The notes under the pieces: model-generated | Database searches by the model: none | What the model was told of the DNA's origin: nothing | Seen by the model: the letters and a program-made list of their open reading frames with translations, nothing else | DNA from: Dillenia suffruticosa | Lineage: Eukaryota; Streptophyta; Magnoliopsida; Dilleniales; Dilleniaceae | Reading direction: 5' to 3' | DNA length: 64,000 bases | Assembly (NCBI GenBank): GCA_033439265.1 | Contig: JAVTVX010000013.1 | Coordinates: 2,134,501-2,198,500 of the forward strand | Part shown: one piece after another, positions 1 through 64,000 of the stretch | Layout of the letters: the number at the start of each line of letters is the position of its first letter | How positions within the stretch are numbered: position 1 is the first letter of the stretch | Position numbers and translations under genes: made by a program

Positions 1-1904
1 GGCAAAGCAAAAGGAAACACATGGGCTTCTCATATGGGCAAGTGGTTTTCCAGCGAGCAAACTTAAAACTTAGTTTTGGAATGTACATGAGATTTGATTA
101 TTGTTCAATGCCATGACATGACCTCAATGTTTTCTTAAATTGCTTTTATTGTTTTTGGTCCGAGTCATGTGATTTTATAGCCATTAATCTTGCAATTATG
201 ATTTTCATGCAACTAAAGAAGATAGTACGATTAATCTCTCCCTAGTTAAAGTATGCTAAGCAATCCCATGAAGGAGAATATATGGACGGACACTATTTTC
301 TTAGCACCCAAACTAAAATTTTACCATATTATTCTATAATATTATTAGTCGAATAATTTTATTTTCCATTTGAGAAATTTCAGGTTCATGGCTCGTGGGA
401 ATTTACTGTAATCCAATAAAATTTTCGGATTATTAGTTCAATTTTAAAACATCCGTAAATTGGGTAAAAATGCTGTAATTTTTTTTTTCCTTTTTTGTTA
501 TTCAAGAGAGACTAAATTTTAATATCCTAGGCCAAGTGGGGTTGCCTTGGGAGATGGATAAGATGGACACATGACCCCACTTGCCACTTGTGATCGTAGG
601 GTTGATTCAAAACAATCATGTAGCAGTTTGATTCGCCAACGAGCTTGCTTAAGTGTCATCAACCCTCAGACTCTTTTGTAATACACTCGAATTCAAATTT
701 TATTATTAAAAAAAATATATAGGAACAGAAAAAATTATTTTGGGATGCCACCTCCTTTATAAAATGGTCAACAGTCACGTCGACCAGAATAAGTCGGAAT
801 GAAACTCTGGATACCAAGGGTCAGGGACCAAAAAAAAATATAGGGGTTGTCTTTTGTCCGGATTGCATTTATTTAAAAAAAATAAGGGGAAAAAAACGTA
901 TCATACCTATTTTTAAAAATGTGGAGTAAAAAAAGAAAAAAAAAATCTTCCATCTTAAACACCAGACAGCAGAGGATTGGACTTAGAATTAGGGGTGTCT
1001 GTTAAGTTGAAAGGAAGTTTATAGATGGTTGTTTTTTGGTCAATTCTAGTGTTTGGGCGGTGGTGTTTGTCTAAGCGGTTGAGAATAAAAAGACGTTAGG
1101 TAAAATTTTTAGTAGAAAATTTGTTGATTTACTGTTAATTTTAGTGGTTTTTATAGAAAAAAAAAATTTTTGATTTTTATATGCAAAATACTATGTTTCC
1201 TATTATTTTGTTAAAACAAAATTTAGTTGATAGAGATTTCAAGAGGAGAAGATAGATAATAAGGATTTTTCCAAAATTGGCCCTCTTTTATATTCAACGA
1301 TTTAAAAAAAAATGCCCTTTCAATTCAACCATCCGAGCAAATTTTAGGTGATTTAATTGGCGAAGATCAAGCCCAATCTGCCTACTCTATTGTTTTGTGT
1401 TGGGCCTTTTTTCCGTAGACGTCCTCTCGTGTAACTTTTCTCTAAGCTCAAGTCCATAAATTTTAGGATCCAGGTGATACGTGGCCCATGTCCCATATCT
1501 AAGATGATTGGTATTTTTTTTTTTTTTTTTGGGTCTTGACATACCGGTATCCAGATTTCTCCCAATTAATTCGGTCTGAATATTATGAGATCCATTAAGA
1601 AATTGGCTCTCCCAAATTCTATTTTTCTATAACCATGACACGAACTCGAGATCTATAATTAAGAGAGTATAGCATTCTATCGTTACCCTTACAAGAATTT
1701 GGTTTTTTTTTTAATTTTTTCCCACTATTGGTTCCAAAGCCATACTTAAACTAATACGATTCGAGCGTCTATAGGACCCTATTTAGGGGGGTGACTCTTT
1801 CAACGTAATATTTTTTATTCCCAAGTTTTGAATTAAAAAATTGATAAAAAAATATAATACCCTGTACTAATAGATCGATTATCCACATGTGATGATAGAT
1901 ATAC
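1..1904. other. AT-rich intergenic spacer
   Basis: No coding exon, RNA gene or recognisable element was found. The stretch is AT-rich, with many homopolymer A/T runs. Short open frames here have no family resemblance. Confidence 0.6.
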
Positions 1905-2110
1905 CAATGTGGGTTGACTCAACTGGATGTGAGATTGAATTTTCTTAAGCATGATCGAGATTCGACTCCCGCTGGAAATATCGGATTCTCACGTGTATGG
2001 AGCGTTCCCCGTTTGGAGACCCGCCCTCCGAAAAGGAGCCACTGTAATGATCGGTCTGGATTAATTGGGGTGAAATCCCAGATATCGAACGATATCTAAG
2101 ACATAATACC
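1905..2110 (+). mobile_element. tRNA-derived SINE-like element
   Basis: The body resembles an RNA polymerase III internal promoter. An A-box-like TGACTCAACTGG lies at 1915-1926 and a B-box-like GATTCGACTCC at about 1959-1969, spaced as in tRNA genes. No cloverleaf with acceptor-stem pairing is evident, so it is not a functional tRNA. The end passes into an A-rich stretch near 2100. Target-site duplications were not identified, so the borders are approximate. It is much less AT-rich than its surroundings, as expected of an insertion. Confidence 0.5.
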
Positions 2111-2436
2111 CAAAAAATAATTTTTAAATATACAAAATAGTTTCAAACCTTTTTTGTTTTTTCCTTTTTCTTTTTGTGTTTTCCACAACCTTGTCCAGAT
2201 TAAGTGTCACTTTATAATAGAAAAGGCCTTTTCTTTTCTTAATACGAGCAAAGCGTAACATTTACGCCATGTATTTCTAATACAATTTTTTGGTGCTAAT
2301 TTGGCAAATAAAGAATCCTTACAAAAATTTGCGGTGCGTAACAATCTTGGTCACGAGAAAATATATTAGTGAAACTGACATAGACCCAACAGAAAACCTA
2401 ACCTTAATGGTCCAAAGAGACCGTTATTGCCAGCAA

Positions 2437-2479
<43 letters not shown>

Positions 2480-3710
2480 GATACAGAAAGAGAAGACAGA
2501 AACAAACATAGCACAAGAACGCAAGGGTCTTATAAAAATCGAGTCACGGGTGAGAGATTAGAGTAGATAGGAATCTTGACGGGTCCCTTGTACCTTCCTC
2601 AATATGTGACGTGTGTATATAAATATGTATAAAGACAAACTGGTGCAACAAAAGGATAGGGTAGTGTAGTGAGTCTATGGTTAGTGAGAAGTTTTTGCTT
2701 TCCCTCTCTGCTTTTGTTTTTGGGTAGTTCTGTCTGTTAGGCTGTAGAGGGTCCCTTTAGAGACCGGATTGTGAACATGTGAGTGCACATGTGAAGAGTG
2801 GCCTATCCTTTTCATGCTCTAGCCTTCGCATGGATGATTGAATTCATGGGACTCTGCTTTGGAAATTGAATATTAGACCCTAGATTTTTTTTTCCCCTTC
2901 TATCAGTGTCCAAATTCTCGAGCAATAATTCTCCATTATGAAATGTTTTATTGACATGGCAACCAACTACTTGTGATACATGTTTGTATGAAGAATCAAT
3001 TCCCATTAATATTTATTTGCGACATCAATCAAGAAGTTTTCATGATTGATAAAACTTATAAAATATGATTATATTGAGCAGCATTGGCTTGGCAAAACTT
3101 GATGGCCATTTTAAATCTTTACCATGTAGAAAAATTGCCAAACTGAAATTTTCAAGCATTCCAATAGAAAAGGGAAGCAATTCACATGTTGTCCTCATCA
3201 TTACTGTCATATGATATGTCAAAGTACTCTCCTTGGATTAGGAATTGATTGCTAAGTTATCCGATCTTAGAAATTGATTTAGTCCATTAATTAGCAAGCT
3301 AAAATGATGGTAAAATACTAACTATACTGTTTATCATCCAACCATACCCAGCTCAAGAAAAATGGAATAAACTACTAATCTCGATTTCTAATTTAGTACT
3401 TATGATTTCTTTCTCTCGATTACCAAATAGTATCTAAATTTATATTTTAATTAATTCGATTCAAATGTTATTAGCGTCAATTTATGAGGAGTTTTCTTAA
3501 TATTTATTATCAAATTTTGAAACCAAAACTTAATCAAGAGATTTATCACTCTTATTCAATAAATTGACTGTCCATTGATATATCATTGGTATGGTATGGT
3601 TTGTCACGTAGATTAACAGTGGAGGGTTCTATTTTTTGCCACTATCAAACACCATAGCGTCACAACAGATATCCTATAAAATTTTGGATGCTAGTGACTT
3701 GACTTGCCCA
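2111..3710. other. Intergenic spacer upstream of the GASA gene
   Basis: AT-rich spacer containing a (CT)n microsatellite at 2441-2477. A TATA-like TATATAAATA at 2616-2625 is followed by an 11-bp inverted repeat (2650-2660 with 2802-2812). No coding region is supported. Confidence 0.5.
2441..2477. repeat. (CT)n microsatellite
   Basis: Uninterrupted CT dinucleotide run of about 18 units. Confidence 0.95.
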
Positions 3711-3717
3711 TATAAAA
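3711..3717 (+). promoter_or_regulatory. Probable TATA box of the GASA gene
   Basis: TATAAAA lies 81 bp upstream of the ATG at 3798, inside CCCATATAAAACTTCCCGCC. That fits a transcription start near 3740 and a short 5' UTR. A second TATAAA-like motif lies near 3673. Confidence 0.5.
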
Positions 3718-3797
3718 CTTCCCGCCTCTCCAAGGCAATCAGCAAACTCTCTCTCATCCCCAGCCCTGATTTTGCTTCTCGGACCAAACACGACACG

Positions 3798-4220
3798 ATG
3801 GCAATGGCAAGGAAGCAGAGCACAATAATGCTTGTTCTTGTGATCATGCTTGTTCTAGTTGTGCACAACCATGTGAGCCCCCCTTCTCTCTCTCTCTCTA
3901 CTTTTTTTGTTTAAATGGAAAATTTTACCAAAATTTCCTTCCCACACTCATTAGAAAGAAGGAATACATGTGAAATCCATTGGCATTACTATTCTTTGGG
4001 AATAATTTCGTCTGATCTGACAGCATAATTCGTCCATGCATTAATTGGAGTAATGTGCCCTCCTTTGTAAATAAAACGTAATTGTAGAAGACATAATCCG
4101 ATGATATAGAACTTTATAATTTCGGTCACCTGAATCTCTCTCAATTATGATCCTTAGGCAATTACAACCATGGAGGCGCCAACTCCTCAGCCACAACCAA
4201 CAAACAACATAACCACCGTG

Positions 4221-4255
<35 letters not shown>

Positions 4256-4661
4256 ACACTGTTGACGATAAACTTAAATCATTTTTTTTCTCTTGAATTT
4301 CAGCATGGTTTCACTCAAGGCAGCCTGCAACCTCAAGGTACTAAAATCACGCTTTACAAAGTACATTACAGTAACAAAACTAGTACACAAAAAAAAAAAA
4401 AAAAAAAAAAAAAAAACCATAAATGATGCACAACTATAGGTATGGTAGACTCTAAATTTTGGTCGATCGAAATATGCAGAATGTGCACCAAAATGCACGA
4501 TGAGATGCTCGAAGACGGCGTACAAAAAGCCATGTATGTTCTTCTGCCAAAAATGCTGCGCCAAATGCCTTTGTGTGCCTCCAGGAACATATGGAAACAA
4601 GCAAGTCTGTCCTTGCTACAATAATTGGAAGACCAAGAGAGGAGGACCCAAATGCCCTTGA
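3798..4661 (+). CDS. GASA: GASA/snakin family cysteine-rich secreted peptide (gibberellin-regulated protein)
   Basis: Four exons with GT-AG borders: 3798-3872, 4158-4217, 4304-4337 and 4480-4661, giving about 116 residues. Exon 1 encodes a signal peptide: a basic start, then a Leu/Val-rich core (MLVLVIMLVLVV). Exons 2-3 encode a Pro/Thr/Gln-rich linker. Exon 4 encodes the GASA domain with all 12 conserved cysteines, including the landmarks CCAKCLCVPPGTYGNKQVC and a terminal KCP-stop. Known family members are apoplastic, disulphide-rich peptides regulated by gibberellin and other hormones. They act in growth, flowering or antimicrobial defence; the role of this copy is inferred only from the family. 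The FCQKCC and CPCYNNWKT forms are closest to the GASA4/GAST1-like group. The start was chosen because it gives a signal peptide. No lesion is seen. Confidence 0.93.
4225..4254. repeat. (CT)n microsatellite in GASA intron 2
   Basis: About 15 CT units start 8 bp after the exon 2 donor. Length variation here could affect splicing. Confidence 0.9.
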
Positions 4662-4791
4662 CATCCTATTAACTAATTAATTCATAAAATTTATGCTTCA
4701 TTAACTTTTGTTTGGTGATTAACTTACCTTTCATAATATTCTCTGGGCTTTTTTTTTTTTTGGTTCTGAATTGTTCTCGAGTTGTGTTGTG

Positions 4792-4797
4792 AATAAA
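4792..4797 (+). terminator. Probable polyadenylation signal of the GASA gene
   Basis: AATAAA lies 131 bp after the stop codon, following a T-rich tract, as is usual for plant 3' ends. Confidence 0.4.
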
Positions 4798-5489
4798 CAT
4801 GGTCTGAAATTAAAATTTATGTCTATTGGTCGAATTTTATTTTTCTAACTTAAAGTCCTACTTACTCATAGAAGACAAAAAAATAACAATGAGGTAAAAT
4901 TCGAAGAAGCGGGGAATGTTTTCATTTTGCCCAAAGCAATTTTTTCGGGTTAGCTCATGCTGGACGCAAGCACGGCCATATTCTCTAGGCCTGGTTTTAC
5001 AAGATCAGCCGGGTCCAGTCCAAATTCTTCTTAGGACCCAGCTTGAAATTTAACCCATTTGAGGCAAGCCATCTTCCTATTTAACCTTTCACCCCCAAAA
5101 AAAAATTCCTATTTAACCAAGAATTTAAAAATAAATTCTGATCATTATCTATCAGTGCTGCTATCCATATTATTTTTTTTCAGAAATATCTATTTCTTGA
5201 AAAAAAAAATTGATAGAGTCCCTTTTTTCTTTTCCAAATTTAAAGAGAGCTATATGGGTAAATTTTATTTTATTTTTAGATTTTAATATAAAAAATTACA
5301 TAATAGAATTTTAAATAGCTATCGTTCAAGTTCTTGTCCTCCAATATTGTAGTGTTCAGTAATAAAAAACAATTTATAAATAGTCACTGCAAAAACTTAA
5401 ATATTATAAACAGTAGACGCTATAAAAACATGAGAAATTGAATGGCAAAAAAAAAATAATTTATTACTCATTTTGCACGCATTGAATTT

Positions 5490-5491
<2 letters not shown>

Positions 5492-5525
<34 letters not shown>
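5492..5525. repeat. (AG)n microsatellite
   Basis: About 17 uninterrupted AG units. Confidence 0.95.
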
Positions 5526-5527
<2 letters not shown>

Positions 5528-5949
5528 TGACTGATTATTTCATAACTTATTGCTCAACATTTAACATATTGATAGCCAGCTGCCCTCCAAATCAAAGTAA
5601 ATATATATGAAGGACAAAAGGCGGCTAAGGTCACGGCCATAGAAATTCTTATTGAAATTTAGCCATCCATGCACAATTATAATAATAAAGGTGTGCGAAT
5701 AAAAAGTCTGCTACTTTTTGTGGAACTAGAACTTTACTGGACCCTTCGTTTTGTCTTTTCTGTACTCACATGATCGTACACAAAAAAGAAGAAAGATACA
5801 CCAGAGGAGAAACCAAAATAATATATGGCTTTTACTTTAGTAAAAGGAATTTCATAAAGAATAAATATGCGAAGGAAAATAGAAATAGAATAAATCGATT
5901 TTAAAGTGGAGAGAGAGAGAAGGAAAATGGCAAGAGAGGGGTGGGATGT

Positions 5950-6016
5950 GGAGAGAGAGAGAGAGAGGGGGGGGCGGGGGAGAGGGAGAGGGAGAGGGAG
6001 AGGGAGAGGGAGGGGA
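5950..6016. repeat. GA tract and (GGGAGA)n minisatellite
   Basis: A GA run leads into a G-rich stretch and about five GGGAGA hexamers (5984-6013), giving an unbroken purine strand apart from one C. Confidence 0.9.
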
Positions 6017-6864
6017 GGTGGGATTTGAAGTTGATTTTCTAAATATCGAATTCTTTTTTTTCGGGGGAGTTTGGGGCAAACGGAATAAAGCAGTATAAAT
6101 TTTATTTGTTTTGGAAGAAAAAAAAACATTATATTTATGATATTTTGTACCATTTTTTTCAATATTTTAAAAAATAATCCAGAAAAATGATTACTAAAAT
6201 TAAACTAAAAAATCTATAATAACTTTAACTTATCATTTCACGGAAAATAAAACTCTTTTCAAAATAAATGTTTTTTTAAAAATATTATTTTTCAGTTGCT
6301 AATCGTTGAAATCCCCGGTAACTCCGGACGAAATTGTTCGCACGAGATCAATTAGTCCACCCCTTTTAATTTCTCACTACATTAATTTTCGAACATAATT
6401 TAGTACAAACTAAACTAAGAAGCCAATAAAAGCCCTTCCTTGGATGGTTAAACCTAGCTTTTAGCAAAACAATGTACACTGGAACCTACTTGATTTTCGG
6501 GGATATTAAAATCTAAAAGGTTTCCATATTGGGATGTTTTTCCCCAAAAAAATGTTATGCAATTATGGAGAGGACACCAACTTTAAGAATTACCCAATAA
6601 TGTTCTAATGTAAATAGTCGAAACCCTAATTGCAACCTCACATAGGATATAAGACTCCTCTCTCAATACTCCCAAAAGTAGCCCCATCTTTATTTCGCAG
6701 AAAAAGAAAAAAAAAAAAAAAAGTTAAACTGCAGAAATTATTCCGGAAAACAAAGGGAATAAAAAAACCTTGTATAACATCTCTTCTTTGTGTTCACTAA
6801 TTACAAAGTCTCTTTAAGTAACAAAAAACCATGATCATCCTCCACAAAAAGGAAGAAATAATAT

Positions 6865-7113
6865 TTAAGAAGACAAGATCTGGTCAGAACCATCACCAAG
6901 GACACGCTTATACAAGGGAGGCAGAGTAACCAATTTAGCAGCGGCGCCACCGTTATCTCCGCCATGATAAATCGCAATACTTTTATGAAAATCTCTCTTT
7001 TGGGTCTGGAGGGTCACCAGCGGCTGACCGGAATTTTCACCGGTGGAGGAGGCTGATTGTTGTTTAGGGTAGAAAAAATCAGTGGGAAAGAAGTAGTACT
7101 GAAGTCCTGCCAT
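6865..7113 (-). CDS. Small plant protein, MAGLQYxFFPTDF family, copy A
   Basis: Intronless 82-residue protein. It starts MAGLQYYFFPTDFFYPKQQS, has a central LQTQKRDFHKS and ends LPPLYKRVLGDGSDQILSS. No signal peptide, membrane segment or catalytic motif is visible. The aromatic N-terminus is the most conserved part among the four copies in this window. I recall conceptual proteins of this type in other eudicots but know of no assigned function. The start is set by that block: upstream sequence in the same frame is low-complexity, and a TATA box lies 103 bp upstream (7216-7222). Copies B, C and D lie on the same strand, so this is a tandem family. No lesion is seen and it is probably expressed. 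Confidence 0.8.
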   Translation of the reverse strand: MAGLQYYFFPTDFFYPKQQSASSTGENSGQPLVTLQTQKRDFHKSIAIYHGGDNGGAAAKLVTLPPLYKRVLGDGSDQILSS

Positions 7114-7133
7114 GAGAGAGTAAAAGGATTGTT

Positions 7134-8110
7134 TGGATTGGTAGAGAATTACGAAGTGAGAATTTGAGAGAGGAATCGATGTTTCTTTTTTGTGTTTGTT
7201 ATGGGTATGTAGTTTTTTTATAGGGAAGGGGCAGAGAGAGAGAGGGGGGCGGAGGAAGGGGGGAGGGAGGGAGTGCGTGTGTGGGAAAGTCGTGAAAAGA
7301 CAGCGAATTAGAAATTGGTGGTCCGAATCCCTTTCGAATATTCGAATTTTAATTTGTTCATGTCTCCTCTTCTCCCTTCTTACTCGGAACGTCGAGAAAA
7401 TTATTTCTTTTTTCGAAAAAAGAATAAATGAAAAACCTTTTTTAAATATCCTGGTGAAAATAAACATTAATAAAAAAATAAAAAAATAAAAAAATAAAAA
7501 CAAATAATGACATTGATACTTTTAAATACCATGCTAAATCTGCATTTTTTAGATTCTCGGTGTTGAAAAATATAAAAATTATCTCCTAAAAAAAAAATCT
7601 ATAGGGAAGAAAGACAATTTAACAGGGAATTCAAATTTAGGAGTTATGGGCAACGATGATCTCAACCCCCACCATGAGATATTCTCTGGGTTTCAAATAG
7701 AATTTAGAATTGCAATAGACAAGATATTCGAATCACTGAAAAGTGCACCCTAACTCAAGTTACAGCAATTATAAAATCAAACAAATATCCCCAAATCAGA
7801 GTGTAGATTGGTAGAGAATTGGAAACTGAGAATTTGGGAGAGGAATTGGTATTTCTTTTTAGGTTTGTTATGGTTATGTGAATTTATTTAGAGAGAGAGA
7901 GAGAGAAGACAGAAGGAGGGTGAGTGATATGGTCATCGTGAGAGTTTTTTAGGAGATCAAATAGAATTCGATCTTGAAATTGGATTTGTGTTTCTACCAC
8001 CATTCGAATCTATTTTATATATTCGGATTCTAATTTTAAATTTCTCCCAATTCTTTCTTTTCGAAAAGTTGAGAAAATTAATTTTAAAAAATTTTGAAAA
8101 ACATTTTTAT
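7134..8110 (-). repeat. Direct duplication of the copy A promoter/5' UTR
   Basis: About 300 bp upstream of copy A (7134-7460) recurs at about 7806-8110 in the same orientation. Shared strings include ATTGGTAGAGAATT, GAGAATTTG, GGTTTGTTATGG-type spacing, a GA run, and a distal GTTGAGAAAATTA-like block beside TTTCGAAAA. The second unit has no family coding sequence in its 3' direction (7500-7800). It is therefore an orphan promoter left by tandem duplication. Confidence 0.7.
7216..7222 (-). promoter_or_regulatory. Probable TATA box of copy A
   Basis: On the minus strand CCCTATAAAAAAAC reads as a TATA box about 103 bp upstream of the copy A start codon. A GA-rich tract lies just beyond it. Confidence 0.5.
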
Positions 8111-8591
8111 AATAAAAGAAAGTGTGCAAACCTTATATTCAAATAAAAGTATGACACTTAAATTAAAATCCTTCCCATTAGTTGTTTATTAAGATTTGTT
8201 TAATACCCATTACTGGTTCTTGTTCTGGGGTTTGACTATTTGAGTTTAGGAAAATACCCATTTTTACCCCCCCCCCAAAAAAAAAACAAAAGTGTGCGTT
8301 ACCCATGTCACACATCATTCCCAAAAAAGAAATCTTGACAGGAGGATATGGAACTAAAATTGGGCTCATATGGAATTTGAATTATAAGTAGGAATACATC
8401 AAATTAACCTTATAATTTTTTTAAAATATTATATAAAAACAAAAAAGAAAAGGGCACATAAATTTGACAACTCCAATTTCCACGGCAATTACCATAAATT
8501 GAAATATAATCTATCAAAAAGACAAATAACCCACAAAAATGGATAGAATTTGCCTCCCCCCCCCAAAAAAAAAGGAGTTTTACTAATGGAA

Positions 8592-8990
8592 TTAGTTGAT
8601 ACAATTCAATATACAATCTAATATATATATTAGAGACAAATGTATTAAAACAACAAGAAGTAGTGACGAGAACATCCAAAGGAGACTTCGAATTTGGAGA
8701 CAAACTTTAGTCATGAGTCCCACCGGCACCATTAATATGCTATAACTCGTTGGAGGAAGACCAATCAAAGAAGCAACTTTGAGAGGCTTGTGGCCATCCT
8801 TTTTTTGATGATGAACCAGGACCCACTTCTTGGCAACATCACGTGTAAAATGTTCCTCTTGCTGTTTCTTCTGTGTCTGTGTGTTGATCATGCTTTGTTG
8901 TTGCGCAACATTGTCTCCTTCAACCACAGATTTTTTATGCCTAGGATAGAAGAAATCTGTTGGGAAAAGGTAGAATTGAAGACCAACCAT
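8592..8990 (-). CDS. MAGLQ family copy B with altered C-terminus
   Basis: Reads MVGLQFYLFPTDFFYPRHKK at the N-terminus and keeps the central TQTQKKQQEEH and KKDGHKPLKVASL blocks, then GLPPTSYS. There it diverges. Compared with copy C, the DNA after TSY differs by a net two bases. The frame then runs into a hydrophobic 40-residue tail (LLLVVLIHLSLIYILDCIL) encoded by what is 3' non-coding sequence in copy C. The total is 132 residues, against about 82 for copies A and D. Coding plus 3' flank (about 8440-9030) is clearly homologous to 24.8-25.4 kb. It could be expressed with a new C-terminus or be an early pseudogene. The start is set by the family block. Confidence 0.6.
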   Translation of the reverse strand: MVGLQFYLFPTDFFYPRHKKSVVEGDNVAQQQSMINTQTQKKQQEEHFTRDVAKKWVLVHHQKKDGHKPLKVASLIGLPPTSYSILMVPVGLMTKVCLQIRSLLWMFSSLLLVVLIHLSLIYILDCILNCIN

Positions 8991-9030
8991 GAAAACTCTC
9001 TCTCTCAACAGAGAAATTACGTCTAATTGA

Positions 9031-11389
9031 GTTGGATTGTATGCTTTGTTTGTACAAGGGGAAAAAAAATTGTATCTGTTTTTGTAAAGTTGGGTGCCAA
9101 GGCGAAGACCAGGAGACCGCAATAGACTCAAATTTGGAATCTTCCTTTTTTAGAAATGTTTTTTATCCCTCGAATATGCCGTGTTTGATATGCAGTGGGA
9201 ATGCAGAGTGCAAATTTTAAACAGAACACATATATTTATTTCCACGTTTCTCTCTCATGTCATTAGAATATAAATTAGAAGTTTAAACAGAACACATATT
9301 TATTTTCTCATGTCTTTCACACGTTTCTTTCTTGTGCCTGGACTAGTGAGTATGCTTTTTGTTGGATTTTTCTAGAGGCATGTATAAGGAGTTGCATGTT
9401 GCTTGGAAGCCCCCTCTTGAGGGTTGGTTTAAACCGAGTGTGATGGAAGTTAAAGGCGCAGTGACCACCACAGGTTAATGAATCAGAATTTGTTAAGGGG
9501 ATTGGATATCAGTTTCGTGGCGAATTTGTGTGGTTGTTGTGTTATGTAGGCTGAATTGTTGGGGGGGGGGGGTTTATTTGATGGCCCTTGATTGCGTCGC
9601 CAATTGGGTATTGACAAGCTCCTTACTGAAATGAACTCAAAAGACTTTTCTCAACCAGGGAGTGATAACATTGCAAAAGTTGAAAGGAATAAGGGGCGGA
9701 GCTGTGCCCCCCCCCCAAGGGTTGCCTCTGCATCCCGGTGCTGCAGCACTCGGATGAAGGCTGAGAAGATATGGTTTCCCAGCGCTTCGGCGTTAGTTCC
9801 CTGGTTAAGCAGCGCTGACGCTCGTCCTCCGATCTTTCATTCTTCCCCCCCCCCTCCTAGAGTAATAAAGTATTCAATAGGGAAGAGAGAGCATTTATGG
9901 TGTTTGTGCAATCTCCTAGTACTTCACCTTCAATGTCTCCACTGGGTGTGTGTTGTTTGTTTCTTTGATTGCTCATTACCTTGCTTCTATTTCTTGTTTC
10001 TTGTTCTTCGTTTCTTCGTTGCAAGTCACGACAGCCTGAGGTTCTTATATCTGTTTTCTGCTTGCTTCTCTCTGTTGATTGGCCTTCTGATTTGCTGTGT
10101 CTTGTTTGCAGCATTTTGCTCTACGCCTGGCATTGAGGTCTGGTCCTTTTTGTGTGTGTGGGTGTGCGTGTTGGGCTTAGATTCGCTTAGGCCCCTTCCT
10201 GATACAAAAATAAATTAAAAAGAATGTTGTGTTAATCGATATTTGAACACATTTATTGCCATTTTGTGGCTTTAGCAATGTCATGTTCTCATTTTTTTTC
10301 TTTCTTTTTATCATTACTGTTGTTTCGTGCACTTCCCAAGAGGGGATTTAAAGAAATTCTTAATAACAAGATTATGATTAAGATTTTATGTCCTAAGGTT
10401 TTGTCAACATCTCAATTACCTCAAATTGATTTCACCAACTCTTAGGAAGTCTATGGAGAGCCCTTGAAAAAGTTGTGGTCAAATTTAAGTAAGCTTTTGT
10501 GGATATAATGATAAGTTTGTTCCTTTGATAAAAATAATAATAATAATAACTTCTATTTTCAAAACTATGTATTTTCTATAAAAAAAAATTAAAAAAAGTT
10601 TTACTTTAATTAAAATATTAAAATATAAAATAAGATAAAATAGTGATAAATTAAACTAAGTTGAAACAGCTTAACGTTTCCCAAAGAATCCCCAATTCTC
10701 TCATTTAGTCTTGGTAATGCTAATTTTATCATCAAAACTTATCAATTAATTGTTTATACAGATTTTAATTCACACGTATCGACAAAAAAAAAAAATTGAC
10801 AATGAACATTCAAGAGAGTCATGTAGCACAAAGGGGAAAAAAAATTGTTCAGCTTGAAAATACCAATGTTATTTATGTTTAATAAATTAAACCCTAAAAT
10901 CAGAGAGCAAATTTCATATTTAATAAAAGTATGAACTATAAATTTCAATTTAGATAAATCCGAGTAGAAGATGCATGACCCACAAGAAAACGATTATTGA
11001 ATTAGATATGCAAATTAATTTTTTTGATGAATAATTAGATTAACAAATTAAAATACTGTCAATAGACATTTAGTTTAATGACCGTTCTCCCATGCAAAAA
11101 GTCTGCTGCTTTTCGTTGGATTTGATCTTTGATTTTGTCTCTTCTATGCTCAAAAGTCAGTAGTGAAAGAGAAAGATGTATAAAAATCAAATTATGGTCA
11201 AAGAAATTTTGGGAACAATGAATATTAGAAGGTATAAGGATTAAGGATTGAAATTGTGGATATAAAGTTAATAATTTGAAACCCCCTCCCCCACCCCCCC
11301 CCCACCCCCCAAAAACAGAGAAACTGAAAAAAGATATAGCTACTTACCTGTAACTTAATTTCTTGTCGTTCTTTATGCTTTGTGGGATT
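9031..11389. other. Intergenic spacer with no supported gene
   Basis: Holds a short imperfect tandem duplication near 9220-9320 (units starting TTTAAACAGAACACATAT). It also has C-tracts near 9700 and 11281-11310, and a T/C-rich stretch around 9850-10200 that is open on the plus strand for 208 codons. That open frame has low-complexity composition and no family match. The rest is AT-rich. Confidence 0.5.
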
Positions 11390-13192
11390 TGTCAAGAAAA
11401 GTTGTTGTTATTGAGCTTTCTGCAAAACAAAAGGGAAGAGTTATGGAACTTATAACAGCTTTAGATTGTGCAGATTTCCGAGAAAATCTGGAATTCGACC
11501 ATCAAGGCTGCTGTGTTTCCGAGATCACTGAAACAGGAAGGGAAAGCAAAATTTGTTCGGAAGGCTGCAGAGAAAACCGGATAAGGCATAGTGATGGGAG
11601 AATAAAAACTTAGTTTCCAGGGCTTGCATCTGCTTAAAATCTGGCAGAGGACCAACCAGACCCTAACCTGAGAGTTTTCTGCAGCAAAAAGTGTATTTCT
11701 AATAAGGGCTTTGACATAGGTCTCACATATCAGTAATTGAAAATGCATACATTGCTGTTACTCCTGGAGGGTCATCACTGCTACAAGTCGCCATTGCCAA
11801 ACAGTAACACTTGGGAGACAAGGTTCTCCACTCCATCCCTTCAGCTGCTCAAAGCTGCTTGTAAAGACTCGTAATCCATCCACAGCCAAGCAAATTAAAA
11901 GCTTTAGCATAAGGCACGTGATAAAGATTGGGCGGGGGGGAAGGGGGCTCACAATCATCCTGTGATGTTCCTGTTGTAACAAGTGAATAACTAGCCCTAT
12001 ACACTTCAATAGCACTGATAATCAGAGGCAATGTCGAGTATTCTGTTGGGCGTAACTCCACAGTCAAGGTCCCTTCTGATTGTGAATTTGCCCAAGCCCC
12101 CAAGCATGTCCTATACTCTGGATTCAGGGTTAAAATTTTCTCACCATTCATATTGAAATCGAACTGCCTAGTTTGATTTATCTCCAGCTCATCAACTTCT
12201 GTAAAGTCTACAACAACATGGTCCAGACTTTTGCCCTCGCTCAATGGAAATGACAAAGTAATGGCGTCTGCAGTAGCTGGTGCCTCAACAGCTTGGATTA
12301 TATAGCAACATCAGGAGGATCATCGATGGTTGTGGAGTAGACTGTCAAAACTGACATTTACTACAACAGTGCCATTAGGAATTTTTGGTTCCCATATTCA
12401 GTTGTGATCGTCCCTAGGGTACCTATTTGACAACAAATATTGCATCAGTAATGACATATAAATTGTAAGCATGATAAAATGATAAATTTTGATCTGTAAC
12501 CAAGATCCTACCCGAAAATAGGTTCTGTTGCTCCATAATCGTATTGCTTCATACTAAACCAAGCCAAGTCCCTTGTGATGCCAGCATACATTGCATCGGG
12601 CAATGGAAATGCTTCCAAGGAGGATATAAAGGGAAAACGATCATCCATGGTTCTAGCCCGATTTGAGAAAAGTGGTCTCCTTTGCTTGCATAAATCATCT
12701 CAGAATAAACAGGATCTGTCAGCGAAGTCACCACCGGAGTCCCAATCAAACTCAAGATCAAACTTTGGAGGCTTTGAGCGCCCATCGTAGTTTCCGTAAC
12801 GAAATGCCACCTTTGTGAAGTACTTCAAGAATGAAGGAGTAGGCAGAGAGTAGCAGTTCTTGTTCTGCTCTGTGAAGACCCAGTGTGTTCAGTGGCTTGA
12901 GTGGGATATTGCTGTTTCGCAAAACCTGTTTGTTCTTGCCAGGCTTAATGTAATCCTCATGTGTCTGCCCTTTAATGTTAGCTAATTTGATAGGTCTTCT
13001 CTGACCCGCAATCTATGCTTAACTATTCAAAGGTATCTGAAGAAATCATCCATCAAATAAGACAAGAAAGGTAGTTTAGTATAGAGAAAGAAGAGAGAAC
13101 ATATGCTTTTGAAGTTACCTTTGGTGGTAGTACCCTAGAATAGAAAAAAGGAAACTAAACACTAACAGCAATGACAGTGGTTTCATTGTCAT
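11390..13192 (-). pseudogene. Malectin-like domain / LRR protein pseudogene
   Basis: Reading the minus strand from 13192, the first exon (13192-13119) encodes a signal peptide and ends in a GTAACT donor. Next come recognisable malectin-like segments: SIDCGSEKTY, HEDYIKPGKNKQV, FRYGNYDGRSKPPKFDLEFD, TPVVTSLTDPVYSEMIYASK, DDRFPFISSLEAFPLP and QYDYGATEPIF. A second-lobe exon (12256-11950) includes LDHVVVDFTEVDEL and STLPLIISAIEVY. Then follow the LRR N-cap (FEQLKGWSGEPCLPS) and LRR remnants (GLVGPLPDFKQMQ, SLDGRIPDFLGNLHNLKLL). The order matches plant receptor-like proteins with a carbohydrate-binding malectin-like ectodomain and LRRs. These pieces lie in different frames, with stops at SCLF-stop, SG-stop-GLVG and NNNFS-stop-QIP. 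No kinase domain is seen. The copy is dead. Confidence 0.85.
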
Positions 13193-13278
13193 TCCTTCCA
13201 GGTTAGTATCAGTTTCCCGGACTTTCAGGTGGTTTTATAGAACACTCTATCTCAGAGAAAACTTTTAAGAATTCTCCA

Positions 13279-13304
13279 CTCTCTCTCTCTCTCTCTCTCT
13301 CTCT
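13279..13304. repeat. (CT)n microsatellite
   Basis: About 13 CT units just upstream of the malectin-like relic. Confidence 0.9.
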
Positions 13305-14795
13305 TGCGCGCATGTGATCCTCACACCTTTTGATAGATAATAGTTATAATTAGGCATATGCTTGTTATGGTCGATACAGTCTGAGAGTTAGATTATTAAA
13401 CAAGGCTGAATTCAGTAAACTAGTAATCTCAATAAGTTTTACTAACTAGTGTTCCTACAAAATTGGATCCAGAATCACTTTGGGAGATGGGTTCTTATGG
13501 GAACAAAGGCTGGTGCAGATTTTACCAAAAAAGGGCTTTAAAGGACATCAATTCAGAGAATGGCCGGGATTTGTATGTTTGGGGCCTGTGTGACTTCCCT
13601 CACAAGTAAACAAGGACCAGATATTGAAAGTGTGCATTCCTATCAACCTTTTCAACTGGCACTTGCGATTCTGTTTTTTGTTCTTGTCACTGTCCATACA
13701 AACCATAAGAAATGGTTAGCATTTTGAAGCTTTTGAGTTCTTCATAAGTCCAATTAAGCTATTATTGCTTCCCCTATCCACCAGAGTCCTCCAAACCATT
13801 AACAGAGCCATGGAGGACATTACATGCACCAAACCATACAAAGACTTGACAACAATGTAACCTCTTATAAATAATATCGTAGCAATCCAATACATACAAA
13901 ATTTTCAGCAGTATTATACAGAAAAGCTGATAACATAGGAACTAGACAATGGCACAAACAAAAATGCTATACAAGTTATGGAGAAAATTACAAAATGCTA
14001 GACAAGCTATTCTAATTGTATACATAATTGTGAATGTTGAGCAACAAATAGAAAAATGATGCAAAGCATAATTTCAAATCCCCTTCATACTAGTTAAGAA
14101 ATCAAGGTCCGTTTGTTAATGTGAATCAAGAAGTTTTAAGAAAATGAAAAGAAAAAAAAAAGATGTATATTATATCTTAATATGCAAGACAAATTAACAT
14201 GAGGCATTGCCTGATGAATGGCACTCGTGAAGAACATCAGTACCCAACCCCCCCCCCCCAACCAAAAAAAAGCCCAAACAAACAAATCAATTAAAACCAT
14301 GACCTGCCAAATTGACATGCATGGAGGCAGAGACATTTCAATGCAAGTTCAGACATCTCCGCAGGCACTTCATGATTGATGCTATGTACATCGGAGCATT
14401 CGAGTAGATCACCCACTGATTACAACTTTATTTTACCTTTGTCCAAGTTTCAACTTACAACAACAGATTGAGGTTTCCGTCATCTCAGTTAAGTGTTCTG
14501 TGTTCTGCTACAGCTACATTGTTAGGTTAGCTTCACTAAGAGCAGTTTACATTCCAAAAGCAACTCTTAGAGGGCAAAACCCTTGCACAAGTGTACAGAT
14601 AGAACAGAGAACTACTTGGCATCAACAGAAACAGGGAAAACAAGATAGAGAGACTGTACTTGAAATTAGAATTTCAAGCTTGGAGGATAATCTTGTTTTT
14701 GCCTCTTATGTTTAAATTTGCTAGAAAGCACTAAAAAGCCAGCAGAAAGGATATATTCCCATTAATTATATTTTAAAAAGAAGAACAACAAGTAC
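13305..14795. other. Spacer between gene relics
   Basis: No exon or element was identified. There is a C/A homopolymer stretch near 14250. Parts of 14.4-14.8 kb are less AT-rich and could be 3' UTR of the adjacent exon, but nothing is recognisable. Confidence 0.45.
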
Positions 14796-14961
14796 CTGAT
14801 ATGTGCAATGGAAGCTTGCCATCATGTCTATACAGCTTCTGAGGCTTCAACTTGATCAAGATTGCAGGTTGCTCAACACAAGGCCTTACGGTGCTGGCAT
14901 CATATTCTCCAAAAGCTCCCTGGTACTCAAAATTCTGTTGAACAATCTTGCTCCCAAACAC
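14796..14961 (-). other. Isolated intact coding exon of unidentified gene
   Basis: A 166-bp open segment with a clean acceptor (CATTTTAG) and donor (CAG|GTACTTG). It encodes a normal-looking globular stretch beginning VFGSKIVQQNFEYQGAFGEY, with later VRPCVEQPAILIKLKP and LYRHDGKLPL. I do not recognise the family. In transcription order it follows the last recognisable UFL1 exon (ends 15144 or nearby). It does not match the usual UFL1 C-terminus, so it probably comes from another gene. Absence of stops and codon-like composition argue for a real exon, captured or relic. Confidence 0.45.
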
Positions 14962-15579
14962 CTAAAATGACAACTCATGGCATTATACATAGTTGCAATA
15001 TGACAATTTTTCATTATAAACAATATCAATCAGGCCTACAGTGGACCTATCAATCTCAATTTCATGGCTACCCAATCGATCAAATTTATTGTACAATGAG
15101 ACAAGTAATGACATAATCTTATTAAATCAATGTCAGATGCCCTCATGTTTACTCACATCATCTGTGGCAGCAGCTATCAGCGCTAAAAGGGCCACTATTG
15201 CACTGTGGTAATCCATTAAGATCTTAAATGCCGAATCGTCTACTTTATCCTGAAAATTCAATTAACAAGGAAGTTGCGAGACAATTCGTAAGCACAAACA
15301 TCAAGTATGAGATAATATACTTTTTTCTTTTGGCATGAGGAGTGGGAGATTATAGAACCTACTGCTAAAACACGTCATAACAATATTAAAAATTGAACCA
15401 TCTATAATAAATAAAAGTAGTTAACTAACAAATTTAGGCAAATTTGGAAATTAGAAATTGAAACAGAAGCTCATTTTAGCATTACAAAGTATTTATAAAT
15501 ACCCACAGAATTCTCAGAAGGGTGGGACCTGAACCTTTGCTGTTATATGGCAAAGCTTTGATGCCACTGCCCCAAGAGA

Positions 15580-15955
15580 GAAAAAGATAACCAATTCTTT
15601 TTTTTTTCACATGGAACACCAGTTCTCAGATTTAATCCCTTATTTGTTTTTAGATCCAAAGATTAAGACGTCCAGATAAGATTTGCATGTTCCAATGACT
15701 ATAGACAAGAACAGAAAATTAAAAATAATAAAAAGATGAATATACATTGTCTAGTTGATAAGCTGAGAAAAAAATAACCAATTCTTTTTTTGCATACGGT
15801 ACACCAATTCTCATAATTAAATCCCTTATTTGTTTTCAGGTACAAAAAATTAAGATGTCCATAGAAGATTTGCAAGTTCAAATGACTATAGACAAGAAAT
15901 GGAAATAAAAAATAATAAAAAGAGAAATATACTTTATTTAGTTGATAAGTAGAGA
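15580..15955. repeat. ~185-bp tandem duplication in a UFL1 relic intron
   Basis: Two diverged direct units, about 15580-15765 and 15766-15955. Each has ATAACCAATTCTTTTTTT, TTAATCCCTTATTTGTTTT-like blocks, a TTAAGA-GTCCA block, ATGACTATAGACAAGAA and TAGTTGATAAG. Confidence 0.8.
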
Positions 15956-18900
15956 CCCTGTACCTTAAATTGAGCCACAGCAACATAAATGGCTCTTCCA
16001 GGAGCTTGAAGGGCTTTCTTGTGAGCCTAGAATCAAGAAAACCAATAAAAAAATTAAAAAAAAAAAAAAAACAAATGATGTCATCTATAATTTATAGGCG
16101 GCACAAATTGTTTGCTTGAAAAGAAGTGTAAATTGACAGACCTCTACATACAGCAGAAAGATAACTTTTGGGAGAAGTGAAACCAGATCAGTTTCAGCTG
16201 AAACTTGAGACATCAGAAAAGAGTAGAATAGCAATGTCATCTTGAATTCAATAGACCTAATACTAGGGAGAAATTGTTTATGAACTACAGAAAAAAAGAT
16301 CTGATGACTTTCTGTCATGCCAATCCCAATCTTTTCTCCATTACATGGAGATAACAGAAAATTCAAAACTTCACTTTCTGGCATATGGCCCTATAAAATT
16401 AGATTATATATTTTCTTACCCTTTTTTTTACTTTTTAGTTTTTTTGGGGGGGTGGGGAGGGGGCGCAGGGTGATGACAATTAGACCTTAAACCTTGAAAC
16501 AGGAGTCCACTTCTATACCAACTATAGAAATTCAACATTCTAATACTTCACAGGATTATTTGCAGCAATAAGTTACAGAAAATGAGCATACCTTACAATA
16601 TCCAGCTCTTGTACATGCAACCCACTGTAGAGAAAAATATTAGATAGATGTGCTAGAGACCATGTCACACCAATGCAGAAATACTGTCTAATATTTTGAC
16701 ACATGAGGCACAAAAGTAATAGACCAAGTGTAAGACTTATACTTCTTCTAGGTCATTATCAAATAGTCAATCATTTTAAAATGAGTTTGACACATGGAAA
16801 AGAAAATTCTAACAAATAACAACTAACCTTTCCATCTATAGCTTCAACTACTGCAAGAGCCTTTGCTGTAAGAGTTCTCAGAAAACTCTTTGCCTAAAAC
16901 GCAGAGAGAGATAGAAAGATTTAGTGATCTATGTGACTAACAAAGACTCATTCACTTTGTAGACTATTTCATCCATCTGCCAAGAATCAGTGAAATTGTC
17001 AAACACATAAAAAATTGGATCTTATTGCACAATAGCATTTCTTTCTCCAGAGTTAAGTGAAATGGATTCTGAATTTTCAGTCTTTAATTTCAAATACCAT
17101 TCTTCAATTTGTTGTGCATGTTCTGCATTAAAAATATATATATATTAGTATCAGACTTATCTGAATTTTCCAAATAACATACAAGATCAGATTTGGCACA
17201 AGTACTATCAAGTTATGTAAAAGAGAAGAAGTTGTTCTTAAGAGATGTCTGTGCAAAATAACCAGCAAATGATTGATAAAACTACCATAAACCATCTGCA
17301 GAACCAACAGCAACTTTTTGACAAACCAATCTAAGAAGGAAGAACTTACAGAGGTCGATTGGTCATCTTCAGGCAAATCTATCACTTCTCATATAACTGG
17401 ATATTTTAGAAAGTCTGAAAAGAAAAAGGGGAGAAAAAGCATAAATAAAATCACCAACAAAACATCATTCAGAAGCACTTACTTCTTTCCTTTTAAATGG
17501 CATATGAATGAAATGCATCAAGAAAATATTGTATGCAGCCAAATTCAATGCTCCGATCAGACGCTTACCTCATCAAGTCTCAGCTGCAAAATATCAAGCA
17601 GTCATTTCACTTTCTCAGCATTCTCTGTGAACAGTGCCTTTTCCTCTCTTTCCATGAATTGACCAACATAGGTTGCAAATGACTAGCTAAGGATCTAAGA
17701 ATTGTCTCAGGATCTTCAACACCTACTGGTGTTAGACAATATCATCCATCAGCACTAGGTAAAGGAAAATGCCTACTCAAATAACCTTTTCAATCTCATG
17801 AAGGCTCAATCATCTTTATAGGTTCAAAAAATCAAACCTTGTTCCTCCTGATGAGGAAAGAGGACTGTAATCTTCTGCAATAACCACTCATCAGATGGTG
17901 CACCATTGTCCTCTTTCATCAGATCCAACTCTTTCTTGGCACCTGCTTTTGATTCTGAAACTTGGAATGAAGAATGATCTTTTCCTTTCCTCTGATTTTT
18001 CTTGGATTTTGCAGGAACGTGTTCCGGATTATCCAAACCACTCTCAACTGATCCTTGCTTCGTACAACCTGCAGCTTTCCCCTTTTCTTCTTCGATCCTT
18101 TCTCCATTGCCAGTTTATTTGCAATACTGTCAATGACTGTCAGTTGAATCTGTAAGCCTGCCCGAATCATCGCCAGTTTTAGCTTTAGTCACTGATTACA
18201 AACCATCAGAAACCAGGATCGCAGATGCCCCTATAGGGCTAATTGTTTCCATCTCCTTCTCAATGCGATTAAATAAACCCTAAATGATGAAGCAAAAGAA
18301 AATCAAGTACATCAGGCGTATAGCTACCCAAACAGTTAGCCATCTAAAAGCATAAAATTCAAACACACGCACCAAGAGATGGCCAAGGAAATGAGATAAT
18401 TTCTCATAAGTGCCTAACCTGGATGAAGCCATTGCTAAAAACAAGAAACAAGACCCCCCAAGGATAAGTGCCCCGTTTGACTTCAAGACATCACAAAATA
18501 AATGGAAGTATGAATCTGTAATTAAAATAAAATGAGCAATCAAAGATGAGAACAAAAAAAATGTCACCTTATGGGACATTTGAACTGATTGACAAAGTGA
18601 TAAAATCTTAGATGCGTCTTGGGATCCAAAGGATGCTGGTAGGACAGAGCAAATCTAGAAGTCCTTTTAATTGGCTGAGGGAAGCATGTTTGATGAAAAG
18701 CAATCACAAAGAGGGAAGTTGACTGTTTAAAAAAATACTAAAACTTGTGTTCCAGTTCCAGAAAAGGTTGATGAATAACCTTTGGCTTCATTAACAAACC
18801 CATATATACTGTTGTGTGCTTAAACAACCTAACCCAGGTACTTTACTCCAACTCTTCCTATCTCCATTCCCCATCTTCCTCTATTTTCAAACCACTTTGG

Positions 18901-19941
18901 CCTCCTTCTGTGAAACATCTTAAAACTGCAAGACAAAAGGAATGAAACAGCGAAGGAACAAATATTATCCTACTCAGAATTTATGAAGACTAACAAGCTA
19001 CAGATGCAGCTGTTCCTTACCAGTTACCATGCTCAATAGCATCCTCATCTGCTAAATTTAACATCTCAACCATTAAAGGATGAACAAACATAATAGCTAG
19101 AGGAATGCCTTCAGGATATCTGGATTAAATTGTAGCATAAAACAAACTTATGATTAGAATCATTGATTACCATGAGAAGGATGAACAAATATACAACACT
19201 TAAATGAACATCTCAATCTTTTAAAAGAAAAGAGTCAATGAGAAAACCAAAATGGAAGACAATTGAAGCATAGTAAGCATCTGCAAGTACCGACTCGGCT
19301 GAGAAATCCCAAGTTTGTGCAAGATGTTGTAGCTGATAAATGCATTCTGCCGGGAAGAACAAACACTGTAAAACATAAAATTGCACGGAACCAGGAATAG
19401 TTTCCATGAAATAATTTGACAGTGCAATGCCAACTAAACATATTATCATTCAGCCTCACCCAGTTGGCACACCAACCATACTAGCCTAGAAATTTATCTA
19501 ATTGTAAACAGCTGATGAAAATAGCAACTACTCATACTAGGAAATTCTTTTCTTGTCAACCAAAATGATAGGCTTAAATCATACCATCAGTCAAAAGCTA
19601 ATGTCTCTTTCATAATCATTGACATTAAGATAAAGACTGAAGATATTTATATTTAACATATGAAACATAGGACGAACAATCACTTAATTAATTCATTTGT
19701 CCCTCTTGATTTTAATAATTTGCTTGCACCATGATCCAGTCTATGAAATTAAGTGTTGAGAAAGATCATTTTACTAAAAAGCCTGATGAAAGACTTGATA
19801 AACCACTCCACTGGATATATCATCAAAGATAATTCACTAATAATGGGAGGAACACAGGAAACAATAGTAAGCAATCAAACCAAATCCATGCAAAATGTTC
19901 AATAGAAAACATAAGATTGTAGATGTCATTAATATGCAGGA

Positions 19942-19946
<5 letters not shown>

Positions 19947-19977
<31 letters not shown>
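19947..19977. repeat. (TG)n microsatellite
   Basis: About 15 TG units, the only long TG run seen in the window. Confidence 0.95.
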
Positions 19978-19981
<4 letters not shown>

Positions 19982-20365
19982 GTTTAACTTTGCAAAAGAA
20001 AAGGCACAAGATCAATGGCTGAACTTACTCTACCCACAATGGAGTGTTGAACAAACACATCATGCACAGTGTCTACACAACAGAGAAAAGACTAGGGCTT
20101 CGCACCTGGGAGAAGAAAGAGTCTACACATTTGTTTCATGCATGAGCAAAAACCTGCCATGATCAATATAAACACAAAGGATCGATGATGTTAAACACAA
20201 AGAGACCCAACAATGTATTAATCAAAAACTTAAAACCAATAGAAGCATGTCACATATGGCCGATGTGCAATGAACTCTGGCTCCAAGTGATCCAAGAATC
20301 TGTCCATCCTTCAATAACACATTAAACAACGACCGGAAAAATGAACCCTTGACACCTCAGAGGTT

Positions 20366-20447
20366 GCAAAAATTCCAACCAGCTGAAAAGAAGGTTATGC
20401 TCATCAGCAAAAATTCCAACCAGCTGAAAAGAAGGTTATGCTCATCA
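20366..20447. repeat. Perfect 41-bp tandem duplication
   Basis: Two adjacent, apparently identical 41-bp units (20366-20406 and 20407-20447), starting GCAAAAATTCCAACCAGC and ending ATGCTCATCA. They lie just upstream (minus sense) of the first recognisable UFL1 segment. Exact identity implies a recent slip or repair event. Confidence 0.93.
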
Positions 20448-20818
20448 TACTGTGAATGTCTTAAACAAGATATTTGTGCTATATGCATAAGTTTCAAATC
20501 AGGCAGTTGGCCAATATGTATCAATGCCAGCTGGAGCTCTTACATCTGATATGAGCCAACACATTGACAAAGAGGCTCTATTCTTCTGTAACTAGGGGAC
20601 AACGGCAGTTATTGTTCTGATATGGCCAATGTGGAGCTAATGTCACTGAATTCAGAATGACCATGAAAAGAAAAATTTACTGCCTGCATGATCTAGACTC
20701 CAACTAACACTGCAATTGTGGTTTATGGTTGGAAATTATAACAACACAGAAAACAGAGAAAGACCCGATATCACTTGCTGCAGTTCAAAATTGGAGGAAT
20801 ACTCAAAAGAGAACTCAC

Positions 20819-22411
20819 CTCCTGGTTATGATTTTCTCCAATAGCTTTTAACTCAAATTCCTCAATAGACCCAATTCTTTGAGCCATCTTATATCCGGCA
20901 AGACCAGCTCAAAATGCACGAAGTCAAATCAGCTTTCCAACAATGGTCTTTAAATCGCAGGTAATCTCGTGTAATATTGATTCCATAAAACATATACAAG
21001 ATGCATGCTGTAAAAATAAATAGCTGTGCAGCCCATGTCCCTATCTGTACATTGGATTATGCTTGCAGAGAAAAAACTAAATTGTACGAATCTTAATAAT
21101 TGTCTTCCAAAAGAAACATATGGAAGATAAGATCGCTTAGTTTCACCTCCAAAAGATGCAGCAACAGCAATGGAACCATCAAGAGATCCTGTAGCACTTG
21201 CTGCTGCAGCAGCAAAGTCACCAGCTCCTATTGCAGGGACAAGACTGCCCAAAGTAGGGGCCAAAGCACCTAATCCTGCACCAATTGCAGGGGCAGCCAG
21301 CCCTGGAACAGACAAAGACAACAATATCATAAAGGGCTCTGTTTAACTCTGCATTTACAAATTGAATCCATCTGCGTGGCTGTGTTCAACAGTAGGACTC
21401 CCAATCTTATACCACCGGTGACTACCATCAATGTTCCCCCAGTCAAAGCAGCTTCTCCAATAATTCCTCCTCGCTTCCATTTATCCCAAGGTCTTTGTGG
21501 AGATTTAGTTTCTTCTTCAGTTTCACCATCCTCTTTCACCGAAGCCATTAAAGAGTAAGCAACCATTTATCTCCATAGCTTCATACAAAATGTAAATTCT
21601 CAATGCAGAATAACATCTGTAACCAATTTGTCAAGCAGTACACATTAGAATGACAAGCATAATTTTCATGTTTAGGTTCATGAAATGGACCAGCGACGCA
21701 TAAATCCATGCATGCGCTTGAACCACCATCAATGAATCATATATGTTCACATACAAAATCCAAATTTTAAATGATGAACAAAGTGAATATGCATACCATT
21801 TGAATCCATTCAACACCAAGCCACATTGCCATCAACTGTAGAGCCACGCAATGTCTAGCGTCATATCCCTGACCTGATGGAGATCTTCTGCTATCAGTTT
21901 TAGGCTTATCTGCTGGACAGGGCAAGAAGTTCATATAATACTTCTATTTTTCTTTGATGACTTATTGATGTTCCCTCTTCCATTGGTTCCTCACTTCCAA
22001 CTTCATTGATCATCTTTCCTACATGGGATATGTCTGAGCTTGTAAATTGGCTACTTTCAGGGTTTGCAGTTGATGCATCAGATTTTTTGTTCACTGACTT
22101 ATCATTCTCAAGTTTCTCATGGCACTTATGCTCATCTTCATGTTGTCTTTCATTTTCATTCTCAAAAGCAACAGATGCTTCCATTGACAGTACCGGTGCT
22201 TCAACACTTTTTGTTAATGCAAGACCTTTTCATTTGTTTTTGATGAAGTTCCATCACTTTCTTCAGATATAATTTCAAAAACTGTAATGAAATGAGTAAC
22301 ATGCTCAACAAACAAACAAGGTACACCAAAATACTAAGGGTTGTGCAAGAGCTGGAATAAAACCCACAAAAAAATAAAAACCCTTGGCTTTCAAACAGAC
22401 AGAGGCTGCAG

Positions 22412-22461
<50 letters not shown>

Positions 22462-23568
22462 CCTCTCACTCATAAATGAATACCATCAGATCAGAAGCAG
22501 ACATCTATGTATTTGGAGACAATCACCAATCTCAGGAGATAAAATATTTTTCAAACTATGATAGATTAGAAGAGAAGAACGTACATCTCCAAAATGATGC
22601 CTAACTTGCGATGACCATGCTGTTTCTTGTATCCCTTTCCATGCTTGCTCATCTATTCCCAGAAATCTGTTCAAAATTAAATGAGATCAAAGAAATACTC
22701 CGCGTGGTTGAAATCAAGATTTCCCAGAAAAACCCTAACTTCAAATTATGGATCTATTAAAAAAAAAAAGGAAATCAAATAAATCAAAAAAAGGATAGCT
22801 AAAATCACATTCATTTCAATATTGAAATGAAAGAAAACCTAAGAACTAGGGAAAGAAGAGAAGATTAATCCATAATTCTGGTTTCTTGGAAACGGAGACG
22901 CAACCACCGGTACTCATTCCTTCTCTGATCAACTGTTTGTCGTCGAGAAAGGCGAGAGGAGTGGAATCACGAGCCTGATGTAACTGAGACTGGTAAAAAG
23001 CGAGTGCAAATAGAGCGGCCGCTCCAAATTTCTAAGTCGGCGTCAGTACTGAAACCTCCATCTTCAAGGACATCAACAAAACACAAAACCCTAATCAGGA
23101 CTTTCAAAATGTGAAAATCGAACAAAGTTCTCTAGATTCTTACTTTCTCTTTTTTGCAGACGGAGATCAAACAACGTGATATTCGATCTTATCCACCTGG
23201 TTGAAATCAAGATTTCCCAGAAAAACCGTCAAAATTCAAATTATTGATCTGAAAAAAATGGAAGAAGAAGAAGAAGAAATCAAGTAAATCAAACGAAAAA
23301 AGATAATTAAAATCGCATTCATTTCAATATTGAAATTAAATAAAACCTAAGAACTGGGAAAAGAAGAGAAGATTAATCCATAATTCTGGTTTCTTAGAAA
23401 CGGAGACGCAACCAACGGCACTCATTCCTTCTCCGATCGGTTCGTCGTCGTCGAGAAAGCCGAGAGGAGTGAATCACGAGTCTGATGTAACTGAGACTAG
23501 TAAAGAGCGAGTGCAGAAAGAGTGGCCGCTCCGTATTTCTGTGTCGTCGTCAGTACTGAAACCTCCAT
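20819..23568 (-). pseudogene. DUF726 (TMCO4-like) membrane hydrolase pseudogene, 5' part
   Basis: Minus-strand pieces follow the plant DUF726 order. First comes an N-terminal exon (LTPT-KFGAAALFALAFYQSQLH, copy at 23061, duplicated at 23568). Then FLGIDEQAWKGIQETAWSS (about 22670-22588), an acidic segment with ENENERQHEDEHKCHEKL and SHQRKIEVLYELLA, GYDARHCVALQLMAMWLGVE, WDKWKRGGIIGEAALTGGTL, the Gly/Ala-rich exon 21302-21147 (GLAAPAIGAGLGALAPTLG), and KMAQRIGSIEEFELKAIGEN ending at 20819 with a GTGAG donor. Lesions are a TAG in the first exon, frame changes in the acidic region (about 22210 and 21920) and a TGA before AGLAGYKM. The catalytic alpha/beta-hydrolase half is absent: the next recognisable sequence is UFL1. 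Family members are predicted multi-pass membrane proteins with a lipase-like fold. Confidence 0.85.
22415..22459. repeat. (CT)n microsatellite in DUF726 relic intron
   Basis: About 22 uninterrupted CT units. Confidence 0.95.
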
Positions 23569-23687
23569 CTTCAAGGACATCAACAAAACACAAAACCCTA
23601 ATCAGGAATTTCGAAATGTGAAAATCGAACGAAGTTCTCTCGATTCTTACTTCCTCTTTTTCGCAGACTGAGATCAAACAACGTGAT
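22704..23687. repeat. ~490-bp tandem duplication carrying DUF726 exon 1
   Basis: Unit 1 (22704-23190) and unit 2 (23198-23687) are direct repeats of high similarity. Each begins GGTTGAAATCAAGATTTCCC and contains CATAATTCTGGTTTCTT, GAAACCTCCATCTTCAAGG, ACAAAACCCTAATCAGGA and GATCAAACAACGTGATATTC. Each unit contains the same start codon region of the DUF726 relic on the minus strand (ATG at 23061 and 23568). Confidence 0.92.
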
Positions 23688-23825
23688 ATTCGTCGGCAAG
23701 TTCCAGAGATGGATCGAACGCAAACAATTCTTGCGTGTCAAGTCGGTTCAGTCAAGTCGTAACGGTCAAATTTTTCGGACATCAGGAATGGAAGAGGGAG
23801 AAAGGGGGGAGAGGGCGACCTGATT

Positions 23826-23852
23826 CTGACCCTGACCCTGACCCTGACCCAG
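23826..23852. repeat. (CTGACC)n minisatellite
   Basis: Four CTGACC hexamers followed by a degenerate CAGACC. Confidence 0.9.
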
Positions 23853-23942
23853 ACCCAAGAACACGGACCGACGCAGAGACCATAGTGAATGAGCCCAGAT
23901 GGATCTGGGCTGCTCTATATTTATAAACCGGCTCGGTCAAGG

Positions 23943-23945
<3 letters not shown>

Positions 23946-23989
<44 letters not shown>
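23946..23989. repeat. (AT)n microsatellite
   Basis: About 22 AT units. Another AT run lies at 24701-24729. Confidence 0.95.
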
Positions 23990-23992
<3 letters not shown>

Positions 23993-24694
23993 CTCTGAGA
24001 TAGGTCAAAACTTTCTCTCTCTTCGACTGGTTCCCATTGGTCAGAACTTTATACCCTTTTTATACGTGACCGCGGGTTTAAGCAAATTCTTCCGAGCTCA
24101 AAGTGGACTCTAAAATTTAAGTTTAACTTGTAATTTAAGTATTAAATAAACTATGTCGGATGATAATTTCTTAAATAATTCATTGTAAATTTTAAATCGG
24201 TTTAATTGAAATATGGATTTGAATATCGATTGATATATTATAAAAAAAAATGGAATCTAAAATTTTAAAAATAAAATAATTTTTGATTTTTTATGTTGAT
24301 TAAATCCTTAAAAGAGTGTTTGGAAACACATGATAAAATATCAAATTATATTATAAAATTAATTTCATAAAAAAAATCAAAACTAAAAAAGAAACGGTTT
24401 TAAATTTGTTTGGTACAAAAATAAAAAATCCATTTTTGAATAAAACAATAACCTTATTTATGTAGATACGATATTTATTAAATAATCTATTAGTTAATAT
24501 GTTAAAAAATCAAAGTTCTATATTACTTGTAATTTTATTTTGAGACAATAAAAATTTTTTAAATAAAATATTCTTAAAATATGAATAAAAAAATTACAAA
24601 TTCTTTGTGATCAATTTTATTAAATCATTTGGCTCTCACTGAAAAGACACATGCAAACCAAAAGTTATTTTAATAACTGAAAATAAATAAATAA

Positions 24695-24731
<37 letters not shown>

Positions 24732-25053
24732 AAAATAATAGTTAAAACAGGAAGATTAGAAAAATATTTTTCATGTTTTTTTTAAACATAAAAAATAAAT
24801 TTGACTACTCCAATCTCCATGGAAATTTTCATTAACTCGTTACATAATCTATAAAAAGACAATAACCTATCAATATTTAGGAAAAAATTAAAATAAAAAT
24901 AAATAGAATTTACTGATTGAATTAGTTGATACGTTATTTAATTGAAAAGAAAAAACCCATAAGAGAGTAACCCACTCTATGATTGAAATTTGAATGGATC
25001 ATAATGTCAAGTGAAACAAAATAGACTTTGAACTTGGAGACACGCGTTGCTTA
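23990..25053. other. AT-rich spacer 3' of copy C
   Basis: No gene seen. From about 24795 on, the sequence is homologous to the 3' flank of copy B (8440 on), including the shared GAATTAGTTGATAC string. Confidence 0.6.
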
Positions 25054-25329
25054 TCAGACCCACCAGCACCATGTCTTCTGTAACTCGGTTGGAGGAAGAT
25101 CAATTAAAGAAGCAACTTGGGGAGGTCCGTGGCCGTCCTTTCTGTGATGATGAAGCAAAACCAACTTCATGGCAAGATTACGTGCAACATGTTCCTCTTG
25201 TTGTTTCTTCTGTGTTTGTCTGTTGATCATGCTTTCTTGTTGGGCAGCATTGTCTCCTTCCACCGCAGATTTTTTATGCCTAGGATAGAACAAATCTGTT
25301 GGGAAAAAGTAGTATTGAAGACCAGCCTT
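25054..25329 (-). pseudogene. MAGLQ family copy C, start codon lost and frameshifted
   Basis: The frame reads KAGLQYYFFPTDLFYPRHKK. The conserved ATG is AAG (25329-25327), and no in-frame ATG is seen at the block. Central blocks TQTQKKQQEEH and KDGHGPPQVASL closely match copy B. After LPPT an extra C shifts the frame to ELQKTWCWWV-stop. Removing that base in silico would restore a TSYRRHGAGG continuation, so the ancestral C-terminus was different. Copy C and its flanks are the sister of copy B, about 16 kb away. With both the start lost and a frameshift, it is most likely dead. Confidence 0.8.
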
Positions 25330-25335
25330 TGAAAA

Positions 25336-25358
25336 TCTCTCTCTCTCTCTCTCTCTCT
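25336..25358. repeat. (TC)n microsatellite upstream of copy C
   Basis: CT run immediately 5' (minus sense) of the lost start codon. Copy B has only a short CT run at the same place. Confidence 0.85.
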
Positions 25359-25379
25359 AGTTGGATTAGATTGTATGTT

Positions 25380-25891
25380 TTTTTTTTTTTTTTTTTTCGT
25401 GTAGGTGGATTATTTGACAATAACCGGTACTCGGATTCGCTCGATTAATCCGATCTGATTAATATAAAATTCTTCATGGAGTGATTGGCTCTTTCAAATT
25501 TTATTTTTTTATTTTTATGATTCGAACTCATAAAATATAATTAAAAGAGTGTAATATCCGATTATTATATTCACGAAGGTTTAGCTAAAAAAGAACAAGA
25601 TCATGTGTTTGTAGGTTGAGGATAGTAAAGTCGGTTTGTGTGACTCGAACGAAGGAAGTGCAAAGTAGAATCGAATTTGAAAACTTCCTATTGTAGATTG
25701 TCCTAGCATGCTACCATAAATTTTAATTAGCATGCTACTATACACTTGGGTTGATTTTACCAAAAAAAAAAAATACACTTGGGTTGATTTAAGGTCAACA
25801 TTTCTTCACCCCGCCATTTGGGCTAAGGCCCAACTTGAGATCAACATTTGGGCCTCTGCCTTGGCCCGGTTTGTAGAATGTTTGGGTTGAC

Positions 25892-25927
<36 letters not shown>

Positions 25928-27573
25928 GGTGGAATTGGCTTGACTCCTAGGTGTCAACAAATTGTTCTCCGGCATAAAATATATTCCAGGCGCCATGCCC
26001 TATGTTGCGTTCGTTTTAAGCGTCATCAATCACGGGGTTAAGTCATATTCACATTACACATTTTGCTGCAATGCCCCAATAATTGGGTCAGCACTCGTTG
26101 ACTTATATTTTAATATAGAAAAAAGAAAGTGAAATTCACATTCTGAATGTGATAAACCAAAGTCACAATTAAAAAAAAAAAAAAGTAATAAAAAGGGAGG
26201 GACTTGCACGTGTTTTATTTATAAATTATGAAAATTAAGGGGTCTTTATGACAAGGAGCATAATTTTTTTGTATATTATATTGCAGCATGTTAATATCTT
26301 AAGTTTGGATCATTCTACAATTATCATGGGGATTTGATACCCATGGAGTTTATGAATATTAAATCATCCTCTAATAATTGTCATTTTCTAGAGATTAAAA
26401 AAACTAAAATTCAATAATCATTAAATGATAATTTATAATTATAAATTTCATCAATATTAATGATTATAAAAAATCATAAAAAGATCAATGTCATCTTTTT
26501 TTTTTGGTTTATCTTTAAAGGCAATGGCATAAGGTGGAAAAGGAATTGGCTCATGGGACAAACTCCAGAACATTGCTAAAGGTTTGATTCCCTTTCGTAA
26601 TCTCTCACGCCAGTCCAAAGAATTTTCCAAACGTGAGACCGGCCAGAGTGTGACGGGGTGGATGAGTCCTAGACCGGAAAATTTTCCAACATTAAGGAAT
26701 ACCCGATCAATTTCTATCTCGAGGTTTGTTATATGCTTTATATGGGAGATTTGAACTTAAAATATTTAAAGAAAAAAAATAATTTTAATTGAGTTATAAT
26801 TGAAATATGTTATATGCTCAAAATGAAAATCACCTGCCTCCAAAAAATATTTTAAATATTTCTAATAAACATGGCTTAGCATTATTTATTTTCCGGGCAC
26901 AACCCCATATGCTCTTGGGCCGGGCTACGACGGACCTCATGATATGTTAGAGCAATATTTTATATCATTAATTTAATTTCACTATTTTATTATGCTTATT
27001 AAATGTAAAAAAAAAAATGTTCTACTGTGTAAGAAAAAAAAATTGGAAATGAATATTAAATAAAACTTTTTTTGTCTATTTTTTTTTTCTAATTATCTGT
27101 TTGCTACATTTGTTTGTTGAATAATTATGAAACAATTTGAAATTAATTTTATATTAAGAATATGAATTTTCCAATATACATGTAAGTGCACGAGTTAATA
27201 TAAAGAATTGGGAGGTCATAAATTAAAAGAGATTAAAAAGCAGCACAAGGGGGGACTACATAGAAGAAGAATAAGAAGCAGCAAAACGAACCAGCAAATA
27301 TGATCCACTCTTTATGAGTATATGCTTACATGAACTGGATTATCACAAAACTATCAAACAGCAGTAGACGGTTGACGAGTAAAGTTTGTCACTGGTCTTT
27401 CAAAACAGGGCAAAAACCATGAACCCCCCCCCCACCCCCAAAAAGGAGTGATTTTCAATATATGTCATGCTCTCATTCTAATGGAAAGAAATGGACTTTT
27501 ATTTGGGAAAAAAGAAAATGAAAAAGAAAAACAACGAGCCCAAGAAAGAGAGAGACTGTGAACCATGATCAAA
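25380..27573. other. Intergenic spacer
   Basis: T-tracts at 25380-25397 and 25901-25926. A SINE-like stretch lies at 26521-26700, and the remainder is AT-rich. No coding exon is supported. Confidence 0.5.
26521..26700 (+). mobile_element. Second SINE-like element
   Basis: An A-box-like TGGCATAAGGTGG (26525-26537) and a B-box-like GGTTTGATTCC (26581-26591) lie in an island of higher GC. A CCAAACGTGAGACCGG-type tail region follows. No target duplication was identified, so the borders are approximate. It differs in sequence from the 1.9-kb element. Confidence 0.42.
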
Positions 27574-27819
27574 CTAGCTAGAGCTAGAGTTTTGTTGCCT
27601 CAGCGGGGAGTTATTGGTAGAGATTAAAGCAACCGAAGAAGAATCTTTTCCTTCGTAAATCAACTTGTTCTTAGTATTTATTTCTAAATCTCTGCACAAA
27701 TCTTCTGTCTTCGTTTGGAAGGAAATCATACGCCGATTGTTGCTCTCTGAGTGGACGGTCGATTGTTGTAGAGGATTACAAAAATCGGTCGGGAAAAAGT
27801 TGTAGAGAAGTCCAGCCAT
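27574..27819 (-). CDS. MAGLQ family copy D
   Basis: Intronless 81-residue protein starting MAGLLYNFFPTDFCNPLQQS, with a central ISFQTKTEDLCRDLE and a Ser-rich end. It keeps the family start block and length but is the most diverged copy (FCNP replaces FFYP). No signal peptide or membrane segment is visible. A TATA box (TATAAAT, minus strand, 27944-27938) lies about 120 bp upstream of the ATG, supporting this start and expression. It is the far member of the same-strand array with A, B and C. Function is unknown. Confidence 0.75.
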   Translation of the reverse strand: MAGLLYNFFPTDFCNPLQQSTVHSESNNRRMISFQTKTEDLCRDLEINTKNKLIYEGKDSSSVALISTNNSPLRQQNSSSS

Positions 27820-29182
27820 GTTTGAATTGAAAGCCTCAAAGGAAGAGAAAACAAGTTGAGTACTAAACAAAGGGAGCTAAAGTGTTGTTGGGTATGTTGG
27901 GTTAATTAGTAGTTATATCTCTCCGTCTTATACACAAATTTATAGAGAAAGGAAATAGCTAGTGTCGTCATAGATCACGCCCTCTGACTCTTCACCAATA
28001 TTTAATTAAAGGTTAGGACCCAAATTTAATAATATGAATCATTGTATGACCCAAAAAAGCCTATAAATTATATGAATATCTGTTTATTAATATTTTATCT
28101 AAGTTTCAACAACGTGTGCTAAGTAAAAAAAAAATGTTATGTTACGTGCCATCAAAGATGTCCGGCCCACTGTTTTTTTAAAAAATCTAGTGGTCGGCTA
28201 TTCAACATTGTCAGGGACAAGGTGCCAGAATGCCCCGCAAGAGCCAGCCAATTGGTTTTGGGTCAAATATATTGTCTTGTTAAGCTATGTGCATGAATTT
28301 TGGATCACTACTTTTTATGTTTTACTGGAAAATTTCAAACCCATTACGGTAAATATATGATTTTGTCTTCCAAGGTAATTAAGCATGGAACCCAAATCTT
28401 ATAGAAAATAAAAATAAACTTACTGCTGATATTGTGCTTGATCCGTAAATTTCATGAAATTTTAAGAGTTTAATACGTGAAATTTAATGAAATTAAAAAT
28501 ATTTTTTTAGCATAATTGTATTAACGAATCTCAAAATTCTTGAAATATACTGATTTTAACATAATTATATATATGTGTGTGTATGTATTTAACATAAACA
28601 TGAAAATCTCATATCTCAATGATTCACAAAATCTTATTGATCGTTAGATTTTTAAAATACCTCCGAATTGTTTTTTTTGCTTTTTACATTTTTTTTTCCA
28701 ACCCCGGAGTATGGAGAGAACGATATGCTACTTTCAAGGTTGTCAAAGTGCTACTCCCCACTAAGGCAAACGCGTTGTCTCAGCAAACTTTTAGCCGTTG
28801 CCCCCTGATTTGAACTTTGATCTATGAGTATGATGTATAGAGCACAAATTTAGAGTTCTGAGAGATATGCATAGCAGGAGGAATCTCTTGAGCTGTTTTG
28901 GGAGACAAAATTATAAACTGCCTGAAAAAAAAAAAAAAAAGGGTAGTCTTCCCTACCTGTCGTGGCAGTTTCTCACATGTTAGGCAGGGTCCCAGAGAAG
29001 GCCCAAGTTCGAACTCAACAAACCCAACCTCCCGGCGATGGATAGACATACAAAAACCTTATTTTGGCGACCGCCGAAAACCCTACATCTGCGGTCGAAT
29101 TGTTGTCTGATTCGTTTGAAGAAGACTAAAAAGAGTTCGGTTTCTGGGGCCGCCAAATGTCTCGATCTTCATCATAACACCA

Positions 29183-29221
<39 letters not shown>

Positions 29222-30825
29222 CCTCCCTGCGTGCGAAAATTTTATGAATGGTTAGCTATAGGGAAACTGTTTGATTAATTGTCTCAAAAGAAATAAGTTA
29301 CGACTTTTTTTGTTTCCAATTTGGGTAATCCTTGAATTCTTTTTCATGTTCCATCACATTTTGACATGTTTTTTGTCAATATTGGATTTGGGAATCAATG
29401 TATGGAACTGATTTATTTAAACAAACAAGTTTCGCTTGCTACCGTGCATTTGCTTTTGCAGATTTGTATATTTTAAGACATTATGATGCTGAGTACAAGC
29501 ACAGAAGGGCATAAAAATGTTCAATTATTTGAGTTCAATGGGTTGTGATAACTGTGAACCGAAATGTTTTAATAGGTCTTACTTCTATCCGATCTTGTTT
29601 TACTTTACCTAGTCATCAGTGTACCCTAGAATGCACCCTATATTGGTCCATGATCTGTCTATGAGGTTATTTATCGCTCGTATGCGCATTATGTGGAATG
29701 CTGGAGCTAGGCGTGGTTGACCCATTACCTTGAAATTCGGTAGTGCTAATTTTTGTTGCAGTTATACATGCACTCTGTGAACATAAATGGACAAAAACTT
29801 AGTTAAATTCAACTAATTCACGAAAAAAATTAAATATAAAATAAAATGTAACATAAATTTTTTCACTTAACACAAGATATTATGTAGATGCAAGAATTCT
29901 TGACTTAAGAAAGATTTATCATTTTCATGATTACTCATACAGATTAAGTTGCGAAAAAATTTGATGTGCATGCATACGTCAAGTTTCCTTTGTTTATTGA
30001 TGTTTCTAGATTGATTTCATATATATTTTTTTTATCCTTTTCTCGTCTATTGTTTCTTCTTATTGGGAATGCTAAATTTGAAAATCGACTACGTGACATT
30101 GAAGTAGAGGTATCTGATGTGCATCAAACATGGTGTTCTCAGAATCTGGTTACAGTAAGCCGGAGTGTCTATGTTGATTATGAGCCGTCAGAATTTAAGT
30201 TTTCTTTCTGAAATTAATCACCCTTTAGATGTTGCTTTCTTTGCACACTCGGTGATGATTTATTTTTGGAGTTGGGGTGCCTTGAAGTTGTAGGGACATA
30301 GATGAGTTTCAGTGCAGAATCAATACCATTCAATAGAGGTTAAAGTTGGCAATGAAAGAGAACCTTTTGTTTGGATCAATTACTGCAGAGTTCTCCACTT
30401 GTTTAACAAATGACCGGTTGAGGGAGCATGCTCACACATTTAAGTGGCATAAGTTTGTACCTGATGTTTAGAACACTGAATCAGAATTCCAGTTCTATTT
30501 TGGTTATGATGGAAATATAGCACTTAACTATGTAGCACCATTGATTAACAAGAAGTGCATTTTAACCATTGAAAATGCATCATTTTGTTGTAAAAAATTC
30601 GTCAGCTTTTGTTTGTTTCCTCTTATTATGGTTCTAACTCCAGTATTTATTTTGAAAAGACATAGTCTCATCATTTTCAGTCTGCTGTGTCATTTATTGT
30701 TAAATATCAGCTTGATATTTTTTCCTACATTGTTTGAAGTGGTTGAATATTTTGGAATGATTGCAGGTGAATATGAATTGGAACAAAACTGAAGAATCTT
30801 CACCAACAACGGTGAAAAAGAGGGT
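27820..30825. other. Spacer with exon-like scraps on the plus strand
   Basis: Most is AT-rich with a CT run (29186-29221). Three coding-looking plus-strand scraps are seen. One at about 29038-29180 is basic. One at about 30391-30540 follows TACTGCAG, has one in-frame stop, and contains REHAHTFKWHKFVPDV and EFQFYFGYDGNIALNYVAPL. One at 30769-30822 (NWNKTEESSPTTVKKR) has a GCAG acceptor and a GTATGT donor. I do not recognise the gene. They may be relics of one gene upstream of the PPR pseudogene. Confidence 0.35.
27938..27944 (-). promoter_or_regulatory. Probable TATA box of copy D
   Basis: CTCTATAAATTTG on the minus strand lies about 120 bp upstream of the copy D start, the same arrangement as for copy A. 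Confidence 0.5.
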
Positions 30826-32556
30826 ATGTGCTTCTTTCCTTATATTCTAAGGATATCACTGCTCTCCTTTGTTACAAGCACATATGCAGTCTCCTTCCTC
30901 CGGCCCTTCCACAAGTTCTCTCCAGCTTTACTGGATAAGTGTAAGAATTTGAAACTGTTAAACCAAATATTATCTCCAACCATAGTTGCTGGCCTTTTTC
31001 ACAGTGATCCATTTGTTTCCAGTAAGCTTCTCCTGAATTCTCTCTTTAATAGTTTCCATCAAGATGATCCCCTTAGCTTTTCTCACACCCTTTTCCTTCA
31101 AATTCCAAAGCCCAATATTTTTGCCTGGTATTTCATGTTTAGAGCCTACTCCAATTGCTCATGCCCTACAGAGTGTCTCATGCCATAGAATCTTTTGCAA
31201 CATACTCAATTTTGCCTGGCAACTACACATTCCCTTTCATCCTCAAAACTTGCGCTCAGCTCTCTCTTTTGGAGAAAGGCAGAGAAATTCATGCTTTGGG
31301 CTTAAATTTGGGTCTTGAAGTTGATGTGTTTGTCTAAAATGCTTTGATTTCAATGTACTCATCGTGTGGCATGATCGAATGAAGTGAGCATTGCAAGTGC
31401 TCTTTCTGCTTGTGCAAAGCTCGTTCACTTGATTTGGGCAAGAAAATTCATGGTTTCATGATCACTGGGGATTCAAGTTAGATGTACTTATAAGTTCATC
31501 CTTGGTTGATATGTATGCTAAATGTGGGCACAAAGATGATGCTCAAAATGTTTTTGAGAGAATTCCTGATAAAAATGTTGTATGTTGGATGGCAATGATT
31601 GCCTGTTATGTCCAGTCTGATTTATACAAGGAAGCGATTGAGCTGTTCAGGGAGATGCAGCTTGCCAGAGTTACATCAGATTCAGCAACAGTGGCCTGTG
31701 TTATTTCTGCATGCGGGCATTTGGGTGCACCAGACCAAGGGAGATGGGTACATAGTTACTGCGAGAGAAAAGGAACCGAAATGAATCTTTCCGTGTGGAA
31801 TGCTCTGATTGACATGTACTCAAAATGTGGAGATCTCAACAAGGCATTTGAAAATTTTCATTTCCAGACACAGAAAGATGTATTCTCATGGACTGTAATG
31901 ATTACTGGGCTTGCAGTGAATGGAGAGTCTGATCAAGCACTATAGTTATTCTCCCAAATGGAAGTATCCAGCAGTGTCAGACCTAATGATGTAACATTTC
32001 TTGGGGTTTTATCTGCATGCGGTCTTGTGGAGAAAGGGTTTTCGAGGTAATATGCCAAAAGTATAACCTCACTCCTCGTATTGAACATTATGGATGTATG
32101 GTGGATCTTCTTGGCCGTGCTAATCTCTTGGTTGAGGCACAGAAGTTTATTAGCGCAATGCCCATTGAACCTGACGTGGTTATCTGGCGATCTTTGCTTT
32201 TTGCTTCTCGGTGCCATGAAAATATAGATTTGGCAGAGTTTGCTGCAAACCAAATTGAGGAACTGAAGCCAAGAAGGTGTGGTGCACATGTTCTGCTGGC
32301 TAATGCTGATGCTGCTACCTCAAGGTGGAATGATGTTAAAAGGGTGTGGAAAGCTATGGATAAGCAAAATATTCAGAAGCAGCCCGGTTGCTTCTTTGTT
32401 GAAGTAAATGGTATTGTTCATGAATTCTTGGTTGATGATTTCTCCCATGGTCGGAGGGATGAAATATGTGACATCATTACCGGAATTAATAACATTATGC
32501 AGCACATGCAGGTTGACCTTGATATATGGAACCTTATTGTTTGCGATAGGAATTGA
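30826..32556 (+). pseudogene. PPR (PLS class, E/E+ type) protein pseudogene
   Basis: An intronless chain of PPR motifs is broken over several frames. The opening LLDKCKNLKLL and IPKPNIFAWYFMFRAYS segments are in frame 1. The frame then changes near 31180 to NYTFPFILKTCAQLSLLEKG. A TAA at 31335-31337 interrupts DVFV-NALISMYSSCG. A deletion removes about one motif pair between CGMIE and NEVSIASALSACAK. A further frame change leads into VDMYAKCGHKDDAQNVFERI and following motifs. A TAG lies at 31943-31945 in DQAL-LFSQME, and a frameshift near 32040 leads to the E-type end (RIEHYGCMVDLLGRANLLVE, then KQPGCFFVEVNGIVHEFLV). Functional relatives are organelle RNA-binding proteins used in RNA editing. 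This copy cannot make such a protein. Confidence 0.92.
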
Positions 32557-33419
32557 TGAACCTCTTTTTCCCTCAAATTGTATCTATTTTTGTCATTTCC
32601 AAAATTCGAATCCGAACTTGGTTAAGTGAATCGGCCATCGGACCAAAGTTTATCTCAATATACTGTCCAAGGAAGATTTTTGGTAGAGTATTTTCAATTC
32701 AACTGCAAAGGTTGGGCCGAAAAAAGGCCCGACCAATTTTCAGCTGGACTGGACATTGCGGAGAATGGCAGGCTTGGCCTGCCCTGGCCCATCCCACAGT
32801 TGTAAGTTTCAGTTTTTTTTAATTATTTTTCTGTTGATGACAATATAATTATTATTTTGCTGGCGCAACTAGCAACCAACTCCATTTATCTGCTTTAAGG
32901 ACATGGATTCACTTCTCTACACCCGCATTCTTTCTCTTTCACGTCAACAAATTGATAACTCCATTAGATAAATTAAAATTTGGTATTAAAAAAAAAAAGA
33001 AATTAGTGTCGTGGGCTGCTGTTTCCATGTTTAGTAAATGGGCAAGTTTAGGCTTAATTAATAGGCCTGACCTTGGGCTCATTTAACATATGGTACTATA
33101 GGTGTAAATTTGGCCCGGAGCATGTATGCCAGTTACCACCACTATCAGAGTGAACCACAGTTACCACTATCAATACCCGTACAAGTTGGAATAAGTAGTA
33201 TTTGATTTTGCATCCAAAGTAGTTTTTCTGAATGCTTATTACTGGTATAATCTTTGCAATTTCACTACTCAGAAAAAGCTTTTCTTTTCTGCATCCATCA
33301 GATTCTCGTAGTTTCATTTGTGAGAACCCTAGCTAGTTTGTGTTTGCAAAAGCTCTTGCCAAAAGTAGCTTAACATTTAAAATTAATAGCTTGCTTCACA
33401 AAGAAACCCTTCTAAGAGT

Positions 33420-33460
<41 letters not shown>

Positions 33461-34986
33461 AACAACAACAACAATAACAAATATAAAAAATAAAAAATTT
33501 ACATACTGATAAATATATTAAACTCAAAAGATTAGCAGTCGACTGCAAAATGAGGAGGCAGAATATATCTGAGAAAATATATCATCCCATGAGACCCTAA
33601 GAAATACAAGAATCCTGTTAGGTATATTAGGCGGGTGTTAGTTAGTTTATGTCGTAAAAACTCTTTGGCTGGAAGGTGGGGAGGGGAGATCCTGGGATTA
33701 AAACATGCCTGCGGCAGTGTTGGGAGGATTCAGCCAACACCTTTGGGCAAGAAAATTAGGAATATTGGAATGGTTCTGTAGTTTCATGGTGTGTAAATAA
33801 ATATTCATTTCTTTGCAACGGTTCCTCCATTTCATAATTATCCAACAGGTATCTTCCTGATCACCTCAACAATCACTGTATACTTTTTTCCTTGAAATGA
33901 CTGAAGGAATACCTTAGGTAAGTTTTATTATTGTTAGTTGGGGGAGTAACAATGGTTGTCTAAAAATCCACAAAAAGTTTTTGGGAAGTGAATCAGCTGC
34001 ATTTCATCTCATAATAACACCTCTACATGAATTGGATAACACCATCTTGTAAGCCAAAACGGCGTTTGTGAGCCGTATGTAAGATAACAAGTACAAATGA
34101 GCTGTTGAGTTCCATTTTCCTTCACAATCACGCATGCTCGTAGCTTTTATTTTAAAATCATACAACAAATACCTATTATACTGCAAAACTCCTGGCTCGC
34201 TGAATCAGCAATCTTCTGAAAAGAATTTTTTTTTTTTAAAAAAAAAAAGAAAAAAAATAAATAAATGGTATTTGTACCTCATACTTCTGTTCAATCTTGA
34301 CTATATCTGCTATACATTCATTCTGATGAAGAATAGTTTCATTATCATACTGAGGCATCTCTCGAAAGGGCTTTCATCTGAGATGCTTAAGCATACAGAT
34401 ATTGGTGCTCCTTGTTGTAGCTGCACAATCATCAATACTAGATAAATTGAGGTTTCTGCCAGACAAGTATGGCCTAGGGAATCATTGGATAAAAAAATTT
34501 AATAAAATTTCAGTTTTATGGTGATTAAAGTTGACAGAAAAGAATTGGGGAGGTTTCAATGTACATTGTCTTCTCAGTGAGTAGCAAAACTGTTTCTGTG
34601 GTTTTAAACCATTGCTCTTATTTCATGGATTAATAGTTGGGTTACCTTTGCAAGTAACAAGGAGGCCAACTTTTTTTTTTTTTTTTTAATTCAGGTCTCT
34701 GTAAGACTGCTAGCCTTTTTAAGTGTATGGATTGTATGTGCACCCTCCCCCTCAACAAGAAAAAAGGAAACACATATAGGGGATATGAATTGATTAAATT
34801 TTTCATGCCTTTTCTGCAACTAAGTAGTTGCTCTGACATCCTTTGGCAGATTTTATCACAATAATGCAAACATACAGAAATACATGTAATCATATGGTCA
34901 CATAGACAATCATACCGAGCATACTTCTTTATCAATTTGTATAATATGAGGGCAAACTTAGATTAAGAATATAGTTTTCTCACCTT
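32557..34986. other. Intergenic spacer
   Basis: No gene found. Contains a poly-A tract (33427-33459) and a short hairpin GTGTTGG/CCAACAC (33717-33740). The last 300 bp is probably 3' UTR of the calmodulin-binding gene. Confidence 0.55.
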
Positions 34987-37900
34987 TCAAGTGAGGTGTG
35001 CCATTGGTCTGACTGCTCTTTGCATGTCCATTGCTTTAGCATTGTGCGTGAGATGAGATGTCTCATTTTCGGAGCTGATTGTGACCTTTTCAAAAGCTTC
35101 TACAAGCAGAGCCACACTCTTTTTCTGGCTTTGAGCTAATTTAGTGACCGCCTGGCACATTGCGTAATCAAGCATCCACTCCTCAGGGTTTTTCCTCTGG
35201 TCCATCATTTGCTGCCTCAAATTGATGCTTTCTCTTTCCAGGTCAGGCTCCAATGGTATCTGTCGTGGCCTACGGGGGTTGAATTTCCTTTCTTTTCCCA
35301 GTTCCTTAATGAATTTCCTGCATAGTAATATCTTTCTCAGGTTGCTCCAATTCTTAGATATTTTCATGCCACGTTTTTTGGCTCCCACAAGTACTGTTTT
35401 CTCATCTTCTGTGCCCATGGTGTTACCTGCTGCTAACCATGTCTCTTCTGGCACCAAGATTATACCATATCCTACTTTCCTTTCATCTTGTTTTCCGCAA
35501 CTGTCCTCTGCAGTGTCTCTCAAAATTGAGGTAATCTGCACCTTGCCTTCACCACAGTCCTTTTGCAGTGGCTCGTCATTCAAATTCATGTTGGTATTGG
35601 GTGACTGATTACCAGATGAGGAATCCTGTTGCTCTTGAATAAGGCTTTCACCGATTGCTCCAGGTATCAATCTAATTGCATCAATTAAGCGGAACTTTAT
35701 TTTTTGCCGGCCTGCGTCCTCATTTTCTTTGCCTACATAGTGACCCACATTTGGAATACCCTGAAAAGGATCAGAAACTTGTTCTTGAGGTGATGCAATG
35801 ACATTAATTCCTTGTTTTCCTTCTGCTCCATTAAATTTCTGACCTCTATCCTCTTTTCCAATATCTGACAGGACATTTTGGTATAACATATTCCAAATCC
35901 TGATGTGTTTGTGCTTGGTTGAAGAAGGTTTGGTAGTGGTGTCATCTGATGCCAAAGCTCCAGATGGAGGAACATTGTCAAGGGCATGGTGTGGCTCAGA
36001 GTTTCTGTCGTTCTGTTCAGTGACTCCATTTTCTTCCTTCAAGTGATCTGTGGCAGAAGCTGAAGGAACTGTGTCAATTATTTCTGATCCCCTATTATCA
36101 TCTGGTTCTGCACATATAGTTGTATCAAAGGTTTCGCTAGTTTGACCTGTTGAAATGGCATTGTTCGAGTTTCTAGCCTTCAAGTCAGAGTTCTCCTCCC
36201 TGAATTCGCGAAGATGTTCTTCTTGCAGACTTTCCTTGCAAGAAGAGATTCCTGTGCTTCCTGGTTTGGAGAAGGGTGCATCTTCCAACCCAGAATCTCC
36301 GAGCTCAAAGAAACAGAAATCTATGCCATCAAATTGGTCATCAGTAAGGCTACACTTGTCATCCCCACTGTCAGAATTTGTTGTAGGAGTATCATCTTGC
36401 TTTCCATATTTATCACTTGCTTCACCATCAAGATTTTCTGTGACAGCATCATCTTGCTTTCTCTCTTGATCACCCGTTTCACCATTAAGATTTTCTGCAA
36501 CAGTTTCATCATGGATTCCATCTTCATCACCTGCTTCCCTTGCATAATTTGCTGCAACAGTATCATCTTGCTTTCTGTCTTCATCACCTGTTTTATTGTC
36601 AAGATTTGCAGCAACCCTATCATCTTGCTTTTCATCTTTCTCACCTTCTTCAGATGTAGAATTCTCTGCTTTGCTTCTGATACAGCCGCCCTCCAAATTC
36701 ATATCCTGTTGGTCATCATGTGGCAGCAGAATCTCTTCTTCAGCTGTTAAGGAATTATTAACCTGTTCAAGATTCTCTCTCAGACGTGTATGGGGGTATG
36801 ATGCCTCCCCAACCAGGGCCTCAGTTGGTACTGTGCCATCAAATTCTTTGTCTTTGTCAGGACTTCCTCCGGATTCATTAATATCTTCATGAACTCCACC
36901 TGGACAATCTCCTCGTGCTGGCTTTGCCTTCATTTTATGACCAACTCTGACCTCTTCTGCAACTGTAGCAACTGAAATATAGGCAGTGGCTCTGGCTGGG
37001 TCTTGATTTTTCTGATCCTGAGCAACCTCACTGCTTTTCTTGGGTTCCTTGGCCACTTCTTTATAAGTTTTTTCTCCTTGAGAGGTCACACTTTTCTGTT
37101 TCATGCTCTTTTGGGGCTTCACCATACGCCTCCTAATTGATGTAACACGCTTCAAAGGAGGTCCAGCGGCATGGGCATGGTGGTGACCATGGACACAACA
37201 GTAACTGAATGGACATACCTCCATGACTGAAATTCCTTCAGATGCATATCCTCCTTGATGAAGCTCAAGATGGGCTGGGAACTTCGAACGCTTGAGAGTA
37301 GAAGAACAGGTTGCTCTATCCACACCTTCATTGGGGGTCGGAGAAGTTTTGAAACTAACAGGTATTCTGGATTTCAAACTCCGCATTTTTCTTAAAGTTT
37401 TTGCGATCTTCAAGCTAGACAACCTTGCAAAAGGTGTAAATGAACTCTGGCTTGACAAAGTTGATTTTGGAGTTGAAGATTTGGAATTTTCCATTTTGCG
37501 AGCATGGCGGCTTCGACTTGATTCAGAACCGGAGGGACTTTCTTTGAACCGCACTTTCTTCGCATTAAAGCAGCTCGTTGGCTTCAAATAATTTGGCATG
37601 TCATTTGATATCTTAACTGGAGATGGTTTTGGCAGGATTGCTACCTCGGAGAAAGAGATCACTAGAGGCGGATCAGAACTGGATTTTGCCTTCGTCACAG
37701 ATCTTCTCCTGTTACTGACACCTTTGTGCTTGATTGACCTTGACTTCTTCATCTTCTTTTTCGGGTCATTTGTTCCTGTGTTCCTGCCATCTTCGTCCTG
37801 GGATGATGGAATGGTAATTGTAGTCGACTCGCAGTCAGCTGCTGCTCCTAGGGATTCATTTCCTCCCTGGTATGCCATATAACATCGAACTTCAAATATT

Positions 37901-38582
37901 TGACAATGCAAGAATAGTGTACCTCTAGATAACATTATTTCTGGATAGTGAAAACTTTGGAACACTTTTTCAGGAAAGCCTTCTGTAATTATGAAGTACA
38001 CTTTTTCTTAAATTCTGCATTAAAATAATAATAAAACAAACCCCGGATGTGCTCATTAAGGTTTTCCCATTTGGTGCGGTACTGTAGATGTTGAGAGTTT
38101 TGGGACCTTTCAGGATGACCTTTATAACTATGAAGTAGAACTTTCATAAAATTCTGCACACTTTTTCTTCTTCTTTCTTTTTTCAAACTCGATGTGCTTG
38201 TTGAGATTTCCCTGGCTGGTTTTAAAGGGTTGCATTTCCAAATTTTTTACTAAGTTCTTTCCATGCAAATCATGGGAATCAAAAGCTCGTTCAAAATTGT
38301 ATAACTTACCTGAAAGGGCTTCTTTGGATTTTCTGATTCATCTAATGCTTTGATTGGGATTTGCTGTTCTGGGGTTGTCGCAACATCATCAGGAAAAATA
38401 AGGGGAAAGCGATTGGATCGAGATTTTATCCGAATGCCTCCGGCCTTGATTGATTTCAGCTTCTTCAATTTCTTCTTCGGCTCTGCTCCTCCTCTGTTTC
38501 TGCTCCCCTGATCATGGCGCGATGATCTCACAGGCATTGATGGCTTCTCAGTTGCAGCTGAATTATGATCATCTGATTGAAC
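34987..38582 (-). CDS. Plant calmodulin-binding protein, PICBP-like
   Basis: Two exons: 38582-38310 (donor CAG|GTAAGT) and 37866-34987 (acceptor TACCAG), joined in phase 0 to give about 1050 residues. The start MVQSDDH matches how the family usually begins; an upstream in-frame ATG at 38615 is possible. Each exon opens with a basic cluster (KKKLKKLKSIK in exon 1, KKKMKKSRSIK in exon 2). The middle has RATCSSTLKRSKFPAHL and MEVCPFSYCCVHGHHH, typical of this family. A five-unit acidic repeat follows (about residues 502-584). The C-terminus is the plant calmodulin-binding domain (about residues 936-1020), with LRQQMMDQRKNPEEWMLDYA and KLAQSQKKSVALLVEAFE. Related proteins bind Ca2+/calmodulin and have been linked to defence and stress signalling. 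No lesion is seen. A 5' UTR may extend to about 38.8 kb. Confidence 0.92.
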
Positions 38583-41068
38583 CATCATCTCCCGAAAGGC
38601 TCTCAGGAGCAACAAGAATCAATTTGGGCGTGAATTTGGTTCAATCGATGTTGCTGGAACTCAATATTTTACTTAAAAGGATGAGAAATCTTGTTTTGAA
38701 GGTAAGTTATATGAATCTTGAATATGGGATCGTTTCGAAGAAATTTTCGAGAGGAAAACTATTTGTTTTGATGAGTTAAGCAAGAGCCAGAACTTGTAGA
38801 GGTTGTATACCGGAAGCTTTTGACTGGATTTTCTATTCCATCTTGTCTCTATAATTTTTGTTTTCAATATGTGTGGCTAGACATTGCATGCAGTTGGGTG
38901 CTGGAATTGATGCTTTTGACTTGTACAAAGTGGGCTTTCTTGACTTGGTATCAATTGCTGGTTTGTCTTTAATTATTCGGATTCTTAGTAAACTTTTTAT
39001 TTTCATTTTTAAGAATAATTGAGTCAAATAATGAGTGATTTTATTTCTCAAAATCTTTTTTTTACTATTTTGAAAGTATTTATTAATTAAAATAGTAAAT
39101 GTGTAAGATGCGTTCTTTTTCATATTTGATTAAATCTTATTTAGAGATTTAATGGGAATTTGCTACTCATTTTTTGACAATGAGAGATGCATTTTGTCAG
39201 AGAGATGCACTGCGTGAAGATATTCATAATATCTCTCTGAGATTATGAAAAGATTATTGTATTTCAAATGAAATTTTCAAGATTCTAATCCAAATTTACT
39301 ATTTGGAAAAGAATATTTTAGTGGGAAAAGGATCATTAAGAAGATTGTGTTTGAAATTTTTATGAAATATAAAATGTTGTACGATGAATTTTTATTAATC
39401 CAAAATTTTTAATTTTTTTTTTATTTTCAAGCGAAACAAAATTGAATTTTAATTGATTCAAATTATTTTATTTCTTGTCTAGAATATTTTCTAGTAGTCA
39501 GATATTAAAAAAAAAAGACAAGAAATAAAATAAAAGGGGAGAAAAGCGAGATTTTGGTTTTGTAGGTGGCAAAAATGCTGTCAGCCGTGTGGAACCACAA
39601 AAAAGGTAAAAGACGAGAAAATGGGTTTCATCAACAACATCTGTGAGTAATTAGAAAAGGTTGATGAAGGCGGTGATGGAGGGTAGTGGGGTCAGTTGGT
39701 GTATCGATTGGCTTCTAGGAGTTGGTAAAGACGATGAAGTTTCCTCTGATTTAGACCATCATCAGTCACTGGATCTTCGATGCCTTCTAATAATTCTTTT
39801 CCCTTCTGGTCTTCGCAGGCCATCCCGATTCATACCGGCGTGGAGTCACATGGAGTGGGATCATTATGACTAAAAGAATGAGATGCCAAGTTTGAGCCGG
39901 AGACGAAATAATGCAAATACTTTTCCAGTCAGCTGGGCCTCATCCAATGCTCCCATTCCCAACCAAAGCGAGATTGATGGGAAATATGATCTCCCTTCTC
40001 TGGATTTTTGACTTTCCTCCTCCGTTCTTGACGTCTTTATAATTTTTTTGGACAATAAGTTTTTTGTGCCTTTTTTTTTTTTTTTTTTTTGGGAAAGGAT
40101 GTGGAAGGTTATTTGTACCTGAAAATGCAAAAACGAGAACACAAAACAATATAAAAAAACGAAAACGTAAACAAACATATGAATATAAAAAAAAATTATA
40201 AATATTTTTATATAAATATTAATTATTTTATGAAAATAATATAAGAATCATATTTTATAATAAAAATCTAAAGTATTAATTATAAAAAAAATAATTAAAA
40301 AATTATTATTGTTAACTAAATAAATAATTTATTAAATATAAAAAATATGTAAATATAAAAAATATAAGAACTATTGTGTAAATATTAATAAATTTAGTGT
40401 ATTAAAATATTTCAAAAATAAAAAATATTTCAGAAATAAGAATACGTTAGTTTTGAAAAATTTTCATACAACATGAATTTGTACATCATAAGCAATTTAA
40501 AAAGTAAAATATAAACAAAAAAAAAAAAAAAGAAAAAGAAAATTCAACACTCTACCGGACCCTAGCGGGCTTGGGCATGTTAAGAATGGCCTCGGGCCTA
40601 GTTTGTTAAACGTGTCTTTTGAATGGAACTTGTTTTTCCGGCTCCTCCCAACTCTATTGATCTATTTTTAGGCCCAAGGCCTAACATTTTCAAGGCCATT
40701 ATTCTTTTTTTTTCCCTTATTACTTGATCGATCAGTATACAGAGTTATACTATAATTAATTTGCCTTAAACTAGCATCAAACTCTCTCTTTTTTTTCATG
40801 CTACTATCAAAATTTCTATCAGAATAACTCTCCCAACGTAATTTTTTCATTCTCAATATTCAAATACGAGTTTTGATTAAAAGATTTAATATCGTTTCCA
40901 CTAAATTAACCATCCATGTTTGCTTATTAAGGCCACATTATTTGCTTGTTAAACATGTTTTGGTAAACTTTTCCATATTCAAGTTAAAAGGAGAAGAAAA
41001 CAAAATTCAGGTCAATTATGGAAGTTACTTATTTAAATTAGGTGTTTAATGAAGAGAGGAAGAATACA
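38583..41068. other. Intergenic spacer
   Basis: 38.6-38.8 kb is probably 5' UTR and promoter of the calmodulin-binding gene. The rest has no recognised gene. 40.18-40.46 kb is extremely AT-rich. A 70-codon open frame at 39661-39873 (+) has codon-like composition but no family match. Confidence 0.5.
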
Positions 41069-43139
41069 TGTGGAGTACCTGTCACGCCCCGAACCGGAGT
41101 TGTGAGTAGCCACCCGTTGCCCTGAATATCAGTTATATTTTTACAGAAAATCAGACAGAAACTCCCCATAAATCGGAGATCTCCCATGTACAAATAAATC
41201 TGTTTAACCCTGTATAATTTAAAATTATCTTGTAAATAAAATAAAATGGTCATCACGACCTCACAACAACCCACCAATCACAGTAGACATCCAGAATAAC
41301 GCCAAACTAAGTAAATTTCCAACAATCATAATCACAGATCTCTATTGTCATACCCAACTAGAGTATGAGCAGGCACCACACTGAATAGACCTAAGTTTTA
41401 TATAATTTACAATCAATTTTTCCAAATTAACATTCAAACACTACGATTTGTTTCAATGCAAATGAAATATTAGAGTTTCGCAATTTAATATACATAAATT
41501 ATACAGTCAATCCCAAATAAATACACGGTCAACTACGGACCTCAAAGTTGATCTCACAGGGTCGAAAATAAAGTGCGGAGCTCATATCTCAACTAAATTT
41601 AAATCTCACCGTCGAAAAACACTCAAATCCGCCAACGAGTTACAAATTCCTCAAGAGGCAAAGCGTTACTCTAGCACAATAATCCTGTTTGAGGAGGAAA
41701 AGAAGAGGGGTAAGTATCAAGAAAAATATCCAGTGAGTGAGAGGATTAATCTCAAATACTAATAGTGTAAGTGAATATTGGAGTGTCAAATAATATCATT
41801 CATAACCAATAATTCAAATTTTGTAGTAAATCATGATTTGTTCGCTAAAATGAACTCATTTAATCATTCACACGTTAACATACATATATGCCTCCATTTA
41901 AAATCAAGTAGATCATAGAGCAACCAGAAAAGATCCTGACAAAAGTCAACCATGACCAAGAACAGACACATTGGGAGTTTTATTATACATAAAGTTCAAA
42001 AATCACTCTCTACCCCGACATTGGCCATGAGTTCGCTGGTACTAGCTCATCATCGTGTATAGGACCCCGTCCGGTGTTAGACAGTGGCGTCACACACATC
42101 CTCCCCCTTACTTGGGTTCAACCGGCATTGCCTATAGCCATTAGATATATGACGTTTGCAGATACCTCCTATAAAAGCGTATACGGGCAACCCGGTGCCT
42201 CTACAAACTTCTTTTGTAACTACGGAATTTATCAAATAATGTCATATCATCATATCATCTCAAGTTAATAGGCATCTAACCCACGTAGTCAAATCATTTC
42301 ATCATATCCTCAAACAATTCAAATCCGTATGCTAATATATTTCATTGAAATCATTTAAATTCAACAAACCAATGTAATGGTAGAATAGAAAACATTCAAT
42401 TTCTCAAATCATAACACAATTTCATTTTATTTCAAATATGGATACATAATCGTAGAAAATATAAGTACAACACTTCAATAATCACAAAATAAATTTGAAT
42501 TTCAATTCCACACGTCAAGATAATGTATATCAAAAGTATATTTTATTAAAAATACGATAAAATCAGGTTTCACTATTTCATGCAAGAGATTAGGGTTCCA
42601 CTCACATTTTTAGGGAGGATGATCACTCCCTATTTTCAAAAATTATCAAATCTGATTTCTCGAATCTCCAAAAAAATCAACCTAATCAGATAATCATAAT
42701 TTAACATCATATAGTAGCCTATTAATGGATTTTCTATTTTCTTTCCTAATTAACACAACCTTAAATTTACATTATCTCCTTTCTATTTTCCCGTTTCATA
42801 AATTTTGAATCATTTGGCTCACAAATGATCAAATTTTTAATATTTCTCATTTTTTCTAATTTTTTTCGAATTTAACATATTTCAGAACATATATATAGTT
42901 TTCGATTATAATTTCAGATTAAATTCAATAAAATTTATTTCAAACGTTTAAATGATTGCATTTCTCTCTCACCTAGGGTTTCGCAAATCTCAGACCTAAC
43001 TTTCGTTCGTCCATCGAATTGTTTTAAAATTTGAACAATATTAGCAACTTATATCAAATTCTAAATACCCAACCCTAGGACTACAACCAACATAGCTGTT
43101 ACCTGCAGTGAAGAAGTCACGATCTAGGGTTTCTGCGGG

Positions 43140-43618
43140 GACTACAGGTGAGCTCTCAAAGGAGACGGCTGGTCGCGGGCCGTCGCAGGCTTGCGGGCCG
43201 TCGTGGGCTAGCGGGTTGGTGGGCTCACGGGATGGCGGGCTCGCGAGCTGGTCTACAGTTGGGTGCCCGCGGGAGGTAGCGTGTTGTGGCGCGCTCACTC
43301 TGGAGAGATCATGTAAAGGCGCGCTCGCAGGTTGCGCGCGCTAGTGGGATGGAGCGCGCTCATGCGCAGGCGTGCGCTCGGGCTGTGGAGCGCTGGTGTG
43401 GGAAAGCGCGCTGTGGCGCGCTCACGCTCGCGCAGGGAGAGATCGCACAGGGGCTGGCGAGCTCGCAAGCTAAGGTGCTCGCTCGCGCGATGAGGATTGC
43501 GCTCGTGGGGAGGCTGCACTCGTGGGGAGGTTGCGCTCGAGGGAGGGAGGAGCAGCGGTGGAGAGAGAGCGGCGGCGGAGGGGGAGGAAGGTAAGGCGGC
43601 CGCGAGAAGGAGAAGAGG

Positions 43619-43620
<2 letters not shown>
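43140..43620. other. GC-rich island with repeated GCGCGCTC-type strings
   Basis: Far more GC-rich than anything else in the window, with many recurrences of GCGCGCT, GCTCGCG and GGGCTCGCG. Long open frames on both strands follow from GC content and do not look like a real protein. Confidence 0.7.
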
Positions 43621-43667
<47 letters not shown>

Positions 43668-43684
43668 AGAGAGAGAGAGAGAGG
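43620..43684. repeat. (GA)n microsatellite
   Basis: Nearly pure GA run of about 65 bp. Confidence 0.95.
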
Positions 43685-43735
43685 GAAAAAGAGAAAAGGG
43701 AATAGAGCTAAAAGCCTTAATCCAATTTTTGGGGG

Positions 43736-43763
43736 GTGCTGCGTTTTGGCCAAAACGCAGCAC
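43736..43763. repeat. Perfect 28-bp palindrome
   Basis: GTGCTGCGTTTTGG is followed directly by its exact reverse complement CCAAAACGCAGCAC with no spacer. It lies inside the LTR-like element. Confidence 0.97.
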
Positions 43764-43951
43764 TTCCCTCTTTTCTTTTTTTTTTTTAACAAAATAAGAT
43801 ATGCCTCAAATTGAAAATACGAATACTTTATATATACCAAAAATTTCGATTTAAACTCCTCAAAAATCAAAAATCAAAAGTCAAAATAAATAAAAATTTC
43901 TCTATATATATAATTGAGAAATGTTTTATTTAATTTTTGAATAGGAGTACA

Positions 43952-45278
43952 ATACTACGAATACCGCAGTATCGATGTTATAGTACCTATAGAAGGAATG
44001 TGGTAAAATTTAGGAGGGAAAGGAATATCCATCTCCATGAATTATGTACCAGAAGTATAAATGATGATGAAATGAAAGAATTTTCACTCTCCACCAAGAA
44101 TGAACACTAAATCCTTATTTGTTCACCTAACTAATAAATGAGATATTTTTTTTTGTATAAATATCAATTAAATTTGATTTAGATCGAATTAAATACTCGT
44201 GATTAAAACTTTTTTGTACTTAATTTTTATTACATAAGAACTCAAATTTAAAACTTTATATATATTTTTGTTATATATAAAATTTAAATTTAAAATTAAA
44301 AAAGAATATCAATCCTAACGGTCAAATTAGATATTTTAAGATCAATTTTTTGGAGTATAAAATATTGTATTAATCGATAAGAGTAAGAGATTAGTTGATA
44401 CATACACTTATGATGAAGTAATTTTTTGTCCCCAAGTCAGCCTCTCTCTCTCTTAAAAAAAATTGGAATTCAGAAAACAAAAGAAACAGAGACCGGAAAA
44501 AGGATCGCTTTGATCAGTTTTATCCCAATCCAATCCAAGCCGCTGATTCACGTCTAACGTCACAATCACGCTATCGTTATCTCTTCGTATCACCAAGGGA
44601 CCATTTCTGAGACCAGACCTCATAAATCGCCCTCCAATCATACGTGACTTTTCTTTCCGCTCTTGTTTTCTATAAACTCAATTGATCTCTCTCTGATTTG
44701 TTTTGCGTCTTTTTGTGGGATTTGTCAAAAGCCCATTTGGGTTCTCGGATTTCTTCAAATTTGGAAAGTGATTTTCTTTTTCTTTTTGCAGAATTTCAAT
44801 TGGTTCTGAGTTCTGGAGGTAGGGTCTTGTTTCTTGCTGTTCGGTTTAATCTTTTTCATTCCCCCTGTATCCTGTATATAAGATGTTATAGATTTATTTT
44901 TTATTTGCATTTCTTGCTTTTAATGTCTTACAGACAAAACCCTAACTTTTGAGAAGACGAAAAAGGGTTTCAAACTTCTATTTACGCACTTCTATGATTT
45001 CAGGGTTTTGATTTAGTAGAGAAAACCCCAGCCCCAGTTTCTTATTATTGTTTTTCTTGCAATTTCATTGTCGCAAGGTTGTTATTCGAGATTTTGTAAA
45101 TATACTCGGAAGAAAAAATCGGGGAAAATTGTTTTTTTCTTTGTGACAATATTGGGTTTTAGTTTTGTTGGAAGCCTATTTTTCATCAAAAACCGTAGTT
45201 GAGGTGGTTTGAGGTTTCATAAAGCAAATCATCCAAATACCATTCTTTTTAGGCTACCTTTGTTTGGAACCTTGAGAA
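43952..45278. other. Upstream region of the SDP1-type gene
   Basis: AT-rich to 44.4 kb. From 44.45 kb it is less AT-rich and CT-containing, as for a promoter or 5' UTR. A plausible 5' UTR intron runs from GGAG|GTAGGG (about 44818) to TTTTTAG|GCTACC (about 45253), which would place the ATG 26 bp into exon 2. No TATA box is clearly assigned. Confidence 0.4.
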
Positions 45279-48200
45279 ATGGATATAAGCAATGAGGCTA
45301 GTGTTGATCCATTTTCGATTGGTCCATCAACAATTGTTGGAAGGACGATTGCTTTTAGAGTTCTATTCTGCAAGTCATTTGCAGAATTGAGGCAACAAAT
45401 CCTTCACATATTCTTGAAATTTATGTATAGAACTAAAAACAATTTGGGCCGGATGCTCTTGTGGTTTCATCCGCGAAACCCACAAGGGATATTGGCAATG
45501 GTGACGGTAATAGCCTTCTTATTGAAAAGATATACTAATGTGAAATTGAGGGCAGAGTTAGCTTATAGGAGAAAGTTTTGGAGGAATATGATGAGAACTG
45601 CATTAACTTATGAGGAATGGGCTCATGCCGCCAAGATGCTTGATAAAGAGATGCCTAGGATGAACGAAGCAGACCTTTATGATGAAGAACTAGTGAGAAA
45701 TAAGCTCCAAGAGCTGAGGCACCGTCGCCAAGAGGGGTCTCTAAGGGATATAATATTCTGTATGAGAGCTGATCTTGTTAGAAATTTGGGCAATATGTGT
45801 AACCCTGAGCTTCACAAGGGTAGGCTTCAGGTGCCTAGGCTCATAAAGGAATACATTGATGAGGTCTCCACACAGTTGAGAATGGTTTGTAACTCTGATT
45901 CTGAGGATTTTTTGTTGGAAGAGAAACTTGCTTTTATGCATGAAACACGACATGCCTTTGGAAGGACAGCTTTGCTTTTGAGTGGGGGTGCTTCTCTAGG
46001 AGCTTTCCATGTGGGTGTGGTTAAAACACTTGTAGAGCATAAGCTATTGCCTAGAATTATTGCTGGTTCTAGTGTGGGATCCATCATGTGCTCTATTGTT
46101 GCTACTCGGTCTTGGCCTGAGCTCCAAAGTTTCTTTGAGGATTCTTTGCATTCGTTGCAGTTTTTTGATCAGTTGGGTGGAATTTTTACTGTTGTAAGGA
46201 GGGTTATGACAAGAGGGGCAGTTCATGAGATTAGGCAGTTGCAGATGATGCTGAGGCAAATGACGAGCAATTTAACATTCCAAGAAGCTTATGACATGAC
46301 AGGTCGGATTCTTGGGATTACAGTTTGCTCCCCGAGAAAGCATGAGCCACCAAGATGCCTTAACTACTTGACTTCCCCTCATGTTGTTATCTGGAGTGCG
46401 GTCACTGCTTCTTGTGCCTTCCCTGGACTATTTGAGGCTCAAGAACTGATGGCAAAGGATAGAAGTGGTGATATAGTCCCTTATCATCCGCCATTCCATA
46501 TGGACCCAGAAGAGGGCTCAGGCACTTCAGCTCGTCGCTGGAGGGATGGAAGCTTGGAGGTCGATTTACCCATGATGCAATTGAAGGAGCTGTTCAATGT
46601 CAATCATTTTATTGTGAGTCAAGCCAATCCCCATATTGCACCATTACTGAGGCTGAAGGAATTCATAAGAGCATATGGAGGAAATTTTGCTGCTAAGGTA
46701 TATTTCTATGGCATGAAACTTTGTAATAGGTTCAGGTTTTGGTTCATTTATGCTGTTTTTGTCTTGCATTTTGCTTAATCAGTTTAGGCGACCAAGAAAC
46801 TAGTGCTTTCTCTCTTTCGTTCTGATACCATTGTAAATACGTGGTCATAAGTTTGACTCTAAAAGAACTGTTAATCCACCATTATATATGGTGCAAAAAA
46901 TTTGAAGCAAAAACGAAATAGTTTTTTTTTTTTTTTGTGGGGGTGGGGTTGGGCAAGTGGAGAAGGAAAGGAAAAGGGAAATTGGCAAGTTATGTTGAAC
47001 TAATCTTCTTTTTAATGATTTATTTATTTATTTATTTTGCTCTGGGCATCTTGCATCTAGGTTCATTTCTTGGTGTCCACAAGCCCCTTCTTAGCCATGG
47101 GATTTGCCCTTTTTCTTATATCATTTGTTTCTATATCATTTTTCTTTTCAATTTTCTTTCCTTGATATTTATTTTTCTTGGGGGAAAAGAGGGAGGGGAG
47201 GGGCTATTTAGCATTTTTATGCTTTCAACCATTTTGACCATGTTCATACGGACTTTGATTATAATTTTTTTAACTTGCAGCTTGCTCATCTTACTGAAAT
47301 GGAGGTGAAACATAGATGTAATCAGATTCTAGAAGTTGGTTTTCCATTAGGTGGACTGGCCCAGCTTTTTGCTCAAGATTGGGAGGGTGATGTTACTGTT
47401 GTTATGCCTGCCACACTTGCTCAGGTACATTCAATGCATTAGCAATCTAATAGTTCCTTTGCATCAACCTGAATATTGGTCAATTTTCGAAGTTCTTGTT
47501 ACCTAGCATGGGGAGGTTGTCTTTATTTTTCTTTTTTTTGGGGGGGGGGGGGGGGTGTCATGGGAAGAGAAACATTGTTTTGAATAGCGAGTATTTAATG
47601 GTTGACATGGCACAATCATCCTTGTTTTGAAATTAACTAGATTTTACTTTTGTTTCCTTCTTCTTTCCAGTACTCAAAGATAATACAGAACCCATCTTAT
47701 GTGGAACTTCAAAAAGCAGCCAACCAAGGTAGAAGATGCACATGGGAAAAACTCTCAGCAATAAAAGCCAATTGTGGCATCGAGCTTGCCCTTGACGAAT
47801 GTGTTGCAATTCTCAACCACATGCGGAGACTCAAAAGGAGTGCAGAGAGAGCTGCATCTTCTGCTTCTCACGGCCTAGCTAGCACTGTAAAATTCAATGC
47901 TTCAAAAAGAATTCCATCTTGGAATTGCATTGCACGGGAAAACTCAACTGGCTCGCTCGAAGAGGACCTGCCTGCTGATGTTGCTTCTTCTTTGCATCAA
48001 GGAGCTGGTGGATCCACAGGAGGAGCATCTGGCCGAAATGTTCCAACTTCGCGAAGCATGTACGATGGAAGCGACAGCGAATCTGACAGTGTTGACTTCA
48101 ATTCTTGGACTAGGTCTGGTGGGCCATTGATGAGAACTACTTCAGCAAATAAATTTATTGATTTTGTCCAGAACTTGGACATTGACACTGAGCTAAATAA

Positions 48201-48684
48201 AGGTCCATTAGTTCACCCAAATTCTCCAGGGGTTATGACTGGCAGAGAGCCATGTTATCACAGCCCACGGGTAACAACGCCAGATAGAAGCTCAGAAAGT
48301 TCTGAATTTGATCCGAGAGATTTAAGTAATAGGAATCTTATGAGTGGTTCCAGTATCATGGTGACAGAGGGTGACCTTTTACAGCCTGAAAGGATTCAGA
48401 ACGGGATTGTATTTAATGTCGTGAAGAGAGAAGGCTTGATGCTAACGAGGCCTTATGATATGGATAATTACAACTCTCCCTCTCAGAGTCCAGTTGCTGA
48501 ATGTCTGCAAATTGAATGTCCAGAAAAGGAAATGGAGGACAGCTCTGGGTCTGAATCCTGTGATGATGACGATGCTGCAACTGTAATAAACTCCTTAAAT
48601 GAAAGTGCTCCAGACACTAATTGCTCCAGTAATTCTGCATTAGAAGCTGTTCATGATCAGAGTTTAGTTGGAACAACGGAATAG
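45279..48684 (+). CDS. SDP1: SDP1-type triacylglycerol lipase (patatin-like, oil-body TAG lipase)
   Basis: Three coding exons, 45279-46697, 47281-47424 and 47671-48684, all phase 0 with GT-AG borders, giving 858 residues (Arabidopsis SDP1 is about 825). The N-terminus [12 protein letters not shown] and the DUF3336-type region (to about residue 220) are typical; residues 69-84 are hydrophobic. The patatin core has the oxyanion motif GGASLG (236-241), nucleophile GSSVG with Ser265, and DGS with Asp423, so the Ser-Asp dyad is complete. Exon 2 completes the core ([20 protein letters not shown]), and exon 3 is a Ser/Asp-rich, less ordered tail. SDP1 and SDP1-LIKE start storage-oil breakdown by hydrolysing triacylglycerol at the oil body in germinating seeds. 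Which paralog this is cannot be decided by eye. Confidence 0.95.
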
Positions 48685-49168
48685 AGATTGAGATTTGCTG
48701 TTGATACCCAGGTTGTATAGATTCATTTCCAGTTTCTAATGCTCACATTACGTGATTCTGGAAGGCTGTTATCTTCAAATGGAGTAGGAAAATCTTGTCC
48801 TGAAAAAGAGTCAAATTAGAAAATCTTATGGTTCTTGCTGCAAAAGAAGTATTTGCTGGGATGGGAGGAGCAAAGTTGTGGTGAAGTTGTTCCTTTGCTT
48901 GCTGCAGATGCCACAAATTCTTGATAGTGGACTCAACCCGCACATGCCATGGCTTGATGTCATTCTGTTCCAATCGTTTTTACTGGAAATGATGCTCCTT
49001 GATAATCTGGTTTATGAAATTTGTTTGCGTGCAACCTTTTTAAAGTTGCCCTGAATTGTAAAAATGGAAAATCTGATGGGCATTTTCCTGCTCCTATGGT
49101 AAACTGGTGAAGGTGATCCGGAGTTTATTTCGTTGTCACTTTGTTTCTCTATCTATATGTCACAAGAA

Positions 49169-49176
<8 letters not shown>

Positions 49177-49209
<33 letters not shown>
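49177..49209. repeat. (AT)n microsatellite
   Basis: About 16 AT units after a poly-A run. Confidence 0.95.
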
Positions 49210-49210
<1 letters not shown>

Positions 49211-49374
49211 CCTCTTTTTATCAATCTGATAGGCACTTTGTTTCTCTCCCAAATCATCGATCCACCATTATCAAGCATACTGCTCAATCTATCAAAATAG
49301 CACAACCATAAAATTCCACAATTAAAATTGCCTCTTTTTATAATTAAATTCAATTTTTTTCTTGTAATACATAA

Positions 49375-49377
<3 letters not shown>

Positions 49378-49405
<28 letters not shown>
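49378..49405. repeat. (ATT)n microsatellite
   Basis: About nine trinucleotide units. Confidence 0.95.
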
Positions 49406-49673
49406 TTGTAAAAAAAAAAAAATCTATCTTAAACTTGAAATTTTAATTTAGGGCTTTTAAATTTGTCAACATTAAGCAATTTGGGAGAGAAAAAAGGAAA
49501 GTTCTTTGATGATTAAATAAAAAAAAATGCAAATTTACGTGGAGTATGGAGGAGTATCATTTATTTATATATCTATGAGTGCTTTTTGATTCTGAGGGAC
49601 AATGTTTCATGGAATTAAATGTTGAAAATTTATGTACAGTCTTTTTTTTTTTTAAAAAGATTTTTATAAATAA

Positions 49674-49842
49674 TTTTTGCCGCATCATTCATTGTTTAAG
49701 TATTAGATATTAATATTTAAAAATATCATTTTAAATAAAAATTTTTAATTGTATACGAGGGAGAAAAAGTAACACCTTAGTAACAAATCAAATCAAATAC
49801 CAAAGTCCAAAATAATTATTAAAAAAAAAAACTCAAAATTAG
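49674..49842. repeat. Dispersed direct repeat, copy 1
   Basis: Begins TTTTTGCCGCATCATTCATT and ends AACTCAAAATTAGGG. It recurs at 52880-53052 in the same orientation with only scattered substitutions and small indels. Confidence 0.93.
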
Positions 49843-51589
49843 GGAACTTGTCCAACACATCTTGCGGTGGACTGGCCCACCAATCCTATCCTTGTCTATG
49901 ATTACTCATTTCCTACAATCTCTCAAACACTTACCCATATAATATATATATTTTTCTTATTTTTATTACCTTCTTCGCTGACTAATTACAGTATCTTAAT
50001 ACGCCTTCTATCTAACAAAGCAACCTTCCAACCCGAGCAAATCCGATCCGCATAAACGTTCAAATTCAAATTTCATGAGAAAAATGCCAATATACCACCT
50101 TTAGCTAGTCCTCAAAGATAGACAGTACAGTGGATCTGTAAATTTTAAAATAATTATATTTACTAATTTAAATATTAAAGATAATTTTCACAGCATAAAA
50201 AGTGAATCGAAACATAATCAAAGATAGGCTTTAATTGCGTGGACAATGTGATAACTTGGAAGGAGTTGCGGAAGACACAAGTGGTGGACGCCGTAATGCA
50301 CGACAGGGTCATGTCTTACGTTTGTTTTGTCGTCCAGCTCGTTGCGTTTCGACTTGACTTGGGTTTGGGCGTGTGGATCCAATCAAAAGTTGATTAAATG
50401 TCGTGTCACCCACATATCCATAGCCAAACCATTTGTTGAGGGTTGGGCGGCAGTGGTCGGGATGCATCGCATGAAGTAAAAGGGCTTACCTTTTCAAGGT
50501 TTTCCATGTGCTGGAAGAATTTCCGCGTGCCACCAGGCCTAGACCCTCGAGCATCCCCTTGGATGCTTTCGATCTTTTTCTTTTTCTTCATCATTATCAC
50601 CGGGGGTATTATGACATCATAATCAAGTTCGGATATCACAATATCCAAGCTTGGACTTGATATATTTTAGGTGAGCTCAAGCTCACTGAGCTTGTATTTT
50701 TCAAGCTTAACCTTGAGCTCGATCTTGAAATATCATCCGGTGTCATCGAGTAATATCGTCGAGTAGTATCGTTGAATGGTACAGATAATATATTTAAAAA
50801 ATATACATAAAAATATAATTTTATATATAAATTTTTTAAAAATACATATATATATATATATAATTATATATAAAAATTATTTTTAAAAAATTAAAATATT
50901 TCGGATAGTTCGTCAATCTTTCGAACTCGACACAGCTCGAATTACTATATGATTTATGTGCTGGACACGTTTTCACATAACTAAAAACAATACTTTGAAT
51001 AAAAACCTTATGTAAAATTCTAAAATTTTGTTTTCTCGCTTAATTCATAAGCACCCATATCTCTATATTTTATATTTTTGTTAATGATAAATGAGAAAAT
51101 CGTGTGGCTCACACGGTATATAATAAACTGCCAAATTGGAAAAATAACGGAACGGATACTACCTACCCCGAAAGGCAACCGGGGATCGAGGGGTCATCAC
51201 TCGTGTGCTATAGATCAATCGAGCCTAGTCCCACAAAGACATGACTATGAGTTTGCAACAATAAAGACGGATGATTTGTGGGGACATCGATTATGCCTCC
51301 AAGGATTTGTTCTTCTCATTGAATCCAAAATCAAAACCAAGTCTTGCATAATATGGACTTGCTTCATTAATTTGTTCATTATCTACTTTTATAAAGTCAA
51401 TGCAAACCGAAGAAAAAAAGTTATTTTCTTTTTTAACCATAGATATTCAAGTGGACATGAATTGCTATAGGTCATCGTTTTTACTATAGAGTTCGATTAT
51501 TATTCGTGATTATTAGATGATAATTTAGTAATTATGAATTCATAAATATAAATATGTAAGATAAATTTTAAAAAATGAAAATAACCCCA

Positions 51590-51768
51590 AAGGAGTATTC
51601 GGGGGGCTTGCCGACTTTATTCAAGTTGGCATTTGCTACGACTTCTTCCACATTCATTAACCTCGTTCCAGTGCAGGCCAGGTTCTGCAAAAGCTTGTCA
51701 CCACATGATACTTCTTTTGTTTGATACGGCTTTTGATTAACATCAACTTCGCCTAGAACGAGGCTTCA
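51590..51768 (-). other. Coding-like exon remnant, unidentified
   Basis: Following a possible acceptor (GTTCTAG), about 55 open codons on the minus strand read GEVDVNQKPYQTKEVSCG, then KLLQNLACTGTRLMNVEE and NANLNKVGKPPEYS. The composition is normal for a soluble protein and unlike the AT-rich surroundings. No family was recognised and no neighbouring exons were found. Confidence 0.3.
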
Positions 51769-52664
51769 TACTCAACCCTAAAGGCTAAGCTTTGACCGTA
51801 TATCTTCGGGTTGGGTCACCGAAAGGTTAAAACCCGAGTTTAACACTAAAGATATTTTAGATTTGGGCGTGTTGATCTAAAAATTTATTAATAAGTTATA
51901 ATTTAATTAGTATTATTATTTTTTTAATATCAAGTACGAACTTTCTTTTATTAAAAATTAATAATAATAATTGCCCGAGTTCGCGATAACCTTGAAGACC
52001 GTGAATTCTGGGTGTAAGAGGGTACAGGCAAAACTCCACGAAAAACAACGGAGAAGCAAACTTAGGATATGTAACGGACAAAAGTTGGACAAGAAATGAG
52101 TGAGAGTGTGGAGGAGAGGAGTCAGTTGTCAAGTTTCGAGACTCCAAATGCTTCCGTACCGCCCTTCTTCCTCCCTCGTCCCAGGTAGGAGATATGGAAG
52201 TTTCGTCCACAATTGCACCAATGCATTACAAAATACACGTGGGGCCCTTTACTCGATTTTTAAAAGATTTTTTTTTTTCAAATTCTGAACAAACGTATGA
52301 TTAACATTCGTTTGACAAATGTAGAAGAAAAATAAATCATTCATTCCATTATTAGAAAACAGCTTCGTTTCGAAGAAAAATTATGTCATTCATCTCGAGT
52401 CTTTTTATATTACATATATCTAATTCATGGTATCTATAATATATTTTATTTTTTTTATATTGAATTTTGAATGTAAACACGATCATATTAACACAACATT
52501 CAAACTATTTCTGATAAAGGGTGTTTATCCACTCAAACCCCTTTTAATTAAAAAATTATTTGGAGATAATTATATAATAAAATTTTATATTTTTAATCTA
52601 AGAATTAGAATTTTGCCGCCAAGCTCATCCAAATTACACTTGAAAACATTGGAGTATACAGGGG

Positions 52665-52666
<2 letters not shown>

Positions 52667-52728
<62 letters not shown>
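52667..52728. repeat. (GA)n microsatellite
   Basis: About 31 uninterrupted GA units, the longest perfect dinucleotide run in the window. Confidence 0.97.
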
Positions 52729-52731
<3 letters not shown>

Positions 52732-52879
52732 TAGGGTGGGGCTAAGGAGGAAGAAAGGAAAATTTCTAATTTTGATGTGAGATGGTAAAAACATAATTAT
52801 TAGGTTTTCTCAGTTATTTTTGATTCTATGATTGACCTGACACATCGGTGTCCCACTTTTCTTAACATGCGTTATGATG

Positions 52880-53052
52880 ATTTTTGCCGCATCATTCATT
52901 GTAAGTATTGGATATTAATATTTAAAAATGTCATTTTAAATAAAAATTTTTAATTGTATATGACGGAGAAAAGGTAACACCTTAGTAACAAATCAAATCA
53001 AATATCAAAGTCCAAAATAATTATAAAAAAAAAAAAAAACTCAAAATTAGGG
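52880..53052. repeat. Dispersed direct repeat, copy 2
   Basis: Same-orientation copy of 49674-49842. Shared strings include TTTTTAATTGTATA and AACACCTTAGTAACAAATCA. The homology stops at AAAATTAGGG in both. Confidence 0.93.
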
Positions 53053-55430
53053 TTTCCCCCCCCCCCCGCAAGATTAGGGTTTTCTCGGAATGCCAAGTGC
53101 GTTTATCAGAATTTTGCGTGTGACCTACTGTTTCCGCGTTGCACCATATCCGACCCCGGTTGCAAGGGTAAATTCCCCCCCTCCCCGCCCCCCACTTTCC
53201 TGGATGCTGCTTTCCTGCGCTTCCGCCCCCACCACGTCTCTCTGTCTCTCTCTCTCTCTCTCTCACATGTTCCTTGTTGGAACGCTGTCATTAGAAAGAG
53301 CAAACTCAAAAGGAAAAAAATGGCGACCAAACTGATAGCAAATACTAATCAGACATGACCAATAATGTCAGAAGTCCAATGTAGATACCTCAATTTACGA
53401 TTATAACAAAAATTTTGGTATAAATTCCGAATCCTTCTATCATGCCAATTTCAGACGTGTTAGTGCAGTTTGAAAAATCTCAACTTTTTTTAACAGCAGA
53501 AAATCTTAATTTTTTCTTTATTTAATTAATTAAACTCAATTTTTTAAAAAAATATATAAAATATTACAAGTAAAAGTCATATTTCATCATAAAATAATTA
53601 AAATCATTATTATTTTGATAACTTTATATATTGAAAACTTTATCTAATTTGGGTTGCGTTTGATGAAATGTCATGATAAACTCTGTGTTTCCCATGGTTT
53701 GGAATTTACGGTGGGCTTCTGCCCTTATATCCTATCCTAAGAATGTATTGTATTTTTATCAGGGGAGGGGGTTGTGTCATGCCAAGAACTTTGTGCTAAT
53801 GTAAGATGATGACTTGTTCTGTTTGGCTATCTTGTCGTGTTAGACTGATTTTGCGAAACCGGCAGACTAAGGCATTTTCTTATGACAAAATACCCCATAA
53901 TTTTCTCTGCATCTTTTCACAGTAGGAAGGGAAGACCCAATCATGATAGGATATGTTTTTGCTTTCAATTCATTTTGTGGTATGCCTCATTGTCCATCTT
54001 GTCGTCCGAAAGTAAATAAAATTTAACCTCGTTCTCAAACAAAACGTAATAGGAGGAAATGCCAATTCACCGTACAGCAAGAATTTTGTTTTGTTTTTGT
54101 TTTTTTTTTTTTAAATAATAACAGAAAATTCTTACTAGTATTGTTTAGTTGTATAGGAACAAAATTTATCAAGTATGGACAAAATGGGATGCCGTAGAAA
54201 TATCTAAGAATCATATTAAAATTATTGCTCTTTCCAAACATAAACATGTGTAGTTGGGGTCGTTTTCACAATGCACCGTATACAAGATAAACTAGGAGTA
54301 TGGTTTTCTCGAATATCTTTTCTCTGACTCAAACTTGAAATTTATAATTAAGAGAGTATAATATTCTACCGTTATATCTATATCTAAAGAAATCATGTTT
54401 TGTTTTGAGATAAATGATTTTGGAAGAAAGAAAAATAAAAAGCCAATAGACGAAAGAGATGAAAAGGGGCTTGTATCTCGAGTGAATTTTGTTTTCCAAA
54501 GCAATGAGAAAGGCCCAAAAGTGAAATGTTATGGTTCAATTTTTTAGACAAAACCTAAACCCTTTTGCCAAAATCATTTAGCTCAAATGCTTTGACTTGT
54601 TTATATGATTTGGAAGGAAGGGAGTAGCAAGCAATCTCTACCTTTGGATGGTTGAGTAATCCAACAAACCGAACTATATTCACTTCAATTTGATTTTCTG
54701 TGGAGAGCCAATCATAAACTTTGGCTTTGACAACATTTTCACTCAAAAAGGAGCATTTTTCTTTTAAAAAAAAAATTATATTTTAACTTTATCATTGTTA
54801 GAAGAATTCTAAATTTATTTTGAGCTTTAGGGTTGGGATTAAAGTGAAATATATCCGACGTGTAACATTGTTGCACTTTGTTGACAGGCATGCCCAATGT
54901 TTCAATTTTAAACCAAAACGAAAATAGAATTAAATCTTATAAAATTGACTTTCAGTATCAAAACGTCTAGGTATAACGAGCATGAGCATGATGGTTATCA
55001 GCATAAAATTACACACCCCAACTAACAATCACGTGGCAAAGGTAACGAGAGTCACTACTTCGATCTCCGTATGAAACTCTCCGGCGATATTTTTATAAAT
55101 AATTTTTATTAATTGAATTTAAAATGAAAATCTAGGTATAATGAAATGTGTATCACACCTCTTTTGTAACTTACCTCATTAATTATAAATCTTTCGTATT
55201 AATTCTTGTACTTAACTACTCATCAAAATTAATTAACCGGAACGGAAGCAGTAACTTTTGTTTTGGGTAAGTATGAAAACCAAAAGTCTGTATCCCTTCC
55301 ATACAAGGAGACGAAAGCGAAAGCCAAAAGTCCCACATCTCCACTCGAACCAGGTCAATACACTACCATAAAGGTGATCTCCCAATATTTATAATTATCT
55401 AAATTAAAATTATAGAAACATCCCTCCAAA
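53053..55430. other. Intergenic spacer
   Basis: C-tracts and a CT run around 53060-53265, then AT-rich DNA. No gene or element was recognised. The last 200 bp is probably promoter of the calmodulin-like gene, with TATTTATAATT near 55387 as a weak TATA candidate. Confidence 0.55.
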
Positions 55431-55622
55431 GGGTGGCCTGTTACGAAGCTTCATCGAAGCTCCCCTATGCAACCGCAATTCGGCTTCTTCTCCCTCCTTT
55501 TAACCCCCACCTCCTTCCCCTCTCTTTCCTCCCCAACCGAACTTTTCTATCTCTTTCCTCTTCCTCCTCATTCTCTCTCCCCTCTCTCTCCCCTCTCTCT
55601 TCTCTGTTTTCAAATTTCCACC

Positions 55623-56249
55623 ATGAAACTCATCAAAAACATCAACCCAAAACAGCTCTTTCGCTCCAAGAAATCCCGCTCCGACATCTCCAAATCCGAC
55701 CCCTTTGGTTCCGGATCCTCCTCCGATTCCTCCGATATCAAACCCACCACTCCCAACAGCGTTTTACCTTTCCGATCCCACGAAACCTCTAGCGACTGGC
55801 CCGATATTTCCGCTGAGATTCGCTACGAAATGGTCCAGGCTTTTAAGCTGATCGACCGAGACGGTGACGGCAAAATCACATGCCGCGAGCTGGAGGTTCT
55901 CTTGAGCCGAGTCGGCGCCAAGCCGCCTAGCGAAGACGAGCTGATGACGATGTTGAGCGAAATCGACCGCGACGGAGACGGCTGCATAAGTCTTGAGGAG
56001 TTCGGCGTGATCAGCTCGGCTTTCGCCCCACCGGCTTGTGGCTCCGAGTTAAGAGATGCTTTCAATTTTTTTGACACGGATCATGACGGTAAGATAACGG
56101 CAGAGGAGCTTTTCGCTGTTTTCACTTCGTTTGGAGACGATCGTTGCACGTTGGAGGATTGTGGGAGGATGATTAACGGCGTTGACAGGAACGGAGACGG
56201 GTTCGTCTGCTTCGAGGACTTCACACGTATGATGGAGCAGCAGAGATGA
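55623..56249 (+). CDS. Calmodulin-like protein with four EF-hands (CML35/36-like)
   Basis: Intronless, 208 residues. The first 60 residues are Ser/Pro-rich and basic (MKLIKNINPKQLF start). Four EF-hand loops follow: 78-89 (DRDGDGKITCRE), 115-126 (DRDGDGCISLEE), 151-162 (DTDHDGKITAEE) and 188-199 (DRNGDGFVCFED). Each has acidic or Asn residues at the calcium-coordinating positions and a Glu or Asp at position 12; loop 4 ends in Asp, usually lower affinity. The N-terminal extension and length match the CML35/CML36 group of Ca2+ sensors. A CT-rich leader (55490-55620), a common plant 5' UTR feature, precedes the ATG. The longer upstream frame starting at 55467 is low-complexity translation of that leader and was not used. 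No lesion is seen. Confidence 0.94.
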   Translation: MKLIKNINPKQLFRSKKSRSDISKSDPFGSGSSSDSSDIKPTTPNSVLPFRSHETSSDWPDISAEIRYEMVQAFKLIDRDGDGKITCRELEVLLSRVGAKPPSEDELMTMLSEIDRDGDGCISLEEFGVISSAFAPPACGSELRDAFNFFDTDHDGKITAEELFAVFTSFGDDRCTLEDCGRMINGVDRNGDGFVCFEDFTRMMEQQR

Positions 56250-59200
56250 TGATTTTAAACATTTATGATCATGCGGCTCCTGATTTTTTTTCTCTCTTTC
56301 CTTTTGGGTTTTTATTTTCAAATTTATGATGATGATCATCGATGAATCTGTGGTGATTAGGCTCGGTTAAGATCGAGATGAAGAATTGAGTGCAAGATGA
56401 ACGGTTGGGATGCGTTTAATCTTCACCATGCCAAAATTTGTACCTTGGGAGTGTTGCCGTATATATGAGAAATCAATCACTTTCAAAATTAACTTAGATC
56501 AAAAGCACCGGCTTCACTTCATTCGCTTTATTCAATAATTAAATGGATTATTTTATAAGATTCATAATGATACCCTACTTTAAGGAAAAAAAAAAAAAAA
56601 AAAAAAAAGGAAAGATAGTATCTTTTGCTAAAAATATTAAACATAATATCTAATTTTACAAATACAAGAATCATCACCTATGCGTTGCCATGTTTATCCA
56701 GTTTCCATTCATATAAACACAGGAATCGAATTCACCACCATTTGAGAATCTTGGACATCGGAAAAGTGACTGGTTTCTTAGCTTCCCAACACGATTTGTT
56801 GTTTGCTCTATGGATGTAACCATCAATGTTCCAACTATTGTTTTTTGCTTTGATACTTGAAATGGTACGACAGCCAAAATCCCCAACCAAATTTTGGAGC
56901 TAACCACGTCGGAAAATCTCATTTTATGTGTTGTGCTATTTTTACCAAAATGTAAATTATAGTGCAAGATTTGCTTAATTCGCACCGATTGGCTACAATG
57001 TCCCAACACATTTGCATGGCTTGAGAGGATAGTCTTGTTTTATATAAGTATTTGTAGGTCGAGTACTAGCCCCGCCGCTTGAGCAACCGATGCCCCTCCA
57101 CTCTACAGCCATAAGCCTCCCCGCCCCCCCGCGGGGGCATATAAGTATTTATAGGTAAAAATACAGTTGATAACTTGTTAATGTATTTTGTTGGCTTTTG
57201 GTAAAAAAAAAATGTTTCTCTCTCTCTCTATCGTCTTTCATATCCTTCAAATTTTGAAATTTAAATTATTTCCACAAGTTTCCCTTTTTTTTTTCTTTTG
57301 GGTAGACAAGTGCAAATTTTTTTAAATTGTTTTATTATTTTGTGTTGGGTTTTTATAATATTAATTTTAAAATCAAATAAAATTTTCTTGAGAATATCAT
57401 TTTCTTGCAATTATAGCAATCAATACTTCATTCATACACGTGTATATATATAGAATATTGGTATGCAATATCTATTTGTTCATAAATATCACAAATTAAT
57501 TACTTATATAACATATCATTTTGATGATTATTGAAAACTATGAAAAAGATAAATTTTATCCGCAGCATCTTCACCTAATGCTAAGGAATTAATGAACAAT
57601 TGCTTACGACATTGGATCTTTTAATTAAAAGTCATATTAAAATTTTGAGATTGAAGAGGATTTCGTTAAAAAAGCTTTCCTGAAAAGGACTTAATAACAA
57701 TTCAGATTGAATTAGTCGGAATATAATTTTTATACCGATTCTATTTTTCAAATTCTCATGTTTGAAATTATTAGCACCATTTTCATGACCCAATTCTATT
57801 TTTCTTTTTCTTTATCCGCAGCCCTAGTCAATTATTAATTAAGCATGCCTGCATCTTTATTTTTTTCCTTTTCCTAATAGAAAATTAGTTTTTTTTTCTT
57901 TTTTTTTTGTTATGAGTAATGGCCAATAAAAAATTTTTAATTAATAAATCTACCAATTGTTGAATAATTTGGTGCAATATCAAATTGTGAAAATTTGTAA
58001 AAAGATAAAATAATTGTTACATCTAAATTTTCATCCTGAGTGGTATTTCTTAATTTATCGGTGAGCTCTCGTCCCAAGCACATCCTGGAATTAAAACTCA
58101 AAGGAAGATTTAAAATTATGAAACCTCATTTTATCTATTTATTTATTTATTTTTCTTTGACTTCATGTGGCCTTTTATGATCTTTGTGGGTATTTCCTGC
58201 AAATTTCTTGAAGGAATCCAATTTTCAATTGTGCCATGAAGCAAGACCCAAAAAAAAAAAAAAAAAACCATAATTTCCGAAAGAAAAAAGTCTTACATGA
58301 AAAAGCAACGAAAGTGAAGTGATGGGGGAAAAATACAATCTATGAAAAAAGTCTTACATGAAAAAAATTCTAGTAGATAAACGTTAAAAGACAAAAACAT
58401 ATTGGAACAAGATGTAATTGCGTAAAGCATCCTTATGCTTTCTCTCTCCCTCTCTCACATATGCGCAACTTCGTATCAATGTGGAAAACGAGCCATGCAC
58501 AAAATTAGATTGTGATCAGCCAATACGTTGCATCGAGGATCTCTTGGCCCTTACATGTTTTATAATTTGCATATTGTGTTCAAATGACTATGTAGTCCAA
58601 TAAACTAAACTTTTTTAAATTCATTCATCAGATATTTTATCTCTTAATCAAAAATTTCGAATTTAACTTCTGAGAATCATAAAAAAGGATTTGAAAAAAC
58701 CAACTCTTAAAATGAGTCTTACAATACTCGAATCGAATTAATCAAGTAAAACCCAGTGGTAAAAACCAAAAAAAGAAATCTATAACATTACTTAGATGCA
58801 TTAGTTAAGCTTATAAAATTTATCCTTTAATTAATTAAAATGAATGGTTTGCGCCCACCACATCGATTGAGACATTTTGACCGTGTCAAGGTACAAGGGA
58901 ACTTGTTACAAAGATTCGGATATTTCGGTATATTTTTTAATATTTATTTTCTTATTATACTAATCTTTTTTAGCTACTTTTTTTGGTTAAACTCGTCAAA
59001 ATTACATAATAGACGAAAATCTAATAGTACGGATTCATAACTTTGACAATCCAATTTATATTTGAACCTTATTTGAAAAAGCTGCACCTCATACGGTGAT
59101 TTCTGACTAGTAGATTTAATCAGATACATATTTCTTGGCACTTATACCAACTTAATCTTTCATGCATAATGTAGGAAGAGACATCGGTCATGTCACGGCG

Positions 59201-60635
59201 CCCATGACAATGATATTTCCAAGTTGCAGATGAGGTCCTTTAAATACTTGAATTATTGTTCCAAGAAGAAGCATATTATGTTAATGCTTCACTAATTCAC
59301 AAGAATGCACCTTAAAAATAATAATAAATTAAATCTTAATTTTAATAATCAGAGTCGGTCATTTGAAAAATAGATATGAAAATGATTAAAAAAATAAAAA
59401 ATAAAATAAAATAAAAATATTGATTTAATTTGTACGAATTTTTTTACATCACTTATTCCTATCCAATATCATCTTTTCGTTTAAACTCTTAATTATCATT
59501 TTTTATGAATAATTTATATCCAAATTTTTAATAGTTTACCTCTACATTTGACTAAATATCTTATATTTAAATTCTCAATTCTCTTGATCGGTATACTTTT
59601 TGGTTTCCTTTGCATATGTTCAAAATCATCTTAAATGATACTTTCGCATTTTATCCATAATTAAACTAACTCCTAACTTATTATGATTTTTTTTATTTCT
59701 AATTCTATCTCTACTAATTTTACTACACATCCAGCTAAATATTTTCATTTCTGATATAATTATTTTTTATTTTTGTTTTTATTTAATAACTCAGCACTCA
59801 GTATTATATAATAATATAGGTTTTATTACAATTCTGTAAAACTTTTCCTTCAAATGTAAAAATATCGTGCGATCGCATAGAGATAAGAATATAGTTTGGA
59901 ATATCTAAATAAGTTTTTAGTTCTTACGTTAGCCTTCAAGACCACCCTATTTGAATTAATATTTGTGCTCTACTTGCAAGAAATAGATAACTCAATTTGA
60001 ATTTAAGTGCTAATTCACGGACCACAAAAAAAACAAAATGAAGATCCAGTGGCTTAGCTTGGTTCTTCATTTTATTTTTCTTGGGAAGAAGCCATAACTT
60101 GCCGCCCCACCTCATAATTTTCAATTTAGTTTGCCTAAGTCAAGTTTTATAATCTTTTCATGTCGACTCCGCGTTGGCAGTCGATCACCGTTATCTAGTT
60201 GTACTTCCAGTCGACAAACCAATCAAATGCACTAATTTTGCGATCGTCAATGGCGGACCATTGAGTCAAATTTGTGGTGTAATAAACCAAAACTACATAA
60301 GTTATCAACTTTTATTTTGGGACAAGAAAGAGTGACAAAAACGTTACCAGAAATATGACAAAAAGATATTTGAATGACCAAATCAATTGAAAATTATAGA
60401 TCAGTTTTGTTTTTTGGGCCCCGGGGGTATGACTTGCTCCATTGGAGATATTTTATAAGTATTTGTAAATAATATGAGTAAATGCCCTAGTTTTCCAAAT
60501 CATTTATTTCAAATTTATGTTATTAAATATTTTTCTTCACTTAAATTCGATGACAAATACAATGAAATTTATAATGTTTAAATGATATAAAACCTTCTAA
60601 TTTAGCAAATTGATATTTTTAAGAAATAAGAAAGG
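56250..60635. other. Intergenic spacer
   Basis: AT-rich throughout apart from a short GC-rich patch at 57060-57140 (CCCCGCCCCCCCGCGGGGG). A ~20-bp string AAAAAGTCTTACATGAAAAA occurs twice (about 58287 and 58345). A minus-strand open frame at 56674-57009 (111 codons) is less AT-rich than its surroundings but matches nothing I know. Confidence 0.5.
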
Positions 60636-61620
60636 AAGGGTGGTTTAGGCATTAGAAACTTAAAAGCAGTAAACATGGACTTATCAGGGAAATCGTGGGC
60701 GAAAATTAGAAAGGATGGAGACGAGTTTAGGAAAAAAATAATGAAGGACAAGTATGGTAGATTGGGATGCTGTGATTCTGCCAATAATGTGAGTAAATGC
60801 ATGAAGTTTTCGAGGGTTTGGAAAGATATTGTGATGCTTGGAGAAGTGGTTGACAAAATTGGGAAAAAGCTTAATGATAGTTTTGATGGGTGATGGAAAG
60901 GAAATAAATTTTTGGTTGGAGAGCTGGGGGAGGGGTGCTCCATTGAAGAATATTTTTACAAAATTATATCAAATATCCAATAACAAAGTGGGTAGTCTTA
61001 CAGATTAAGGGTGTTAGAATGAAGAGGTGTGGGTATGGGATCTGAGTGGGAGGAAAAGACTATTTTGTTGGGAAGAGGAGAGAGATAGTCTGATGGCAAT
61101 TTCGGAAGGAACCAGAATGAACAAGGGAAGAAGAGATTCTTATGTTTGAAATGGTACTAAAAAAGGCATTTATTTACTTGGTTAAGGATGCTTCTGAGTT
61201 GATTCAAGAGCCGATGAATCACGAAAAGATATTGATGTCGGCAATTGAAGTGCCCCCTAACGTACCGTTGTTATACTAGAGAATCATATGAGACATCTGC
61301 CAACTGTGGACAATCTTGGATGTAGGGAGTAGATATACCGCAAAAAGAGTGCCCATTATGTAGGGTGGATGATGAATCTACTGACCATTTGTTTATCAGG
61401 TGTGCGAATATTTACAAGGTATGGATCGGCAGTTTAAAATGGTGGGGCATTCATGCATTCGGGGCGGATCAAGGAAAAGTTCGCTAGAACAATGGGAAGG
61501 GATGATTTTGAACCGAGAGAGTGGAGTTGGGGTGAAAGAAACTTGGGATATGGGCATTCATCTTTTTAATATTTATCTATTAATCGATTCTAAAATTTGG
61601 GGTTAAACTGTATATTGTTA
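60636..61620 (+). mobile_element. Degraded LINE (L1-type non-LTR retrotransposon) 3' fragment
   Basis: It starts with KGGLGIRNLKAVNMDLSGK, the motif after the reverse transcriptase core of plant LINEs. KKIMKDKYG and SRVWKDIVMLG follow, then a broken region. Near the end comes a zinc-binding RT-associated segment, ECPLCRVDDESTDHLFIRC, then NIYKVWIGSLKWWG. Several frame changes and stops separate the pieces (the first open run ends at 60893). The RT core and ORF1 are absent, so this is a truncated dead copy. Confidence 0.85.
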
Positions 61621-61792
61621 TTGTTGTTGGTTATAGAATAATAAAACAATTTTTACAGGTAGGAGTAAGGAGACGAAGAGATCCAGGACGTTAAAATCAA
61701 ATTCTTCTTTTATGGCCTAAAACCATCTCTCAGTCTCAACAACTATGAGACGATCCAAAAGCCAAGAATCTCAACGATGGGTAAATAGAGAG

Positions 61793-61860
61793 GTGGAGTC
61801 TTTCATACTGTATCAATGATATATCAGTGGAGTCTTTCATACTGTATCAATGATATATCA
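61793..61860. repeat. Perfect 34-bp tandem duplication
   Basis: Two identical adjacent units (61793-61826 and 61827-61860) starting GTGGAGTCTTTCATACTG and ending ATGATATATCA. Confidence 0.95.
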
Positions 61861-63656
61861 AGGTTGCATAGCTCAAAAAAATCACTGGCAAAAGGAAAAT
61901 CGAAAGCACCGACCAAACCCACCCCCCCCCCCCCAAAATCAAGTGCTAAATAGGTCCTTGTGAATTATGATCAAATTTAAGGTTTTAACAAATTCAGATA
62001 CTATAAATTTGTTCTCTTATTTGTTATCTAATTCTTAATTTATTGGAAAGACAAAACGTAAAAAATAAAAATATATATTTTTTTGTACTTAACTACCGAT
62101 ATCCCAAAAACTCTACTAATTGGATTCGAGCAATTGTGGGATTCAATTTAGAAATTGACTCTTCTGAAATTTATTTTTTTATTTTTAAAAATCAAACTCG
62201 AGATCTTGATTAACAGAATCTTATTAATATTAAAAATAGCTATTTATAAAATTGTTTGCAAACTGTATTCTCATTTGCTTGTGGCAAAGATTTTTTAATG
62301 AGGGTGGAAGCTGGGAAGGGTAGATGGAAAAATCAAGGAAATTGTTAAGGGGTCTGGGGCGGTGTTGGCGTGGGGTGTGGGCAGTGCGGTAGAGAACATT
62401 CCTTTCTCTTGTATGGTGGAAACTTAATTAAACAAATGCTGTGTTGTGTGAACATGGCAACCGCCATCCACCACTCCATTTCCTCTTTTTCTTAGTCCTT
62501 TCGTTGACAGATTTTCCTCTCATCTAAGCTGTACAAACTTCAGACTTGCATTTTTAAATTCCCACATCAAGTGCATCGTGATTTTCTAGTGTCATTTTTA
62601 AAATTAATCTTAAATACAAAAATTTAAAATACTTCAGAATAATAATCATAATTTAAAACAATATTATAAACTTTTATAATAATGAGCATAAAATCTGAAT
62701 TTATTATTTAAAAATCAACTGCCATAGGGGCACATGCAATGCATGTATGTTTTATTCTTTTATATATATATATATAAAAGTAGAAAAGGATCGCACTCTT
62801 TTGGATTGAGTGGTCGGATATTCTATTCACTTGTGGGATTAGAGAAAAAAGCCCATCGTGGATATAAGTATTTTATGAGGTTGTGATATAATTGTAATTT
62901 TTGTTAAATATAAAAGTGTAAAATTGTATTTTTGTTGGTTAAAATAATTTATTTTAATTGTACTTAAAAACACAAAAATGAAAATTTTGAGGGAGCTGCT
63001 TATTTATTTTTATTTTTTTTGCTTATAAGCAGTTTTTGGACTTATAAACAGTTTTATAAATTTTAGTTATCAAAAAATTATAATTATAATTTATAAGTTG
63101 ATTTGACCGGTTTATAAATAATTCCAAACACCCTTGTAATAAATAGTATATTTCTAATTTATTTATATTTTTAATTTATTATTCATGAAATTAACTTTAT
63201 ATTGCTCATAATTTATTATTTTTCTTATGTAAAATTTATCGACAAATAATATAACGCAATAATCTTTTATAAATATCTCTTTAAGTATTTTTGACTAAAT
63301 AAAGCAATTCGAAAAAATTCAAGTCATTTCTTTTTATCTTGCAAAATATATATAACAGGCAATTTTTTTTTTTTTTTTTTTTGACACCCAGTGTTTCAAA
63401 ACTTGTCTTTAAGATCTACTCTTTTATCACTTTGCCTCCCCATGGGGTTAAATATCATAGAATAACTCAGTAGTGCCATTCCCCCCCCCCCCCCCACCCC
63501 AAAAAAAAAAACCACTTTAAATAAAAATAAAATCGTCTAATCAAAAAAGAAAAAGTGGGGGAAGTAACACTTTCCGCGGGTGGATTAGGGATTTGAGTTT
63601 GAGGGGTTCCCTCCTCGAGTCTCTTGCTCTGTTGGGAGGAATTGTTGGTCAATTCG
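61861..63656. other. Intergenic spacer and promoter of the right-edge gene
   Basis: AT-rich with C-tracts (61921-61935, 63481-63495). No gene was seen. 63.55-63.65 kb is probably 5' UTR of the maturase-like gene. Confidence 0.5.
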
Positions 63657-64000
63657 ATGCTTTCAAGCTTTTTTAGGTTCTGCAATTTCAAATTCGGGGT
63701 TTCAATTCTCTCTTCTCCAAGATACTACTCAAACTTAGCTCTTGAACCCTCTCTCAATCAAACCATCGCTCCATTCTCAAACCCTACATCACCCCTCACA
63801 AAACCCCAACTTAAAACCCTAATTCTCTCCCAATGCCATCAGGGAAAATTCTCAAATTTGATCCAAAACGTCGTCGCTTCACCCTCCTTCCTCCTCACCG
63901 CCTCCAAAAACCTCATCCCCAACATCACCGATGTCAACTACCCCGACTCCGCTCTCTTCGATTTGGTCTCGAAGCGTTTTTCGCTCGAAGACCTGGCTTC
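63657..64000 (+). CDS. N-terminus of a probable nuclear-encoded group II intron maturase (partial)
   Basis: Open from ATG 63657 to the window edge (about 114 codons, no stop). Residues 1-35 (MLSSFFRFCNFKFGVSILSS) are rich in Ser/Arg/aromatics with few acids, as for a mitochondrial targeting peptide. The later TLILSQCHQGKFSNLIQNVV, ASPSFLLTASKNL and VSKRFSLEDLA resemble the region before the reverse transcriptase domain in plant nMAT proteins, which help splice mitochondrial group II introns. The RT and maturase domains would lie beyond the window, so the family call rests on this short stretch. It could be another organellar protein. Confidence 0.55.
   Translation, partial: MLSSFFRFCNFKFGVSILSSPRYYSNLALEPSLNQTIAPFSNPTSPLTKPQLKTLILSQCHQGKFSNLIQNVVASPSFLLTASKNLIPNITDVNYPDSALFDLVSKRFSLEDLA

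What the first reader, a model, noticed from the sequence alone, without database searches (positions are those of the whole stretch)
11390..23687. Same-strand chain of fused, truncated, intron-containing gene relics
Seen: malectin-like/LRR, an unidentified exon, UFL1 and DUF726 pieces follow one another on the minus strand over about 12 kb. Introns are kept. The UFL1, DUF726 and malectin-like pieces are each incomplete and broken by stops or frameshifts. Unrelated genes being all collinear, all partial and DNA-derived is what gene-capturing elements such as Helitrons produce. A decaying whole-genome-duplication segment whose ancestral neighbours were on one strand could also give it. Either way it is an unusually rich chimera.
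Basis: partly seen in the sequence, partly recalled or inferred. Interest (0 to 1): 0.8.

Follow-up and report, generated by a model that had tools for sequence, protein, structure and literature searches.

The report
Decayed fused gene relics, segmentally duplicated
A stretch of a plant chromosome holds the dead, joined-up remains of three ordinary genes (DUF726, UFL1 and a malectin-like gene), most likely brought together by DNA breakage and rejoining and copied around the genome with larger chromosome segments, so it is a good example of a known process and probably not a new mobile element.

Summary
The chain is real. On the minus strand a truncated DUF726 gene (exons 1-6 of 15, exon 1 twice), a 5'-truncated UFL1 gene (17 of 20 exons detectable) and a malectin-like relic follow one another, introns kept, with frameshifts and stops. 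The "unidentified exon" is UFL1's last exon read out of frame. Intact sources lie elsewhere in the same genome: UFL1 on C10 at 16.32 Mb, DUF726 on C20 at 2.03 Mb. So it is a chimera, but Helitron capture is not supported: no Helitron-like end was found, DUF726 came with flanks, copies differ in their limits, and one pair shares at least 21 kb including satellite-like repeats. The same DUF726-3'-flank/UFL1-exon-3 join is found at two other loci; the window then lost the DNA between, at a join with an exact 41-bp duplication resembling end-joining filler. UFL1, malectin and neighbouring small genes recur in order on C35 beside matching flanking genes (87-89%), so that part predates the segment duplication. 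Best account: illegitimate joining of gene-sized duplicates, then segmental or whole-genome duplication and decay. Ordinary in kind, unusually well documented.

The parts
24237..24710 (-). 5' flank of the DUF726 relic, shared (70-82%) with the 5' flanks of other DUF726 copies on C20, C17, C21, C35 and C10; with the intact C20 gene only about 24264-24450 matches in this stretch
23347..23568 (-). DUF726 exon 1, upstream copy of a 507-bp tandem duplication
22839..23061 (-). DUF726 exon 1, downstream copy
20821..22666 (-). DUF726 exons 2-6 (22666-22585, 22281-21797, 21582-21418, 21302-21147, 20910-20821) with introns, frameshifted
20366..20447 (-). exact 41-bp tandem duplication (20366-20406, 20407-20447) holding the truncated start of DUF726 exon 7; filler-like scar at the join
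20365..20366 (.). join between DUF726 and UFL1 sequence (position accurate to about 10 bases)
14856..20365 (-). UFL1 relic, remains of exons 3-14 and 16-20 with introns; frameshifts and stops
13398..14855 (-). 3' flank of UFL1, collinear with the 3' flank of the intact UFL1 gene on C10
11345..13190 (-). malectin-like relic with frame changes; its start, LRR part and end are read by eye, and no transmembrane exon was recognised
   Evidence: Malectin_like; translation
8565..9022 (-). small-gene family member B (protein starting MVGLQFYLFPTDFFYPRHKK), next to the malectin relic here and on C35
24895..25361 (-). small-gene family member B' (86% to B over 258 bp), on the other side of the block

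Best explanation
A dead composite of three gene relics made by illegitimate DNA end-joining and spread by segmental duplication. Shown: (a) the order UFL1 relic - malectin relic - small genes is present here and, with the flanking genes, in a duplicate segment on C35. (b) At two other loci a DUF726 gene with both flanks is joined, about 410 bases past its stop codon, to UFL1 exon 3, and the window shares the altered bases on the UFL1 side of that join. (c) In the window the DNA from DUF726 exon 7 to that join is absent, and the scar has a 41-bp exact duplication. Inferred: the joins arose by non-homologous end joining or a related repair route; the C13/C35 pair dates from a whole-genome or large segmental duplication; further copies arose by segmental and tandem duplication; the pieces have decayed without protein-coding function.
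For: Intact sources: UFL1 C10:16328799-16322487(-), 20 exons, GT-AG at its 19 introns, PF09743+PF23659+PF25041; DUF726 C20:2026935-2031808(+), 15 exons, PF05277 318 bits. Same join at C35:23.552 Mb and C21:13.8226 Mb, the 2 other places read at base level: DUF726 side ends at C20-equivalent 2032222 in both, UFL1 side begins at C10-equivalent 16327983 and 16327986; the window shares the altered bases CTCTGAGGTGTC with C35, C21 differing from them at a few places. 41-bp exact tandem repeat at the window's join. Segment on C35: win 45270-48690 and 34900-38700 match C35:23811513-23814881 (89%) and 23820093-23823876 (87%), and UFL1, malectin and small genes follow in order at C35:23.846-23.862 Mb. 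Copies in big segments: C10:17.264-17.285 and C24:4.722-4.743 Mb are 96-97% alike over about 21 kb including satellite-like repeats. A maize chimera with 50 bp of filler DNA is explained by end joining (PMC2686159, passages read).
Against: DUF726 is not seen in the C35:23.85 segment (no match there; 23842001-23845590 not read), so the DUF726 part may be younger than the segment duplication or lost there. On C35 the UFL1 3' flank does not lie between UFL1 and malectin; a piece of it lies upstream. Four relic stretches window/C35 are 86.1-89.2% alike ungapped, five spacer stretches 80.4-88.4%: the relics are on the whole less diverged, which one event with neutral decay throughout does not predict. 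In the unrooted UFL1-tail tree the C35 partner groups with C24, C10:17.28 and C12 (support 100), not with the window. Microhomology at the window's join is not shown: the join has TTTGC and so has the 3' flank at C35 and C21, but the intact exon 7 reads TTTTCG there. No intact close malectin parent was identified. How copies reached other contigs is not shown.
Confidence: 0.75

Rival explanations
1. Helitron (or Pack-MULE/CACTA) capture: a transposon picked up fragments of three scattered genes in one orientation and inserted here.
For: The intact DUF726 and UFL1 genes are on different contigs; the pieces share orientation and keep introns; UFL1- or malectin-unit sequence occurs at 14 other places on six contigs, counted by me from the tables.
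Against: No Helitron-like 3' end on either strand of 9000-26000 (0; 20 shuffles average 0.4); the inverted repeats shown are AT-rich (25 of 39 pairs shown) and no informative inverted 12-mer links the flanks; DUF726 is involved with 5' and 3' flanks; copies begin at different points (UFL1 at win 20365, 17936 or 15597); one pair of copies lies in about 21 kb of shared DNA with satellite-like repeats. The end scan asks for a perfect hairpin and would miss a decayed end.
Confidence: 0.08
2. Pure fractionation: an ancestral segment carried DUF726, UFL1 and malectin genes as neighbours on one strand, and this copy is simply losing them.
For: UFL1 relic, malectin relic and small genes keep their order in two duplicate segments. 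UFL1, DUF726 and malectin-like sequences are also close together on C10 at 20.54-20.58 Mb.
Against: The intact UFL1 and DUF726 genes read are on C10 (16.32 Mb) and C20 (2.03 Mb); the DUF726-UFL1 boundary is a break inside UFL1 exon 3 against DUF726 3' flank, which loss of neighbours alone does not readily make. The order at C10:20.56-20.58 Mb is UFL1-DUF726-malectin, not that of the window.
Confidence: 0.13
3. Assembly artefact: the chain is a mis-join of contigs or haplotypes.
For: Only one assembly was available and no reads.
Against: Matches of 500 bp or more elsewhere in the genome are at most 88% identical in the search tables and at most about 90% without gaps, too different for allelic mis-joins; the order UFL1-malectin-small genes is also found on C35, and the altered UFL1 start at the join is found on C35 and C21.
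Confidence: 0.03

Closest known systems
Maize p2/p1 chimeric gene formed by end joining with filler DNA (PMC2686159; passages seen)
   Same: Two gene copies joined after loss of the 3' part of one and the 5' part of the other, with a short (50-bp) filler copied from sequence near the break; here a 41-bp exact copy of adjacent sequence at the join.
   Different: The maize case joins related neighbouring p genes and is discussed there as a source of new genes; here unrelated genes are joined and the result is decayed and multi-copy.
Non-collinear gene and pseudogene insertions in wheat homoeologous chromosomes (PMC3445842; passages seen)
   Same: Duplicated genes at new positions, some as pseudogenes, compared between homoeologous segments; break repair and element capture are named there as proposed sources.
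   Different: Here the pieces form an ordered composite of three genes, parts of which are shared by several loci.
Gene-fragment-bearing Helitrons of maize (PMC2575219; search listings and start of abstract seen)
   Same: Fragments of unrelated genes collected in one place (details of orientation and introns recalled, not read).
   Different: No Helitron-like ends found, no common unit limits, DUF726 with flanks, long duplicated surroundings in one pair.

Membership tests
Helitron with captured genes | 3' end: short hairpin followed by CTRR (and 5' TC) | tested here: not met
none on either strand of 9000-26000 with perfect stems of 6 or more and half GC; a decayed end could be missed. The 5' TC was not tested.
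Helitron with captured genes | Copies share the same two termini, inserted between A and T | tested here: not met
   limits differ between the copies read; in the pair read furthest one end was not reached. The A/T insertion site was not tested. Copies on C27, C10:22.13, C35:22.09 and C35:25.04 were not fetched.
Terminal-inverted-repeat carriers (Pack-MULE, CACTA) | Long terminal inverted repeats around the block | tested here: not met
   25 of 39 pairs shown, AT-rich; no 12-mer inverted match with three or more letters and three or more G/C between 9000-11500 and 23600-26000.
Processed (retro-) pseudogenes | Introns absent | tested here: not met
   introns are kept between the exon remains.
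Duplicated (DNA-level) pseudogenes | Introns and flanks kept, intact paralogue elsewhere, disabling mutations | tested here: met
   UFL1 and DUF726. For malectin no close intact paralogue was found.
Segmentally or whole-genome duplicated block | Collinear flanking genes in a second segment | tested here: met
   C35:23.81-23.86 Mb, 2 of 2 flanking genes tested. That the duplication was whole-genome was not tested.
Chimera by non-homologous end joining with filler | Break in two unrelated sequences with a short copied or microhomologous scar | tested here: inconclusive
   break inside UFL1 exon 3, break in DUF726 3' flank, 41-bp exact duplication at the window's later deletion. Microhomology not shown; the repair route is inferred.

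The most novel reading that the evidence does not exclude
The DUF726-UFL1-malectin composite, or the larger segments carrying parts of it, is moved as a unit by an unrecognised agent able to carry 20 kb or more without conventional ends, which would explain its recurrence on seven contigs.
Probability: 0.05. Interest if true: 0.6.

Novelty: new member of a known kind. Interest (0 to 1): 0.3.

Why it matters
It shows how an apparently captured multi-gene chimera can be told from transposon capture by finding the intact sources, the exact joins and the duplicate segments. It gives an orderable series of joins, duplications and deletions in one plant genome, and it warns gene annotators that gene models at this locus would be relics.

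Tried and rejected
Helitron and inverted-repeat ends were sought and not found. The 'unidentified exon' as a fourth gene was rejected. The sharp shared boundary at win 21249 of DUF726 copies on C21, C35:24.81 and C35:8.11 first looked like an element end; it is a shared internal deletion (C20-equivalent 2028902 joined to 2031138) that the window lacks. The sharp boundary at win 15597 on C24, C10:17.28 and C12 also looked like an element end, but those loci resemble one another well beyond it. An idea that the copies are concentrated near contig ends was dropped by rough reckoning without a call. A close intact malectin parent was sought: stop-free matches covering about 100 or more of the 153 residues are at most 48% identical (C10:20.5754 Mb), closer matches are partial or carry stops, and C35:1.972 Mb (55%, 2 stops) was not read. 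The C35:23.57 Mb malectin copy is also split over two frames, and three frames of the C35:23.853 Mb copy gave no Pfam hit at E 0.01. Literature: five listings; I make no claim that this case is absent from print.
Full report
What is there. The window is C13:2134501-2198500 of a 596-Mb genome held in 37 contigs. That it is a plant is my reading of its gene content, not a tool statement. On the minus strand, from about 24.7 kb down to about 11.3 kb, lie the remains of a DUF726 gene, a UFL1 gene with its 3' flank, and a malectin-like gene. Malectin_like scores 39.9 and 43.3 bits in two different frames (cut-off 24.5), so the frame is broken; UFL1_C scores 20.8, below its cut-off of 24. A single-frame scan of 17.0-25.0 kb found no family, so DUF726 rests on alignment to an intact gene. 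The LRR part is read by eye.

The intact sources. UFL1: seven PF09743 matches were listed, all on C10, at three places. The one at C10:16.32 Mb gives a 20-exon, 820-aa reading frame with GT-AG borders at its 19 introns and all three UFL1 domains of Pfam. The copy at C10:20.563 Mb lacks part of exon 2 and has sequence between 20565713 and 20566166 that does not match the window; the one at C10:20.545 Mb has five stops within its match, some of which could be intron. DUF726: the exon matching PF05277 positions 219-247 was found at four places (C12, C20, C27, C17); the C20 gene is intact, 15 exons, 670 aa, 318 bits. Integrity of the other three was not checked.

How broken the relics are. UFL1: remains of 17 of 20 exons; exons 1, 2 and 15 gave only chance matches; 12 frameshifting indels and 5 stops, some indels being paired within one exon and so dependent on the alignment. 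DUF726: exons 1-6 and about 20 bases of exon 7; exons 8-15 gave only chance matches; 9 frameshifting indels counting the downstream exon-1 copy, and one stop in each exon-1 copy.

The joins. UFL1 homology to the C10 copies reaches win 20349-20354 and DUF726 homology to C20 reaches win 20410. At C35:23.552 Mb and C21:13.8226 Mb the sequence runs from the DUF726 3' flank, stopping at C20-equivalent 2032222 in both, into UFL1 exon 3 at C10-equivalent 16327983 and 16327986, with about ten unassigned bases between. The window shares the altered bases on the UFL1 side (CTCTGAGGTGTC as on C35; C21 differs at a few) but has the start of DUF726 exon 7 in place of the 3' flank, with an exact 41-bp tandem duplication at the join. 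So the chimera most likely began with a DUF726 gene joined through its 3' flank, and the window later lost the part between. The maize p2/p1 gene, with 50 bp of filler copied from close to the break, is a published parallel (PMC2686159, passages). I first took TTTGC as microhomology at this deletion; it stands at the window's join and in the 3' flank on C35 and C21, but the intact exon 7 reads TTTTCG there, so that is not shown. DUF726 copies also share 5'-flank sequence with the window between about win 24237 and 24710.

Duplicate segments. Two flanking genes outside the block have their best other match on C35, in matching order: win 45270-48690 with C35:23811513-23814881 (89%) and win 34900-38700 with C35:23820093-23823876 (87%). 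The UFL1 relic, malectin relic and small genes follow at C35:23.846-23.862 Mb, although the C35 copy has a piece of UFL1 3' flank upstream of UFL1 and a 2.8-kb stretch between UFL1 and malectin without a match (159 bases of it not read). C24 holds a partial set: UFL1 tail and malectin at 4.726-4.730 Mb and the second flanking gene at 4.759-4.763 Mb, but no match to the first flanking gene. The malectin unit also has a small-gene relative beside it at C35:22.085-22.091 Mb. C24 and C10:17.27 Mb share about 21 kb at 96-97%, with satellite-like arrays and a raffinose-synthase fragment. Counting from the tables, UFL1- or malectin-unit sequence occurs at 14 other places on six contigs (C10, C12, C21, C24, C27, C35), besides the window, the intact UFL1 gene and a more distant malectin match at C35:1.972 Mb; the searches score only the best candidates, so this is a lower bound.

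Results against a simple story. Ungapped identity between window and C35 is 86.1-89.2% for four relic stretches, 80.4-88.4% for five spacer stretches and 79.2-85.6% for three small-gene stretches. The relics are on the whole less diverged than their surroundings; they may still have been genes when duplicated, or copies may have exchanged sequence. In an unrooted tree of nine UFL1 tails the C35 partner groups with C24, C10:17.28 and C12 (support 100) and not with the window; in a tree of eight DUF726 copies the window's place is unresolved (support 41), though it is nearer by identity to the relics on C35 and C21 (89.2-90.4%) than to the intact C20 gene (87.9%); in the malectin tree of six, the C35 partner is drawn to a very long branch and says little. 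DUF726 was not found at the C35:23.85 segment. These leave the order of events partly open.

Why probably not a Helitron. Parents are scattered and copies exist, but no end was found on either strand, no informative inverted repeats flank the block, DUF726 came with flanks and was cut down by later deletions, and the copies read have no common limits. A strongly decayed Helitron end could be missed, so this lowers but does not abolish the possibility.

Verdict. A new member of a known kind: duplicated pseudogenes joined by illegitimate repair, carried by segmental duplication, decaying. Function of the chain: most likely none as protein; transcription was not testable.

Noticed in passing
window 6865-7521, 8565-9022, 24895-25361, 27574-27876 (minus strand): Small-gene family (proteins beginning like MAGLQYYFFPTDFFYPR) in an interrupted row around the block; no Pfam match for the one member tested. 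B' at 25.0 kb is closer to the C35 gene (85.6%) than B at 8.6 kb is (79.2%).
   Followed up: partly
L039:207-626 (C10:17272207-17272626): Raffinose-synthase fragment (PF05691, 61.4 bits) in the duplicated C10/C24 segment that also carries UFL1-tail and malectin relics.
   Followed up: no
C35:8110452-8115301: Tandem array of three DUF726 pieces with the same internal deletion (exon 5 joined to just before exon 13), also seen at C21:13.82 and twice at C35:24.81-24.82 Mb.
   Followed up: partly
L048 start and L050 start (C10:17.264 Mb, C24:4.717 Mb): Satellite-like arrays with units of roughly 620 and 480 bp, read off the self-comparisons; the first lies inside the shared C10/C24 segment.
   Followed up: no
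window 24111-24252: Short dispersed repeat of about 140 bp, matching many contigs at 74-82% (40 of 452 candidates scored).
   Followed up: no
C10:20.574-20.580 Mb (L036): Two malectin-like genes in a row downstream of a damaged UFL1 copy and a DUF726 fragment, so all three families also meet here, in the order UFL1-DUF726-malectin; Malectin_like was tested by Pfam in the first of the two.
   Followed up: partly
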